Below the pieces are notes generated by a model. That model saw nothing but the letters and a program-made list of their open reading frames with translations. It was not told where the DNA came from and did no database searches. From positions 1 through 50,926 of the forward strand of contig JAILBN010000056.1 of assembly GCA_024680915.1 (NCBI GenBank): a stretch of 50,926 nucleotides of DNA, given 5' to 3'. Position numbers and translations under genes: made by a program. This document shows, piece by piece, positions 1 through 50,926 of this stretch. This DNA is from Treponemataceae bacterium (GTDB lineage: Bacteria > Spirochaetota > Spirochaetia > Treponematales > Treponemataceae). Numbering within the stretch: position 1 is the stretch's first letter; every line of letters begins with the position of its first letter.

Positions 1-1413
1 CTTGACCTGCCAGCTGATGCTAAATACATGCAGGAAATAGAAGCCCTGGCCTTAGGCCAGACAGACAAATCAAAGCTGATGAAGGAAGCAGGCTTCAAGG
101 AAGCTCCAGAAAAAGCACACAAGCTGTTGCTTGATACCGGCATATGGACTATATACCGTAACCCACATCCCTCACGGAGGGGTCTTTCAATGCAGTCCGC
201 CACGGAACACCTGCCCCACCCGCCAGAAGATGAGGACAGGCAGGAGCTTTCCTGTACAGGCTGGGCGATTGACAATGCCTGGAGTACGGATCCAGATGAC
301 GCCATATCCTTTGATGGAACTTATCTTTGGATTCATATTGCCGACCCTGCGTCCACAGTGACACCGGACTCTAAAATTGATGTGACGGCAAGGAACAGAG
401 GAAGCACTCTATATATACCAGAAGGAGCCTCCCGTATGCTTTCGGAGGAATCTTTGGAGGATTATGCCCTAGGTTTATGCGAATATAAGGATGGCAAACC
501 CACTGGTAAAAAGTCGAAAGCCCTTTCCTTCCGTCTCAGTCTTGATGAAAAAGGCTCTATTATAGATTCTGCTGTGGTAAAAACCCTTGTTCACGTTGAG
601 CGTCTCACCTATGAGCAAGCCGATGAGCAGAAGGAAAGCCGGGAGCTTGCCCCCTTTTTTAAGATAGCAGAACGCAATCTTGCAAGAAGGAGTGCCGCAG
701 GAGCTGTTTTCATTGAGCTGCCCGAGGTTCATATCTCACTTTCAGCACAAGACTCACAAGAAGAACCTTCCGTATTGGTCACCCAGTCTGAAAAGCCCCT
801 TGCTTCTGGAATGATCCGGGAAATGATGCTGCTGGCAGGCGAAGCTGCCGCAAAATTCGCCTTCAAGAACGGAATACCCTTCCCCTTCGTGAGTCAGGAA
901 AAGCCCGATATTCCTAAAGATATTCCATCAGGACTGGCAGGACAATACAAGCTTAGACGCTCAATGAGAAGTCGTTCTGTGGGTGTAACCCCCTCTCAGC
1001 ATGCAGGTCTGGGACTGGGTATGTACAGCCAGGTCACAAGCCCCCTAAGACGCTACAGTGACCTTATAGCTCATATACAGCTTAGAGCTTTCCTTGACGG
1101 AAGAGAGCTTCTGGACAAAGACACCATGCTGGAAAATATAAGCGCAGGGGATGCCGCATCTGGAAACGCATCAAAGGCGGAAAGAGAATCGAATATGCAC
1201 TGGACTCTTGTCTATCTTTTGCAGAATCCTGACTGGACCGGAACCGGTGTCGCAGTGGACATCAAGGGTAAGCAAGCTGTTTATCTTATTCCAGAGCTTG
1301 GACTTGAAACTGTCATAACGCCACAGAAAACACCTGAGCTAAACGAGACAATAAGACTGAAAGCAGGTAACATAAATATTCCGGAGCTTTCGGTCACCTT
1401 CCAGGAACTTTAG
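1..1413 (+). CDS. RNase II/RNB-family exoribonuclease, 5' end outside window
   Basis: The reading frame is open from the first base, so the gene starts upstream; an internal Met lies at position 28. Counting from that Met, residues 82-91 carry the RNB catalytic aspartate pattern (D82, D88, D90, D91), and a TSPLRRYSDL block near residue 338 matches the conserved C-terminal part of the RNB domain. RNB enzymes degrade RNA 3'-to-5' in the cytoplasm with Mg2+. About 60 residues follow the RNB domain and could be a reduced S1/OB fold, but no clear S1 motif is seen. Whether it is RNase R-like or RNase II-like cannot be decided without the N-terminus. The next gene faces it on the other strand. Confidence 0.85.
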   Translation, partial: LDLPADAKYMQEIEALALGQTDKSKLMKEAGFKEAPEKAHKLLLDTGIWTIYRNPHPSRRGLSMQSATEHLPHPPEDEDRQELSCTGWAIDNAWSTDPDDAISFDGTYLWIHIADPASTVTPDSKIDVTARNRGSTLYIPEGASRMLSEESLEDYALGLCEYKDGKPTGKKSKALSFRLSLDEKGSIIDSAVVKTLVHVERLTYEQADEQKESRELAPFFKIAERNLARRSAAGAVFIELPEVHISLSAQDSQEEPSVLVTQSEKPLASGMIREMMLLAGEAAAKFAFKNGIPFPFVSQEKPDIPKDIPSGLAGQYKLRRSMRSRSVGVTPSQHAGLGLGMYSQVTSPLRRYSDLIAHIQLRAFLDGRELLDKDTMLENISAGDAASGNASKAERESNMHWTLVYLLQNPDWTGTGVAVDIKGKQAVYLIPELGLETVITPQKTPELNETIRLKAGNINIPELSVTFQEL

Positions 1414-1490
1414 CTGACTGTATAGTCTTCTAAATTATGTACTCCCCAGCACTGTCCCCATATTCCGCAATACTCGACAAACTCCCAAAA

Positions 1491-1526
1491 AGAAAAAAAA
1501 AGCGACAGATTTTAATCTGCCGCTTT
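1491..1526 (-). terminator. Rho-independent terminator of the sugar ABC ATPase gene
   Basis: Read on the minus strand, an 11-bp stem (AAGCGGCAGAT / ATCTGTCGCTT, with one G-T and one mismatched position) closes a TTAA-type loop. It is followed directly by a run of more than eight T residues. It begins 25 bases after the stop codon at 1551. Confidence 0.85.
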
Positions 1527-1550
1527 CCTTTCAAAGCAAGTCTACTTTAA

Positions 1551-2678
1551 TTACTCGCTCTTGTCCCAGTCGTTTCTTACTGTCTCACAGATATTAATTT
1601 CTGTATCCTTGTCGAAGAACTTAGCTTTGTCCATGTTAGGAACGAAGTTTGTTGTATCTCCGAGTGAGAACTTATAGTCTGGTGATGTACGAACAACAAC
1701 CTGCTGTGTCTTTGACTGCAAGAAGAGGTTTGTCTCAGCACCAAGAGGCTCAATAACAGAAATCTTCATCTGCATGTTGTTTTCTGAAGCTGGTGATTTA
1801 GCATACTCCATGTCCTCAGGACGAATACCGAACCAAACTTCTTTACCAACATAATTCTTGAGTGCCTTTGCCTGCTCCTCATTAGGAACAATTTCGAAAG
1901 AACCTTCATCAGCGATAAGCTTACCGCCTTTCTCAAGAATCTTTACAGAGAGGAAGTTCATTGGCGGTGATCCAATGAAGCCAGCAACGAATTTGTTGAT
2001 TGGGTGGTTGTACAAGTACATTGGTGAACCAATCTGCTGGATTTTTCCGTCCTTCATAACAACGATCTTATCTGACATAGTCATAGCTTCGATCTGATCA
2101 TGAGTAACGTAAATCATTGTTGCCTTAAGTCTGTGGTGAAGGTCAGAAATCTCTGCACGCATCTGAACACGGAGCTTAGCATCGAGGTTTGACAATGGCT
2201 CATCGAAAAGGAATACTTTTGGATTACGAACGATTGCACGACCTACAGCAACACGCTGTCTCTGTCCACCAGAGAGAGCCTTTGGCTTACGATCAAGAAG
2301 TTTTTCAATATCAAGGATACGAGCAGCTTCATTAACACGGCGTTCGATTTCTGCCTTGTCAACCTTGCGGATTTTAAGACCGAATGCCATATTGTCATAA
2401 ACTGACATATGAGGATACAAAGCATAGTTCTGGAAAACCATTGCAATGTTACGATCCTTCGGAGGTACATCATTCATAAGCTCACCATCGATGTAGAGCT
2501 CACCTTCTGTTATATCCTCCAATCCTGCAACCATACGAAGTGTTGTAGATTTACCACAGCCTGATGGTCCTACAAAAACTACGAATTCCTGGTCTTCTAC
2601 AACGATGTTGGCGTTATCAACAGCGCGAACATTACCATCATAGACTTTACCGATACCTTTCAGTTCAACTTTTGCCAT
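1551..2678 (-). CDS. ugpC: Sugar ABC transporter ATP-binding protein (UgpC/MsmX/MalK family)
   Basis: This 375-residue cytoplasmic ATPase would energise carbohydrate or glycerol-phosphate ABC importers. Visible motifs are Walker [10 protein letters not shown] (about residues 38-46), the signature [10 protein letters not shown] (about 135-144), Walker [14 protein letters not shown] (about 155-167) and an H-loop [10 protein letters not shown]. After residue 240 comes the TOBE/MRP regulatory domain typical of MalK and UgpC. The length is normal for the family. No permease or binding-protein gene is adjacent, which fits a shared MsmX-type ATPase serving several importers. The gene has its own strong promoter, an AGGAGG-like ribosome site and a terminator, so it is probably monocistronic. 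The exact substrate cannot be read from the sequence, so the symbol denotes the family. Confidence 0.93.
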
Positions 2679-2714
2679 TTAGCGAAAGCCTCCTAAAATT
2701 ATTTTATTGATTCT

Positions 2715-2743
2715 ATTCTAATCTAAAAAAATAATGTTGTCAA
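2715..2743 (-). promoter_or_regulatory. Sigma-70-type promoter of the sugar ABC ATPase
   Basis: On the minus strand TTGACA (2743-2738) and TAGAAT (2720-2715) are separated by exactly 17 bases. The predicted transcript starts about 30 bases before the ATG at 2678, and an AGGAGGC ribosome site lies just ahead of that ATG. Confidence 0.8.
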
Positions 2744-2796
2744 ATTTTTTTAGCATTGATTATAAGAAAAGATGGACTTTTTTATAAAGCTTTAAA

Positions 2797-2840
2797 ATAC
2801 AAAACTGGCCATCCGTCTGATTGTTCAGAAAGATGACCAG
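2797..2840 (-). terminator. Terminator after ppdK
   Basis: On the minus strand CTGGTCATC pairs with GATGGCCAG (one G-T pair). An inner TCTG/CAGA pairing extends the hairpin, and TTTTGTATTTT follows. It starts 24 bases after the ppdK stop. Confidence 0.8.
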
Positions 2841-2863
2841 CCTATACCACAAATTATCTGCGT

Positions 2864-5533
2864 TTATTTATTACGGATAACTGCCTGTGCGCCAGCAAGG
2901 CGAGCGATAGGAACTCGGTATGGAGAACATGAAACATAATTCAAACCTGCACGATAGCAGAAATCAATCGTAGCAGGATCTCCTCCGTGCTCACCACAGA
3001 TACCAAGCTTGATATCTGGCTTCTTTGCTCTTGCCCTTTCGCGGGCAAAGTTTATGAGCTCACCTACCCCTTCTTCATCGATTGACTTGAAAGGATCTGA
3101 ATCAAGGATATCCTGTTTAAGATAAGCTGACATGAACTTACCAGCATCATCACGGCTGAAAGCAAAAGTCATCTGGGTAAGGTCGTTTGTTCCGAAACTG
3201 AAGAAGTCGGCGAAATCAGCAAGCTTACCGGCCAGAAGAGCAGCACGAGGAACCTCGATCATAGAACCGATTTTAATCTCGAACTGAACGTTTTCTTTGG
3301 CAAATACGTCTTTCATAACTTTCTCGCAGGATTTGCGGATAATCTCAAGCTCATCATTGTCACAGACGATAGGAATCATTACCTCAGGATGAACAGGAAT
3401 GTTCTTCTTCACGCATTCTGCGGCAGCAAGTGCGATTGCCTCTACCTGCATCTCATAAATCTCAGGATATGTGATAGCAAGACGACAACCACGGTGACCC
3501 AGCATAGGATTCATTTCATGGAGAGCATCGCATTTTGCCTTAAGAACCTTCTGGTCGATTCCCATGTGTTTTGCAAGCTCTGCTGTCTCCTCCTCTGTAT
3601 GAGGGATAAACTCATGAAGAGGCGGATCAAGAAGACGAATAGTTACTGGACGGCCATTCATAGCCTCAAAGATACCGCTGAAATCCTTCTTCTGAAGAGG
3701 AAGGATATTTGCAAGGGCGGCTTTTCTCTGCTCAGCTGTGTCAGAAGCGATCATCGCGCGGAAGTGGATGAGCTTTGCTCTGTCGAAGAACATATGCTCT
3801 GTGCGGCAAAGACCGATACCAGCAGCACCGAAATCGAAGGCATGCTGCGCATCTATCGGCTGATCCGCATTGGCACGGACATCAAAGCCCTTGAGGACAC
3901 CTGAAGCCATTTTTCTCTCGGAGGAAGCACGAATCTCATCGCACCAGCCAAGGAATGTATTCAGTTCGCCGGAAATCTCCGGTTCGATAAGCGGAAGCTG
4001 TCCCTCATATACGTTACCTGTGGTTCCATCGATAGTGATGAAATCACCTTTATTGAAAATCTTTCCAGAAATATTTACTTTTCCGTCAACGAAAGAAACT
4101 TCAGAAGCACCTGATACACAAGGTGTTCCCATACCACGGGCAACAACAGCAGCATGGCTTGTCATACCACCTGTGGAAGTAAGAATTCCCTCTGCAACGA
4201 CCATACCTGAAATATCCTCAGGAGAGGTCTCCTTACGTACCAGGATTACCTTCTTGCCTTCTTTTACCCAAGCCTCTGCCTCGTCGGCTGTGTAGACAAT
4301 CTGTCCGCATCCGGCTCCCGGAGACGCGTTAAGACCTTTTGTAACAGCAGCTGTTTTCTTCGCTACCTTAGGATCAATCATCGGGTGGAGCAGCTGGTCA
4401 AGCTGGTCAGCAGAAACACGGAGGATAGCATCCTCTTTTGTAATGAGCTTCTCTGAAACCATATCAACGGCACACTTTACGGCTGCCGCACCAGTTCTCT
4501 TTCCATTACGAGTCTGCAGCAAGAAAAGCTTTCCCTGTTGGACTGTGAACTCCATATCCTGCATATCATGGAAATGGTTCTCAAGATCAAGGCGGATCTT
4601 ACAAAGCTGTTCGTAAACCTCTTTATTATCGTTCTCAAGCTTATCAATCGTCGCAGGAGTGCGGATACCGGCAACGACATCCTCTCCCTGTGCATTCATA
4701 AGGTATTCACCGTAGAACTTGTTCTCACCTGTGGATGGGTTACGGCTGAAGCAAACACCGGTACCTGAATCCTCACCGAAGTTACCGAATACCATGCACT
4801 GAATGTTAACGGCTGTACCTGCCAGACCCTTGATATTATTGAGCTGGCGATACTTAATAGCACGATCGTTCATCCAAGAACCAAATACGGCGTTGATTGC
4901 TCCCCACATCTGCTCAACCGGCTCCTGGGGGAAATCCTTACCTACATGCTTCTTATAGATAACCTTGTACTCAGCGACAAGATTCTCAAGATCAGCAGCA
5001 TCAAGCTCTGTATCAAGCTTTACACCTTTTTTTTCTTTGATTGCAGAAATGGCATCCTCGAAAGCATCCGAAGGAACACCCATTGCCACATCACCGAACA
5101 TCTGTATGAAGCGGCGGTACGAGTCCCATGCGAAACGAGGGTTTCCTGAAAGTTCTGAAAGACCTTTCACAGCCTTATCGTTCATACCCAGGTTAAGGAT
5201 TGTATCCATCATTCCTGGCATAGAAATTGCCGCACCGGAACGTACAGAAACAAGAAGAGGATCCTTTGCGTCCCCAAGCTTCTTTCCCATGAGTTTCTCG
5301 AGCTTCTCAAGATTCTCAGCAACTTCTTCTTTCAACCCTGCAGGGTAAGATTTGTCGTTTTCATAAAAAAGCTTACAAACCTCTGTAGAAATGGTAAATC
5401 CTGGTGGAACCGGAATCCCGAGGTTTGTCATCTCAGCAAGATTAGCACCTTTTCCTCCGAGCTCACTGCGCATCGCAGCGTCTCCTTCGGCCTTGCCATT
5501 ACCGAAAAAATAGACAAATTTTGTCTTTGACAT
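2864..5533 (-). CDS. ppdK: Pyruvate, phosphate dikinase
   Basis: PPDK interconverts pyruvate + ATP + phosphate and PEP + AMP + pyrophosphate. The frame is open to 5587, but the start chosen is the ATG at 5533: the protein then begins MSKTKFVYFFGNG, as usual for the family, and an AAGGAG ribosome site lies 9 bases upstream. That gives 889 residues, a normal length. The N-terminal nucleotide-binding part has the GGKGANLAEM segment near residue 26. The phosphohistidine segment GGMTSHAAVVARG lies near residue 450. The C-terminal PEP/pyruvate barrel has FGTNDLTQMTFAFSRDD and the LGICGEHGGDP cysteine segment. With oxaloacetate decarboxylase at 34.9-38.6 kb it points to pyrophosphate-linked PEP/pyruvate metabolism. 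It has its own promoter and terminator. Confidence 0.97.
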   Translation of the reverse strand: MSKTKFVYFFGNGKAEGDAAMRSELGGKGANLAEMTNLGIPVPPGFTISTEVCKLFYENDKSYPAGLKEEVAENLEKLEKLMGKKLGDAKDPLLVSVRSGAAISMPGMMDTILNLGMNDKAVKGLSELSGNPRFAWDSYRRFIQMFGDVAMGVPSDAFEDAISAIKEKKGVKLDTELDAADLENLVAEYKVIYKKHVGKDFPQEPVEQMWGAINAVFGSWMNDRAIKYRQLNNIKGLAGTAVNIQCMVFGNFGEDSGTGVCFSRNPSTGENKFYGEYLMNAQGEDVVAGIRTPATIDKLENDNKEVYEQLCKIRLDLENHFHDMQDMEFTVQQGKLFLLQTRNGKRTGAAAVKCAVDMVSEKLITKEDAILRVSADQLDQLLHPMIDPKVAKKTAAVTKGLNASPGAGCGQIVYTADEAEAWVKEGKKVILVRKETSPEDISGMVVAEGILTSTGGMTSHAAVVARGMGTPCVSGASEVSFVDGKVNISGKIFNKGDFITIDGTTGNVYEGQLPLIEPEISGELNTFLGWCDEIRASSERKMASGVLKGFDVRANADQPIDAQHAFDFGAAGIGLCRTEHMFFDRAKLIHFRAMIASDTAEQRKAALANILPLQKKDFSGIFEAMNGRPVTIRLLDPPLHEFIPHTEEETAELAKHMGIDQKVLKAKCDALHEMNPMLGHRGCRLAITYPEIYEMQVEAIALAAAECVKKNIPVHPEVMIPIVCDNDELEIIRKSCEKVMKDVFAKENVQFEIKIGSMIEVPRAALLAGKLADFADFFSFGTNDLTQMTFAFSRDDAGKFMSAYLKQDILDSDPFKSIDEEGVGELINFARERARAKKPDIKLGICGEHGGDPATIDFCYRAGLNYVSCSPYRVPIARLAGAQAVIRNK

Positions 5534-5577
5534 TTGAGTTTCTTTCTCCTTAAAATAATTCACACGTCTTGTATATG

Positions 5578-5607
5578 ATAATACCATTGAAAAATAAGTG
5601 GTGTCAA
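5578..5607 (-). promoter_or_regulatory. Promoter of ppdK
   Basis: On the minus strand TTGACA (5607-5602) is followed after 18 bases by TATTAT (5583-5578), about 45 bases ahead of the ppdK ATG at 5533. The -35 box lies inside a 13-base direct repeat described separately. Confidence 0.7.
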
Positions 5608-5628
5608 TGTATCATGTGTCAACGTATC
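5601..5628. repeat. Two direct repeats between ppdK and the helicase gene
   Basis: The 13-base element GTGTCAATGTATC (5601-5613) recurs as GTGTCAACGTATC (5616-5628), with one mismatch and a 15-base period. The first copy contains the ppdK -35 box; the second lies just upstream of it, between the divergent genes. The arrangement suits a regulator bound at two phased sites, but no regulator is identified. Confidence 0.6.
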
Positions 5629-5659
5629 ACATTATTATATCAGGGAAAAATACTACTTT

Positions 5660-8245
5660 ATGCATATTTCATATAAAACGCTTCCTGTTTACGAACAAAA
5701 ACAAAGAATCCTCGATACTTTAGAGCAGAACCAGGTCATAGTCGTCCAGAGTCCCACCGGTTCTGGAAAGACCACCCAGCTCCCCGTCATACTTCATGAA
5801 GCCGGTTATTCAAGCAACGGGGTCATAGCCGTAACCCAACCGAGACGTATAGCGGCCCTTTCAGTCAGTGAATTCATCTCGAAACAATTGAAAACAGATT
5901 ATCCAGGACTTGTGGGCTACAAGATGCGCTTCGAGGATAAGACGGATAAATCTACCCTGATCAAAATAATGACAGACGGCATTCTTCTGCAGGAGATGAA
6001 ACTAGATCCGTGGTTGAGCAAATACTCCGTGGTAATGGTGGATGAGGCTCATGAAAGAAGCCTCAACATAGACTTTGTCCTAGGGCTGCTGAAAAGAATA
6101 CTGCCTGACAGACCAGACCTGAAGGTGATAGTTTCTTCCGCGACTATGAATGCACAGGCCTTCTCCGAGTATTTTGATTTCTGTCCTATCGTGACCATAG
6201 ATACGGTTACCCATCCGGTAACAGTCATATATGATCCTCCTGTAATTCCTGCAAGCACGAACTCTGCATCGGCAGAAGATGCCCTTCTTATGAAAATAGA
6301 GGACATAATAGACAGAATCATCGCAAACCGCCATCAGGGTGATATTCTCTGTTTTCTTCCAGGAGAGAAAGTCATTAAGGACTGCATGAAAAGACTATCC
6401 CATGCTTCCTACTCGCGGAAGATACACCTTGTACCCCTTTATGGAAGGCTGGCAAAGGAAGAACAGGAAAGAGTATTCGATTCTGCCCCCTTCGGACGGC
6501 GGAAAGTAATAATATCAACGAACATCGCCGAGACCAGCGTGACCATTCCCGGTATAAGCACAGTAATCGACTCCGGCCTGGCAAAAATGAATTTCTACAA
6601 TCCCCACACCTATACTTCGAGTCTCACTGAAACAGCTATATCAAAAGCCTCCTGCAACCAAAGAAAAGGCCGGGCCGGAAGGACAGGTCCAGGCATCTGC
6701 TACAGGCTATACACAAAGAAAGATTATGATCTAAGACCCTTATACACCACAGAGGAAATATACAGGACGGACCTTTCAGAAGTAATAATGAGGATGTCGG
6801 AGCTGGGTATAACAGAATTCGAACAATTTCATTTTATTTCACCACCGGCAAAGGAAGGAATGAGAAGTGCTGTTGAGACCTTGAACATGCTTGAGGCTCT
6901 GAATCCTGACAATACACTCTCAAAAACCGGTCTTATCATGGCAAAGTTCCCTCTTCTGCCAAGAATAAGCCGTATTCTGACTGAATCCATACTGCGTCAT
7001 CCAGACGTAATGGAACAATCTCTTATCGCAGCCTCCTTTCTTTCCGCTCAGACGCCTTTTGTACTGCCGCCGGGAGAAGAGGCCGACGCAAGGCAGGCTC
7101 ATCACCGGTTCAGGGATATACAGGGGGATTTCCTTACATATGTGAAGCTTTTCAATATGTTTACAGCTACAGAGGATACAGAAGCATTCTGTGAAAAGAA
7201 TTACCTGGATGAAAGGGTAATGCTTGAAATAGTGAACATAAAAGAACAATTGGAGCAAATCGTCACAAACGAAGGAATTCCCATCCTTTCGGGAGGTAGT
7301 TCCGATGACTACCTTTGCTGTGTCGCGGCTGGCTTAATACAATTTATCTGTATACGTTCCAACAAAGAAAGCTACAGGACCCTTACAGCCGAGAATATCC
7401 AGATACATCCCGGATCAGGGGTTTTCCGCACGAATCCTCTTTATATAGTGGCCGGCGAAATCGTCAGAACCTCCAGGACCTTTGCCATGGCGGTATCTCC
7501 CCTTACGAAATCAATTCTTGCGAAGCTTTCCGATGACATAGAAAAACGACTTCAATCCATAAGGAATTTCCGGGATGAAGATTTCGCCGGAGAAAGCGAC
7601 TATGAGACACGCAGAAAGAAGAGACTTTCCGCAGAAAGCGGAATAAGGAAAAAGGAAGGTAAAAAATCAGGCAGAGACCTTTCGGAGGCAGACGAGAATT
7701 CTCTACGCATCGGTAACAGTCTTTTCGAGATGAAAAAAATAAAACGCAGACAGACTGTCATCCTTCCCTGGAAAAAGCTCCATAATGAATTATCAGCAGA
7801 CAATGATGTTCAATTATCAGACAAAACGGGAAACATAAAGGGAATAGTGCAGCTTGATTCATACACCCTGCTTGCCGGAGAAAAGCTTAACCTTATACTG
7901 AAACTAGCAAAGGTCCTTGATTTCTCAATCCTGCCCAGGGAAAAATGGAATAGACAGATGAATGTTCATTTTCCAGAGCAGAAAGATGAGCTGGCAGCTG
8001 CTCTCGACGTAATAATGAGGATTACAGAAGCTAAGGCAAAAAGCAAGGAGCTGGGCTTTATATGCCTTTTCACGGATGGGAAGGGAACATATTGGCTCAA
8101 GGTCTCCAGAGGCTTCTCTACAGCCTTGAACGAGAGTCTTTCCAGCCTTGAGACTCTGGTGGACGAAAGCTCAAGTGTCTTTGATGAAGAGCAGAAGGCA
8201 AAGCTCAATGCCGTCTACAGACTGCTGCATGATTTGTATCAGTAA
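5660..8245 (+). CDS. DEAH-box ATP-dependent RNA helicase (HrpA/HrpB-like)
   Basis: The 861-residue protein has the DEAH helicase motifs in order: Walker A SPTGSGKTT (31-39), TQPRR (about 59-63), DEAH (128-131), SAT (160-162), NIAETSVTIPG with VIDSGLAK, and the arginine-finger motif QRKGRAGRTGPG. It should unwind or remodel RNA in the cytoplasm. The middle and C-terminal third hold the winged-helix/ratchet region of this family. A lysine/arginine-rich, probably flexible linker lies near residues 640-680. The length is closer to HrpB than to E. coli HrpA, yet the QRKGRAGR region reads HrpA-like, so no symbol is given. The ATG at 5660 has only a weak, distant AGGG upstream. It is divergent from ppdK and ends 13 bases before the convergent hemW stop. 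Confidence 0.92.
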   Translation: MHISYKTLPVYEQKQRILDTLEQNQVIVVQSPTGSGKTTQLPVILHEAGYSSNGVIAVTQPRRIAALSVSEFISKQLKTDYPGLVGYKMRFEDKTDKSTLIKIMTDGILLQEMKLDPWLSKYSVVMVDEAHERSLNIDFVLGLLKRILPDRPDLKVIVSSATMNAQAFSEYFDFCPIVTIDTVTHPVTVIYDPPVIPASTNSASAEDALLMKIEDIIDRIIANRHQGDILCFLPGEKVIKDCMKRLSHASYSRKIHLVPLYGRLAKEEQERVFDSAPFGRRKVIISTNIAETSVTIPGISTVIDSGLAKMNFYNPHTYTSSLTETAISKASCNQRKGRAGRTGPGICYRLYTKKDYDLRPLYTTEEIYRTDLSEVIMRMSELGITEFEQFHFISPPAKEGMRSAVETLNMLEALNPDNTLSKTGLIMAKFPLLPRISRILTESILRHPDVMEQSLIAASFLSAQTPFVLPPGEEADARQAHHRFRDIQGDFLTYVKLFNMFTATEDTEAFCEKNYLDERVMLEIVNIKEQLEQIVTNEGIPILSGGSSDDYLCCVAAGLIQFICIRSNKESYRTLTAENIQIHPGSGVFRTNPLYIVAGEIVRTSRTFAMAVSPLTKSILAKLSDDIEKRLQSIRNFRDEDFAGESDYETRRKKRLSAESGIRKKEGKKSGRDLSEADENSLRIGNSLFEMKKIKRRQTVILPWKKLHNELSADNDVQLSDKTGNIKGIVQLDSYTLLAGEKLNLILKLAKVLDFSILPREKWNRQMNVHFPEQKDELAAALDVIMRITEAKAKSKELGFICLFTDGKGTYWLKVSRGFSTALNESLSSLETLVDESSSVFDEEQKAKLNAVYRLLHDLYQ

Positions 8246-8258
8246 TTTATTACTTGCC

Positions 8259-9485
8259 TCAAAGATTTACCAGGAAACGGTTCAGGAGCATAAGGCCCTC
8301 TCCTGTCAAAGAGAAGAAGGTCTCGCCTGCTCTCTCGTACCTAAAAGCAAGGTCTTTCTTTTCCCAGTCCGCGAACAGACCTTTTTCTCCCCCGATTCTT
8401 TCTGACAGGTCTCCTCCAAAACGTCTTTTATATTCGGAAGAGCTCACACCTGCCCTCAGACGGAAGCCCATCATAAGGAATTCATACTCCCGGGTCCTTT
8501 CATCCAGAATCTCTTCTTCCTGAGGAATCTGCTCTATAAGACTTTTCCCTCCAGAAAGACTCCCTGTGGAAGCTTCTGCAGCATCTATACCTTGCCAGCC
8601 AGAAAGATAATCATGGATGGAACAAGAACCTGTCCAGCGTTCATTTCCAACTGTCCCAGAAGCCCCCGCGCCTATACCTATGAAGTTATCCATGTGCCAG
8701 TAAACAGTATTGTGCCTGCTCTCAAAACCAGGCCGGGCAAAATTAGAGACCTCATACTGCATAATACCTGCTTTCTCAAGCATTTCCCTACCCAAAAACC
8801 ACTGTCTGTCTATATCTTCCGCAGAATAAGGCGCCTTCCCAGCCCTGACTTGCCTCCAAAGAGGAGTATTCTCCTCCAGCATAAGGGAATAAAGAGATAC
8901 ATGATCAGCACCAGAATCAAGTACGGTGGACACTCCGGAGAGGAATTCCTCATCCGACAAAAAAGGTAAGCCTGAGATCAGATCCGCTGAAAAACGTCTA
9001 CCCACATCTTTTGTCCATAAAGCCTTAATACAATCTAGAGCAGAGGTAACGGTGGCCGCGTCGGCCCGTCTTCCCAGAAACTCCAGTACCTGCTCACTGA
9101 CACACTGGACTCCTACAGAAAGTCGGTTGATTCCTACAGCTGCAATTGTCTCTAGGAATTCAGGACATATATCTGCGGGGTTAGCCTCAATCGTGACCTC
9201 ACAATCCTCTGTCAGACCTCCAGGAAGGGATTCTTTGACAAAAGCCAAGAGCTCCTCTATCTGCCTGTAAGACATAAGGCTGGGAGTTCCACCTCCAATG
9301 TAAACAGTTTTCCAGGCATAGGGATTGTATAATTCACAACGGCAGGCAAGCTCCTTTTTAAGGGCAGCCAAGTAGGAATAAGGGACAGCTTCTTTATCTG
9401 TCGAAGGCAATGAGAAAAAATCGCAATAACTGCATTTTGAACGGCAAAAAGGAATATGGATATACAGGGACGAACAACTATTCAC
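8259..9485 (-). CDS. hemW: HemW-like radical SAM protein (CPO-III homologue)
   Basis: The 408-residue protein starts with an IHIPFCRSKCSYCDFF segment holding the radical-SAM cysteines C14, C18 and C21 plus the extra Cys of the HemN/HemW family's CxxxCxxC region. Further HemW-type segments are YIGGGTPS, EANPAD, RLSVGVQ and the C-terminal HemN domain. HemW is regarded as a heme chaperone rather than a coproporphyrinogen oxidase; many annotations still say oxygen-independent coproporphyrinogen III oxidase. The start is a GTG at 9485, 12 bases after the stop of the LepB-like gene, so the two are probably co-transcribed and translationally coupled. No other heme gene is near. Confidence 0.9.
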   Translation of the reverse strand: MNSCSSLYIHIPFCRSKCSYCDFFSLPSTDKEAVPYSYLAALKKELACRCELYNPYAWKTVYIGGGTPSLMSYRQIEELLAFVKESLPGGLTEDCEVTIEANPADICPEFLETIAAVGINRLSVGVQCVSEQVLEFLGRRADAATVTSALDCIKALWTKDVGRRFSADLISGLPFLSDEEFLSGVSTVLDSGADHVSLYSLMLEENTPLWRQVRAGKAPYSAEDIDRQWFLGREMLEKAGIMQYEVSNFARPGFESRHNTVYWHMDNFIGIGAGASGTVGNERWTGSCSIHDYLSGWQGIDAAEASTGSLSGGKSLIEQIPQEEEILDERTREYEFLMMGFRLRAGVSSSEYKRRFGGDLSERIGGEKGLFADWEKKDLAFRYERAGETFFSLTGEGLMLLNRFLVNL

Positions 9486-9497
9486 GACTCTTGCACG

Positions 9498-10220
9498 TCA
9501 CAGAACACCGAAGGCAGAGACAGGGAAATAAAGAAGCAAAGCTTTTCCACCTATCTTGCTCTTTTCTATAGAACCATATAAACGAGAATCCACGGAGGTT
9601 CCCCTGTCGTCGGCAAGAATAAAATACTCATCTTCGCCGAGCACGATCTCATCAAGCTGGGAAGGGATTCCTATATTGGCAGGACATTTACTATCCGTGG
9701 GATGCAGGACTTCATACATCTTAGGGGTAAGCTCGAATTCCGTAAGGAAGTGCTTTTCTCCCGCAGGCTTTATATAGACTACATAATCCTTCATGTATAT
9801 TGAGTCGCCAGGAATTCCGACTACTCTGCGCAAAGAAGGGTTTCCAGAAATCTTATTGTCAGGGACAAAAACCCGGTATTGCTGGAAAGTAAAAAAAGAT
9901 ACCAGAAAGTTCACTGCCTTCTTATAAAAAGGCAGGTCATCCTCTATAAGTGGATTTAAATATACGACAGACCCCCTTTCAAAAGTTCTGTCGAATATGG
10001 ATATATTCCAGGAAGAATAATTCGGGGCGACGAGGATAAATGAATTCTTAGGTAAACCAGGCTCCATAGCTTCCGACGTAATCCTGGTCGGAAAAACAAG
10101 GAATTTAAGGACAAGATTCATACATATGAAAATAAGCAGAACTATTCTGATAATAAACAATACTTTTTTGTGAAATTCTTTTCTTAAAGAAAAAGAGAAA
10201 TCATATGGATTATAGGCCAT
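9498..10220 (-). CDS. lepB: Signal peptidase I-like protein lacking both catalytic residues
   Basis: The frame is open to 10469, but smpB's 5' end occupies that part of the other strand. The protein makes sense from the ATG at 10220 (240 residues, starting MAYNPYDF). One N-terminal membrane segment (about residues 20-42) is followed by the S26 peptidase boxes: box B SEAMEPGL (49-56), box D RRVVGIPGD (131-139) and box E DDRGTSVDSR near the C-terminus. In active enzymes box B carries Ser immediately before the Met, and box D begins Lys-Arg. Here those positions are Ala51 (codon 10070-10068, GCT) and Arg131 (codon 9830-9828, CGC). The fold is therefore clear but the Ser-Lys dyad is absent, and peptidase activity is doubtful. 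The symbol marks homology only. It is divergent from smpB and leads hemW. Confidence 0.85.
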   Translation of the reverse strand: MAYNPYDFSFSLRKEFHKKVLFIIRIVLLIFICMNLVLKFLVFPTRITSEAMEPGLPKNSFILVAPNYSSWNISIFDRTFERGSVVYLNPLIEDDLPFYKKAVNFLVSFFTFQQYRVFVPDNKISGNPSLRRVVGIPGDSIYMKDYVVYIKPAGEKHFLTEFELTPKMYEVLHPTDSKCPANIGIPSQLDEIVLGEDEYFILADDRGTSVDSRLYGSIEKSKIGGKALLLYFPVSAFGVL

Positions 10221-10226
10221 GGTACA

Positions 10227-10255
10227 ACAATAGCATATAGACTTGCGGTTTTCAA
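10227..10255 (-). promoter_or_regulatory. Promoter of the LepB-like gene, predicting a leaderless transcript
   Basis: On the minus strand TTGAAA (10255-10250) and TATTGT (10232-10227) are 17 bases apart. Only six bases separate the -10 box from the ATG at 10220, so transcription should begin at or within the start codon. No Shine-Dalgarno sequence exists. It overlaps the divergent smpB promoter. Confidence 0.6.
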
Positions 10256-10271
10256 GTATTATGAATATAAT
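10243..10271 (+). promoter_or_regulatory. Promoter of smpB, predicting a very short or absent leader
   Basis: TTGCGG (10243-10248), a 17-base spacer and a perfect TATAAT (10266-10271) lie nine bases ahead of the ATG at 10281. The transcript should start about two or three bases before the start codon, and no ribosome-binding site is visible. Confidence 0.65.
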
Positions 10272-10280
10272 CCCTGCTAT

Positions 10281-10745
10281 ATGGCAGAAGGCACAAAACT
10301 TATAGCTCAGAATAAAAAGGCTTTTTTCAACTACCAGGTAGATGAGAAGTATGAATGCGGAATTGAACTTCAGGGAACCGAAGTAAAATCTGTGAAGGCA
10401 GGTAATATATCTTTCCCAGATGCATTCGCTGAGATAAAAGACAAAGAAGTATGGATGAAAGGATGTCACATCTCCGAATACTCATTCTCATCAATATTCA
10501 ATCACAATCCTGACAGGCCTAAAAAGCTTCTTCTTCATGCTGAGGAAATAAAAAGACTTTTCAGGAAGACAGAAGAAAAAGGCTATACATTAATTCCTCT
10601 GGATTTTCATCTGAAAAAAGGGCGGGTGAAGGTAACGCTCGGAGTCTGCAAAGGAAAGAAGATGTTCGACAAAAGGGCAGACATAAAGGAAAGGGACAAC
10701 AAGAGGGAGCTTCAGAGAGAATTCAGGAAACGACTCGACGGATAG
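10281..10745 (+). CDS. smpB: SsrA-binding protein SmpB
   Basis: SmpB binds tmRNA and the ribosome to rescue stalled translation. The 154-residue length, the LIAQNKKAFFNY start, the central ELQGTEVKSVKAG segment and the basic C-terminal tail (KKMFDKRADIKERD, RELQREFRKR) are diagnostic. The ATG at 10281 is the only sensible start; there is no Shine-Dalgarno sequence, in line with the promoter placed almost on the start codon. The last 23 bases overlap the convergent tsaC gene. The tmRNA gene itself was not found in this window. Confidence 0.96.
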   Translation: MAEGTKLIAQNKKAFFNYQVDEKYECGIELQGTEVKSVKAGNISFPDAFAEIKDKEVWMKGCHISEYSFSSIFNHNPDRPKKLLLHAEEIKRLFRKTEEKGYTLIPLDFHLKKGRVKVTLGVCKGKKMFDKRADIKERDNKRELQREFRKRLDG

Positions 10746-11313
10746 ATTCAGGAACAATTACAGAGCCCTGTCTTATTATCTCACATCCTCCCCTGCTTAC
10801 AGAAACGATGGTGGAAGGAAGAGCGTTCTTTTTATCACCATCATCTATTATCAGCTCAACATCATTACCGAACTCATACTCAATTTCTGCTATTTCTGAA
10901 AGGACCTTCTTTCCTGAGCGGTTTACACTTGTGGAATAAATGGGCGCCCCTACCCTGTGTATTATATCCCTCAGCCAAGAATCTCCAGGGCAACGGACTG
11001 CGACACTCCCTCCGGAGGAGGAACGCTTGTCATTAACGATTATTGTGAGAGCTCCAGGCCAAAGCGAAAAAAGCTCTTCCGGGACCTTGTCATCGGTTAT
11101 TCGGAAAATAAATTCAGGATCAGGAATCAACTGAATAAAAGGCTTGTAGGCTTCCCTTCCCTTTATCCGACGAATTATTCCGTCAGTGTCACCACTTCCT
11201 GTTATACCGGAAAAACCGTATACAGTATCGGTAGGGATAATAACTATTTTTTGATTTTTCAAGGCTTCAACAGTTGCCTCAGATGAGATTGCTTCAGACT
11301 TGAGGTATTTCAT
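10723..11313 (-). CDS. tsaC: Threonylcarbamoyl-AMP synthase (TsaC/YrdC/Sua5 family)
   Basis: TsaC makes threonylcarbamoyl-AMP from threonine, bicarbonate and ATP, the first step to the t6A modification of ANN-decoding tRNAs. The 196-residue protein has the family's IIPTDTVYGFSG segment near residue 27, then KGREAYKPF, LWPGALTIIV, VAVRCPGD and APIYSTSVNRSG. This is the short single-domain form without the Sua5 C-terminal domain. The start codon overlaps the end of the ftsB-like gene by 20 bases, implying translational coupling. Its own end overlaps smpB by 23 bases on the other strand. Confidence 0.92.
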   Translation of the reverse strand: MKYLKSEAISSEATVEALKNQKIVIIPTDTVYGFSGITGSGDTDGIIRRIKGREAYKPFIQLIPDPEFIFRITDDKVPEELFSLWPGALTIIVNDKRSSSGGSVAVRCPGDSWLRDIIHRVGAPIYSTSVNRSGKKVLSEIAEIEYEFGNDVELIIDDGDKKNALPSTIVSVSRGGCEIIRQGSVIVPESIRRVVS

Positions 11314-11809
11314 CGACTACTTCCACAGGCAGGGTAATCTCATCGTTCCCGTTCACGAGAACCGCATGAGGAGCTTTTTTCCTTTCAGCCCTGAAGGAGA
11401 AAAGGAGCATGAATATCATGGAGACACAAAAAGCTATCAAACCAGCAATTTTACATATGTACTCAGGAACAAAAGTTATCTCTTGTATTTTCACCACCGT
11501 TCCTGTGTCATATACATTGTGCTCAGCTACCCCTATGCCTGTGATCTTGATGATCCTCTCGCCATCATAGGAGAAGCCAAGACTACGGGCATAAGATTCT
11601 ATTATGGAACGATCTGTTTTCAAGGCATCATATTCAGACTGGAGCTGTTCATTAACTTTCATAAGTGATGAGACATTTGCTGTCAGCCTTAACTTCTGCT
11701 CATAAAGCTGATTATATGCATAAAAACCATTTCGTCCTGCGATAATTGAAAGCAATATATATATAAATGTGCCGATGCACACAGAAATCATAAACTTTAT
11801 ACGTGTCAT
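11294..11809 (-). CDS. FtsB/DivIC-like membrane protein with coiled coil
   Basis: From the ATG at 11809 (protein beginning MTRIKFMISV, 171 residues) there is a membrane segment at about residues 7-23, then a short coiled-coil stretch (QLYEQKLRLTANVSSLMKVN, about 31-50), then an ARSLGFSYDGERIIKI segment. The order short N-tail, membrane helix, heptad repeat and RSLGF-type motif is that of septum-formation initiator proteins (FtsB/DivIC). Unusually, a second membrane segment lies near residues 117-137, followed by a charged tail, so it is an atypical member. The frame is open to 11890, but no ribosome site marks an earlier start. The 282 bases upstream, to the giant gene, are AT-rich with no further gene. 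Confidence 0.6.
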   Translation of the reverse strand: MTRIKFMISVCIGTFIYILLSIIAGRNGFYAYNQLYEQKLRLTANVSSLMKVNEQLQSEYDALKTDRSIIESYARSLGFSYDGERIIKITGIGVAEHNVYDTGTVVKIQEITFVPEYICKIAGLIAFCVSMIFMLLFSFRAERKKAPHAVLVNGNDEITLPVEVVDEIPQV

Positions 11810-12043
11810 AATCTGTTTTTCGGCATTGAGACACTTTTTTTTTAACATAATCTTTGAAGATTTACACAAGGAAAAAAACAAGCTCAACAACTAAAAAAAA
11901 GCACATTAATGAAATTGCATTTTATTGCCGATAAAAATACGGGGGTCTTGTATCCTTTTCATAAGAATGATCAGTTTGAAAAGTTTGTTTTTTTTAACTG
12001 ATTTTATTTTTACAAAAACCAAAGTAAAATGGTTTTTGAACCC

Positions 12044-12066
12044 TGAATCAAGAAGTTTTTGATTCA
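12044..12066. promoter_or_regulatory. Perfect 8-bp hairpin in the leader of the acidic-protein operon
   Basis: TGAATCAA (12044-12051) and TTGATTCA (12059-12066) form a perfect inverted repeat around a 7-base loop. It ends 17 bases before the GGAG ribosome site of the gene starting at 12092. It has no T run after it and does not look like a terminator; an operator or a translation-control hairpin are both possible. Confidence 0.45.
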
Positions 12067-12091
12067 AGATCAGTTATGCCTTGGAGCAGCT

Positions 12092-15000
12092 ATGTCATTA
12101 GAACTTGATAATATCAATGAACAGAATGAAGAAAAAAAGACACAAGAATTAGAGCAATTTGGAGTCTGGATAAAAAAGACAGCTTCTGAAAGCTCCGGTG
12201 GAAAGGCTGACAACTCCGAAGACATTAGTAAGCCGGATTTTTCTTCTGACTTCGATGACCCATTCAGCATTCCATCCTCTATATCCTCTGCAGACGGTTT
12301 TGAAAGTGCTTCTTTTTCTGATCTCTCAGATTTTAATATACCAGAAGACCCTCTTATCGATAATGAAGCGGACAAGCAGATTGAGGAAGAATGGACTTTT
12401 GACACTTCAGATTTAGACATTCCTGATATACCAGAATTAAATGAAGAAGAAACGAATGTAGAAGAAGAGGATCTACCTATATCAGCTGCAGAAGCTCCTC
12501 TTCCCCAAGATCAAGCAGCTCATGAAGAGCCAGAAAAAACTAATGACTCAATAGATGAAACCAGGGCAGAAGATACAATATCCGAAGAAGAAGCCAAAGA
12601 AATTCCTCCAGAGGAAAACATCAATAAGCCTCTATCAGAAACGGATGTTCCGGATATAACGAAAGAAGAGAGGATACAGGATCCCTTCAGCAACGATTTT
12701 ATTCCGTCTGCAGCTACCAACGTTCTGGATATTTCAGATTTGTCCGACTTCGATTTTGGGGATGACAGTTCCTTCCCTGTTCCAGACAGTATAACAGGTC
12801 AATCTTATATAGAAGGATTAGAGGAAAAAACACCAAGGACTGATTCGGAAGAAATAAAGGATATTAACCAGAATACTGATTTTTCAGATTCAGTCTTAAA
12901 TACAGAGGAAGAGGGCTCAATAAAAAGAACTGAGGAAGATAGTAAAGCTGAGGAAGATAATTTAATAGAAGATATATCCATGGATTCATTCATTGATGAA
13001 GCTGCAGAAGCAGAAGTGACTGATGAAAATGAAACTGTAGATACAGCTGCAGAAGATCCACCGGTAAAGGTAGAAACCGAGAAAAAAGAGATATTGTCAG
13101 GATATGAGGAGGTTTCCTTAGCAGATCTTTCAGCTGGAATAGAGCTACCCCTTGTGAAAGAGGAAAAGGTCATTACTCCTCAACCATCTCTTGATCAAAA
13201 TTCCTTTGATATGCAGGAAGAGCCTGGCGAAGAATTATTCGGTGATATACAATTCGAGGATATAACATCATCTATTCCTATAGAAAAACCTGTAGTACCG
13301 AAGGCAGAAGAAATAGATGAAGTCGCTGAAGCTATATTCAACAATGAGACAGAGGAAATTGACATAGATTCATTCCTGAATGACTCTCCTCCTCCAAAAA
13401 TGGGAGGAACAGAGGAAATAAGCCTTGAAGATTTTATGTCGGACTCCGACTTTTCGGATGTCTCAGAATTCCAGGATTTTATATCATCTACGACCACGGA
13501 AAAGAGTGATATTCTTGATGATCCGCCGATAGAAATGTCTCTTTCTTTCGATGATTCTTTTGTTCTCGAAACAGAATCAAAGGCAGAAGATGATATAGAA
13601 ACAGACATTCCGATTACAGAAGATTTCATATCTGACATCGTGACTACAAGTGAAGAGGGCTTCGATAATTTCGATGATATTTTTGAGAATATTACGGATA
13701 TGAATGCTCCACAGGAGCCAGAGCCACAGGTAGAAGAAAAGCATGACACATCTGTTACCTATGATGAGGTCTCCGAATTCGATGACCTCTTGAGTTCTTT
13801 TGAGGATTCAGCTGTATCGACAGAAATTCCAGTAGTTACACAGCCTTCAAAAACAAATAAAAAGGTTGACTTTGATATTCAAGTCAACCTCGATGAGTCT
13901 GAGATAAAACAGGAAGTCATTGAGACTCCGTCCGACTCTGAAGAAGATATTGCTGTATCCTTATATACAGACTCTGAATATAAGAAAACGGCTATCTCCA
14001 GTGGATCTGTTTCATCTCAAGCATCATCATTCTCAATGGCAGACATAGACGATAGTATATCTTTTGTAGACGAAACCACTGATAGTCCGGCCTCATCTCT
14101 TATTGACGATTTATCTTTTGCCGGTATAGAAGTTGTTGACATAACTGAAAATCCCACTGGCAGCATTGAAACCAAAGAAACAAAAGAGGAAGCTACTTCA
14201 GAAAATGATGCGGATGTGATTGCGGATGAAGAAAGAAAAACAAAGAAGGAAACAGAGGAAGCTTCTGACACAATAATAATTGAAGATGAAAAAGAAAGGG
14301 ACAAGGAAGCCTTAAATGATGATAATTTCTCTCCATCCTTTGATGATTCTAATTCCTTCGATTTTCCAGAAATAAATGATGAATTATTCGAGAAAGCAAT
14401 GTCTGTTGCTCTAGAGCCTGAAGACAGGCCAGACGAAACTATAGATATTCCAGAGGATGAACCATCTTCAGATATTTCTTTCGATGATCTACCTGATGTG
14501 GACGATCTTTTCGAATCATCAGATACACCTTCCACGGATAGCGATCTCCCCTCTTTGGATGATATACCTGTATATATAGAAGAAAACAATGCCATAGAAG
14601 AAAACAATAACGAGGAAGCTTCAGCAGGCTTGGCTGCTGGTTTACTTGGAGCAGGAATAGTTGGAGCTACAGAAGCGTTTAAAGAAAAAGAAGAAAGGCC
14701 TGTTGTTGAGAATTTTGATATTCCAAGCCTGGAAAATAGTGATCTATCTGAAAGTGATGACAGCTTCGATTTAACAGATATAGATATCCCTGTCAACGAT
14801 GATGACTTTAATTTCACTGAGGAAGAGCTGCAGGTAAACCTTGATGATACTGCAACCGAACCTGTCTCTGAAGCTATTCCAGAGCCTGCAAAAGATGAGA
14901 TAACAGAAGATTTCAACACAGAAGAACTTGTTTCAGAACCAGCAGCAGAAGAGATCGCACCTGAGCCAGCGAAAGAGGAAACATTACCAGAAGAGCTTGC

Positions 15001-17731
15001 TCCAGAGCCAGTTGCTGACGAAGCAAGGCCAGAAACTGCTGAAGATATAGCTTCTGACTTCGCCACTGAAGAAATTGCTCCAGATGCCTTTGAGACGCCG
15101 GCAGCTGATTTCAACATAGATGAAGCCAAGGACTTTGGAAAAGCTACCGAAGCTTCTGCCGAGGAAGAACCCTCGGCATTTTACGCAGAGAGCCTTGCCG
15201 AAGCTACTGTCGAGGATACTCCATCATCATTTGACGCAGATAGTCTTGCCGAAGCTACTGCCGAGGAAGAGTCCCCTGTTATCGATGAAGCAGCTTCCGA
15301 CTTTACAACAGCGGATTTTGACACCATAATTTCCGAGGACCCGACTGCAAATATTAAAGAGACTAGTGACGGAGCTCCTTCCATCACAGATTATTCTTCT
15401 ACCTTGGGCGAAGAAAGCATTGCTCCTGAAAGTGATGACAGCTTCGATTTAACAGATATAGAACTCCCTGTCAACGATGATGACTTTAATTTCACTGAGG
15501 AAGAGCTGCAGGTAAACCTTGATGATACTGCAACCGAGCCTGTCTCTGAAGCTATTCCTGAGCCTGAAAAAGATGAGATAACAGAAGATTTCAACCCAGA
15601 AGAACTTGTTTCAGAACCAGCAGCAGAAGAGATCGCATCTGAGCCAGCGGAAGAAGAAGCAATACCAGCAGAGCTTGCTCCAGAGCCAGTGGCTGAACAA
15701 GCAAGGCCAGAACCTGCTGAAGATATAGCTTCTGCCTTCGCCACTGAAGAAATTGCTCCAGATGCCTTTGAGACGCCGGCAGCTGATTTCAACATAGATG
15801 AAGCCAAGGACTTTGGAGAAGCTCCCGAAGCTTCTGCCGAGGAAACACCATCGGCATTTGACGCAGAGAGTCTTGCCGAAGCTTCTGCCGAGGAAGAGGA
15901 AGCAATACCAGCAGAGCTTGCCCCAGAGCCAGTTGCTGACGAAGCAAGGCCAGAACCTGCTGAAGATATAGCTTCTGCCTTCGCCACTGAAGAAATTGCT
16001 CCAGATGCCTTTGAGACGCCAGCAGCTGATTTCAACATAGATGAAGCCAAGGACTTTGGAGAAGCTCCCGAAGCTTCTGCCGAGGAAACACCATCGGCAT
16101 TTGACGCAGAGAGTCTTGCCGAAGCTTCTGCCGAGGAAGAGGAAGACAAGGATAACAAAACAATTACTGATTTGAATGAAGCATATCTAACAGAAAAAGT
16201 AGCTGATTCTGAATTTGAGGATATGTCTCCTTGTTGTAATTCCGAAACAGAACATACAGAGGAAGATATCAATCTTGTAATGAACGAAAAAGCTTACGAC
16301 GATATTGCCCCTGATAACTTAACCTCCTCTTTCGAGGAAAAGCCTGAAGAAGCTTCAATTACCGATTTTGAAGGAAACTCTATGCCCCAAGAAAGTTCTT
16401 TTGGCAATGAAAGTCCTGAGCAAGATGAAGAAGACAAGGTATCTCCGACAGCTATAGGAGCTGCAGCTATAGTAACAGCAACGACTGCAGGGGTGTTAGG
16501 AACTATACAAGAGGATAATTCAGAATCAAACGAATTAAATACAACAAATGAACTTGATGTTGTTGAAAATTGCATATATAATGATAAACAAGGTGGTATG
16601 GAGGTTATTTCTGACATGAATGATTTTGATATGAATGCTGATAACACAATAGACAACTCTACAGAGAATCCAGTTATAGACAAAATAGTCAAAGAATTAT
16701 CTTCTCTCAGAAATGAAATGGCTTCCATGAAGGCTGAGTTGGATATTCTTAAGAAAGCAGGCACTGAAAATGCTGCTGTACCGAATGATATAAAACTTCC
16801 GGAGACAGAAAGCAATGAATCCACAGGCTTTTTCAGTGGAGAAGAAGATGATGAGACTATCGCCTTGTCTGGAGACGAATTGAACAATATTCTTAACAGT
16901 GCTGACTTCACAGAAGAAACCGCAGAGCCTGTGCTGCAAGACGATCTTCTGACCTCTTCCGAGGAAATAAAAGAAGAGCCTGTCGCTTCAATACCAGAAG
17001 AGAATACAGCAACCGACAATACGGCTCAGGTTGAAGATGATTTAGCTTACGAGAACGGTGAAGGTCCTGATACATCGATTGATTTTGATGAAAATGTCAC
17101 AGAACCTGTTATTGACGATATTAATTTCGATATTGATAATGATGAACATCAAACAGAAGAGAATATTCCTGATGAAATTGATATTCCTTCAAATAATGAC
17201 TCTTTTGTAGTAGATGCATCATCTACAGATTTCCTTGATGACAAAGTTCCGACACTCGATGAAGCCTTATCATCCGATAAAGTTTCTTATCTAAATGAAG
17301 AATCATCTGATAATGTTTCCTTTGATGAAGCAAAGGATGAAAAATCAGAAGGCTTTGTTCCTATTACACAGGAAGAGTTGACTTCAACCTTCGATCATGC
17401 ATCAGCAAATGAAATCGAAGATACAGAAGAAGAAATAGATGATACTCCTGCAGAATCTGTTTTTGAAGGAGAGCAGTGGGAACAGGAATCCTTTGCTGAC
17501 CAAGAAAGCGATGAAATCCCAGAAGAGCTGCCGGAGGAAGAACCCCTTTCTTCTTCAGAAGCAGCCGCAGAGCCTTCTATGTCTGATGATCTCAAGAATG
17601 ATGTAAAATCTGTTCTTTCTTATATGGATCAGCTCCTGGAGAACTTACCGGAAGAGAAAATCGCTGAATTCGCAAGATCAGAGCATTTTGAAGTATACAA
17701 GAAACTTTTCACAGAGTTAGGACTTGCCTGA
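12092..17731 (+). CDS. Giant acidic repeat protein, scaffold-like, function unknown
   Basis: I do not recognise this 1879-residue protein. The ATG at 12092 is preferred over the one at 12059 because a GGAG lies six bases upstream. Most of the sequence is Glu/Asp/Ser/Ala/Pro-rich with hardly any Lys, Arg or Cys, so it is probably disordered and strongly negative. Short motifs recur (FDIPSL-, SLEDF-, SFDDLPDVDDLF-like), with long Ala-Glu-Pro repeats between about residues 887 and 1350. Two Gly/Ala-rich hydrophobic stretches lie at about 843-863 and 1452-1473. A coiled coil (IDKIVKELSSLRNEMASMKA and onward) lies at about 1529-1557. The last 45 residues look folded and amphipathic. No signal peptide is seen. 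It heads an operon with four genes spaced 0-7 bases apart, including two DUF115 proteins. Role by inference only: an intracellular scaffold. Confidence 0.8.
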   Translation: MSLELDNINEQNEEKKTQELEQFGVWIKKTASESSGGKADNSEDISKPDFSSDFDDPFSIPSSISSADGFESASFSDLSDFNIPEDPLIDNEADKQIEEEWTFDTSDLDIPDIPELNEEETNVEEEDLPISAAEAPLPQDQAAHEEPEKTNDSIDETRAEDTISEEEAKEIPPEENINKPLSETDVPDITKEERIQDPFSNDFIPSAATNVLDISDLSDFDFGDDSSFPVPDSITGQSYIEGLEEKTPRTDSEEIKDINQNTDFSDSVLNTEEEGSIKRTEEDSKAEEDNLIEDISMDSFIDEAAEAEVTDENETVDTAAEDPPVKVETEKKEILSGYEEVSLADLSAGIELPLVKEEKVITPQPSLDQNSFDMQEEPGEELFGDIQFEDITSSIPIEKPVVPKAEEIDEVAEAIFNNETEEIDIDSFLNDSPPPKMGGTEEISLEDFMSDSDFSDVSEFQDFISSTTTEKSDILDDPPIEMSLSFDDSFVLETESKAEDDIETDIPITEDFISDIVTTSEEGFDNFDDIFENITDMNAPQEPEPQVEEKHDTSVTYDEVSEFDDLLSSFEDSAVSTEIPVVTQPSKTNKKVDFDIQVNLDESEIKQEVIETPSDSEEDIAVSLYTDSEYKKTAISSGSVSSQASSFSMADIDDSISFVDETTDSPASSLIDDLSFAGIEVVDITENPTGSIETKETKEEATSENDADVIADEERKTKKETEEASDTIIIEDEKERDKEALNDDNFSPSFDDSNSFDFPEINDELFEKAMSVALEPEDRPDETIDIPEDEPSSDISFDDLPDVDDLFESSDTPSTDSDLPSLDDIPVYIEENNAIEENNNEEASAGLAAGLLGAGIVGATEAFKEKEERPVVENFDIPSLENSDLSESDDSFDLTDIDIPVNDDDFNFTEEELQVNLDDTATEPVSEAIPEPAKDEITEDFNTEELVSEPAAEEIAPEPAKEETLPEELAPEPVADEARPETAEDIASDFATEEIAPDAFETPAADFNIDEAKDFGKATEASAEEEPSAFYAESLAEATVEDTPSSFDADSLAEATAEEESPVIDEAASDFTTADFDTIISEDPTANIKETSDGAPSITDYSSTLGEESIAPESDDSFDLTDIELPVNDDDFNFTEEELQVNLDDTATEPVSEAIPEPEKDEITEDFNPEELVSEPAAEEIASEPAEEEAIPAELAPEPVAEQARPEPAEDIASAFATEEIAPDAFETPAADFNIDEAKDFGEAPEASAEETPSAFDAESLAEASAEEEEAIPAELAPEPVADEARPEPAEDIASAFATEEIAPDAFETPAADFNIDEAKDFGEAPEASAEETPSAFDAESLAEASAEEEEDKDNKTITDLNEAYLTEKVADSEFEDMSPCCNSETEHTEEDINLVMNEKAYDDIAPDNLTSSFEEKPEEASITDFEGNSMPQESSFGNESPEQDEEDKVSPTAIGAAAIVTATTAGVLGTIQEDNSESNELNTTNELDVVENCIYNDKQGGMEVISDMNDFDMNADNTIDNSTENPVIDKIVKELSSLRNEMASMKAELDILKKAGTENAAVPNDIKLPETESNESTGFFSGEEDDETIALSGDELNNILNSADFTEETAEPVLQDDLLTSSEEIKEEPVASIPEENTATDNTAQVEDDLAYENGEGPDTSIDFDENVTEPVIDDINFDIDNDEHQTEENIPDEIDIPSNNDSFVVDASSTDFLDDKVPTLDEALSSDKVSYLNEESSDNVSFDEAKDEKSEGFVPITQEELTSTFDHASANEIEDTEEEIDDTPAESVFEGEQWEQESFADQESDEIPEELPEEEPLSSSEAAAEPSMSDDLKNDVKSVLSYMDQLLENLPEEKIAEFARSEHFEVYKKLFTELGLA
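14750..15893 (+). repeat. Long direct repeat inside the acidic-protein gene (678-base offset)
   Basis: The sequence from 14750 to about 15210 recurs from 15428 to about 15890 with only scattered substitutions. The copies are in frame, offset by 678 bases (226 codons). A non-repeated Ala/Asp-rich stretch separates them. Confidence 0.85.
15656..16141 (+). repeat. Tandem duplication of 243 bases (81 codons) in the acidic-protein gene
   Basis: Unit 1 (15656-15898) and unit 2 (15899-16141) are adjacent, in frame and almost identical. The few visible differences include GTGGCTGAACAA versus GTTGCTGACGAA near the start of the unit. Such near-identity implies recent duplication and makes copy-number change by recombination or slippage likely. 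Confidence 0.92.
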
Positions 17732-17733
17732 AA

Positions 17734-18663
17734 ATGGGTCTCTATAAGCTGATTACAGAAAACTATCTGCGTTTTCAGAAAGATGCGGCAGTTTTCCAGG
17801 GACTGTTGAATCATGCGGAGCATATACTTAATTCCGTAAGCTTCAACAGTCTTACTGATGAGGCTTTTATCTTTTTCAACTCCTTTGTAGAAGAGCTTGG
17901 TATCTCAAAGATGGCTGTTCTTTTACCTGACAACAATCAGTTCAAAATGTATCTTTCCTATGGCTTCAAATCAGGAACAGAAGAACAAATGGTTTCTACA
18001 AAGGATTTCTGGGAAGGAACTCTTCCTGGTGACAGATGGCTTTCAGTAACAAAAGAAGACATAGTTCCCTTCAGACAGATTTTTTCTGATGAAGATAACG
18101 CTGAGATCTCAATCCTGCATGTAAAAAGGATGGAGTTAAAAAAAGTTCCAATAATCATATTGATTACTGAAGGAACAAAAATCTCCCTTGTAGATACCGA
18201 ACTGGTTGATATTGTTCTCCCCTCTCTCTATCCTTATATAGAAAAATGTCTGAATTTAAAAAGACTTACGGACAATATTACTTTTCCTTCAGAATTCGAC
18301 ACAGCTGTAAATATCGAGAATTCACTTATTGAGAATTCAAAAGGTTTTCTTTTCGAAATTTCTCTTGATTCCTTCTTTGCTTCTTTCCCAAATCTTACCG
18401 GCGAAGCAAGACAAATTCTTTTCAAGGTTTTATTCAACGCCCTTAGTCTTCTGATAAAAGTTCCTGATATACTTTATGTATACCAGGACAAGATAAAGAT
18501 AATAAGATTCAGTAACAATGAACTTGATGAAGACCTTTTTTCCTATCAGCTGAAAAAAACGATTTCTCCAGTCTTTTCAGAAGAAAAAGCAGATTTGATT
18601 GATATAAAGAGCTCAGCTTCTTCTTCTGATATAAATGAGCTGACAGATTTTCTTCATCGGTAA
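17734..18663 (+). CDS. GAF-like hypothetical protein
   Basis: I do not recognise this 309-residue soluble protein. The N-terminal half (about residues 25-165) reads like a GAF sensor fold: a long helix (LNHAEHILNSVSFNSLTDEA), then AVLLPDN-type beta strands, then ILITEGTKISLVDTELVDIV near 148-167. No ligand-binding residues can be assigned. The C-terminal half has predicted helices and strands without a familiar motif. It starts two bases after the stop of the giant acidic gene and ends seven bases before the first DUF115 gene, so it must share their transcript. By position it could be a regulator or partner of the DUF115 proteins; that is inference. Confidence 0.65.
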   Translation: MGLYKLITENYLRFQKDAAVFQGLLNHAEHILNSVSFNSLTDEAFIFFNSFVEELGISKMAVLLPDNNQFKMYLSYGFKSGTEEQMVSTKDFWEGTLPGDRWLSVTKEDIVPFRQIFSDEDNAEISILHVKRMELKKVPIIILITEGTKISLVDTELVDIVLPSLYPYIEKCLNLKRLTDNITFPSEFDTAVNIENSLIENSKGFLFEISLDSFFASFPNLTGEARQILFKVLFNALSLLIKVPDILYVYQDKIKIIRFSNNELDEDLFSYQLKKTISPVFSEEKADLIDIKSSASSSDINELTDFLHR

Positions 18664-18670
18664 TCATAAA

Positions 18671-20200
18671 GTGAGCATCTTTTTCAAGGAAAGCAAAGAC
18701 GGAAGTCTTACCTGCAGCAAAGATTCCATTTCCCTTCATTCTTCTTTCAACACTAAAAAAGAGGCAGAACGTTTTGTCAGTATGATTGACGTCTCTTACC
18801 TACCCTCTCATATCATAATAACCGGGCCCTGCATAGGATATACAGAACACTTCCTTAGAGAACGCTTTCCCCAATCACAAATCATATCAATACAATATTC
18901 TGACCAATTTAATAAATACAATTCAAAATGGGATAAATCCTTTTTATTTACAGAAGGTAGCGACGTCAACATTGTAAGTGACGAGCTCTTTTCTTTAATC
19001 GGAGAAGAGAAATTATTCTCCACATTGTTTCTTTCTTGGAAACCTTCGGAAAAAGCATGGCCTGAACTTGCATCTAAGCTCTGGACTTCATTCAAAGACT
19101 TACTTGCTAAAGCAGAATCTATAATCTCGACAAGAAACTATTTCAATAAACCCTGGTTCATAAATACCTTAAACTTTTTTACCAGCATACAAAACATCTG
19201 CCATCCTCAATTGACAGATAAGCCCATAATCATCACTGCAAGCGGTCCCAGTCTTTCTTCTGCCCTTCTATTCCTTAAAAAAAACAGGCAATCATATATT
19301 CTTCTTTCAGCCTCATCCTCTATTCTACCACTTATTGAGAATGGAATAATTCCTGATTACTGCATATCAACAGACGGAGGCTGGTGGGCAAAAAAACATC
19401 TTGAACCTTTGTTGCGCAAAGGAATTTCAATTCCCCTGATAGTGCCACCAGAAGCAGCTGTCCCAAAGGAAATACTATCTTTTATGCCTATAATACCAAT
19501 GAGCTACAATGATTTTCCTGACAATCTTTTTTTCAAACAAACAGGAATACCATTTATAGCAGGAGAAAGGAATGGGACTGTAAGCGGTACAGCCGCACTT
19601 CTTGCTCTTAGTATTACAAGTGGAAAAGTTTTCTTCTGTGGGCTGGATCTATCAAGTGCCAAAGAATACCAACACACCCAGCCAAATGCCCTGGAGCTTA
19701 TAAACTCGAAAAACGACTGCAGGATAAAAACTCTTGAAACTCGTTGCTCAGCAGCTTCTCTTCCTGGCAACAAAGCTCTTACGATATACAGGAATTGGTT
19801 CGCATCTCGTAATGATACCTTCTACAACAGAGTTTCCAGACTAGTCACAAAAAGGGATAAGCTTGCCAAGATTCCTCATATGGACGACATTTTCATTGAC
19901 GAGAATCCGACAGATTTATTTCCGGTCACCTCCGGAAGCAGTTCTCTCGTGACAAACAAAATTAAAATCAAGAAATCTAAAATCGCGAAGGATATTTATC
20001 ATCTTTTAAAAAATGTAAAGGATGAAATTGAAACAAATCCCGAAAAAACATATAATTATGACTGGTACAGAATGGCAGCCTTGAAAGACCTTATACATGA
20101 AGAAAGATCAGGGAAAAAAACAATTTCGCCAGAAATAATAAAAAAAACAAGAGTATTCTTGGACGAAGCTATTTCAAAAATCTATAAAATCGGGAATTAA
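18671..20200 (+). CDS. DUF115 / MptE-like protein, Maf flagellin-glycosylation family (first copy)
   Basis: The 509-residue protein carries the DUF115 core: IIITASGPSLSSA near residues 186-198, followed by ILLSASSSILPLIENGIIPD and YCISTDGG (about 230-237). This is the nucleotide-binding pattern of 6-hydroxymethylpterin pyrophosphokinase MptE-like and Maf proteins. A second family segment, ERNGTVSGTAALLA, with FFCGLDL lies near 297-330. Maf proteins in other bacteria transfer nonulosonic acids to flagellins, and glycosylated flagellins are known in Treponema denticola. The start is a GTG at 18671 with no clear ribosome site, suggesting coupling to the gene before. The next gene starts on the base after its stop and is a second, divergent member of the family. 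Confidence 0.82.
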   Translation: MSIFFKESKDGSLTCSKDSISLHSSFNTKKEAERFVSMIDVSYLPSHIIITGPCIGYTEHFLRERFPQSQIISIQYSDQFNKYNSKWDKSFLFTEGSDVNIVSDELFSLIGEEKLFSTLFLSWKPSEKAWPELASKLWTSFKDLLAKAESIISTRNYFNKPWFINTLNFFTSIQNICHPQLTDKPIIITASGPSLSSALLFLKKNRQSYILLSASSSILPLIENGIIPDYCISTDGGWWAKKHLEPLLRKGISIPLIVPPEAAVPKEILSFMPIIPMSYNDFPDNLFFKQTGIPFIAGERNGTVSGTAALLALSITSGKVFFCGLDLSSAKEYQHTQPNALELINSKNDCRIKTLETRCSAASLPGNKALTIYRNWFASRNDTFYNRVSRLVTKRDKLAKIPHMDDIFIDENPTDLFPVTSGSSSLVTNKIKIKKSKIAKDIYHLLKNVKDEIETNPEKTYNYDWYRMAALKDLIHEERSGKKTISPEIIKKTRVFLDEAISKIYKIGN

Positions 20201-21754
20201 ATGAGTTCAGACATATTCTATACAGGTACCAGGGAAGCGAAAAACGGAAGCATCGTACCTGTCCTTTCAAATGGAAAAACCTTTTACTCTGAATATAATC
20301 CAGACAGAGATATAGGCTTCTATGCGGATAAAGCCGAAATAGTTAATTCTGGTTTCATTCTTATCGGAGGACTAGGCGACGGCTCACACATAGCTGCTGT
20401 GCTTGATAAAAACCCCTCTGCTACGATAATGATTTTAGAATTCAACGATGAGACAATAGCTTTTTTGTTTTCAAATAAAATATGTGATCCGGAAATACTT
20501 GAGAACCCTCATATTATATTAACTACTCCGGAAAAGCTTTGCAGGGATATAAAGAACAACTATATCCCAATAATCCAAGGGTCATTCCTCTATCACCCGG
20601 TTAAAATGTGGCAGCTTCTTTTTGAGAAAGAATATGGTACATCCTTAAAAGACAAAATAAAAGAAACCCTTCACGACATCGCCTCAGATTATGCTACACA
20701 AGCAAGATTCGGAAAGCTTATGTTCACGAACATCCTGAAAAACATGGCTTTGCTTTCAGGCAGATCTAAAAATAAAAACCTCACAAGTGTGACAGAATTT
20801 GCCGGTGATTCCAGAAAAGCAGAGGCAGCTGTTATAGGTGCAGGACCAAGTCTCGATGAATCAATAAAACTTCTTAAGAAAAATAAGGAAAGATTCTTTA
20901 TAATTTCCACAGACACTGCCTACAGAAGTCTTTATAAAAATGCTATAAAACCTGATTTGGTCGTTACGATTGACGGACAGAATTCCAGCATATCACACTT
21001 TTTGGGTATCGATTCCTCGGAAACAGCAGTTGCGGCGGATATATGCGCTAATGCCGCCGCCGCACGATACCTTGCCGGACAAGGTTGTCCCATTAGTTTC
21101 TTTACCACAGGTCACCCCATGGGAACCTTAATAAACGACTGGTATAAAAATGAGAGCAAAGCAAATAGAAGCATACTTCCTCTGATTAATGCCGGCTTCG
21201 GGACTGTTCTTAGTGCGGCGGCGGATCTGGCGGTAAAAGCAGGATTCACATCAATTCACTTTTTCGGAGCGGATTTTGCATATGAATCAGGTAAACCCTA
21301 TACGAAAGGAACCTACCTTGATGAAAACTTCTTGACTGTATCCAACCGTCATAGAACCCTGGATAACTCATTCTGCGCCCTTTGTTACAGGACAGAGCTT
21401 ACAAAAGAGGGCAGACTCTACACTAATTCACTGCTTTCTTCATACAAACGGAGTCTTAATTTCTTCATAGAATCCCGTTCTGAGAATTTTTATTTTGAAA
21501 GCACTTCAGATAAAATCCGCTATAATTCAGAGTCTGTCATGATAAATAAGGGGAAAGCAGAAGACTCTGCCCCTCTCTACTTCGATTATGAATGCTTTTT
21601 TAATTTTTTAATGACCCGATTAGTTAATGAGGATAAAAGTATTCTATATTCCTTACTACCTTTTGCAACATGGCTGAAAGAAAAAGAAAAAAATGCCGAT
21701 ATAAATGATATATACATGAAAGCCATTCATATTATGGCTTTACATAGGAGCTGA
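20201..21754 (+). CDS. DUF115 / MptE-like protein, Maf family (second copy)
   Basis: This 517-residue protein has the full DUF115/Maf layout: an N-terminal Rossmann-like part with LIGGLGDGSHIAAVL near residue 53, then AAVIGAGPSLDESIKLLKK at about 208-226, TDTAYRSLYKNAIKPD, and LVVTIDGQN near 252-260. A C-terminal PLINAGFGTVLSAAADLA with IHFFGADFAY follows. Its ATG directly follows the TAA of the preceding DUF115 gene, with no free ribosome site, so translation is coupled. The two copies differ widely in sequence, so they probably have different substrates or form a heteromer rather than being recent duplicates. A cytoplasmic role in flagellin glycosylation is inferred from the family. Confidence 0.85.
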   Translation: MSSDIFYTGTREAKNGSIVPVLSNGKTFYSEYNPDRDIGFYADKAEIVNSGFILIGGLGDGSHIAAVLDKNPSATIMILEFNDETIAFLFSNKICDPEILENPHIILTTPEKLCRDIKNNYIPIIQGSFLYHPVKMWQLLFEKEYGTSLKDKIKETLHDIASDYATQARFGKLMFTNILKNMALLSGRSKNKNLTSVTEFAGDSRKAEAAVIGAGPSLDESIKLLKKNKERFFIISTDTAYRSLYKNAIKPDLVVTIDGQNSSISHFLGIDSSETAVAADICANAAAARYLAGQGCPISFFTTGHPMGTLINDWYKNESKANRSILPLINAGFGTVLSAAADLAVKAGFTSIHFFGADFAYESGKPYTKGTYLDENFLTVSNRHRTLDNSFCALCYRTELTKEGRLYTNSLLSSYKRSLNFFIESRSENFYFESTSDKIRYNSESVMINKGKAEDSAPLYFDYECFFNFLMTRLVNEDKSILYSLLPFATWLKEKEKNADINDIYMKAIHIMALHRS

Positions 21755-21757
21755 CAT

Positions 21758-22954
21758 ATGAATACCAAAAGCTTCAGTTTTTTTGTATTTTTTATTCTCA
21801 TCATATTCTTAACAGCAGTCTTATACTTCGGAATTGCTTTAGGCTATACAATCTCAACGAATTCATCAAAACTAGAGGAAAGATTCTCTTCTCTCACAGG
21901 AAAACTATCATCTATAGTAAATGATAATAATCTTTATTCCAATTCAACAAAAACCATACTAGAAAAAGAACTTATTTCCGACCCCTATGTCTCTTGCATA
22001 ACCCTCAGCAATAAATCTTCAGTTTTCTTCGCATGGCCTGCAGATTCCACTCAATTTATAATCAACAAGGATGGAAATCCTGAAATATTAGAAAATTCAC
22101 ACATATTAAAGAAATATACAGCTTCAATACAGACTAAAGCCAATGAGACAATAACTCTTACAGCCGCTTTATCCTCAATAATAAAAGCAGATTTCTACGT
22201 GATAAGTTCCCGTGCCTTCATAATAATTCTTGCAGGTACTATTTTTGATTTTCTTCTTTTGATTTACCTTGGTCTTTTTTCCACAAAAAAGGAAGCATCG
22301 TCAAAAGAGATGGAGAACACTCTTAATGACATAGAAGCAGAGATAAATAATATAGCAAGCAAAAAAGAAGCAAAAAAAGAGGAAGAGAAGCCCCAGAAAG
22401 CTTTTACAAAAAACCAGAATGACGAGGCAGATGACCCCTCAGGTCTTTTCTCAGAGAAAACCGGTTTCGGTTGGGAATCTTACATTGAGCCCCGCCTTGA
22501 CGCAGAGCTTGTCAGAGCGGCATCAAATGAGATGGATCTTTCTTTGTTTATTATAAACATCAAGAATATCGAAAAAAATGTTTCTGCATCACAAGCTGTA
22601 TGCCAAGTACTCTTAAAATTCTTCCAATACAATGACATGATTTTTGAATACGGAGAATCCGGGTACGCAGGAATACTTGTCAATACTGACATAGACAACG
22701 CCATGATCGCCTCAGAAACTCTTTATACAGAGCTTAAAGAGGTTTTTGCAGAAAACAACTGTAATCCAGAATTCGGAATCGGTCTTACATCACGTTCTTT
22801 AAGGCTGATGACAGGAGCCAGACTCCTGAATGAAGCAAAAAAAGCAGCAGAGAAAGCCCTTGAGGAGAAAAACCTTCCTATTGTAGCTTTCCGTGTCAAT
22901 CATGAAAAATCAAAACAATATCTGGCTGAAGAAGCTGAGAAATATTCAAAATAA
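21758..22954 (+). CDS. Two-helix membrane protein with a degenerate GGDEF domain
   Basis: In the 398-residue protein, membrane helices at about residues 7-30 and 150-170 bracket an extracytoplasmic sensor-like region. A charged, Lys/Glu-rich linker follows (about 180-220). The C-terminal 160 residues align with a GGDEF diguanylate cyclase domain: SLFIINIKNIEK stands at the strand that normally carries the metal-binding Asp, FEYGESGYAGILV at the GGDEF loop, FGIGLTS at the SIGV position, and AKKAAEKALEEK at the ending helix. The GGDEF signature reads GESGY and the metal ligand is lost, so cyclase activity is not expected; a binding or signalling role is possible. AGGAGCTGACAT gives a good ribosome site for the ATG at 21758. 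It closes the operon, four bases from the convergent TPR gene. Confidence 0.75.
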   Translation: MNTKSFSFFVFFILIIFLTAVLYFGIALGYTISTNSSKLEERFSSLTGKLSSIVNDNNLYSNSTKTILEKELISDPYVSCITLSNKSSVFFAWPADSTQFIINKDGNPEILENSHILKKYTASIQTKANETITLTAALSSIIKADFYVISSRAFIIILAGTIFDFLLLIYLGLFSTKKEASSKEMENTLNDIEAEINNIASKKEAKKEEEKPQKAFTKNQNDEADDPSGLFSEKTGFGWESYIEPRLDAELVRAASNEMDLSLFIINIKNIEKNVSASQAVCQVLLKFFQYNDMIFEYGESGYAGILVNTDIDNAMIASETLYTELKEVFAENNCNPEFGIGLTSRSLRLMTGARLLNEAKKAAEKALEEKNLPIVAFRVNHEKSKQYLAEEAEKYSK

Positions 22955-22958
22955 TTAA

Positions 22959-23672
22959 CTATTCCTGTTCCGGTGAATCGCTCTCAGCTACTTCTTCAGG
23001 GATTTTTGATTGAGCTTTTTTATTGATGGCTTCCTCTACTTTTTTAACTTCGTCAGAGTCCGGATCAAGGATCTTTAGTTCCTCCAGCATATTTGCCGCA
23101 GTCTCATCACTATCAAGCTCTAAAAGAACTAAAATATAATTCGCCAGGAGATTCTTATCAGCCGGGTTCCTTTCATAAAAGCCTCGGTAAACGGCACTTG
23201 CCTCCATTGCTTTTCCCTGCTTAGCAAGAACATAGGCATAGGGCATACCGATAGATGTATTGTTCTGATCAAGGGCAAAGACACGCTCGTAATATGACTC
23301 TGCCTGGCTCCAATTATTCTGGAGTGCGTATATACGGGCCAGGTTATAGGTTATCGTAAGATTCTCTTCTGTAAGCAAAGCCTGAGTTTTTTCATAATAC
23401 TCTATAGCCTTATCATATTTTTTTAAATCATAATAGGCATTTGCTATGTCATAGTATTCTGAGGCGAGCTCTTCTGCAGAAGTACTGTAAACCCCAGAAA
23501 AAAGATTGGTAAAACTTGTTGAATTGCATGAAATAAACAGTAATGCCACTAATACCAAAAAAAACGAGTTACCGGCTATTCCACAATGCTTATTCTTTGT
23601 CCATAAGCACTTTTCAGAGTAAAAATTGATGCTTTTAAGCCAAGCAGGCTGCCTAGTAACTCGTTTTTTCAT
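22959..23672 (-). CDS. TPR-repeat lipoprotein
   Basis: The 237-residue protein has a positively charged, rather long N-terminus, a hydrophobic segment and a lipobox LFISC near residue 49, so it is expected to be lipid-anchored outside the inner membrane. Residues about 65-200 hold tetratricopeptide-like helical pairs (ANAYYDLKKYDKAIEYYEKT, ARIYALQNNWSQAESYYERV, AYVLAKQGKAMEASAVYRGF). TPR domains mediate protein contacts. The C-terminus is acidic. The ATG at 23672 lies four bases after the stop of the phosphoribosyltransferase gene. A start slightly downstream would give a more standard signal peptide, but no alternative ATG is available. Confidence 0.75.
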   Translation of the reverse strand: MKKRVTRQPAWLKSINFYSEKCLWTKNKHCGIAGNSFFLVLVALLFISCNSTSFTNLFSGVYSTSAEELASEYYDIANAYYDLKKYDKAIEYYEKTQALLTEENLTITYNLARIYALQNNWSQAESYYERVFALDQNNTSIGMPYAYVLAKQGKAMEASAVYRGFYERNPADKNLLANYILVLLELDSDETAANMLEELKILDPDSDEVKKVEEAINKKAQSKIPEEVAESDSPEQE

Positions 23673-23676
23673 TTAT

Positions 23677-24744
23677 TTAGCGACCTAAAACAGTATGTTC
23701 TATCTTCCTAAGCTGGGAACGATAAAGACCTGCGATATTTGAACCGTAATCAGCAATAAGCTGGATTATATTACGAGGAGTCTCCTCTGTATCACGGCCG
23801 TTGAGACGGTCACCAGCATCTCCCAAACCAGGCATAATATATGCAGAGGCATTAAGGACTGGATCCATCCAAAGGGTATAGCAGGAGCAGTGCTCAAGGG
23901 CACGTACTACACGCAGGCTTCCCTTAAGGGCAGAGATAACATTGAAGAACTTTATGGATTTTGGTTTTACACCCTGACTCTGAAGATATTTCACAACCGT
24001 AACAAGAGAACCACCTGTAGCGTTCATAGGATCAGCAAAAATGAGGTCCTTGCCGTCAAGATCCTCAAGATTATAGAAAGAGTTATTCAAATCAAGGACA
24101 TATTCCATATTGTCCTCTTTTTTGGACTCATCCCGTTTAATCTTGAATAATGCAAAGGGTGTTACATATCCGTGGGAAGAATATTCCTCAATCTCCTTTG
24201 ACATAATCATGGAGGGAAGAAGAGCACCGCGAAGCATAACGCACATAACTGTATTCTCAAGCTTATAGTCTATATCAGGGACTTTATGGACTGCATAGTT
24301 CTGTACTGGAGAAGTTACCGGGGTCTTTACGACAAGATAATTCTTGTTGTCTGTATGATTTCCTGTATAAGCCAGGCGGAAAAGCATCTCATAGGCACGC
24401 TGTGTGTAATATACGAACTCGTTGTGTCCTGTACGGATATCACGAAGTTTTGCTATAACGCGTGAAGCCTCAGCATGGCTTTCTTCCTGAGTAACGAAGG
24501 AGAAAACATTAAGGCCAGGAACCTCATGGCAGATACTCTGCATAAGCTGTCCCATCTCATCAAAAACATCGATTACCTTTTTTTCTTCGCTTGCCAGAGT
24601 TGAGCTGAAACCACCGGCAGCTATTATTTTAAAAGACTGCATTGCCCTCTCATACAAGCCGTCCATCTGAGTAAGATACGCCTGATCCTGCTCGGTAAGA
24701 TAACCGTCCAGGTCTTCCGCTTTTAATACAATCTTAGAATCCAT
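23677..24744 (-). CDS. upp: Uracil phosphoribosyltransferase with N-terminal extension
   Basis: UPRTase converts uracil and PRPP to UMP. The C-terminal 215 residues have the PRPP-binding [11 protein letters not shown] (about residues 234-244) and the uracil-site [12 protein letters not shown] (about 304-315), both close to the bacterial Upp consensus. The normal enzyme is about 210 residues; this one is 355. The first 130-140 residues form an all-helical-looking extension (for example a [13 protein letters not shown] segment) with no motif I recognise. The start is the ATG at 24744, with GGAGG eight bases upstream; that ribosome site lies across the end of the lipoprotein gene. It sits between two lipoprotein genes, four bases from each, in the ileS operon. 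Confidence 0.88.
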
Positions 24745-24748
24745 ATAT

Positions 24749-25684
24749 TTATCCTCCAATAAGTAACGTAACTATTGTCTTTATATCCATATTCATACCA
24801 GTACAGCTGATAGCATTCTCAGCAAGCTGCTCTGTCGTGACGGTACCATCAGACTGAACCTTCTTGAAAAGAAATAGTGCTGGTTTTACGGCATGTTTGT
24901 TCACAAAATTCATCTTCATATCAAGCATATAAATATTCTGATCATTCTTGGAGAAGGAACCAGAGGCAGTATCAGCTGCCAGGGTTATTCCGTTCCCGAC
25001 GATACTTTCAATGAAATCTCCCGCTTTGGACGTGTAGAAGGAAATATTTTCTCCAGCTTGAGATAATATCTCACTTTTACTGTATACAGTCGAATCTGAG
25101 GCAGCAGGAGCCACTTCCAAAGAAGCAGGGCTGGAATCGTATTCGAATTGCCTTCTTAACAGAGCTCTTACATCAGAAGAAGAAACAAGCATGACCTTGT
25201 TCTCAAGTATTGATATCTGGAATCCTATATCACTGATGAAATACTTGCAAGAATAGCCGCTTTCATTATAAGACAGAGTTTTCCAGCCATTTTCCTCCGA
25301 AAAAATCATGTTTATGAAAAAAGGGAAATCTCCTACAATGGCAGCATTGACAGCATTTGTCTCAAAATTGACGGATGCATAGAAAACTTCAGAACGGTCT
25401 AAAAGCTCAGCGCTGTTCTTTTCTGTCAAACCTGAAATATAATTATTTATAATGGTATGACACAAATCTCGATTTTCTTTTACAGGAATTTTTACATACA
25501 TCGAATCATTGTCAGGCAGGACATCCACCACAGAAAAGGGCTTTGCCATTCTAAGGGTCTGGCATCCTGCCATAAGACAAAGAAATGAAATACAAAATAT
25601 AGTATAAAAAAAATTCACTGTGACATGGTCGAAACGAATGTAAGAAAAAAATCTGTCCGATGATTTCCTATTCTTTCCAGTCAC
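24749..25684 (-). CDS. Hypothetical lipoprotein
   Basis: I do not recognise the family. The frame is open to a GTG at 25702, but a GTG at 25684 has an AGGAG ribosome site upstream and avoids overlap with ileS; that start gives 311 residues. A charged N-terminus is followed by a hydrophobic segment and the lipobox LMAGC near residue 41, so the mature protein should be lipid-anchored. The rest is a soluble, beta-rich-looking domain without catalytic motifs. It ends in TLLIGG, with its stop overlapping the ribosome site of the phosphoribosyltransferase gene. Confidence 0.68.
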
Positions 25685-25694
25685 AGCAAAACTC

Positions 25695-28600
25695 CTATAC
25701 ACGGGCTATAACTGCCTTCCAGGTCTCATCACCAGCCTCAATGGAAACGGCACTGTCCGGTAAGGAAGAAGTCCATGCTATCGAAGTAGCAAGAGTCTCA
25801 CCACTTATATAGTCATTGAATGACTCATAAGATTTCTTCAGGATTTCAGAGCCAGTAAGCTTTATCGTGATACGATCGGTGACCTCAAAGCCGCTTTCCT
25901 TACGCAGGTTCTGAATACCTCTGACGAAGTCCCTGACGAAGCCTTCCATTTTTAGGTCCTCAGTGATCTCTGAGTCAAGGGCAACGGTAAGAGTTCCGTC
26001 ATTGACCACCTTGAGGGTAGCCTTCTCAAGCCTGTCCACGATAATCTTAGAGGAATCAAGCTCAACAGGCTTGCCTTGGACATCAATGCTAAGGGTAGAG
26101 CCCTCAAGGATAGACTGGATTGAAGTCTGATCAAGCTGGGTAATTACGGCTGCGGCGGCCTTCATAAGAGGACCAAGCTCCTTTCCAAGGGTCTTGAAGT
26201 TCGCTTTTGCAGTATACTCGACAAGCTCATCCTCTCTTTCATGGAAGACGACCTTCTTTACATTAAGCTCCTCTCTTATGGATTCCTCCATCTCAAGAAG
26301 AACGGCTTTCTCTTCAGGGTTCCTTGTGACGAACTCTACGCTCTTAAGGGGCTGCCTGTTCTTAAGGTTGTACTGGCTTCTAAGGCTGCGTCCCATGGAG
26401 ACGGCTTTCTGTACAGTCTCCATCTTGAACTCAAGCTTAGGATCCCTCTTTGACTCATCACATACCGGATAATCGGCCAGATGTACAGATAGAGGATCAT
26501 CCTCAGTCCTAAGATTCTGCCACATAGCCTCTGTAATGAAGGGCACCACAGGAGCTGCGACCATGGCAAGGGTTTTAAGGGCTATATAAAGAGCCTCGTA
26601 AGCTTCGAACTTGTCATTATCGTTCTCGCTCTTCCAGAAACGACGGCGGCTGCGGCGGATATACCAATTATTAAGCTGGTCGATATAGGAAACGATAGGA
26701 TCTATGGCACCTGACAGGTCGTAATCATCAAGAGCCCCAGAGACTTCCCCGGCAAGCTTCTGTGTTACAGAGAGAAGCCAGCGGTCAAGAGGATTTGTGG
26801 GAAGGTTCTCGTCGAAGGCATGGCCTGTAGCCTTCACACCATCGATATTGGCATAGGTAACGAAGAAGCTGTAGCTGTTCCAAAGAGGAATCAGAATACC
26901 CTTAAGGATATCACGTACACCATCATCACTATATCTCAGGTCATCAGCCTTTACAGCTGCAGAATGCATAAGGAAAAGACGGAGGGCATCCGCACCGAAT
27001 TGCTTGATTACAAGGGCAGGATCGGTATAGTTACGGAGGCTCTTTGACATCTTCTTACCATCTGAGGCAAGGACAAGACCATTGACCACACAATTCTCGA
27101 AAGCCGGCTTGTCAAACAAGGCAACGGCAAGTACTGTCAAGGTATAGAACCAGCCACGGGTCTGATCCAATCCCTCGGAAATGAATTTTGCAGGGAAATG
27201 GCTGTCAAAGTAATCCTTATTCTCAAAGGGATAATGGTTCTGTGCATAAGGCATTGAGCCGGACTCAAACCAACAGTCAAGAACCTCTGGAATACGCTTC
27301 ATGGTTCCGCCACAAGAGCAGGGAATGGTGATTTTGTCAACGAAGTGCTTGTGAAGGTCCTCTGGATAGGTACCAGAAAGATCAGCAAGCTCCTGACGGC
27401 TGCCTACACAAATCTGCTTTCCGCAGTCTGGACATTCCCAAACAGGAATTGGGTTTCCCCAGTAGCGGTTACGGCTTATAGCCCAATCACGGGCATTCTC
27501 AAGCCATTTACCGAAACGGCCGTTCTTTATGTGCTCAGGCTGCCAGTAAATACTCTGGTTTGCCTTTACCATATTGTCACGAATCTTTATTACGTTCACG
27601 AACCAGCTGCCCACAGCACGATAAATAAGAGGGCTGTTACAACGCCAGCAGAAGGGATAGGAGTGGAGTATCTGGTCACGCTTCACCAGCTTTCCCTCTT
27701 TCTTGAGGCGGTCCATAATATCCTTGTCGCAATCCTTTACGAAGCGGCCTTTGTAATCAGGAACCTCGGCTGTGAACTTACATTCATTGTCCACAGGACA
27801 GATTGTGGGAACACCACTGCCCTGGAAGACCTTATTATCATCCTCACCAAAGCCAGGTGCCGTATGTACTATACCAGTACCATCCTCGGTGGAAACGAAA
27901 TCGGCGTTGAAAACACGGAAAGCTCCGATAGAGGCAGGATTTCCATCACTACCGTCAGTAGCCTTATAGAGGTCAGCAAAATATGGGAAAAGAGGCTCAT
28001 AACGAGAATCCTTAAGCTCACTACCCTTCTTCTTCCATACGATCTCACAGGCTGCAGGATCCTTATAATAAGCGCTCAGACGGCTCTCAGCAAGAATATA
28101 ATACTCATCACCGTCATGAACCTTTACGTAATCAATATCCGGTCCCATGGTAAGTCCCAGGTTTGAGGGCAAGGTCCATGGAGTTGTAGTCCAAGCCAGG
28201 AAGTAGGTGCAGCCGTTTGCCATATCAGGGTCATTGGCGGCAGGTGAAGCCTCCTTTACCTTGAACCTTATCGTAATGGCAGGGTCATGTACCTCTTTGT
28301 AGCCCCCCTGGGCAAGCTCGTGGTTTGAAAGAGGGGTGGCACAGCGGGGACAGGTCGGAAGGATGTAATGACCTTCGTAGATAAGTCCCTTATCCCAGAG
28401 ACTCTTGAAAACCCACCAAATTGACTCCATATACTCAGGGTTCATGGTCTTGTAGTCGTTGTCGAAATCGACCCATCTACCAAGGCGGGTAATTGTCTCC
28501 TGCCATTCTTTTGTATAGCGCAGCACACTGGCCCGGCAAGCCTCATTGAATTTGTCGATTCCATATTGCTCAATATCTGTCTTAGAGTTCAGGCCCAGCT

Positions 28601-28895
28601 CTTTTTCAATCAGGTTCTCTACGGGAAGTCCGTGGCAGTCCCAACCGAAACGACGCTCAACCTTCTTTCCTTTCATTGTCTGATAACGGGGAATAATATC
28701 TTTAATAGTACTTGGCAAAAAATGACCGAAATGAGGGAGTCCGGTAGCAAAAGGAGGTCCATCATAGAAAACATATTCAGGACAATTCTCACGCTGACTT
28801 ACTGATTTCTTAAAAACATCATTGTCTTTCCAGAACTTAAGGATTTTTTCTTCCTGTTCAGGAAAACTGACTTTTGGATCTACTGATTCGTACAA
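25695..28895 (-). CDS. ileS: Isoleucyl-tRNA synthetase (long, eukaryote-like type)
   Basis: The 1066-residue class I synthetase charges tRNA-Ile with isoleucine and edits valine. The HIGH motif reads HFGH within PPFATGLPHFGHFLP (near residue 50), KMSKS appears exactly in DGKKMSKSLRNY (about 615), and the CP1 editing domain has AWTTTPWTLPSNLG. The length and the ADDLRYSD region after KMSKS resemble the eukaryote/mupirocin-resistant IleS2 type rather than the E. coli type. A Cys-rich insertion (CPDC with ICVG, then CSCGG) lies near 490-535. The start is TTG at 28895 with GGAGG seven bases upstream. A run of genes follows in the same direction: lipoprotein, upp and TPR lipoprotein. Confidence 0.96.
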   Translation of the reverse strand: MYESVDPKVSFPEQEEKILKFWKDNDVFKKSVSQRENCPEYVFYDGPPFATGLPHFGHFLPSTIKDIIPRYQTMKGKKVERRFGWDCHGLPVENLIEKELGLNSKTDIEQYGIDKFNEACRASVLRYTKEWQETITRLGRWVDFDNDYKTMNPEYMESIWWVFKSLWDKGLIYEGHYILPTCPRCATPLSNHELAQGGYKEVHDPAITIRFKVKEASPAANDPDMANGCTYFLAWTTTPWTLPSNLGLTMGPDIDYVKVHDGDEYYILAESRLSAYYKDPAACEIVWKKKGSELKDSRYEPLFPYFADLYKATDGSDGNPASIGAFRVFNADFVSTEDGTGIVHTAPGFGEDDNKVFQGSGVPTICPVDNECKFTAEVPDYKGRFVKDCDKDIMDRLKKEGKLVKRDQILHSYPFCWRCNSPLIYRAVGSWFVNVIKIRDNMVKANQSIYWQPEHIKNGRFGKWLENARDWAISRNRYWGNPIPVWECPDCGKQICVGSRQELADLSGTYPEDLHKHFVDKITIPCSCGGTMKRIPEVLDCWFESGSMPYAQNHYPFENKDYFDSHFPAKFISEGLDQTRGWFYTLTVLAVALFDKPAFENCVVNGLVLASDGKKMSKSLRNYTDPALVIKQFGADALRLFLMHSAAVKADDLRYSDDGVRDILKGILIPLWNSYSFFVTYANIDGVKATGHAFDENLPTNPLDRWLLSVTQKLAGEVSGALDDYDLSGAIDPIVSYIDQLNNWYIRRSRRRFWKSENDNDKFEAYEALYIALKTLAMVAAPVVPFITEAMWQNLRTEDDPLSVHLADYPVCDESKRDPKLEFKMETVQKAVSMGRSLRSQYNLKNRQPLKSVEFVTRNPEEKAVLLEMEESIREELNVKKVVFHEREDELVEYTAKANFKTLGKELGPLMKAAAAVITQLDQTSIQSILEGSTLSIDVQGKPVELDSSKIIVDRLEKATLKVVNDGTLTVALDSEITEDLKMEGFVRDFVRGIQNLRKESGFEVTDRITIKLTGSEILKKSYESFNDYISGETLATSIAWTSSLPDSAVSIEAGDETWKAVIARV

Positions 28896-28933
28896 AATAT
28901 TCCTCCGTTAATGTCAGGGAAAACCACAAAACA

Positions 28934-29019
28934 CCTTGTATGAATCTGGCACCCTGTATTTTAACCGAGCTATTATCTCATAAATATGTTTTTTGTTCTA
29001 TAGGGTGTAAAATACAAGG
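28934..29019 (-). promoter_or_regulatory. Candidate structured leader upstream of ileS
   Basis: Three inverted-repeat pairs are present: CCTTGTAT (28934-28941) with ATACAAGG (29012-29019), CACCCT (28950-28955) with AGGGTG (29002-29007), and TGTATTTTA (28955-28963) with TAAAATACA (29008-29016). The third pairing excludes the other two, so the transcript could switch between two folds. It is not a recognisable T-box (no specifier loop or conserved T-box sequence). The rest of 28896-29104 holds no gene. Confidence 0.35.
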
Positions 29020-29104
29020 CTAACTAGGTGAGCCCAGCAAGTCGGTTGTTTTTGGAGGCGTAATCTTATTCCGTGAAGCGGGCCCGTCTGTTTACAAAGC
29101 TTCG

Positions 29105-29698
29105 TCATTCAGCGGAAATACAATTATCGCACCATTCCTTGACCTTTATACCAACTTCTTCAGGGGATAAATCATCGACCATAAGCAGGTCTACGTTTTT
29201 TCTTCCGAGGAAATATTTTCTTTTCAATGGCATCATATTTTTCAGATGATGTTCAAAAAAATTGCGGCTTCTGCTTGTATCATTCTGCTTGTGCTGTCTT
29301 AAAACTTCGTCGGAGGCATCCAGGAAAAGGATTCTGTCTGGCAGACAAGCCCTTACCTCCTCCAGTTCTTTTTTAAGTGCCTTTTCGATTTCCCAATCCA
29401 TACCTATGCTTTTTGGATAGTTCAAAGTATAAAACTCAATTTCTTCCGCGCCAAAATCCATTACACTGCAAGGATAAAAGACTGCCTTATTATAGCGAAT
29501 TACTTCTTTTTTCAACCAAAGCTTTTGAATCTCCAGATAATCCTCGTAACGGTTTTTATCGAGCTTCCGCCTTTTGACTTCCTCCACAACATCGGTATTT
29601 ATTTCATAGCTGATGTTAATGTAAGGAGCATTTTCCTGAAGATATTTTACTGCAGTGGTTTTTCCAACGGCCATACAGCCCTGTAAAGATAGAATCAT
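29105..29698 (-). CDS. Small P-loop nucleoside/nucleotide kinase-like ATPase
   Basis: The frame opens at 29761, but the ATG at 29698 has a GGAG ribosome site and puts the Walker A motif GCMAVGKTT at residues 7-15, as usual for kinases of the deoxynucleoside/AAA_28 type. The protein is then 197 residues. Other family-like features are ILFLDASDEVLRQH (Walker B-like strand plus substrate-side helix) and SRSRNFFEHHL, an arginine-rich lid-like segment. The substrate cannot be told. It lies downstream of the flavin reductase gene in the same direction, with a 37-base gap, and may share its transcript. The surrounding 29-34 kb region is accessory. Confidence 0.7.
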   Translation of the reverse strand: MILSLQGCMAVGKTTAVKYLQENAPYINISYEINTDVVEEVKRRKLDKNRYEDYLEIQKLWLKKEVIRYNKAVFYPCSVMDFGAEEIEFYTLNYPKSIGMDWEIEKALKKELEEVRACLPDRILFLDASDEVLRQHKQNDTSRSRNFFEHHLKNMMPLKRKYFLGRKNVDLLMVDDLSPEEVGIKVKEWCDNCISAE

Positions 29699-29735
29699 TT
29701 TAATTTCTCCAATTAAGCCAAAGTCTTTTCCTGCC

Positions 29736-30326
29736 TCATCTAATGAGGTCGGAAGTTCCATCTTTCTTTACAAAATCCCCAATCTTTCCAAGCATCTTTC
29801 CAAGGCTGTGATATCTTCCTGAATAGATGACCGGGTCCAGCACTGTAAGGTCCACATCAAAGGTGTCTTTGCACACAAGCCTTTCATCTATCTGGATGTT
29901 GCAGATTTTGCAGAAGAAGGTTGTTGAATCTCCCGTCTCTACAGATTTTACTACCTTACATTCATAAACCCAACGGCTTTCGTTTAAGACCGGAACATCT
30001 AAAACTTCTCCGCGGACTTGCTCGTAGGAAATATCATCCTTGGCTCCGTCCTTCGCATGCTTTGAGCCAAAATAATCCATAAAGGGCAGCATATCCACGC
30101 TTACAAGGTTTGCGCTGAAGATACCGGTCCTAAGCACATTTTTCTTAGTCATCTTTGTGCCTGACATACTGATGACAAAAAGATATCCGTCGCCTTCTTC
30201 GTGAGTTGCGCTGGCCCAGGTGATTGGCGCAAAGTTTGCAGAACCGTCCTCATTGTTTGTACCAATTATAAAAGATGGCTGAACGCAAATGGAATATATG
30301 GGTTCAACAGAACGTCTTTTTGCCAT
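29736..30326 (-). CDS. Flavin reductase-like FMN-binding split-barrel protein
   Basis: The 196-residue protein matches the flavin reductase/DIM6-NTAB family: SFIIGTNNEDGSANFAPITW at the N-terminus, then VISMSGTKMTKKNVLRTGIF, the usual FMN phosphate-binding region, and the CKVVKSVETGDSTTFFCKI strand pair. It probably binds FMN and reduces a flavin or small molecule with NAD(P)H. The ATG at 30326 is chosen over a GTG two codons earlier because AGGAGG is eight bases upstream. A 37-base gap separates it from the kinase gene. Upstream lies about 200 bases of decayed sequence before the methyltransferase. Confidence 0.82.
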   Translation of the reverse strand: MAKRRSVEPIYSICVQPSFIIGTNNEDGSANFAPITWASATHEEGDGYLFVISMSGTKMTKKNVLRTGIFSANLVSVDMLPFMDYFGSKHAKDGAKDDISYEQVRGEVLDVPVLNESRWVYECKVVKSVETGDSTTFFCKICNIQIDERLVCKDTFDVDLTVLDPVIYSGRYHSLGKMLGKIGDFVKKDGTSDLIR

Positions 30327-30394
30327 TATCACTACCTCCTGATATTACGGACATAAATTCCATTCTATATTTAAGGATACAAAATAAAGGCTTG

Positions 30395-30543
30395 ATTTGG
30401 ATACCCAAATTCCTCTGTCATTTCGAACAAGACTCATCCATGAATCAATGTTGCTGCTGTCTCCAAATACTGCTTCCATATTTTTCCTCATTCCCAAGTC
30501 GGAACCTCGTCGTTCAGGCTTTTGTAAGTTTTTGCTCTTCTTA
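30395..30543 (-). pseudogene. Possible remnant of an acetyltransferase-like gene
   Basis: Between the methyltransferase stop and the flavin reductase a short minus-strand frame reads NMEAVFGDSSNIDSWMSLVR. This resembles a segment near the C-terminus of some GNAT-type acetyltransferases as I remember them; no N-terminal domain precedes it, and the sequence after it loses similarity. A frame change may lie just upstream, where another frame reads SLNDEVPTWE. The assignment is tentative. Confidence 0.35.
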
Positions 30544-31350
30544 TCATCGTGCGTATCCTTTAGCAAGAAACATTCCATACTCCTTAGGCAAATCTACAAC
30601 ACCATTTACCGAATGCTCCGTTATTATTTCTTTCAGTCTTTCAAAGGGAATATCATTTAATGCTTTTAGTGATGCTAAACTTCTAAGGTAATTCACAAGA
30701 TCATCAATATCTGTTACATGAAGTGAGTCCTTATAAAATCTGGCTTCTATATCCGAAAAAGCAGTTCTTAATTTCTCTTTTCCATTCTGCATTGTGAAGT
30801 TATGATTAGGATTGAAATTCTCGCCACTTAGACTAAACCATTCCGCAAGCTGCTCTAAGAAATTATTCTCCCCAAGTGTTGCGCAATAGAATACCCCTTC
30901 ATTCTTGAGCACTCTTCTCACCTCGTTTATTCCCTTGTCAATATCCGGAACATGATAAAGCATAGAATTAGCAATAACCATATCAAAGGAATTGTCTCCA
31001 AATGGCAGATCCTGAATATCTGCCACCCGATACTCAATATTGCTTTTGTTACCTACGTTCTCACGGGCCGTATTCAACATGCCCTCAGAGAAATCTGTAA
31101 GAAGCAGTTTACCAATTATATCAAGCAGGTTATCGCGTCCCATCCATATGCTTCCGGTACCGCATCCTATTTCCAATACCGTCATTCCATCAAAAATGTC
31201 GTAATTTGAAACTATCCAATTCCCATACCCCTGCAAGTTAGTTGAATATTTATCATGAAATGATATCCTTGTATCTAGACCTTTTGATGTTTTGTATTGT
31301 TCTTTTACATCGTCAGAATTATTAGAACTTCCAATCTTATTATTTTTCAT
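30544..31350 (-). CDS. Class I SAM-dependent methyltransferase
   Basis: The 268-residue protein has motif I VLEIGCGTGS (residues 58-67), motif II/III YRVADIQDLPFGDNSFDMVIAN and the following YHVPDIDKGINEVRRVLKNEG, the layout of Methyltransf_11/25 enzymes. The substrate is unknown; a small molecule is likely because there is no RNA- or protein-binding addition. The ATG at 31350 follows a short deaminase-like remnant by two bases, and the AGGA of the ribosome site lies within the remnant's end. Confidence 0.85.
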   Translation of the reverse strand: MKNNKIGSSNNSDDVKEQYKTSKGLDTRISFHDKYSTNLQGYGNWIVSNYDIFDGMTVLEIGCGTGSIWMGRDNLLDIIGKLLLTDFSEGMLNTARENVGNKSNIEYRVADIQDLPFGDNSFDMVIANSMLYHVPDIDKGINEVRRVLKNEGVFYCATLGENNFLEQLAEWFSLSGENFNPNHNFTMQNGKEKLRTAFSDIEARFYKDSLHVTDIDDLVNYLRSLASLKALNDIPFERLKEIITEHSVNGVVDLPKEYGMFLAKGYAR

Positions 31351-31352
31351 CT

Positions 31353-31502
31353 CTATTTCCTTTTATCTGTAACTTTATGCTCTATGCCACCTACAGATTC
31401 AATCGCAGCGGCAACGCCTCCGGCATATATCCTTTCAGAAAGCTCTCTGGGATTTTGCACAGCCTTTGCTGCCTGATATAATTCTTTCCAAATCTTTTCC
31501 AT
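31353..31502 (-). pseudogene. Truncated N-terminus of a cytidine deaminase-like gene (49 codons)
   Basis: An ORF of 49 codons starts at the ATG 31502-31500 and ends in TAG at 31353. It begins MEKIWKELYQAAKAVQNPRE, followed by SERIYAGGVAAAIES. This matches the N-terminal helix and first strand of cytidine-deaminase-like proteins, including the AGGVAAA segment. It stops before the zinc-binding motifs (CxE and PCxxC), so it cannot be active. The tail (GGIEHKVTDKRK) diverges from the family, marking the deletion or fusion point. It may still be translated and coupled to the methyltransferase two bases on. Confidence 0.55.
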
Positions 31503-31518
31503 ATTAATTTTCTTCTCT

Positions 31519-32319
31519 TTAATTTATTGATTTCACAAAATTAAGAAGGATTTCGTTGACTTTGTCGGGCTGGTCATCATTTGCATTATGCGATGCTCCG
31601 GGAATTATTATAAGTGGGAATCCGGTGCGCCTGGACCACTCTTTATTATAGGTCTTTACTTTTCCAACATTATCCTTATCACCCAGCAGCAGAATACTCT
31701 TGCAGGGAATATTCACATTCTTATTCTCAGGAATAAAAGCTGCCTCCCCTACATACAAGAGATGACAGAGCTCCTTCTTCTTGTAGCAGGACAGCATGTC
31801 ATGCATTCGTTTCTGTGCAGTCTCTGTAGCTCCGCATACCTTTGCCATAGAAGATCTCAGTAATTTATCAGGAAACATTCTGCACATCCACTCTAATTGA
31901 GACAACCAGAATAAATCTGATTTTGAGTAGTAGTCTCCGAAGGGAGCACTATCAATCGAAACAAAACCTGCCGCCTGGGAAGGATGCTGATCTATATAAT
32001 ACTGGGATAACATTCCGCCCAATGATTGTCCAACAAAAACGGCTTTGTCTATACCTTCAGTTTTAAGGATGTTATCCAGCTCATTGCAGACATTTGCATA
32101 TGAGAATTCATCATAGGGCCTTGATTTACCATGGCAGGGACAATCCCAAACCAGAACTTTGAACTTATCCTTAAAAAATAAAAGCTGAGCTTCGAACAAA
32201 CGATGATCTGCAGATAAACCTGGTAAGAAAACTATTGCTATATCACTTTCAATTTCATTTGTCCAATAGCAGGTTCTTCCATGATTGGAAGTTACTGATT
32301 TTTCATTCAATCCGTCCAT
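31519..32319 (-). CDS. Alpha/beta hydrolase
   Basis: The 266-residue protein has the alpha/beta hydrolase fold: an oxyanion-loop FLPGLSADH segment near residue 31, the nucleophile elbow GQSLGGM with Ser99, an acid LLLGDKDN near 208 and the histidine in PGASHNANDD near 243. A complete catalytic triad is therefore plausible. The substrate is unknown (an esterase, lactonase or C-C hydrolase would all fit). The ATG at 32319 has AAGGAG upstream. It heads the minus-strand accessory run and has its own promoter. Confidence 0.85.
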   Translation of the reverse strand: MDGLNEKSVTSNHGRTCYWTNEIESDIAIVFLPGLSADHRLFEAQLLFFKDKFKVLVWDCPCHGKSRPYDEFSYANVCNELDNILKTEGIDKAVFVGQSLGGMLSQYYIDQHPSQAAGFVSIDSAPFGDYYSKSDLFWLSQLEWMCRMFPDKLLRSSMAKVCGATETAQKRMHDMLSCYKKKELCHLLYVGEAAFIPENKNVNIPCKSILLLGDKDNVGKVKTYNKEWSRRTGFPLIIIPGASHNANDDQPDKVNEILLNFVKSIN

Positions 32320-32389
32320 ATTTTAACTCCTTAAGCTCCGATTTGTTATCGAGGTAGAAAAAAAATTGAAGTAAGGAGCCTATAACTAT

Positions 32390-32417
32390 ATTATACTGAG
32401 GTCAGAGATTTTCCAAA
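32390..32417 (-). promoter_or_regulatory. Promoter of the alpha/beta hydrolase gene
   Basis: On the minus strand TTTGGA (32417-32412), a 16-base spacer and a perfect TATAAT (32395-32390) precede the ATG at 32319 by about 70 bases. Confidence 0.5.
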
Positions 32418-32440
32418 TTAAATTTTTCCCGGCTTCATTC

Positions 32441-32701
32441 CTAGTTTTTTAGCCGGGGTAGCACAGTAATAAAAAATAAATTATCTTCATCATGCCTACT
32501 TAAATAATATTCCTCTACAAAGCGATTTGTCTTAGTAATATAAACTTTAAGTTATCGTTCCAGTTCCATTATATCAACTCTATTTAAAAGGAAATCAAAC
32601 AAGTCAATAACGAGAACCCCCTTCTTATCATAAGAAGGATTCAATCCTGTTTTAGCCACAACAATCTTTTTAAGAGAGTCATCTATTTGACTGTACGCGC
32701 T
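32441..32701 (-). pseudogene. Remnant of an ATPase gene (AAA/DUF4143-like C-terminus), interrupted
   Basis: A minus-strand frame open from 32701 reads DDSLKKIVVAKTGLNPSYDK, then KGVLVIDLFDFLL, then a TAA at 32554-32552. It continues in the same frame as KVYITKTNRFVEEYYLSRHD to a TAG at 32443-32441. The first part resembles the C-terminal end of AAA ATPases with a DUF4143 domain (pattern ID(D/N)..KKIV...GV..I.L.DFLL). No start codon or ATP-binding part is present. The 510-base stretch 32320-32829 otherwise holds only the two promoters and a 7-bp CCCGGCT/AGCCGGG hairpin at 32428-32457. Confidence 0.45.
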
Positions 32702-32766
32702 TTAACAATTAGCTTAATCTTTGATCATGCGCAGTTAATAAGGGGATTTAATATATTTCTGCAAAA

Positions 32767-32813
32767 AACAGTATATAACAGTTGATAACAGTTCTACACT
32801 GTTATATACTGTT
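32767..32813 (+). promoter_or_regulatory. GntR operon promoter with a 16-bp perfect operator palindrome
   Basis: AACAGTATATAACAGT (32767-32782) and its exact inverse ACTGTTATATACTGTT (32798-32813) flank 15 bases. A promoter fits inside: TTGATA (32782-32787), a 17-base spacer and TATACT (32805-32810). One arm touches the -35 box and the other covers the -10 box, so a bound repressor would block RNA polymerase. The GntR protein encoded 17 bases downstream is the obvious ligand. Confidence 0.8.
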
Positions 32814-32829
32814 TACAGAGGTTGACGAT

Positions 32830-33204
32830 ATGCATGTCATTTTAAACAACACATCGATGGTTCCTATTTACGAGCAGCTTTTGAATCAGGTCAAAAATGA
32901 AATCATAAGCGGCAGTCTTGCAGAAAACGAAATTCTTCCATCTGTAAGGGCTCTTTCCGCCGAGCTCAGGATAAGCGCACTTACAGTTAAAAAAGCCTAT
33001 GACCGTCTGGAAGAAGAAGGTTTTGTCGTTACTGTACACGGAAAAGGAACCTATGTTGCTGCAACCGACAAGCAGCTTGCCCAGGAAGCCCGGAAAAAAT
33101 CAGTGGAGGATGATTTTGCAACGGCTGTTCAGAAGGCAAGCGCGGTTGGTTATAGCAGGGACGAAATTCTTGAGATTGTTAAAATCATTTTGGAGGACTA
33201 CTAA
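32830..33204 (+). CDS. GntR-family (YtrA-type) transcriptional regulator
   Basis: From the ATG at 32830 (AGAGG upstream) the protein has 124 residues. It begins with the GntR winged-helix: PIYEQLLNQVKNEIISGSL, LPSVRALSAELRIS, TVKKAYDRLEEEGF and HGKGTYVA. Only a short C-terminal helix follows, which is the YtrA subfamily layout. Such regulators usually repress their own ABC transporter operon. The perfect palindrome over the promoter supports autoregulation. The stop overlaps the ATPase start by one base (TAATG). Confidence 0.9.
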   Translation: MHVILNNTSMVPIYEQLLNQVKNEIISGSLAENEILPSVRALSAELRISALTVKKAYDRLEEEGFVVTVHGKGTYVAATDKQLAQEARKKSVEDDFATAVQKASAVGYSRDEILEIVKIILEDY

Positions 33205-34049
33205 TGGTCAAAATTGATAATCTTGTAAAAAAATACGGCGATTTCTGTCTTAATGTTTCTATGGAAATAGCAGATGGCACCGTTACAGGTATTGTCGGAA
33301 AAAATGGAGCCGGTAAGAGCACCATAATCAAAGCGATACTTGGACTCATAAAAGCAGACAGTGGAAGCGTTACTATAAATGGAAAAGAGACAGATAAACT
33401 GACCGGGGCGGAAAAAGCAAAGCTGGGGGTTGCCCTCTCCGATTCCGGCTTCAGTTCCTATCTGCGGGTTGAGGATGTAATCTGCATCCTTAGAAAAAGC
33501 TATCCTGATTTTGATGAGAAGTTTTTCAGAAGCAAGTGTCTTTCTCTGGGGCTGGCTTTTAATAAGAAAATTAAAGATTTTTCTACCGGAATGAAGGCAA
33601 AATTTCGTGTACTCGTTGCTATAAGTCATAGGGCAGAGCTACTGATTATGGATGAACCTACAGCCGGACTTGATGTAGAGGCAAGAAACGATATTCTGGA
33701 TCTGCTCCGTCAGTATCTTTCGGATAATGAAAATAGCTCAATCCTTCTTACCTCCCACATTTCTTCAGATCTTGAGAGCCTGTGCGATGATATCTATCTT
33801 ATAAATGACGGAGCCATCGTCCTTCACGAAGACACCGATAACATCTTAAGTAATTATGCCATTCTAAAAGTGGATCAAGAAACTTATGAAAAGCTGGATA
33901 AGAGCTATGTTCTTAATACAAAAAAAGAGAACTTTGCTTATGTGTGCTTTACAAACGAAAAACAGTTTTATGCCGAAAATTATCCGGGAATCGTCATTGA
34001 AAACGGAAAGATAGACGATTTGATTTTAATGATGGCAGGAGGACAATAA
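33204..34049 (+). CDS. ABC transporter ATP-binding protein
   Basis: The 281-residue ATPase has Walker A GKNGAGKST (residues 32-40), a degenerate signature FSTGMKAKF (near 126-134) in place of LSGGQ, and Walker B LLIMDEPTAGLD with an H-loop TSHISSD. The C-terminal 60 residues are the tail common in YtrB/EcsA-type exporters. It pairs with the membrane protein encoded one base downstream, probably as an antibiotic or peptide efflux or envelope-stress exporter of the GntR/YtrA type. The substrate is not known. Confidence 0.9.
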   Translation: MVKIDNLVKKYGDFCLNVSMEIADGTVTGIVGKNGAGKSTIIKAILGLIKADSGSVTINGKETDKLTGAEKAKLGVALSDSGFSSYLRVEDVICILRKSYPDFDEKFFRSKCLSLGLAFNKKIKDFSTGMKAKFRVLVAISHRAELLIMDEPTAGLDVEARNDILDLLRQYLSDNENSSILLTSHISSDLESLCDDIYLINDGAIVLHEDTDNILSNYAILKVDQETYEKLDKSYVLNTKKENFAYVCFTNEKQFYAENYPGIVIENGKIDDLILMMAGGQ

Positions 34050-34050
34050 T

Positions 34051-34701
34051 ATGCTTGGACTAATAGAAAAAGATTTGAGACTCACACTTATCAGAAAACA
34101 AACCCTTTTGATTTTCTTTGCTGTGGCGCTGATTATGGGGATATCGATGGAAGGGAGCTTCATTATCGGATATCTGACAATACTTGCAACAATAGTTGCG
34201 GTTGGAACAATAAGCTATGATGAATTCGACAACGGATTTGCCTTTTTGATGACTTTGCCCTTTAACCGGAAAACATATGTCAAAGAAAAATACCTCTTCA
34301 GCCTGATTTTAGCTGTTTTAGCCTGGTGCTTTGGAGTAATACTCAACTGCATCGGAAACCTGATCCGCCACGACTCAATAGCCCTGATGGACAGACTGCC
34401 TATACTTTTAGTACTTTTACCTGCACTTTATCTTTCGGCAGCGGTTATGATTCCTCTTCAATTGAAGTATGGTGCAGAAAAAAGCAGAATCGTGCTTTTC
34501 ACCTTTTTTGGCATTATTGCGATTCTGATATTTGCAAGTAAAAAAATATCTGAAAACTCAGATGTCTTTGCCAGATTGATTACAAGTCTTGAGGGACTGT
34601 CCCCCTTTGTCCTCCTAGCTGTAATCGTCCTTGTGTGTTTGCTACTCACTTTTGCTTCCTATTTGTGGAGTATCAGGATTATGAAGAAAAAAGAGTTCTG
34701 A
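34051..34701 (+). CDS. ABC-2-type membrane permease
   Basis: The 216-residue protein has about six hydrophobic helices (near residues 19-35, 40-55, 85-103, 115-133, 150-165 and 185-207) and a cytoplasmic NGFAFLMTLPFNRKTYVKEKY segment, characteristic of ABC2_membrane_5 permeases partnered with YtrA-regulated ATPases. It is the membrane half of the exporter with the ATPase encoded just before it. AGGAGG lies nine bases ahead of its ATG. It ends the operon, about 110 bases before a terminator. Confidence 0.82.
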   Translation: MLGLIEKDLRLTLIRKQTLLIFFAVALIMGISMEGSFIIGYLTILATIVAVGTISYDEFDNGFAFLMTLPFNRKTYVKEKYLFSLILAVLAWCFGVILNCIGNLIRHDSIALMDRLPILLVLLPALYLSAAVMIPLQLKYGAEKSRIVLFTFFGIIAILIFASKKISENSDVFARLITSLEGLSPFVLLAVIVLVCLLLTFASYLWSIRIMKKKEF

Positions 34702-34813
34702 TCGTAGCAAATGCTCAGGCGCTTTAAAATAAAAGGGGTCAAAAAATCTATGCCTATTGCAATATAAAATCACAGAGCATTTTTTACCATTCTTCAGCGG
34801 ATAAGCACAAAAA

Positions 34814-34855
34814 AAAGCAGTCCTTGGAAAACCATTGTCTTCCTTAGACTGCTTT
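34814..34855. terminator. Bidirectional terminator between the ABC operon and the oad operon
   Basis: AAAGCAGTC (34814-34822) pairs perfectly with GACTGCTTT (34847-34855). Runs of A before and T after the stem give a U tail on either strand, so it can serve the permease on the plus strand and oadB on the minus strand. The rest of 34702-34895 shows no gene. Confidence 0.82.
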
Positions 34856-34895
34856 TTATATTACCGGAAGCTAATCAAGCTCCCGGACAAGGAAA

Positions 34896-36299
34896 TTATT
34901 TTGCGTATGTGGCGATGAATACACCAGCTGCAACTGCTGTACCGATAACACCAGAAACGTTTGGTCCCATAGCGTGCATCAAAAGGAAGTTACTTGGGTC
35001 ATACTCAAGTCCCACCTTGTTGGAAACACGGGCTGCCATAGGAACAGCAGATACACCGGCAGAACCGATGAGCGGGTTGATTTTCTCTTTGAGGAATACG
35101 TTCATCAGTTTGGCCATGAGGATACCACCTGCCGTAGCGATGGAGAAGGCGACAAGACCAAGAAGGATAACACCTGCAGAAGAACCGTTGAAGATCTTCT
35201 CTGGGGTCATCTGAGAACCTACACCAAGAGAAAGAAGGATTGATACGATGTTGAGAAGCTCGTTCTCCATAGTCTTTGAAAGGCGCTCAACGATACCGAC
35301 CTGCTTAACGAAGTTACCGAAGGCAAGCATACCGATAAGAGGAGCTGCCGGTGGAAGCAGGAGGATAGAAAGAAGAAGCAGAACGATTGGGAAAAGAATC
35401 TTCTCTGTTCTGGAAACATAGCGGAGCTGCTTCATCTTGATTTTGCGCTCTTTCTCTGTTGTAAGAGCCTTCATAATAGGTGGCTGGATCATAGGAACGA
35501 GAGCCATGTATGAATAGGCAGCAACAGCGATAACAGCCATCATCTCAGGAGCAAGCTTTGCCGAAACGTAAATCGAAGTAGGACCGTCAGCACCACCGAT
35601 AATAGCGATTGCTGAAGCCTGGAACATGTTGTACTCAACACCAGGGATAAGGTTCATAAGAGCGACACCAAGCAGTGTTGCGAATACACCCAGCTGAGCT
35701 GCGGCACCAAGAAGAGCCATCTTTGGGTTAGCGATAAGAGGACCGAAGTCTGTCATCGCACCGATACCCATGAAGATAAGCATTGGGAAGAACTCGTTTC
35801 CTACACCAGCAGAATAGATGATGTGGAGCATTCCGTCTGGACCTTTTCCAAGGCCTGCACCAGGGATGTTTACAAGAACAACACCGAATCCGATAGGGAT
35901 AAGAAGCATTGGCTCAAAGCCCTTTGAAACAGCAAGCCAGATGATGAGAAATCCGATCGCTATCATTATAAGCTTCTGCCAACCTGGGGCAGTATCAGCG
36001 AACTCAACTGCGCTTTCGACAGGCTCTGCCTCTTCCTCGGCAACATTCTCGCCGAAGATCATCTGATAAATACCAGTGTTCTTCCAAAGCTTCATAAGGA
36101 ATTCACCTGGTTTAATCTCAGGAACCTTCTCAGATCCCTTGATAATAGCGGTATTCATAGTGCTGAAAGAAGGATGCTCCTTTGTCTTTCCGTTATCAGC
36201 GAAGATATCGGTAACAAAAGAGAAAACCATAGTCACTGCAAGAAGTACCGCAATAACTTTAAGAGCTTCTTTGCTCTTTTTATTTTCCTGACCTAACAT
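34896..36299 (-). CDS. oadB: Oxaloacetate decarboxylase, sodium-pump beta subunit
   Basis: The membrane subunit decarboxylates carboxybiotin and exports Na+. The frame is open to a TTG at 36311, but the GGAG there serves as the ribosome site for the ATG at 36299 (467 residues). One N-terminal helix (about residues 15-34) and then roughly ten further helices follow. Conserved OadB segments are [53 protein letters not shown] and the C-terminal [14 protein letters not shown] with [18 protein letters not shown], which hold the Na+-binding Asp and Ser residues. A 60-residue periplasmic-like insert follows the first helix. It is last in the oadG-oadA-oadB operon. Confidence 0.95.
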
Positions 36300-36311
36300 C
36301 ATAAACTCCAA

Positions 36312-38357
36312 TTATTGAATCTCAGCAATTGCCTGACCAGCCTGGATTGAATCACCGGCATTAGCAAGGTAATGTACAGTTCCGTCAGCAGTTGCCTTTA
36401 CCTCAAGCTCCATCTTCATTGACTCAATCATGATGATTGTATCACCAGATTTAACTGAAGCACCTTCACTCATAAGGTTCTTAAGAAGAGTTCCGGCTAC
36501 AGGAGCATTGATGGAAGCACCATTTCCGCTTGCAGCAGCAGGAGCGCTTTCAGCAGGGGCTTCAGCAGCAGGAGCAGCAGCGGCAGCACCACCACCGATC
36601 GTAGCAAGAAGCTGACCTGCCTGGATTGAATCGCCCTGATTTACGCAGAAGTTGATAGTACCGTCAGCGGTAGCTTTAACCTCAAGCTCCATCTTCATTG
36701 ACTCAATCATCATTACAGTCTCACCGCTCTTGACATCTGAACCAGCGGCAGCGATCATCTTAAGAACAGTACCAGCTACAGGGGCCTTTATATCAGCACC
36801 AGTACCTGTTCCTGCAGCCTTAGGAGTAACCTTTGCAGCTCCTGCAGGACCGAAAGAAACTTTGTAGGCTGTTCCGTTTACGTTTACTGTCATCGTGTCC
36901 GCAGCAGGACCTGTGGTAACATTGTAGGCCGTTCCGTTTACGTTTACTGTGTAAGAACCGCCCTTTCCTGCACCAGCCTCAGCAACCTTGAAGGAATCAG
37001 AATTAACAGGACCATTTGCTCTTTCTTTGAAGAACTTAGGAGCCTTCTTGGGGAACATAGCGTATGTGAGGATATCCTCTGTAGAGCCATTTCCACCTGC
37101 AGCCTTAGCCTCTTCGACCATCTTATCCCATTCCATAGGAATCTCGTCAGCAGGACGGCAGGTCATAGGCTCTTTCATACCGCTCTTCTCAAGAGCGATC
37201 TTAACAAGATCCTTGTTAGGATCAGCAGGAAGCTTACCATATTTACCTGTAAGAAGTCCCTGGAACTCAGGAGTCATCATCTTGTAGCGGCCCTGGAGAA
37301 CGTTAAGGACAGCCTGAACACCGACAATCTGTGATGTAGGTGTAACAAGAGGAACATAACCAACATCCTTGTGAACAAGAGGAATCTCTTTAAGAACTTC
37401 ATCCATCTTGTCAGAAGCATTCTGCTCTTTAAGCTGATTCTCAAGGTTAGAAAGCATTCCGCCTGGAACCTGTGAAAGAAGGATCTGAGGCTTAACACCC
37501 TTAAGGGCTGACTCGAACTTAGCATATTTAGCGCGTACACCGCGGAAATAGTCAGAAATCTCAACAAGAGCCTTCATATCAAGGCCTGTATCATATTCTG
37601 TGCCACGGAAAATCTCTACGATAGATTCTGTAGGGCTGTGGGATGTGGTCATAGACATGGATGAGATGACTGTATCAAGCACATCTGCACCAGCTTCAGC
37701 AGCCTTAACAAGAGTTGCTACTGACATACCTGTTGTAGCATGGGTATGAATCTGAACAGGAATATCTACCTTAGCCTTGATAGCCTTAACGAGCTCATAG
37801 GCATCATACGGGCGGAGAAGACCGGACATATCCTTGATACAGATTGAATCTGCACCGAACTTAGCATACTCTGCGGCGAGAGCAGCATACTTCTCATTTG
37901 TATGATAAGGAGTAACTGCATAGGAAATAGCCATCTGAACGTGCTTGCCTGTTTTTTTAGCGGCGGTAGCAGCTCTCTGGAGGTTACGAGGATCGTTACA
38001 AGCATCGAAAATACGGAAAACACCGATACCGTTTGCAGCTGCAGTCTCAACGAACTTGTCCACTACATCGTCAGCATAGTGACGGTAACCGAGGAGGTTC
38101 TGACCTCTAAGAAGCATCATAATAGGTGTGTTGGGAAGAGCAGCGTGAAGCTTGCGGAGGCGCTCCCAAGGATCTTCGTTGAGGAAGCTGATACATGAAT
38201 CGTATGTGGCTCCACCCCAAGCTTCAAGGCTTTCATAGCCGATTTTATCAAGCATTGGACATGCAGGAAGCATATCTGCTGTTGTCATGCGTGTTGCATG
38301 AAGACTCTGGTGTGCATCACGAAGAACCAGGTCTGAAATCTTAACTTTCTTTGACAT
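36312..38357 (-). CDS. oadA: Oxaloacetate decarboxylase alpha subunit with two biotin-carrier domains
   Basis: The 681-residue protein transfers the carboxyl group of oxaloacetate to biotin. Residues about 5-270 are the carboxyltransferase barrel (LRDAHQSLHATRM, EAWGGATYD, LLRGQNLLGYRHY, RIFDACND, CIKDMSGLL, QIHTHATTGM), followed by the conserved carboxylase domain to about 450. A linker then carries two copies of a VNVNGTAY(N/K)V motif. Two biotinyl domains follow, each with ESMKMELEVKATADGT: biotinylated Lys555 (codon 36695-36693) and Lys648 (codon 36416-36414). The usual OadA has a single biotin domain at the C-terminus. An AGGA-type ribosome site precedes the ATG at 38357. Confidence 0.95.
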   Translation of the reverse strand: MSKKVKISDLVLRDAHQSLHATRMTTADMLPACPMLDKIGYESLEAWGGATYDSCISFLNEDPWERLRKLHAALPNTPIMMLLRGQNLLGYRHYADDVVDKFVETAAANGIGVFRIFDACNDPRNLQRAATAAKKTGKHVQMAISYAVTPYHTNEKYAALAAEYAKFGADSICIKDMSGLLRPYDAYELVKAIKAKVDIPVQIHTHATTGMSVATLVKAAEAGADVLDTVISSMSMTTSHSPTESIVEIFRGTEYDTGLDMKALVEISDYFRGVRAKYAKFESALKGVKPQILLSQVPGGMLSNLENQLKEQNASDKMDEVLKEIPLVHKDVGYVPLVTPTSQIVGVQAVLNVLQGRYKMMTPEFQGLLTGKYGKLPADPNKDLVKIALEKSGMKEPMTCRPADEIPMEWDKMVEEAKAAGGNGSTEDILTYAMFPKKAPKFFKERANGPVNSDSFKVAEAGAGKGGSYTVNVNGTAYNVTTGPAADTMTVNVNGTAYKVSFGPAGAAKVTPKAAGTGTGADIKAPVAGTVLKMIAAAGSDVKSGETVMMIESMKMELEVKATADGTINFCVNQGDSIQAGQLLATIGGGAAAAAPAAEAPAESAPAAASGNGASINAPVAGTLLKNLMSEGASVKSGDTIIMIESMKMELEVKATADGTVHYLANAGDSIQAGQAIAEIQ

Positions 38358-38372
38358 ATTTATCCTACCTAA

Positions 38373-38630
38373 TCAGAGTTTCTTTTCGCGGGCAGCGGCA
38401 GCAATAGCTGCAACTACAGCATTGTTGTTCTGAGCTTTTGCCACAGGTTTTGCGGCAGCTCCCTTTGCCTGTTCTTTATCCTTATCAAGCCCCAAAGCCT
38501 TGATTATCTTTGTTGAAATAGTAACAAAAATAATCATGATGATAAGGAAGCCGAATACGACGCCCATACCCAGCAGAGTAAGAAGCCCACTCTGACCGAG
38601 CATGTCTACTATTGTCATACCCTCGTTCAT
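38373..38630 (-). CDS. oadG: Oxaloacetate decarboxylase gamma subunit
   Basis: The 85-residue protein has an N-terminal membrane helix (LLTLLGMGVVFGFLIIMIIF, about residues 13-32), then an Ala/Lys-rich linker and a charged end. This matches OadG, which ties the alpha subunit to the membrane subunit and binds zinc through a histidine-rich end in some species; no His-rich tail is seen here. The ATG at 38630 is chosen because GGAGG lies five bases upstream; earlier in-frame ATGs lack a site. The gene leads the operon, 15 bases before oadA. Confidence 0.82.
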   Translation of the reverse strand: MNEGMTIVDMLGQSGLLTLLGMGVVFGFLIIMIIFVTISTKIIKALGLDKDKEQAKGAAAKPVAKAQNNNAVVAAIAAAAREKKL

Positions 38631-38718
38631 ATAATCCTCCATGTGCCGGACCAATACAAAAGGCTTTTAACACCATGAGATACAGATCAGGACACAACGT
38701 TTACATTAATAACGACAA

Positions 38719-38747
38719 GTATATAAAAAAAACAATGCTTGTTCAAG
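38719..38747 (-). promoter_or_regulatory. Promoter of the oad operon
   Basis: On the minus strand TTGAAC (38747-38742), a 17-base spacer and TATACT (38724-38719) lie about 90 bases ahead of the oadG ATG, leaving a leader of roughly 80 bases. Confidence 0.65.
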
Positions 38748-38932
38748 CAACATGAAAAAACTTGAAAAAGATAGAAAACAAAAGAATTATTTACAACCGA
38801 TATTTTTTGCACGAAAATCATTTCTGCAGATTGCCCGGCAGCCTCTTACCCCTGGTTATCGATGGATTGAACAAGAAAGCAAAGGAAATTACAGCAAGGA
38901 GAGAAAACAATACAACCTAAACAGGAAATGTG

Positions 38933-38941
38933 TGTTATAAT
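38933..38941 (+). promoter_or_regulatory. Extended -10 promoter of the YhhN gene
   Basis: TGTTATAAT gives a TGN extension joined to a perfect -10 box, 37 bases ahead of the ATG at 38979. No good -35 box is spaced correctly, as is usual for extended -10 promoters. The 348 bases between oadG and this gene hold only the two promoters. Confidence 0.55.
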
Positions 38942-38978
38942 AGATTTGCATGTATAACGCACACATCAAGGAGCTTTT

Positions 38979-39668
38979 ATGTCATTCTACCTTCTTTGCT
39001 TGCCTTTCTTCATCGTATCTGCAATCCACATCGCCACATGCTTTTTCCCTATGAACAGGTTATCAAAAATAACGAAAGTCCTGACAATGCCTCTCCTGGC
39101 GCTTGCAGTACTGCTTCTCAATGATGCTGGCAACAAATTATACCTTACATGTGCCCTTATCGCCGGTTGCTTCGGAGACTATTTCCTTCTCAGACCCGTC
39201 ACAAAGAAAAAATTTCTCCGGGGAGTCTTCTCCTTTTTCATAGGTCATGCTTTCTATCTTCTGATTCTAATACCTCTTTCCCGCTTCTGGCTGCTGCCTC
39301 CCTGGTGTGTCGTAATCATAGTGATCGTATACAGTTTTGTCGTATTCGGTATATACAACATACTGAAACGACCGAAAGGGATAAGAGGCTTCGCTGCTGT
39401 TGTCTATGCTTTTATGCTGCTGCTCATCAACTTCACATGTCTTTCAGCGATACTCACAGTTCTCTTTGATACTGGAAACGTAGCAGACATTTCCTTATCA
39501 GTATGGTTGATTTTTGCAGGTAACATGACTTTCCTTGTCTCTGACTCACTGCTTTCTATAACAATGTTCAAGGAGGACTTCAAGTTCTCAAGGGTCGCAG
39601 TCATGACAACCTATCTTGCGGCACAGTTTTTACTGGTCCTTGGTTTGATACAGAATACTGTTTCCTGA
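38979..39668 (+). CDS. YhhN-family membrane protein (lysoplasmalogenase-like)
   Basis: The 229-residue protein has about eight hydrophobic helices. It contains GCFGDYFLL near residue 62 and FAGNMTFLVSDSLL near 182-195, which fit the paired Asp motifs of the YhhN/TMEM86 family. Characterised members hydrolyse the vinyl-ether bond of lysoplasmalogens; Treponema species are reported to contain plasmalogens, so this activity is plausible, but many bacterial YhhN proteins are untested. AAGGAG precedes the ATG. It is monocistronic and in the same direction as the mutase gene. Confidence 0.78.
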   Translation: MSFYLLCLPFFIVSAIHIATCFFPMNRLSKITKVLTMPLLALAVLLLNDAGNKLYLTCALIAGCFGDYFLLRPVTKKKFLRGVFSFFIGHAFYLLILIPLSRFWLLPPWCVVIIVIVYSFVVFGIYNILKRPKGIRGFAAVVYAFMLLLINFTCLSAILTVLFDTGNVADISLSVWLIFAGNMTFLVSDSLLSITMFKEDFKFSRVAVMTTYLAAQFLLVLGLIQNTVS

Positions 39669-39697
39669 TTTTCTGACGAGAAGACAAGGGTTCCCCC

Positions 39698-39726
39698 TTC
39701 ACTCAGGTAACTTTAACTGTTATATT
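39698..39726 (+). promoter_or_regulatory. Promoter of the phosphohexomutase gene
   Basis: TTCACT (39698-39703), 17 bases, then TATATT (39721-39726) lie 36 bases ahead of the ATG at 39763. Confidence 0.5.
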
Positions 39727-39762
39727 TATTTTACGTGTTAATGATTTGTATAGGAGCTATAT

Positions 39763-41532
39763 ATGGATATGAATGAAATTATCTCACGGGCAAAAGCTTA
39801 CATTGCCGCAGAAAAAGACGAGAACTTCCGCAAGGAAGTTGAGGAACTTATCGAAGCCCCGGACAAAAACGCAGCCGAGCTTGAGGACAGGTTCTACCGC
39901 AACCTGGAATTCGGCACCGGCGGACTAAGAGGAGTCATCGGCGGCGGAACAAACCGAATGAACACATACGTGATCAACAATGCTACCCAGGGATTGGCAA
40001 ACTACATCAAGAAAGCCTTACCAGAGAAAGCAGCGGCAGGCAAGCTTTCTGCAGTCATAGCCTACGACTCCAGACGTTATTCAGACCTTTTTGCAGAGGC
40101 CACTGCCCTTATATTCGCCGCCAACGGTTTTAAGACCTACCTTTTCACAGGACTACGCCCTACCCCGGAGCTTTCCTTCGCTATCCGTACTCTGGGCTGC
40201 GACACAGGTGTTGTCGTAACTGCATCGCACAACCCGCCGCAGTACAACGGTTACAAGGCTTACTGGGGTGACGGTGCGCAAGTTATCGAGCCCCATGACG
40301 TAGGCATCATCAACGAAGTCAACTCTGTGTCCGAAGTAAAGACAATAAATAAGGATGAGGCAATAAAGGAAGGCAAGCTTATCCTTATAGACAAAGAGAT
40401 CGATGAGAAATACTGGGCCATGGTCAAGGAACAGCTTTTCCGTCCTGAGCTTATAAAGGAAAAGGCCAAGGAAGTGAAAATCGTCTACACTCCCCTTCAC
40501 GGAACAGGTGCCATGCATGTGGAGAAAGTGCTTTCAGACCTGGGTCTAAAGGTAATCACTGTTCCTGAGCAGAGAGAACCTGACGGAACCTTCCACACCG
40601 TTGAGAAGCCTAATCCAGAGGAAGCACCGGCCCTTAAGATGGCAGTGGAGCTTGCGAAGAAAGAGAAAGCTGACGTCGTAATGGCCACAGACCCTGACGC
40701 TGACCGTTTCGGAAGCGCGGTCCCAGGAAAAGACGGGGATTACGTGCTTATCTCCGGAAACCAGATGGGTGTGCTGCTTACTGACTATATCCTTCTTTCC
40801 CGCAAAGAGCTTGGCAAGATGCCTGCAGGTCCCGCTATGATCCGTTCCATAGTCACAAGCCCCATGGTAGACAATATCGCCAAGGACTACGGAGTCATGC
40901 TTTCTGAATGTCTTACAGGCTTCAAATGGATCGCCAACGACATGGCATCCTTTGAGAAATCCGGCAAGAACAATTACGTTTTCGGCTTTGAGGAAAGCTA
41001 TGGATATAATGTAGAGACAGCAGTCAGGGACAAAGACGGAGTATCAGCCTCCGCAATGTGCGCTGAGATGACTCTCTACTGGCGCTCAAAGGGCAAATCA
41101 CTTTTGGAGCGTCTTGAAGAGCTCTACATGAAATACGGCTATTTCAAGGACCTGTCCATCTCCAAGAATTTCCCTGGCTCTGCAGGAATCGACAAGATGA
41201 AGGGAATTATGGCAAGTCTCAGGGAGAAGGGACTTAAGACCTTGGGAGGAAAGACGGTTCTTAAAATCCGTGACGTTCAGGAAAGCGTAACCTACGATCC
41301 TGCCGCCCCGGACAAAAAGACAGCCATCTCTCTTCCAAAGAGCAATGTACTCCAGTTCTTCCTTGAGGGTGGAACGGTGGTCAGTGCAAGACCATCCGGA
41401 ACGGAGCCTAAAATCAAGTTCTATATCAACAGCAAGGTTGCCATAAGCAAGACCTTGGATGAAGCAAAAAAAGAAGCTGATATTCTTTGCGATGCAATAA
41501 ACAAAGAAATAAACAGTATCCTTGAAGCTTAA
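39763..41532 (+). CDS. Phosphoglucomutase/phosphomannomutase family (PGM2/PgcA-like)
   Basis: The 589-residue enzyme moves phosphate between C1 and C6 of hexose phosphates. The N-terminal GTGGLRGVIGGGTNRMN (about residues 51-67) is typical of the long PGM2/PgcA branch. TASHNPPQYNGYK (153-165) holds the phosphoserine Ser155, ATDPDADRFG (about 308-317) the Mg2+-binding loop, GFEESYGY the sugar-binding loop, and RPSGTEPKIKFY the phosphate-binding loop. All catalytic elements are intact and the length matches B. subtilis PgcA-type enzymes. Start: AGGAG six bases before the ATG. It supplies glucose-1-phosphate for polysaccharides or drains it to glycolysis. A strong terminator follows. Confidence 0.93.
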   Translation: MDMNEIISRAKAYIAAEKDENFRKEVEELIEAPDKNAAELEDRFYRNLEFGTGGLRGVIGGGTNRMNTYVINNATQGLANYIKKALPEKAAAGKLSAVIAYDSRRYSDLFAEATALIFAANGFKTYLFTGLRPTPELSFAIRTLGCDTGVVVTASHNPPQYNGYKAYWGDGAQVIEPHDVGIINEVNSVSEVKTINKDEAIKEGKLILIDKEIDEKYWAMVKEQLFRPELIKEKAKEVKIVYTPLHGTGAMHVEKVLSDLGLKVITVPEQREPDGTFHTVEKPNPEEAPALKMAVELAKKEKADVVMATDPDADRFGSAVPGKDGDYVLISGNQMGVLLTDYILLSRKELGKMPAGPAMIRSIVTSPMVDNIAKDYGVMLSECLTGFKWIANDMASFEKSGKNNYVFGFEESYGYNVETAVRDKDGVSASAMCAEMTLYWRSKGKSLLERLEELYMKYGYFKDLSISKNFPGSAGIDKMKGIMASLREKGLKTLGGKTVLKIRDVQESVTYDPAAPDKKTAISLPKSNVLQFFLEGGTVVSARPSGTEPKIKFYINSKVAISKTLDEAKKEADILCDAINKEINSILEA

Positions 41533-41565
41533 AAATCTGCTTACATATCGCGGATTATTTATGCA

Positions 41566-41621
41566 CCACAGGTAGCATAGAAAGCCTGATACCGGCTTTG
41601 CGTTACCTGTGGTTCTTTTTT
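41566..41621 (+). terminator. Terminator after the phosphohexomutase gene
   Basis: CCACAGGTA (41566-41574) pairs with TACCTGTGG (41604-41612), and an inner AAAGCC/GGCTTT pair extends the stem. TTCTTTTTT follows. It begins 34 bases after the stop. Confidence 0.9.
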
Positions 41622-41729
41622 GCAAAAGCTCCAAAAAATCCAAACTTTTCTAAAAAGGATATAGAAAAAAAACAAGGCATCTTTTATTATAAATCAATTC
41701 TAGCAAGACGTTTTTAACGAGGATGATTT

Positions 41730-42296
41730 TTGAAAAAGTTACGTAAAATAATCGAAGAATATAAAAAAGGAATGGTATACACTGCTATAGACACAGAGAC
41801 TACAGGCTTATCCCGTTATACAGAAAGAATAGTTGAGATAGGTGCAGTAAAATTCACGAAAGATGGAATAATAGGAGAATACAGCAAGCTCATATATCCA
41901 GAGAAGAAAGTTCCTCCCCAGATAATACAGATACATGGAATTTCAGACGAGATGCTGGATGGAAAACCACTTTTCAGGGATATAGCCCAGGACTTTGTCT
42001 CCTTCATTGAAGGGACAACCCTTATAGCCCATAACGCTCCTTTTGACATAGGATTCATAAACAAAGAACTTAATATCGCAGGCTTAGGGGAACTTACGAA
42101 TACTAAATTCTCAATAGACACGCTTATCCTCTCAAGAAAAGTTTTTCCTGAATCAAGGAAACATACATTACAATTTCTTGCTGAATCATTGCAGATTCCA
42201 AAAGGAACGGCTCATAGAGCAACAGATGACGCCAGGGTTTGTATGGAATTATTCCATAAATGCATTATCCACGCGGAGCAACCGCCGGGTCGATAA
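41730..42296 (+). CDS. DnaQ-like DEDDh 3'-5' exonuclease
   Basis: The 188-residue protein is a stand-alone DEDDh exonuclease: Exo I AIDTETTG (Asp21, Glu23), Exo II AHNAPFDIGF (near 97-106), Exo III HRATDDARV (near 162-170, with the His and Asp of DEDDh). It also has QIHGISDEML of the DnaQ/PolC-epsilon group. It could be the proofreading subunit of DNA polymerase III or an independent repair exonuclease. The start is a TTG at 41730, with GAGGA upstream; the nearby ATG at 41723 is out of frame. Its last 32 bases overlap the convergent LysM gene. Confidence 0.9.
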   Translation: MKKLRKIIEEYKKGMVYTAIDTETTGLSRYTERIVEIGAVKFTKDGIIGEYSKLIYPEKKVPPQIIQIHGISDEMLDGKPLFRDIAQDFVSFIEGTTLIAHNAPFDIGFINKELNIAGLGELTNTKFSIDTLILSRKVFPESRKHTLQFLAESLQIPKGTAHRATDDARVCMELFHKCIIHAEQPPGR

Positions 42297-43155
42297 CCTT
42301 TCCGTTTTTATAGACCATCAGACTGATCTGATATTTTTGGCTTAAAGAATCATAACCGACGGAACCAATCTTATCGCCACTCTTAAGTGCAGTACCCAGG
42401 GATACTGACACTGTATCCAATCCACAATATACATAGATATATCCTGAAGAAGATTTGACGAAAACAACATTTCCGAAACCTCTGTAAAAGCCACTATAGG
42501 TTACAGTTCCTTCTTTTATGGCAACGACAGGCTCGTTCTTTCCACTGGTGATAGAAACACCGGAAATCTTTCCTGAAACATAGGTGACATCCTCAGCTTT
42601 CACCGGCCATACCAGATTAATATTGCCCTTCTTATTACTGTCATATTTGCGTGGATCTTCCTTTACTGAAAGTAAGACTTCTTCCGCTTCTTCAGTCTCC
42701 GTCGAAGCAGTTTTTTCAGAGGCAGGAACTTTTATCACTATACCATATTTCAGAACGACAGTGGCATCAAAGTCGTTGATTTTCTTAAGCTCATCAACAG
42801 TAATATTGTTTGCTCTGGCAATACTATAAAAGGTATCACCCGCTTGTACTTCATACTCTTCATAGGCTGAAGAGCTTGCGGATGTAAGCGTAGAAGAGGA
42901 TGAGGTCACGGCTTTCACCGGTTCGGCGGTATCATCCGCGGCAGAAACTTTCAGCACCTGCCCTACCTTCAAAATACTTGTATCACTTAATCCGTTCAAC
43001 TGGCGGAGCTCATTGACAGAAATACCATATTGCCTGCTTATGGAAAAAAGGGTCTCTCCCTTCTGTACGGTATGAGCTTTCTGCTCACCGAAGGCAAATA
43101 CTGCCAGGCTCAAAAAGGCAGCAATCATTATAAAACGGATGACTGAAACTTTCAT
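42265..43155 (-). CDS. Secreted protein: two LysM domains and a degenerate M23 (LytM) domain
   Basis: The 296-residue protein has a signal peptide (about residues 1-24, ending AVFAFGEQ). Two LysM peptidoglycan-binding domains follow (about 28-71 and 98-145, each starting with a V-Q-(K/A)-G-(E/D)-T pattern). Residues about 178-296 keep the M23 scaffold (EGTVTYSGFYRGFGNVVFVK, LKSGDKIGSVGY), but the zinc ligands are gone: the first His/Asp pair is missing (GVSITSGKN) and the HxH element reads YQISLMV. It is therefore probably a non-hydrolytic activator in the style of EnvC or NlpD. A promoter-like TTGACG lies upstream near 43225 on the minus strand, though its -10 box is unclear. Confidence 0.85.
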   Translation of the reverse strand: MKVSVIRFIMIAAFLSLAVFAFGEQKAHTVQKGETLFSISRQYGISVNELRQLNGLSDTSILKVGQVLKVSAADDTAEPVKAVTSSSSTLTSASSSAYEEYEVQAGDTFYSIARANNITVDELKKINDFDATVVLKYGIVIKVPASEKTASTETEEAEEVLLSVKEDPRKYDSNKKGNINLVWPVKAEDVTYVSGKISGVSITSGKNEPVVAIKEGTVTYSGFYRGFGNVVFVKSSSGYIYVYCGLDTVSVSLGTALKSGDKIGSVGYDSLSQKYQISLMVYKNGKVIDPAVAPRG

Positions 43156-43272
43156 ATTTCAACTTATCGGTATGTTTCTCGCCCGATATGAGAGGGAAAT
43201 ATGCTAGTTAATACTTTTCAAGCGTCAATATAAGGTTAAGGAGCGGACGACCGCCCCACGCCCGCACATAGG

Positions 43273-46200
43273 CTACAAATCTGCTTTACGGACTACTCTG
43301 AAGCCACGGTCATTCTTTACTCGTTTAGGAGAATTGCCGTCACGGTAGGTAACTGTCACAGAGGAAGAGGCATCATTCCAGCTTCCTCCGCGCCGGCCCC
43401 TGTAGGAACCGGAGGACGAGCCCCGCGGATTTGTCTGGCTTGAGCTGCTGTAGGAGCCGTACCAGTCCCAAACCCACTCGCTTACGTTGCCGCTCATATC
43501 ATAAAGATCAAGCTCATTCCCGTTCTTTGTCTTAACATCGTGGGTAGAGTTACCGCTGTTGTTCTTGTTCCATGCAACGCTGGCAGCCGTATCTCCGCCG
43601 CTGCAGGTATAGCCTTTGCTTTTGTTTCCACCCCTGGCGGCGTACTCCCATTCAGCTTCTGTAGGCAGGCGATAACCGTTGGCAGTCCAGTCGCAGGTAT
43701 AGGAATTTCCGCTCTTAGTGTAGCAAGGTGTGAGGCCTTCTTTCTTACTGAGGGCGTTGCAGTATTCTATCGCGTCAAACCAGCTTACCTGCTCCACAGG
43801 CTTATTGTCCCCGGTGAAGGAACTGGGGTTAATTCCCATCACAGCTTTGTACTCAGCCTGGGTTACTTCGTGGTCGCACATATAAAAGCTGCTCAAAGTT
43901 ACGCTGTGAACAGGCTTTTCATCGTTGGCCCCTGTAGTACTTCCCATCTTGAAGGTACCGCCTTCAACAAGCACAAAGCCTTTATTGTCGGCACCTGACG
44001 AAAACTGTGTTGTCTGTGTCGAATATACAAAAGCCGAAGGATCGCCCATATCAAAGGCATATAAACCAAATGCAGAGTATGGAATAAAATCAACTTGCGA
44101 ATCATCATTACCACCTACTAAAACCGGATACATATCAGTACCGGAGTATGATGACGTCCATGCACCTGCAAGCGTCATATTGTCACAATCCACGGCATTC
44201 CTTGACTTGTTGATTATCGCCTCATTTTTTTTGACCATCCAAATCTCAGCGGCACTTCCGATATACCAGCCTTGTCCAAGATTAAGTACAAAATCCCATG
44301 CAGGATATATTGACGCAGAATCAACTGCACCATAGGGGTCAATTTTACAAAGCTCGCTCCAGTAATCGCTACCGTCACAATCGCCGGTAAAATATGTAAT
44401 ATCGTTAAAACTCACCTGCATATCGGCAGCACTCTTACCATTTGGATAACATGGCGAAAGATGTAGTCCTCCGTAAGATTCATCAGGACTATATAATGCA
44501 GTTTCACCATAGCCGTTACACCAAGTGAAGGCGTTTGAAGAATAGAACCTTGGGGCATTTACGTAATAAAGGCTCTCTTCTGATGCAAGGGAAATACCGT
44601 ATATCTTACCTTTTTGTCCGATTTTTCCGTCACCGATGAACGCAGCTATTGCTATAGCCTCCTCTTTTTGTTTTTGCGTCAAAGAAATATTTGCAGAGTA
44701 TGAAGTCGCGCTGCCATCACTGAAAATTATGTCGCCAACAGAGGTCGGCTTTGATTTTTGTCCAATTTGTCCGCTGTATGACTTCTTCAAAAGCTGATTT
44801 TCGGCGGTTTTAGCCTTTACAACAGGCTCCTCCCACTGAACAGGTGCTTTGCTCGACGTACTTAAAGGACGGATAACAAGAAGGCCGTGACCGTCAAAAT
44901 CCATTGTCTTTGATTCGTACTCAATAGAACCTGTAATTCCGTTCATGGAATATGTACCCCGGTCAGCAAATGCATTCTGTGACGACGAGCGGTAAAGCGC
45001 ACCGTTTATTCTTGTCGCACCCTCGACAAGTTCCAAGCTTTCGTTAATAAAGTTCTTGTTTCTGTATACATATGAAAGCTCTGCGATTGTCGGCAAATAC
45101 CATCCACTTGAATAGCTTCCTGTAATACCAGCAGTCTTTCCGTACGATGCCGCATACTCAAAAGCGGGGTATCTGCCGGAAATATTCTCGTCGGTGACAG
45201 CAGCGCAGAGGAGATCCCAGTTGTCGCTGCCGTCGTTGTCGCTTCCCGGGTAGAATGTAGCAAAGTTCGCTACACCGTAACCATAGGCTGACGGATAGCT
45301 TTGCAAAGCCTTAATGTCTTTTGTTCCCTGAGCGTTTTTTGTTGCCCACTGGATAACGCCCTGTTTCTGCTTCAAACCGATTATGTAGGCATTTTCTTTT
45401 GTTCCGGTACGCGAACCGTAATTGCCGCTGTTGGGGAAGGAAGAGTCCTTAAAGAAAGCTATTACACCAATAGCAGGGTTTCTTGTGTTCGCTTTGTACT
45501 GCGCCGCCGAAACAATACTGCCGTCCGCAAGAACAATGTCTCCCACTTTGTAGGGATGCGCTCTGTCCGTAGTCATTCCGTGATCATTATCAACACTCTT
45601 TGTCGGCTCAACATAGTCATGGACTACAACAGCATTGTATATCTGCTTTTCATCAACAGCATAGTTTTTAGCTACAAGTACGCCATTATCATTTTTTGTG
45701 AAAGTCCATAAAGTGACCGATACATTTCTCATTACATCCATTGATATGATCTTTCCTACTTTGATAAGGCTCTTTCCAACAAGTTCTTTATCAAGCTTTA
45801 GCAGGTCGTCAATGCTAGGAAGATTCCAATCTTCTTTATAGATGCCTGTTATGTTGCTCGTCTTTCCATAGTTTTCAGCAAAATTCTTTGCTTCCTGCCA
45901 GATTCCCTCTTTATAGTTCAAACCCAAAATGACGGCATTGGCTTTAGTGCCAGTCTTATCGTATACACCTGAACCAGAAGTATCAGCCACACCGTTTTTC
46001 ATTTGCTTTGCTTTGTTCTTAAAATACGCAACTACACCGATTGCAGGATTCTTTGGATTGTAGTCGTATTCGTCCATGCGGACAAAAGAACCGTCGGAAA
46101 GAACTATATCGCCTATGTAGCAGCGGTCTGGGCCAAAGTCTTCAGCAGAAAAAACAAGATCCTCGTCATTGACTTTATTTGCCTTATGGAAAAGAACATC

Positions 46201-49200
46201 ACGTTTAGTTGCAACATCATCCTCTATGGAAAAACCAGCAGAAGTCCAAAACAACTCAATCGAACGATTTGAACCGATAACACTATCTGCAGTTCCATTT
46301 CCGAAAACTGTACTAGTGGTTTCACTGTTTAAAAAGCTTGATCCTGTAACATCTTCAAGCTTTTCTCTAATGACGGAAAGACTCCATGCAGCCATTTTGC
46401 TTTCCGCATAAGAGGGAATATACCAGCCGCTTGAATATTTACCCTCCAGCTTTGGTGTCATAACACTATAGCTTCCAGGATATAACACTTCTAAATCTTC
46501 TGTGTTAAGATTTTTGTAGGTGAAGTTTTTTCCGGAACCGTACATATCCGCATATATGAAAGGCAAAAACCCTTTTACATAATCACCGTCACTGTCTTTT
46601 ACGCCTGTAGCCCAGGATATTGTCTTTTTTATGGATTCCCAGTTCTTAAGTCCGTCAGTGACCATTCCTTCAAAGGGATATCCAGACGGAACAAGAGTAT
46701 CGTATGTAATAGGGATTCGAGGCTCTTTGTCTCCAAGTTTACTTGACCTAAAATCAATAGTAATATCACTAAGTTCATTATTCACCACATCAATATTGTT
46801 ACGGCGGTTTACGGAAGACAAATACAAGTAACCTTTGTCGCCAATGTAACCGTCACCTATGTAAATGCCGACAGCCATAACGGCTTTTTTCTGCTCAGTC
46901 GTAAGAATAAGACCATCACGTAAAGCTGTCGCGCTGCCATCGCTGAAAACAATGTCACCCACAGCGTTCGGCTCACTCTTTTCACCATAAGTACCAGATG
47001 CAAGCACGGTAGCCGGACGGCCGCTGTAAGCCGCGTCTATATCCGCATAGTTACGGAGGAAATAGACCATCTCTGGCTCGCATACATCATTATTAAGACT
47101 GGTATAATTTTCAAGAGAAGAAGAAAAAGTGTTACCGCCTGTCACCGAAGAGAATTTTACACTTCTATAGCTATAAATGTCAGTGCCATTCTGAACATAA
47201 GCAACATACATCTCTTCCTGTGTGAAAGAATCTGCCCCCTTTATTTTTGCCAAAGAATTGTTTACAGTCTCCGCGTTACGTACTATATAATCAATCTCGG
47301 CGTAAGTAGGTACATACCAGCCCTTCCTGAGCCTTCCGCTTATATTGTTCGTTTTTCCGTAGTTTTCCGCAGCCTCGAAAGCCGGGTAGGATATTTTGCC
47401 GAAAACCTTGAAATCCGGGTTCGTTGCACAAGCTTCATCAAAGGCTTCTTTAATGGCTTTGTAGTTATTCGAGCCGTCCGTATCAGATTCCGGCGTATAT
47501 GTACCTTTCGTATGACCAATATAAGCCACATCGGTATCATTGCTGCCATCACTCACTATGTCGTAGATTGGAACGTAAACAAGCAGGTCATCGACTGCAT
47601 AGTTTTCGTCACGGTAAAAATTAGATCTGTTTTCTGACACAATAAGGGCTTTTATGTCTCTCTTCGCACCAAGAATCACAGCATCCTCAATATTGCCGGT
47701 TTGTGTTCCTGCATCTTTTGAATTGGGGAAATTCTCATCGCGGAAGAAAGCCACTACGCCAACAGCCGGGTTACGAGAATCAGCGCGGTAGGTCTTGGGG
47801 CTTACGGCACTTCCATCCTGCAGCACGATGTCTCCGACTGAGCATTGCTTACCGGAATATGTTATCTTGGCAAGGAGAGGCTTAAGCTCGTTTGCTTCCG
47901 GCGCATTGCGGGAAAGTTTTATGGACTTATCAATTTTTCTATAAAGCCTTGAAAGATCCACAGAAGAAGTGTCAAAATTGGAGCTTCCTGCTGTGTACCC
48001 TTCTTTTCCAGCCCGGTATTCCCAATACTGGTAACAGTGGTTGTAGCAGGCTTTTATAATGTCGCGTCCGTTTTCACGTTCGCTGAATGTAACGTAAACT
48101 TTGTTCCATTTCAGCGTGTATTTGCCCAGCGTTCTAAGAGAAGTATCCGCGACAGCCGTGCTGTCGTAGAAAAAGCCGAATCCCCCGTCCGAACCAAGCA
48201 GGAAGCGGTCAATGGAAGTCTGCAGGTCTACCGCGGAAAGTTCCGCTGCATACTCCATGTACTGAATCTTGTTGTTGCCGTCTATGTAGACCGCAAAGGG
48301 ATAGAAACCTGATGAAAGTGTATAACCGTAAAGCTTTTCCATATACTTGGACTGCAAATCATTGAAGTTGTCAAAATACATCTTCATTGCAGGAGAGCCG
48401 TATTCCCAGCGGAATTCTTCCTGACTATTCCCATTATCGCCCAGCAGAAGTAAATCGACACCGTCAAAAGAAGAAAGAGAGTCGCGTATGCTGCTCACCA
48501 TATCTTTCGAACCTTGGTAGTCACGGTAAAAAAAGATAAGTACTTTAGGTTTTCCAGAAGCTTCGTTGTACTTTGAAAGGTTCACTCCGTTTGAAAGCCG
48601 TTTTGAATCCGCAGGAAGGTTCGTAAAGTTCAATCCTCTTACAACTTCATCCTCTGATATGGCAGGAGTCCAGACGACGCTGGGATTCAGAGTACTGTAA
48701 CTATAATCAGAGGGTCTTTCCGTGAGCCTTGAAAGATTCACAGAAGGATCAATCTCAGAGAAAAGTGCCGAAAGGTCTTTGTCAGAAAGCTCAAGGTCAG
48801 GAGATAAGAGTTGCCATCTCTGAAGTTTTGCATCGTACTGACCAAGATCAACTCCGTTTTTAGTAAATCCGAACTCGTATCCAGAAAATTTTGACAATTT
48901 GGCAGTGTATCTTCCCAGGGATACAGACGCCCCCGGGGCTACCGCAAATTTTGCCTCGCTGTCAAAAACAATAACATCCGGTTCATAATCCACATAACCA
49001 CCGTTATAATTCATAACATTATACGTGTAGCCAAGAATTTCGTTTATGTCGGCAAACTCAATACCATCGGCAGGCTTTGTTCTGTTATAGTCAATTCGCG
49101 GATCGCACTGCTGATATAGTTTTGAAGGGTCCACCGCAGAAGTGTCGAATTTCTCGCCATTCAGGGCAGGACGCCCATCATATCCGGCACGGTAATACCA

Positions 49201-50481
49201 GTATTGCTTAGAAAAATTGTAGCAGGCAAAAATCTTCTGCTCATCCTTTATTGTTTTGCAGAAATAAGCATATGTATCATCCAAAAAGCTCATGTAAACA
49301 TCGTAGCCACCAAGATGATTTGCCTCTGGATTAGCCATATCGCTGAAAAAGTAAAGGAATTTTCCATCCGTATTGCTGCCTATATAATTCCTGCGTTCTG
49401 CTACTTCCTTATTCGATGTGACCGGGTTTCCGTAAATATCCCGGTTAAGCTCCTCCTTAGAAAGGCTTACGGAGGTGAAAAGCTGAGAAAGATCCAGGTA
49501 AACATCTTTCATCGCATCGGTATATTCTATCCAGCACTGATTCTTGATGTCGTAAATTCCGTAATTGTATGTGCCGTAACCAAGCTCAACTTGATCAGTA
49601 TTATATTTGTCAATAAAAACCTTTACATTTCCCAGGTATGTGCCGTTTTTTGAAAAGTCAAGCACAGCATCAGGATCATAGGGAAGACCGTAGTCATTCT
49701 TGTCAGCAGTATCCATTGCTGCCGCAGTGAGCTTTGTAGCCTTTGAGAAGTTTATTGTCACCTTATTTCCGTAGTAATCTTGATAAAGGTTTACTTTTGA
49801 AAGATCTATTGAGCTATAAAACTGAGAAGGATCAACTTGATCAGAAATATTGTCATTTAAGTAGCTCCAGCACTGCTCCTTTAGGTAGTATTTTCCGCAC
49901 TCTGCAAAATCATCAGGTGATTCATAAAAGAAAGAAATCGCATTGTCCCAGGACGAAAAGAAAGCCGTAAGATTTCCGATATATATACTTTCATTCTCAA
50001 GAGAATAAAGAAGCGGGTTAATCTCGGCATCCGGATCAATGGGAAACCCGTATTTATTGTAGGCAATACCATACATATCACGATTAAGGAAAGTCTTAGA
50101 AAGATCAATTGAAGCATAGAAAGACTCATTTATCGAAAACCATGCTGACTTAAGCTTCTCACCGTATTCAAGCCAGCACTGGTTCTTGTAATCATAAATT
50201 CCCAGCATTTCTCCGGTGGGATTGTCGATAAAATGAAACTCACTCCTTGCTGTATCTAGCTCCTCGCGGATATATAAATATTCGTATTTGTCCCTGATTG
50301 GGTGCATCGTTACTATGCCACCGAAATTACTTTCGATTATGGCATCCGGGTCATAGGGAAGACCAAAGTCATTCTTTGGCGCGTTTGCCCTTGATTGAGC
50401 TGCAAGCAGGGAAAGTGACCCCACAATCAAGACCAGCATCATTGCCGTCATCTTATAAAAAAATCTGCTTGTATTTTTCAT
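43273..50481 (-). CDS. Giant secreted modular protein (2402 residues) ending in a SUMF1/FGE-like domain
   Basis: A signal peptide (residues 1-28, ending LSLLAAQS) directs it out of the cytoplasm. Residues about 35-630 hold five diverged modules of about 90-120 residues with a recurring pattern DxGLPYDPDA, NQCWxEY, F-x-S-(I/V)DLSK. About 642-762 is a thioredoxin-like insert (VLIFFYRDYQGSKD). Then five modules begin with (V/I)GDI(V/I)xxDGS (near residues 880, 1173, 1453, 1645 and 1916) and contain GWYxPTxAEL-like DUF1566/Lcl segments. The C-terminal domain (about 2167-2402) is FGE-like: GFVLVEGGTFKMGS, RLPTEAEWEYAARGG, YDMSGNVSEWVWDWYG, RGGSW and GFRVVR. It lacks the FGE cysteine pair, so a binding role is likelier than catalysis. 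Ribosome site AGGAGA. It is second in an operon with a paralogue. Confidence 0.85.
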   Translation of the reverse strand: MKNTSRFFYKMTAMMLVLIVGSLSLLAAQSRANAPKNDFGLPYDPDAIIESNFGGIVTMHPIRDKYEYLYIREELDTARSEFHFIDNPTGEMLGIYDYKNQCWLEYGEKLKSAWFSINESFYASIDLSKTFLNRDMYGIAYNKYGFPIDPDAEINPLLYSLENESIYIGNLTAFFSSWDNAISFFYESPDDFAECGKYYLKEQCWSYLNDNISDQVDPSQFYSSIDLSKVNLYQDYYGNKVTINFSKATKLTAAAMDTADKNDYGLPYDPDAVLDFSKNGTYLGNVKVFIDKYNTDQVELGYGTYNYGIYDIKNQCWIEYTDAMKDVYLDLSQLFTSVSLSKEELNRDIYGNPVTSNKEVAERRNYIGSNTDGKFLYFFSDMANPEANHLGGYDVYMSFLDDTYAYFCKTIKDEQKIFACYNFSKQYWYYRAGYDGRPALNGEKFDTSAVDPSKLYQQCDPRIDYNRTKPADGIEFADINEILGYTYNVMNYNGGYVDYEPDVIVFDSEAKFAVAPGASVSLGRYTAKLSKFSGYEFGFTKNGVDLGQYDAKLQRWQLLSPDLELSDKDLSALFSEIDPSVNLSRLTERPSDYSYSTLNPSVVWTPAISEDEVVRGLNFTNLPADSKRLSNGVNLSKYNEASGKPKVLIFFYRDYQGSKDMVSSIRDSLSSFDGVDLLLLGDNGNSQEEFRWEYGSPAMKMYFDNFNDLQSKYMEKLYGYTLSSGFYPFAVYIDGNNKIQYMEYAAELSAVDLQTSIDRFLLGSDGGFGFFYDSTAVADTSLRTLGKYTLKWNKVYVTFSERENGRDIIKACYNHCYQYWEYRAGKEGYTAGSSNFDTSSVDLSRLYRKIDKSIKLSRNAPEANELKPLLAKITYSGKQCSVGDIVLQDGSAVSPKTYRADSRNPAVGVVAFFRDENFPNSKDAGTQTGNIEDAVILGAKRDIKALIVSENRSNFYRDENYAVDDLLVYVPIYDIVSDGSNDTDVAYIGHTKGTYTPESDTDGSNNYKAIKEAFDEACATNPDFKVFGKISYPAFEAAENYGKTNNISGRLRKGWYVPTYAEIDYIVRNAETVNNSLAKIKGADSFTQEEMYVAYVQNGTDIYSYRSVKFSSVTGGNTFSSSLENYTSLNNDVCEPEMVYFLRNYADIDAAYSGRPATVLASGTYGEKSEPNAVGDIVFSDGSATALRDGLILTTEQKKAVMAVGIYIGDGYIGDKGYLYLSSVNRRNNIDVVNNELSDITIDFRSSKLGDKEPRIPITYDTLVPSGYPFEGMVTDGLKNWESIKKTISWATGVKDSDGDYVKGFLPFIYADMYGSGKNFTYKNLNTEDLEVLYPGSYSVMTPKLEGKYSSGWYIPSYAESKMAAWSLSVIREKLEDVTGSSFLNSETTSTVFGNGTADSVIGSNRSIELFWTSAGFSIEDDVATKRDVLFHKANKVNDEDLVFSAEDFGPDRCYIGDIVLSDGSFVRMDEYDYNPKNPAIGVVAYFKNKAKQMKNGVADTSGSGVYDKTGTKANAVILGLNYKEGIWQEAKNFAENYGKTSNITGIYKEDWNLPSIDDLLKLDKELVGKSLIKVGKIISMDVMRNVSVTLWTFTKNDNGVLVAKNYAVDEKQIYNAVVVHDYVEPTKSVDNDHGMTTDRAHPYKVGDIVLADGSIVSAAQYKANTRNPAIGVIAFFKDSSFPNSGNYGSRTGTKENAYIIGLKQKQGVIQWATKNAQGTKDIKALQSYPSAYGYGVANFATFYPGSDNDGSDNWDLLCAAVTDENISGRYPAFEYAASYGKTAGITGSYSSGWYLPTIAELSYVYRNKNFINESLELVEGATRINGALYRSSSQNAFADRGTYSMNGITGSIEYESKTMDFDGHGLLVIRPLSTSSKAPVQWEEPVVKAKTAENQLLKKSYSGQIGQKSKPTSVGDIIFSDGSATSYSANISLTQKQKEEAIAIAAFIGDGKIGQKGKIYGISLASEESLYYVNAPRFYSSNAFTWCNGYGETALYSPDESYGGLHLSPCYPNGKSAADMQVSFNDITYFTGDCDGSDYWSELCKIDPYGAVDSASIYPAWDFVLNLGQGWYIGSAAEIWMVKKNEAIINKSRNAVDCDNMTLAGAWTSSYSGTDMYPVLVGGNDDSQVDFIPYSAFGLYAFDMGDPSAFVYSTQTTQFSSGADNKGFVLVEGGTFKMGSTTGANDEKPVHSVTLSSFYMCDHEVTQAEYKAVMGINPSSFTGDNKPVEQVSWFDAIEYCNALSKKEGLTPCYTKSGNSYTCDWTANGYRLPTEAEWEYAARGGNKSKGYTCSGGDTAASVAWNKNNSGNSTHDVKTKNGNELDLYDMSGNVSEWVWDWYGSYSSSSQTNPRGSSSGSYRGRRGGSWNDASSSVTVTYRDGNSPKRVKNDRGFRVVRKADL

Positions 50482-50490
50482 ATCTTTCTC

Positions 50491-50926
50491 CTATTCTGCA
50501 TTGCGCACAATACGGAAGCCCCTGTTGTTGGCAGTACGATTCGGTGAGTTTCCATCACGGTAAGTGACTGTTATGGATGAAGGAGCATCGCTCCAGCTGC
50601 CACCACGACGTCCACGGTATGAACCAGACGAAGAGCCTTTGGGGTTCGTCGCGCTTGCACTGCTATAGTTTCCGTACCAGTCCCAGATCCATTCGCTTAC
50701 ATTGCCGCTCATGTCGTAAAGGCCCAGCTCATTGGCTGTTTTTCCTTTTACGTCGTGGGTAGAAGAGCTGTTCTCCTTGCTCCATGCAACGCTTCCGGCA
50801 GTGCTGCCTCCGCTGTATTTGTAACCCTTGGACTTGTTTCCTCCCCGGGCGGCGTACTCCCATTCAGCCTCTGTGGGCAGACGGTAGCCGTTCGCGCTCC
50901 AGTCACAGGAGTAAGCACCATTTTTC
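50491..50926 (-). CDS. SUMF1/FGE-like domain protein, C-terminal part only
   Basis: The frame is open to the window edge, so the start lies beyond it. The visible 144 residues are the second half of an FGE-like domain: CDWSANGYRLPTEAEWEYAA, GLYDMSGNVSEWIWDWYGNY, RGRRGGSW, TVTYRDGNSPNR and NNRGFRIVRNAE. They parallel the C-terminus of the giant protein downstream almost residue for residue, with many silent differences. The cysteine pair of true formylglycine-generating enzymes is also absent. Its TAG overlaps the ribosome site of the giant gene, 9 bases before that ATG, so the two are co-transcribed. Confidence 0.85.
   Translation of the reverse strand, partial: KNGAYSCDWSANGYRLPTEAEWEYAARGGNKSKGYKYSGGSTAGSVAWSKENSSSTHDVKGKTANELGLYDMSGNVSEWIWDWYGNYSSASATNPKGSSSGSYRGRRGGSWSDAPSSITVTYRDGNSPNRTANNRGFRIVRNAE

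Follow-up and report, generated by a model that had tools for sequence, protein, structure and literature searches.

Five plus-strand genes of a Treponemataceae genome are kept together in a constant order. We read them, with a probability of roughly one half, as a spirochete-specific flagellin-modification module with a scaffold and pseudo-GGDEF adaptors. The window (the whole stretch of DNA analyzed, 50,926 nucleotides) lies on contig 44 of a draft genome of 3.15 Mb. The five genes code for a scaffold-like protein (SCAF), a GAF-like protein, two DUF115 proteins (DUFa and DUFb) and a membrane protein with a degenerate GGDEF domain (GGD), and their set is contiguous across the order and the class far more than chance would give. 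Because the DUF115 enzymes are nearly confined to flagellin-bearing genomes, the unit probably readies flagellar proteins ahead of their export. The periplasmic flagella of spirochetes have a central part in how Treponema and Leptospira live and cause disease, and the unit gives specific candidate genes for the flagellin-glycan machinery, which persist even in a genome as small as that of T. pallidum (1.14 Mb). No description of the five-gene unit was found in the open-access literature. What is new is that a scaffold and a pair of pseudo-GGDEF proteins come in combination; the role proposed for the unit resembles known flagellin glycosylation.

Gene order of the unit

The open reading frames start and end exactly as the sequence-only reading had claimed, with gaps of 2, 7, 0 and 3 bases between them (Table 1). 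An alternative start of SCAF exists at an upstream TTG (position 12059); the start at 12092 is considered correct because an MSLE.. beginning, with the YGVWVK motif soon after, is common to the relatives. Reverse-strand frames within SCAF (e.g. 14017-15129) were rejected as shadows of its biased composition. The Rfam search gave no match, a promoter and terminator scan found 30 promoter-like sites against 30 expected, and Pfam and NCBIfam searches of the window proteins returned no match for SCAF or the GAF-like protein.

Table 1. Coordinates of the genes and features discussed in the text
Feature	Position in window	Strand	Remarks
DivIC-like gene	11294..11890	-	divergent neighbour of SCAF, outside the operon
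SCAF	12092..17731	+	acidic, low-complexity, scaffold-like protein, 1879 aa
SCAF N-terminal motif	12158..12178	+	FGVWIKK; class-wide consensus L-[ED]-x-Y-G-V-W-V-K
SCAF tandem duplication	15649..16145	+	243 bp, in frame, two copies, 97% matches
SCAF conserved coiled-coil segment	16667..16768	+	IVKELSSLRNEMASMKAELDILKK; near residue 1535
SCAF C-terminal tail	17564..17728	+	about 45 near-invariant residues, phylum-wide
GAF-like gene	17734..18663	+	309 aa; MGL + GLLxxA N-terminus, GAF domain, degenerate GGDEF-fold domain
GAF-like, N-terminal repeated motif	17800..17817	+	GLLNHA; short motif, consensus GLLxKA
GAF-like, GAF fold	17842..18279	+	residues 37-182; Z 11.7, 3.1 Å, 138 aligned to 3ci6
GAF-like, hidden GGDEF-fold domain	18280..18660	+	residues 183-309; structure comparison of model
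DUFa (DUF115-1)	18671..20200	+	DUF115/MptE-like, 509 aa; domain at residues 173-330
DUFb (DUF115-2)	20201..21754	+	DUF115/MptE-like, 517 aa; domain at residues 191-362; paralogue of DUFa
GGD	21758..22954	+	membrane protein, 398 aa; degenerate GGDEF at residues 225-380

Comparison of gene order across relatives, which the sequence-only reading had proposed, came out in its favour. The order SCAF, GAF-like, DUFa, DUFb, GGD is contiguous in nearly all Treponemataceae sampled, the exceptions within the family being L063, which has no GAF-like gene at the locus, and L048, where GGD lies elsewhere. All five genes are found in a single-contig genome of 1,139,633 bases, and DUFa is present in 52 of the 59 sampled relatives' genomes. 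The core recurs across the class Spirochaetia: SCAF, DUFa and DUFb are contiguous in 14 of 20 loci from other families, a count to be read with the caveat that neighbouring genes within one lineage are no independent observations in the statistical sense. A single gene on the opposite strand separates DUFb from GGD in some lineages. Separation of the five genes in most relatives, which had been named as evidence against the unit, is not what was found, because the five-gene order is kept. A DivIC-type gene is divergent from SCAF in nearly all loci in which that side is present.

Throughout the phylum the GAF-like protein is the usual downstream neighbour of SCAF, in many genomes with no DUF115 gene adjacent, and the proteins 3′ of SCAF in other classes begin with MGL. 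In five loci of other classes (L115, L116, L122, L123 and L127) SCAF and an MGL-GAF protein lie directly 3′ of fliS, the gene of the flagellin export chaperone, and in two of these fapA is next to the pair. The gene that follows in L122 and L127 is a shorter MGL or an unassigned frame. In five others (L114, L117, L119, L120 and L125) SCAF and the GAF-like gene stand behind ATP synthase genes. These loci bear on the possibility that the genes are chance neighbours, that is, unrelated housekeeping genes kept together through shared transcription only. LepB, HemW and Sua5 are indeed also conserved nearby, as such an explanation would have it. However, the core recurs elsewhere, both as SCAF and GAF-like behind fliS or ATP synthase genes and as SCAF-DUFa-DUFb without the Treponema flanking genes, and chance neighbourhood is hardly credible.

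Domain make-up of the encoded proteins

SCAF had been described from its sequence as an acidic, repeat-rich protein of 1879 residues with a coiled coil, and all of these properties were seen. Asp and Glu make up 30% of the protein as against 5% for Lys and Arg (net charge -483), and Ser and Thr together 17%. The tandem duplication of 243 bp is recent. Three pieces of SCAF recur, namely the N-terminal motif, the coiled coil and the C-terminal tail, while the middle is hypervariable, as is the length (272 to 1879 aa). The tail has 16 invariant positions in 39 sequences, and its profile matches 155 genomes of the class (248 sampled) and 180 of the phylum (247 sampled), once per genome with a single exception. 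The N-terminal L-[ED]-x-Y-G-V-W-V-K motif was not found in SCAF of other classes. The idea that the YGVWVK motif is a DUF115-binding site was weakened by its persistence in DUF115-less genomes of two families; the motif is lost in flagellum-less Treponematales.

In T. pallidum, TP0179 (length-variable, hypothetical) is a candidate SCAF. A PubMed Central search on TP0181 and TP0182 found no information on them. TP0183, for which DnaA and SbcD are reported as two-hybrid partners (PMC2386257), was set aside as an operon member, since its position could not be fixed.

The second protein had been called GAF-like, a description which is right by structure prediction, though GAF families of Pfam match none of its 33 members, the window protein included. 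The AlphaFold model (pLDDT 83.6, pTM 0.79) contains, besides the GAF fold, a second domain which the sequence-only reading had missed, a GGDEF fold (Z 11.1, 3.2 Å, 121 aligned to 3ezu; Z 11.0, 124 aligned to DcsBis 4zmm). The best Foldseek match is the GAF-GGDEF cyclase DcsBis. No catalytic GGDEF signature is recognizable in this C-terminal domain. The N-terminus carries the motif GLLxKA, of which 84 copies were counted in 57 N-termini against a shuffle mean of 5 (sd 2); 46 of them stand at residue 2, and the other 38 are additional copies. Independent support for the two domains comes from other classes, where some of the MGL proteins match GAF_3 (PF13492, 2.1e-14) and GGDEF (2.9e-4), and in profile-profile comparison such proteins align with the Treponema family over 246-272 columns at a probability of 92-96%.

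The description of the last gene product as a two-helix membrane protein with a degenerate GGDEF domain was confirmed. PF00990 is matched by 23 of 33 orthologues of GGD, and the GGDEF fold in its predicted model (pLDDT 85.2, pTM 0.44) superimposes on PleD with Z 19.5 (2.5 Å, 153 residues aligned). The model predicts a helix at residues 3-56, a periplasmic alpha/beta domain at 62-140, a transmembrane segment at 143-177 and the GGDEF fold at 225-380. None of the 33 members keeps the GGDEF signature, whose place is taken by sequences such as GESGYAG; when aligned with solved cyclases, GGD lacks the segment of the metal-binding loop; and in the inhibitory RxxD, Q or K replaces R before D where inspected. 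Judged by its sequence, GGD is a pseudo-GGDEF protein. Because the GAF-like protein and GGD both lack the GGDEF signature, the operon contains two pseudo-GGDEF proteins; no match between the two was obtained when their sequence profiles were compared.

A c-di-GMP signalling operon, in which the GGDEF proteins would control motility and would synthesize or bind the nucleotide, might be suspected from the two GGDEF folds and from the periplasmic domain that GGD places between two membrane helices. The signature lost throughout GGD, the missing metal-binding-loop segment, the altered RxxD and the lack of any recognizable signature in the GAF-like protein argue against it, and we regard such an operon as very improbable. 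The earlier proposal of a nucleotide signal is unsupported because catalytic residues are missing in both GGDEF domains, and no evidence points to redox sensing, the other signal then proposed.

The two DUF115/Maf-type proteins of the earlier description are DUF115 proteins indeed, but the Maf part of the name did not hold. DUFa and DUFb match PF01973 (3.9e-21 and 1.1e-31) and no other informative family. All 39 members of each family contain PF01973 (MAF_flag10/MptE-like), and its GPSL and Asp motifs are kept in both. They are paralogues over 376 columns, with the flanking domains conserved between them, and the profiles of both match a solved Maf (5mu5) and a pterin enzyme (8sd5). PF20157, the N-terminal domain of Maf, is missing from both proteins of the window and from all 39 DUFa orthologues, and occurs in 4 of 39 DUFb orthologues. 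The source genome has two further DUF115 genes. One, on another contig, codes for a 618-aa canonical Maf, in which both PF20157 and PF01973 are present, and adjoins penicillin-binding protein and signal peptidase genes; the other codes for 548 aa and lies between a SurA-like gene and lepA. DUFa and DUFb are therefore not to be classed as Maf, since they lack PF20157 and the canonical Maf is elsewhere.

Association with flagellin

None of the flagellar genes scanned for lies inside the window. The flagellins are on other contigs of the source genome, where they adjoin none of the five operon members.

DUF115, scored as any paralogue at E 1e-20, and flagellin (PF00669) were counted in 248 class genomes. 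Both are present in 169 of them and neither in 49, DUF115 occurs without flagellin in one (81% complete), and flagellin without DUF115 in 29, but since the canonical Maf paralogue is included these counts do not single out DUFa and DUFb, which is their chief weakness. The 29 genomes all belong to one family (f24), probably the Borreliaceae, judging by its genome sizes (about 0.9-1.9 Mb) and by the location of flaB at about 148 kb. SCAF and flagellin occur together in 151 class genomes, SCAF only in 4, neither in 46, and flagellin without SCAF in 47, of which 29 are again f24; among the 50 flagellin-less genomes SCAF is lost in 46. Fisher p-values for such tables overstate independence because the genomes are related. 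The absence in flagellin-less genomes spans several families.

Natural deletions allow the members of the unit to be told apart. In two genomes of the genus g48 (family f14), G067 and G127, flagellin and DUF115 are both missing, GGD lies directly 3′ of SCAF and the GAF-like gene is absent from the locus, while DUF115 is present in their flagellin-positive congener (G241). In four flagellin-less genomes of the window's order SCAF is 195-212 aa long and stands alone beside DivIC, and in family f16 it has 207 aa. Overall, SCAF measures 566-1796 aa in 47 flagellate proteins versus 195-419 aa in six without flagella (Mann-Whitney p 9e-8, phylogeny not accounted for), a test which omitted contig-cut proteins, the 272-aa SCAF of L047 and the 377-aa SCAF of L060. 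In the latter two loci SCAF is short despite the presence of DUF115. It follows from the natural deletions that the DUF115 pair and the GAF-like protein go with flagella, and that SCAF and GGD have some flagellum-independent role. The flagellar link suggested earlier is thus strongly supported by co-occurrence with flagellin, by loss in flagellum-less lineages and by adjacency to fliS in other classes. It stands for DUF115 and the GAF-like protein; a purely flagellar role does not, as SCAF and GGD outlive flagella in some lineages.

The main rival starts from this last point. SCAF, the GAF-like protein and GGD might be a general organizer of the cell pole or division site that took on flagellar clients, the DUF115 enzymes among them; the flagellum would then be one client of several. 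The phylum-wide tail of SCAF, the survival of SCAF in flagellum-less genomes, either as a protein of about 200 aa still divergent from DivIC or with GGD alone, and the position of SCAF behind the ATP synthase operon in other classes are all in keeping with it. Nevertheless, SCAF is sharply shorter without flagella and is absent from nearly all flagellin-less class genomes, and we consider a general organizer rather unlikely.

The counts also bear on the substrate. It is conceivable that the DUF115 pair acts on SCAF itself, on an envelope glycan or, in the manner of archaeal MptE, on a small metabolite resembling a pterin: PF01973 includes MptE, both profiles match the pterin pyrophosphokinase 8sd5, SCAF is rich in Ser and Thr, and no DUFa member has the Maf N-terminal domain. 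But DUF115 is absent from flagellin-less genomes bar the one incomplete genome, SCAF persists without DUF115 in some genomes, and archaeal MptE is a single domain of about 240 aa. It seems improbable that the substrate is something other than flagellin.

Proposed mechanism and known systems

Our preferred reading, modification of flagellins, can be put as follows. SCAF would be an acidic, disordered tether of great length, whose short conserved ends would bind partners, holding together the soluble GAF-like protein, with GLLxKA as putative docking motifs, and the two DUF115 enzymes; GGD would recruit this complex to the inner membrane. The DUF115 pair would most likely transfer or process, in the cytoplasm, a sugar of the nonulosonic-acid type on periplasmic flagellins, before a FliS-type chaperone hands these over to the export gate. 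The pseudo-GGDEF domains would be adaptors or ligand-gated switches, not cyclases, and the GAF domain or the periplasmic domain of GGD may have a ligand. The analysis shows the facts at the level of genes; the enzyme activity, its substrate, the contacts among SCAF, the GAF-like protein, DUFa, DUFb and GGD, and their place at the membrane are inferred. Against this reading weigh the lack of flagellin genes beside the five in the source genome, DUF115 counts that include the canonical Maf, the persistence of SCAF without flagella in several lineages, and the many genomes of the phylum in which SCAF and the GAF-like gene have no DUF115 gene next to them. Of the membrane-tethered complex with signalling domains envisaged earlier, the conserved unit and the degenerate signalling domains were borne out, and the complex itself is plausible. 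NeuB (PF03102), a nonulosonic acid synthase that would provide the donor sugar, was found in 52 of 59 relatives; the 1.14-Mb genome and the source genome both have it.

The FlaBs of T. denticola carry a glycan of 450.2 Da which is essential for filament assembly (PMC9481697); in the open-access literature we found no paper that assigns the transferase machinery for it. For B. burgdorferi, a title (Sterba et al. 2008, cited in PMC6236881) reports that the flagellin is not glycosylated. The unit predicts a reason for this difference of Borrelia.

More tentatively, the phylum-specific disordered scaffold with its pseudo-GGDEF partners may form a membrane hub close to the poles in which flagellin-modifying enzymes, and perhaps also factors of export and division, are gathered. 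If true, this would be a class of bacterial organizer not yet described, in which dead GGDEF domains are reused as structural adaptors, and a clear case of such domains being retained as a partner pair beside a conserved disordered protein. PopZ, an acidic disordered polar scaffold with an acidic disordered middle and short conserved ends, is SCAF-like by description only.

Comparison with known enzymes shows where the unit departs from them. Like the Maf glycosyltransferases (Aeromonas Maf1, Clostridium botulinum Maf, Magnetospirillum Maf 5mu5), DUFa and DUFb have a central PF01973 with GPSL-type motifs, and DUF115 presence tracks flagellin in the class. In contrast to Maf (618-666 aa), they have about 510 aa, lack PF20157 in the window proteins, and form a paralogous pair which is not near flagellin genes and has a scaffold and proteins of the pseudo-GGDEF type for company. 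Archaeal MptE (6-hydroxymethylpterin diphosphokinase, 8sd5) belongs to the same PF01973 fold family, but this single-domain enzyme is about half the length of DUFa (509 aa) or DUFb (517 aa) and has no flagellar association. The GAF-like protein has the GAF-then-GGDEF fold order of the Pseudomonas diguanylate cyclase DcsBis (4zmu), from which it differs by the lack of a catalytic signature, by the conserved MGL start and repeated GLLxKA, and by its tie to SCAF. Finally, GGD shares with membrane GGDEF sensors that have an N-terminal periplasmic domain the arrangement of transmembrane segment, periplasmic alpha/beta domain, transmembrane segment and GGDEF, and differs from them in that every member has lost the signature.

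Surroundings of the scaffold gene in other spirochetes

Several other spirochete families have genes of the ATP synthase (atpD, atpC) immediately 5' of the gene pair encoding SCAF, the acidic scaffold-like protein, and the GAF protein that follows it (L114, L117, L119, L120, L125). SCAF is immediately preceded by fliS at L115, L116, L122, L123 and L127, and fapA adjoins this arrangement at the first two of these loci. At L109-L112, which come from Treponematales that lack flagella, only the near-invariant C-terminal tail of SCAF is retained, in a protein about 200 aa long whose gene is still divergent from a DivIC-like gene; this hints that the tail has a division-related role. As for the acidic region, the recent 243-bp duplication suggests that it changes rapidly in length.

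Further DUF115 genes and other genes of the window

Next to the canonical Maf gene of the source genome are not flagellin genes but one for a penicillin-binding protein and another for a second signal peptidase; the fourth DUF115 gene is flanked by lepA and a SurA-like foldase gene. The TP0453 homologue adjoins a UPRTase-like gene and ileS, and this block is found after the SCAF operon in many Treponemataceae. A long open reading frame was also observed in the window.

Coordinates of features in the window and at two further loci of the source genome
Feature	Location	Strand	Description
Tandem duplication in SCAF	window 15649-16145		243-bp, in-frame, 97%, recent
Homologue of T. pallidum lipoprotein TP0453	window 24752-25702	-	
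Open reading frame	window 43273-50481	-	2402 aa
Canonical Maf	L035:1039-2892		618 aa, PF20157 plus PF01973
Fourth DUF115 protein	L036:9775-11418		548 aa
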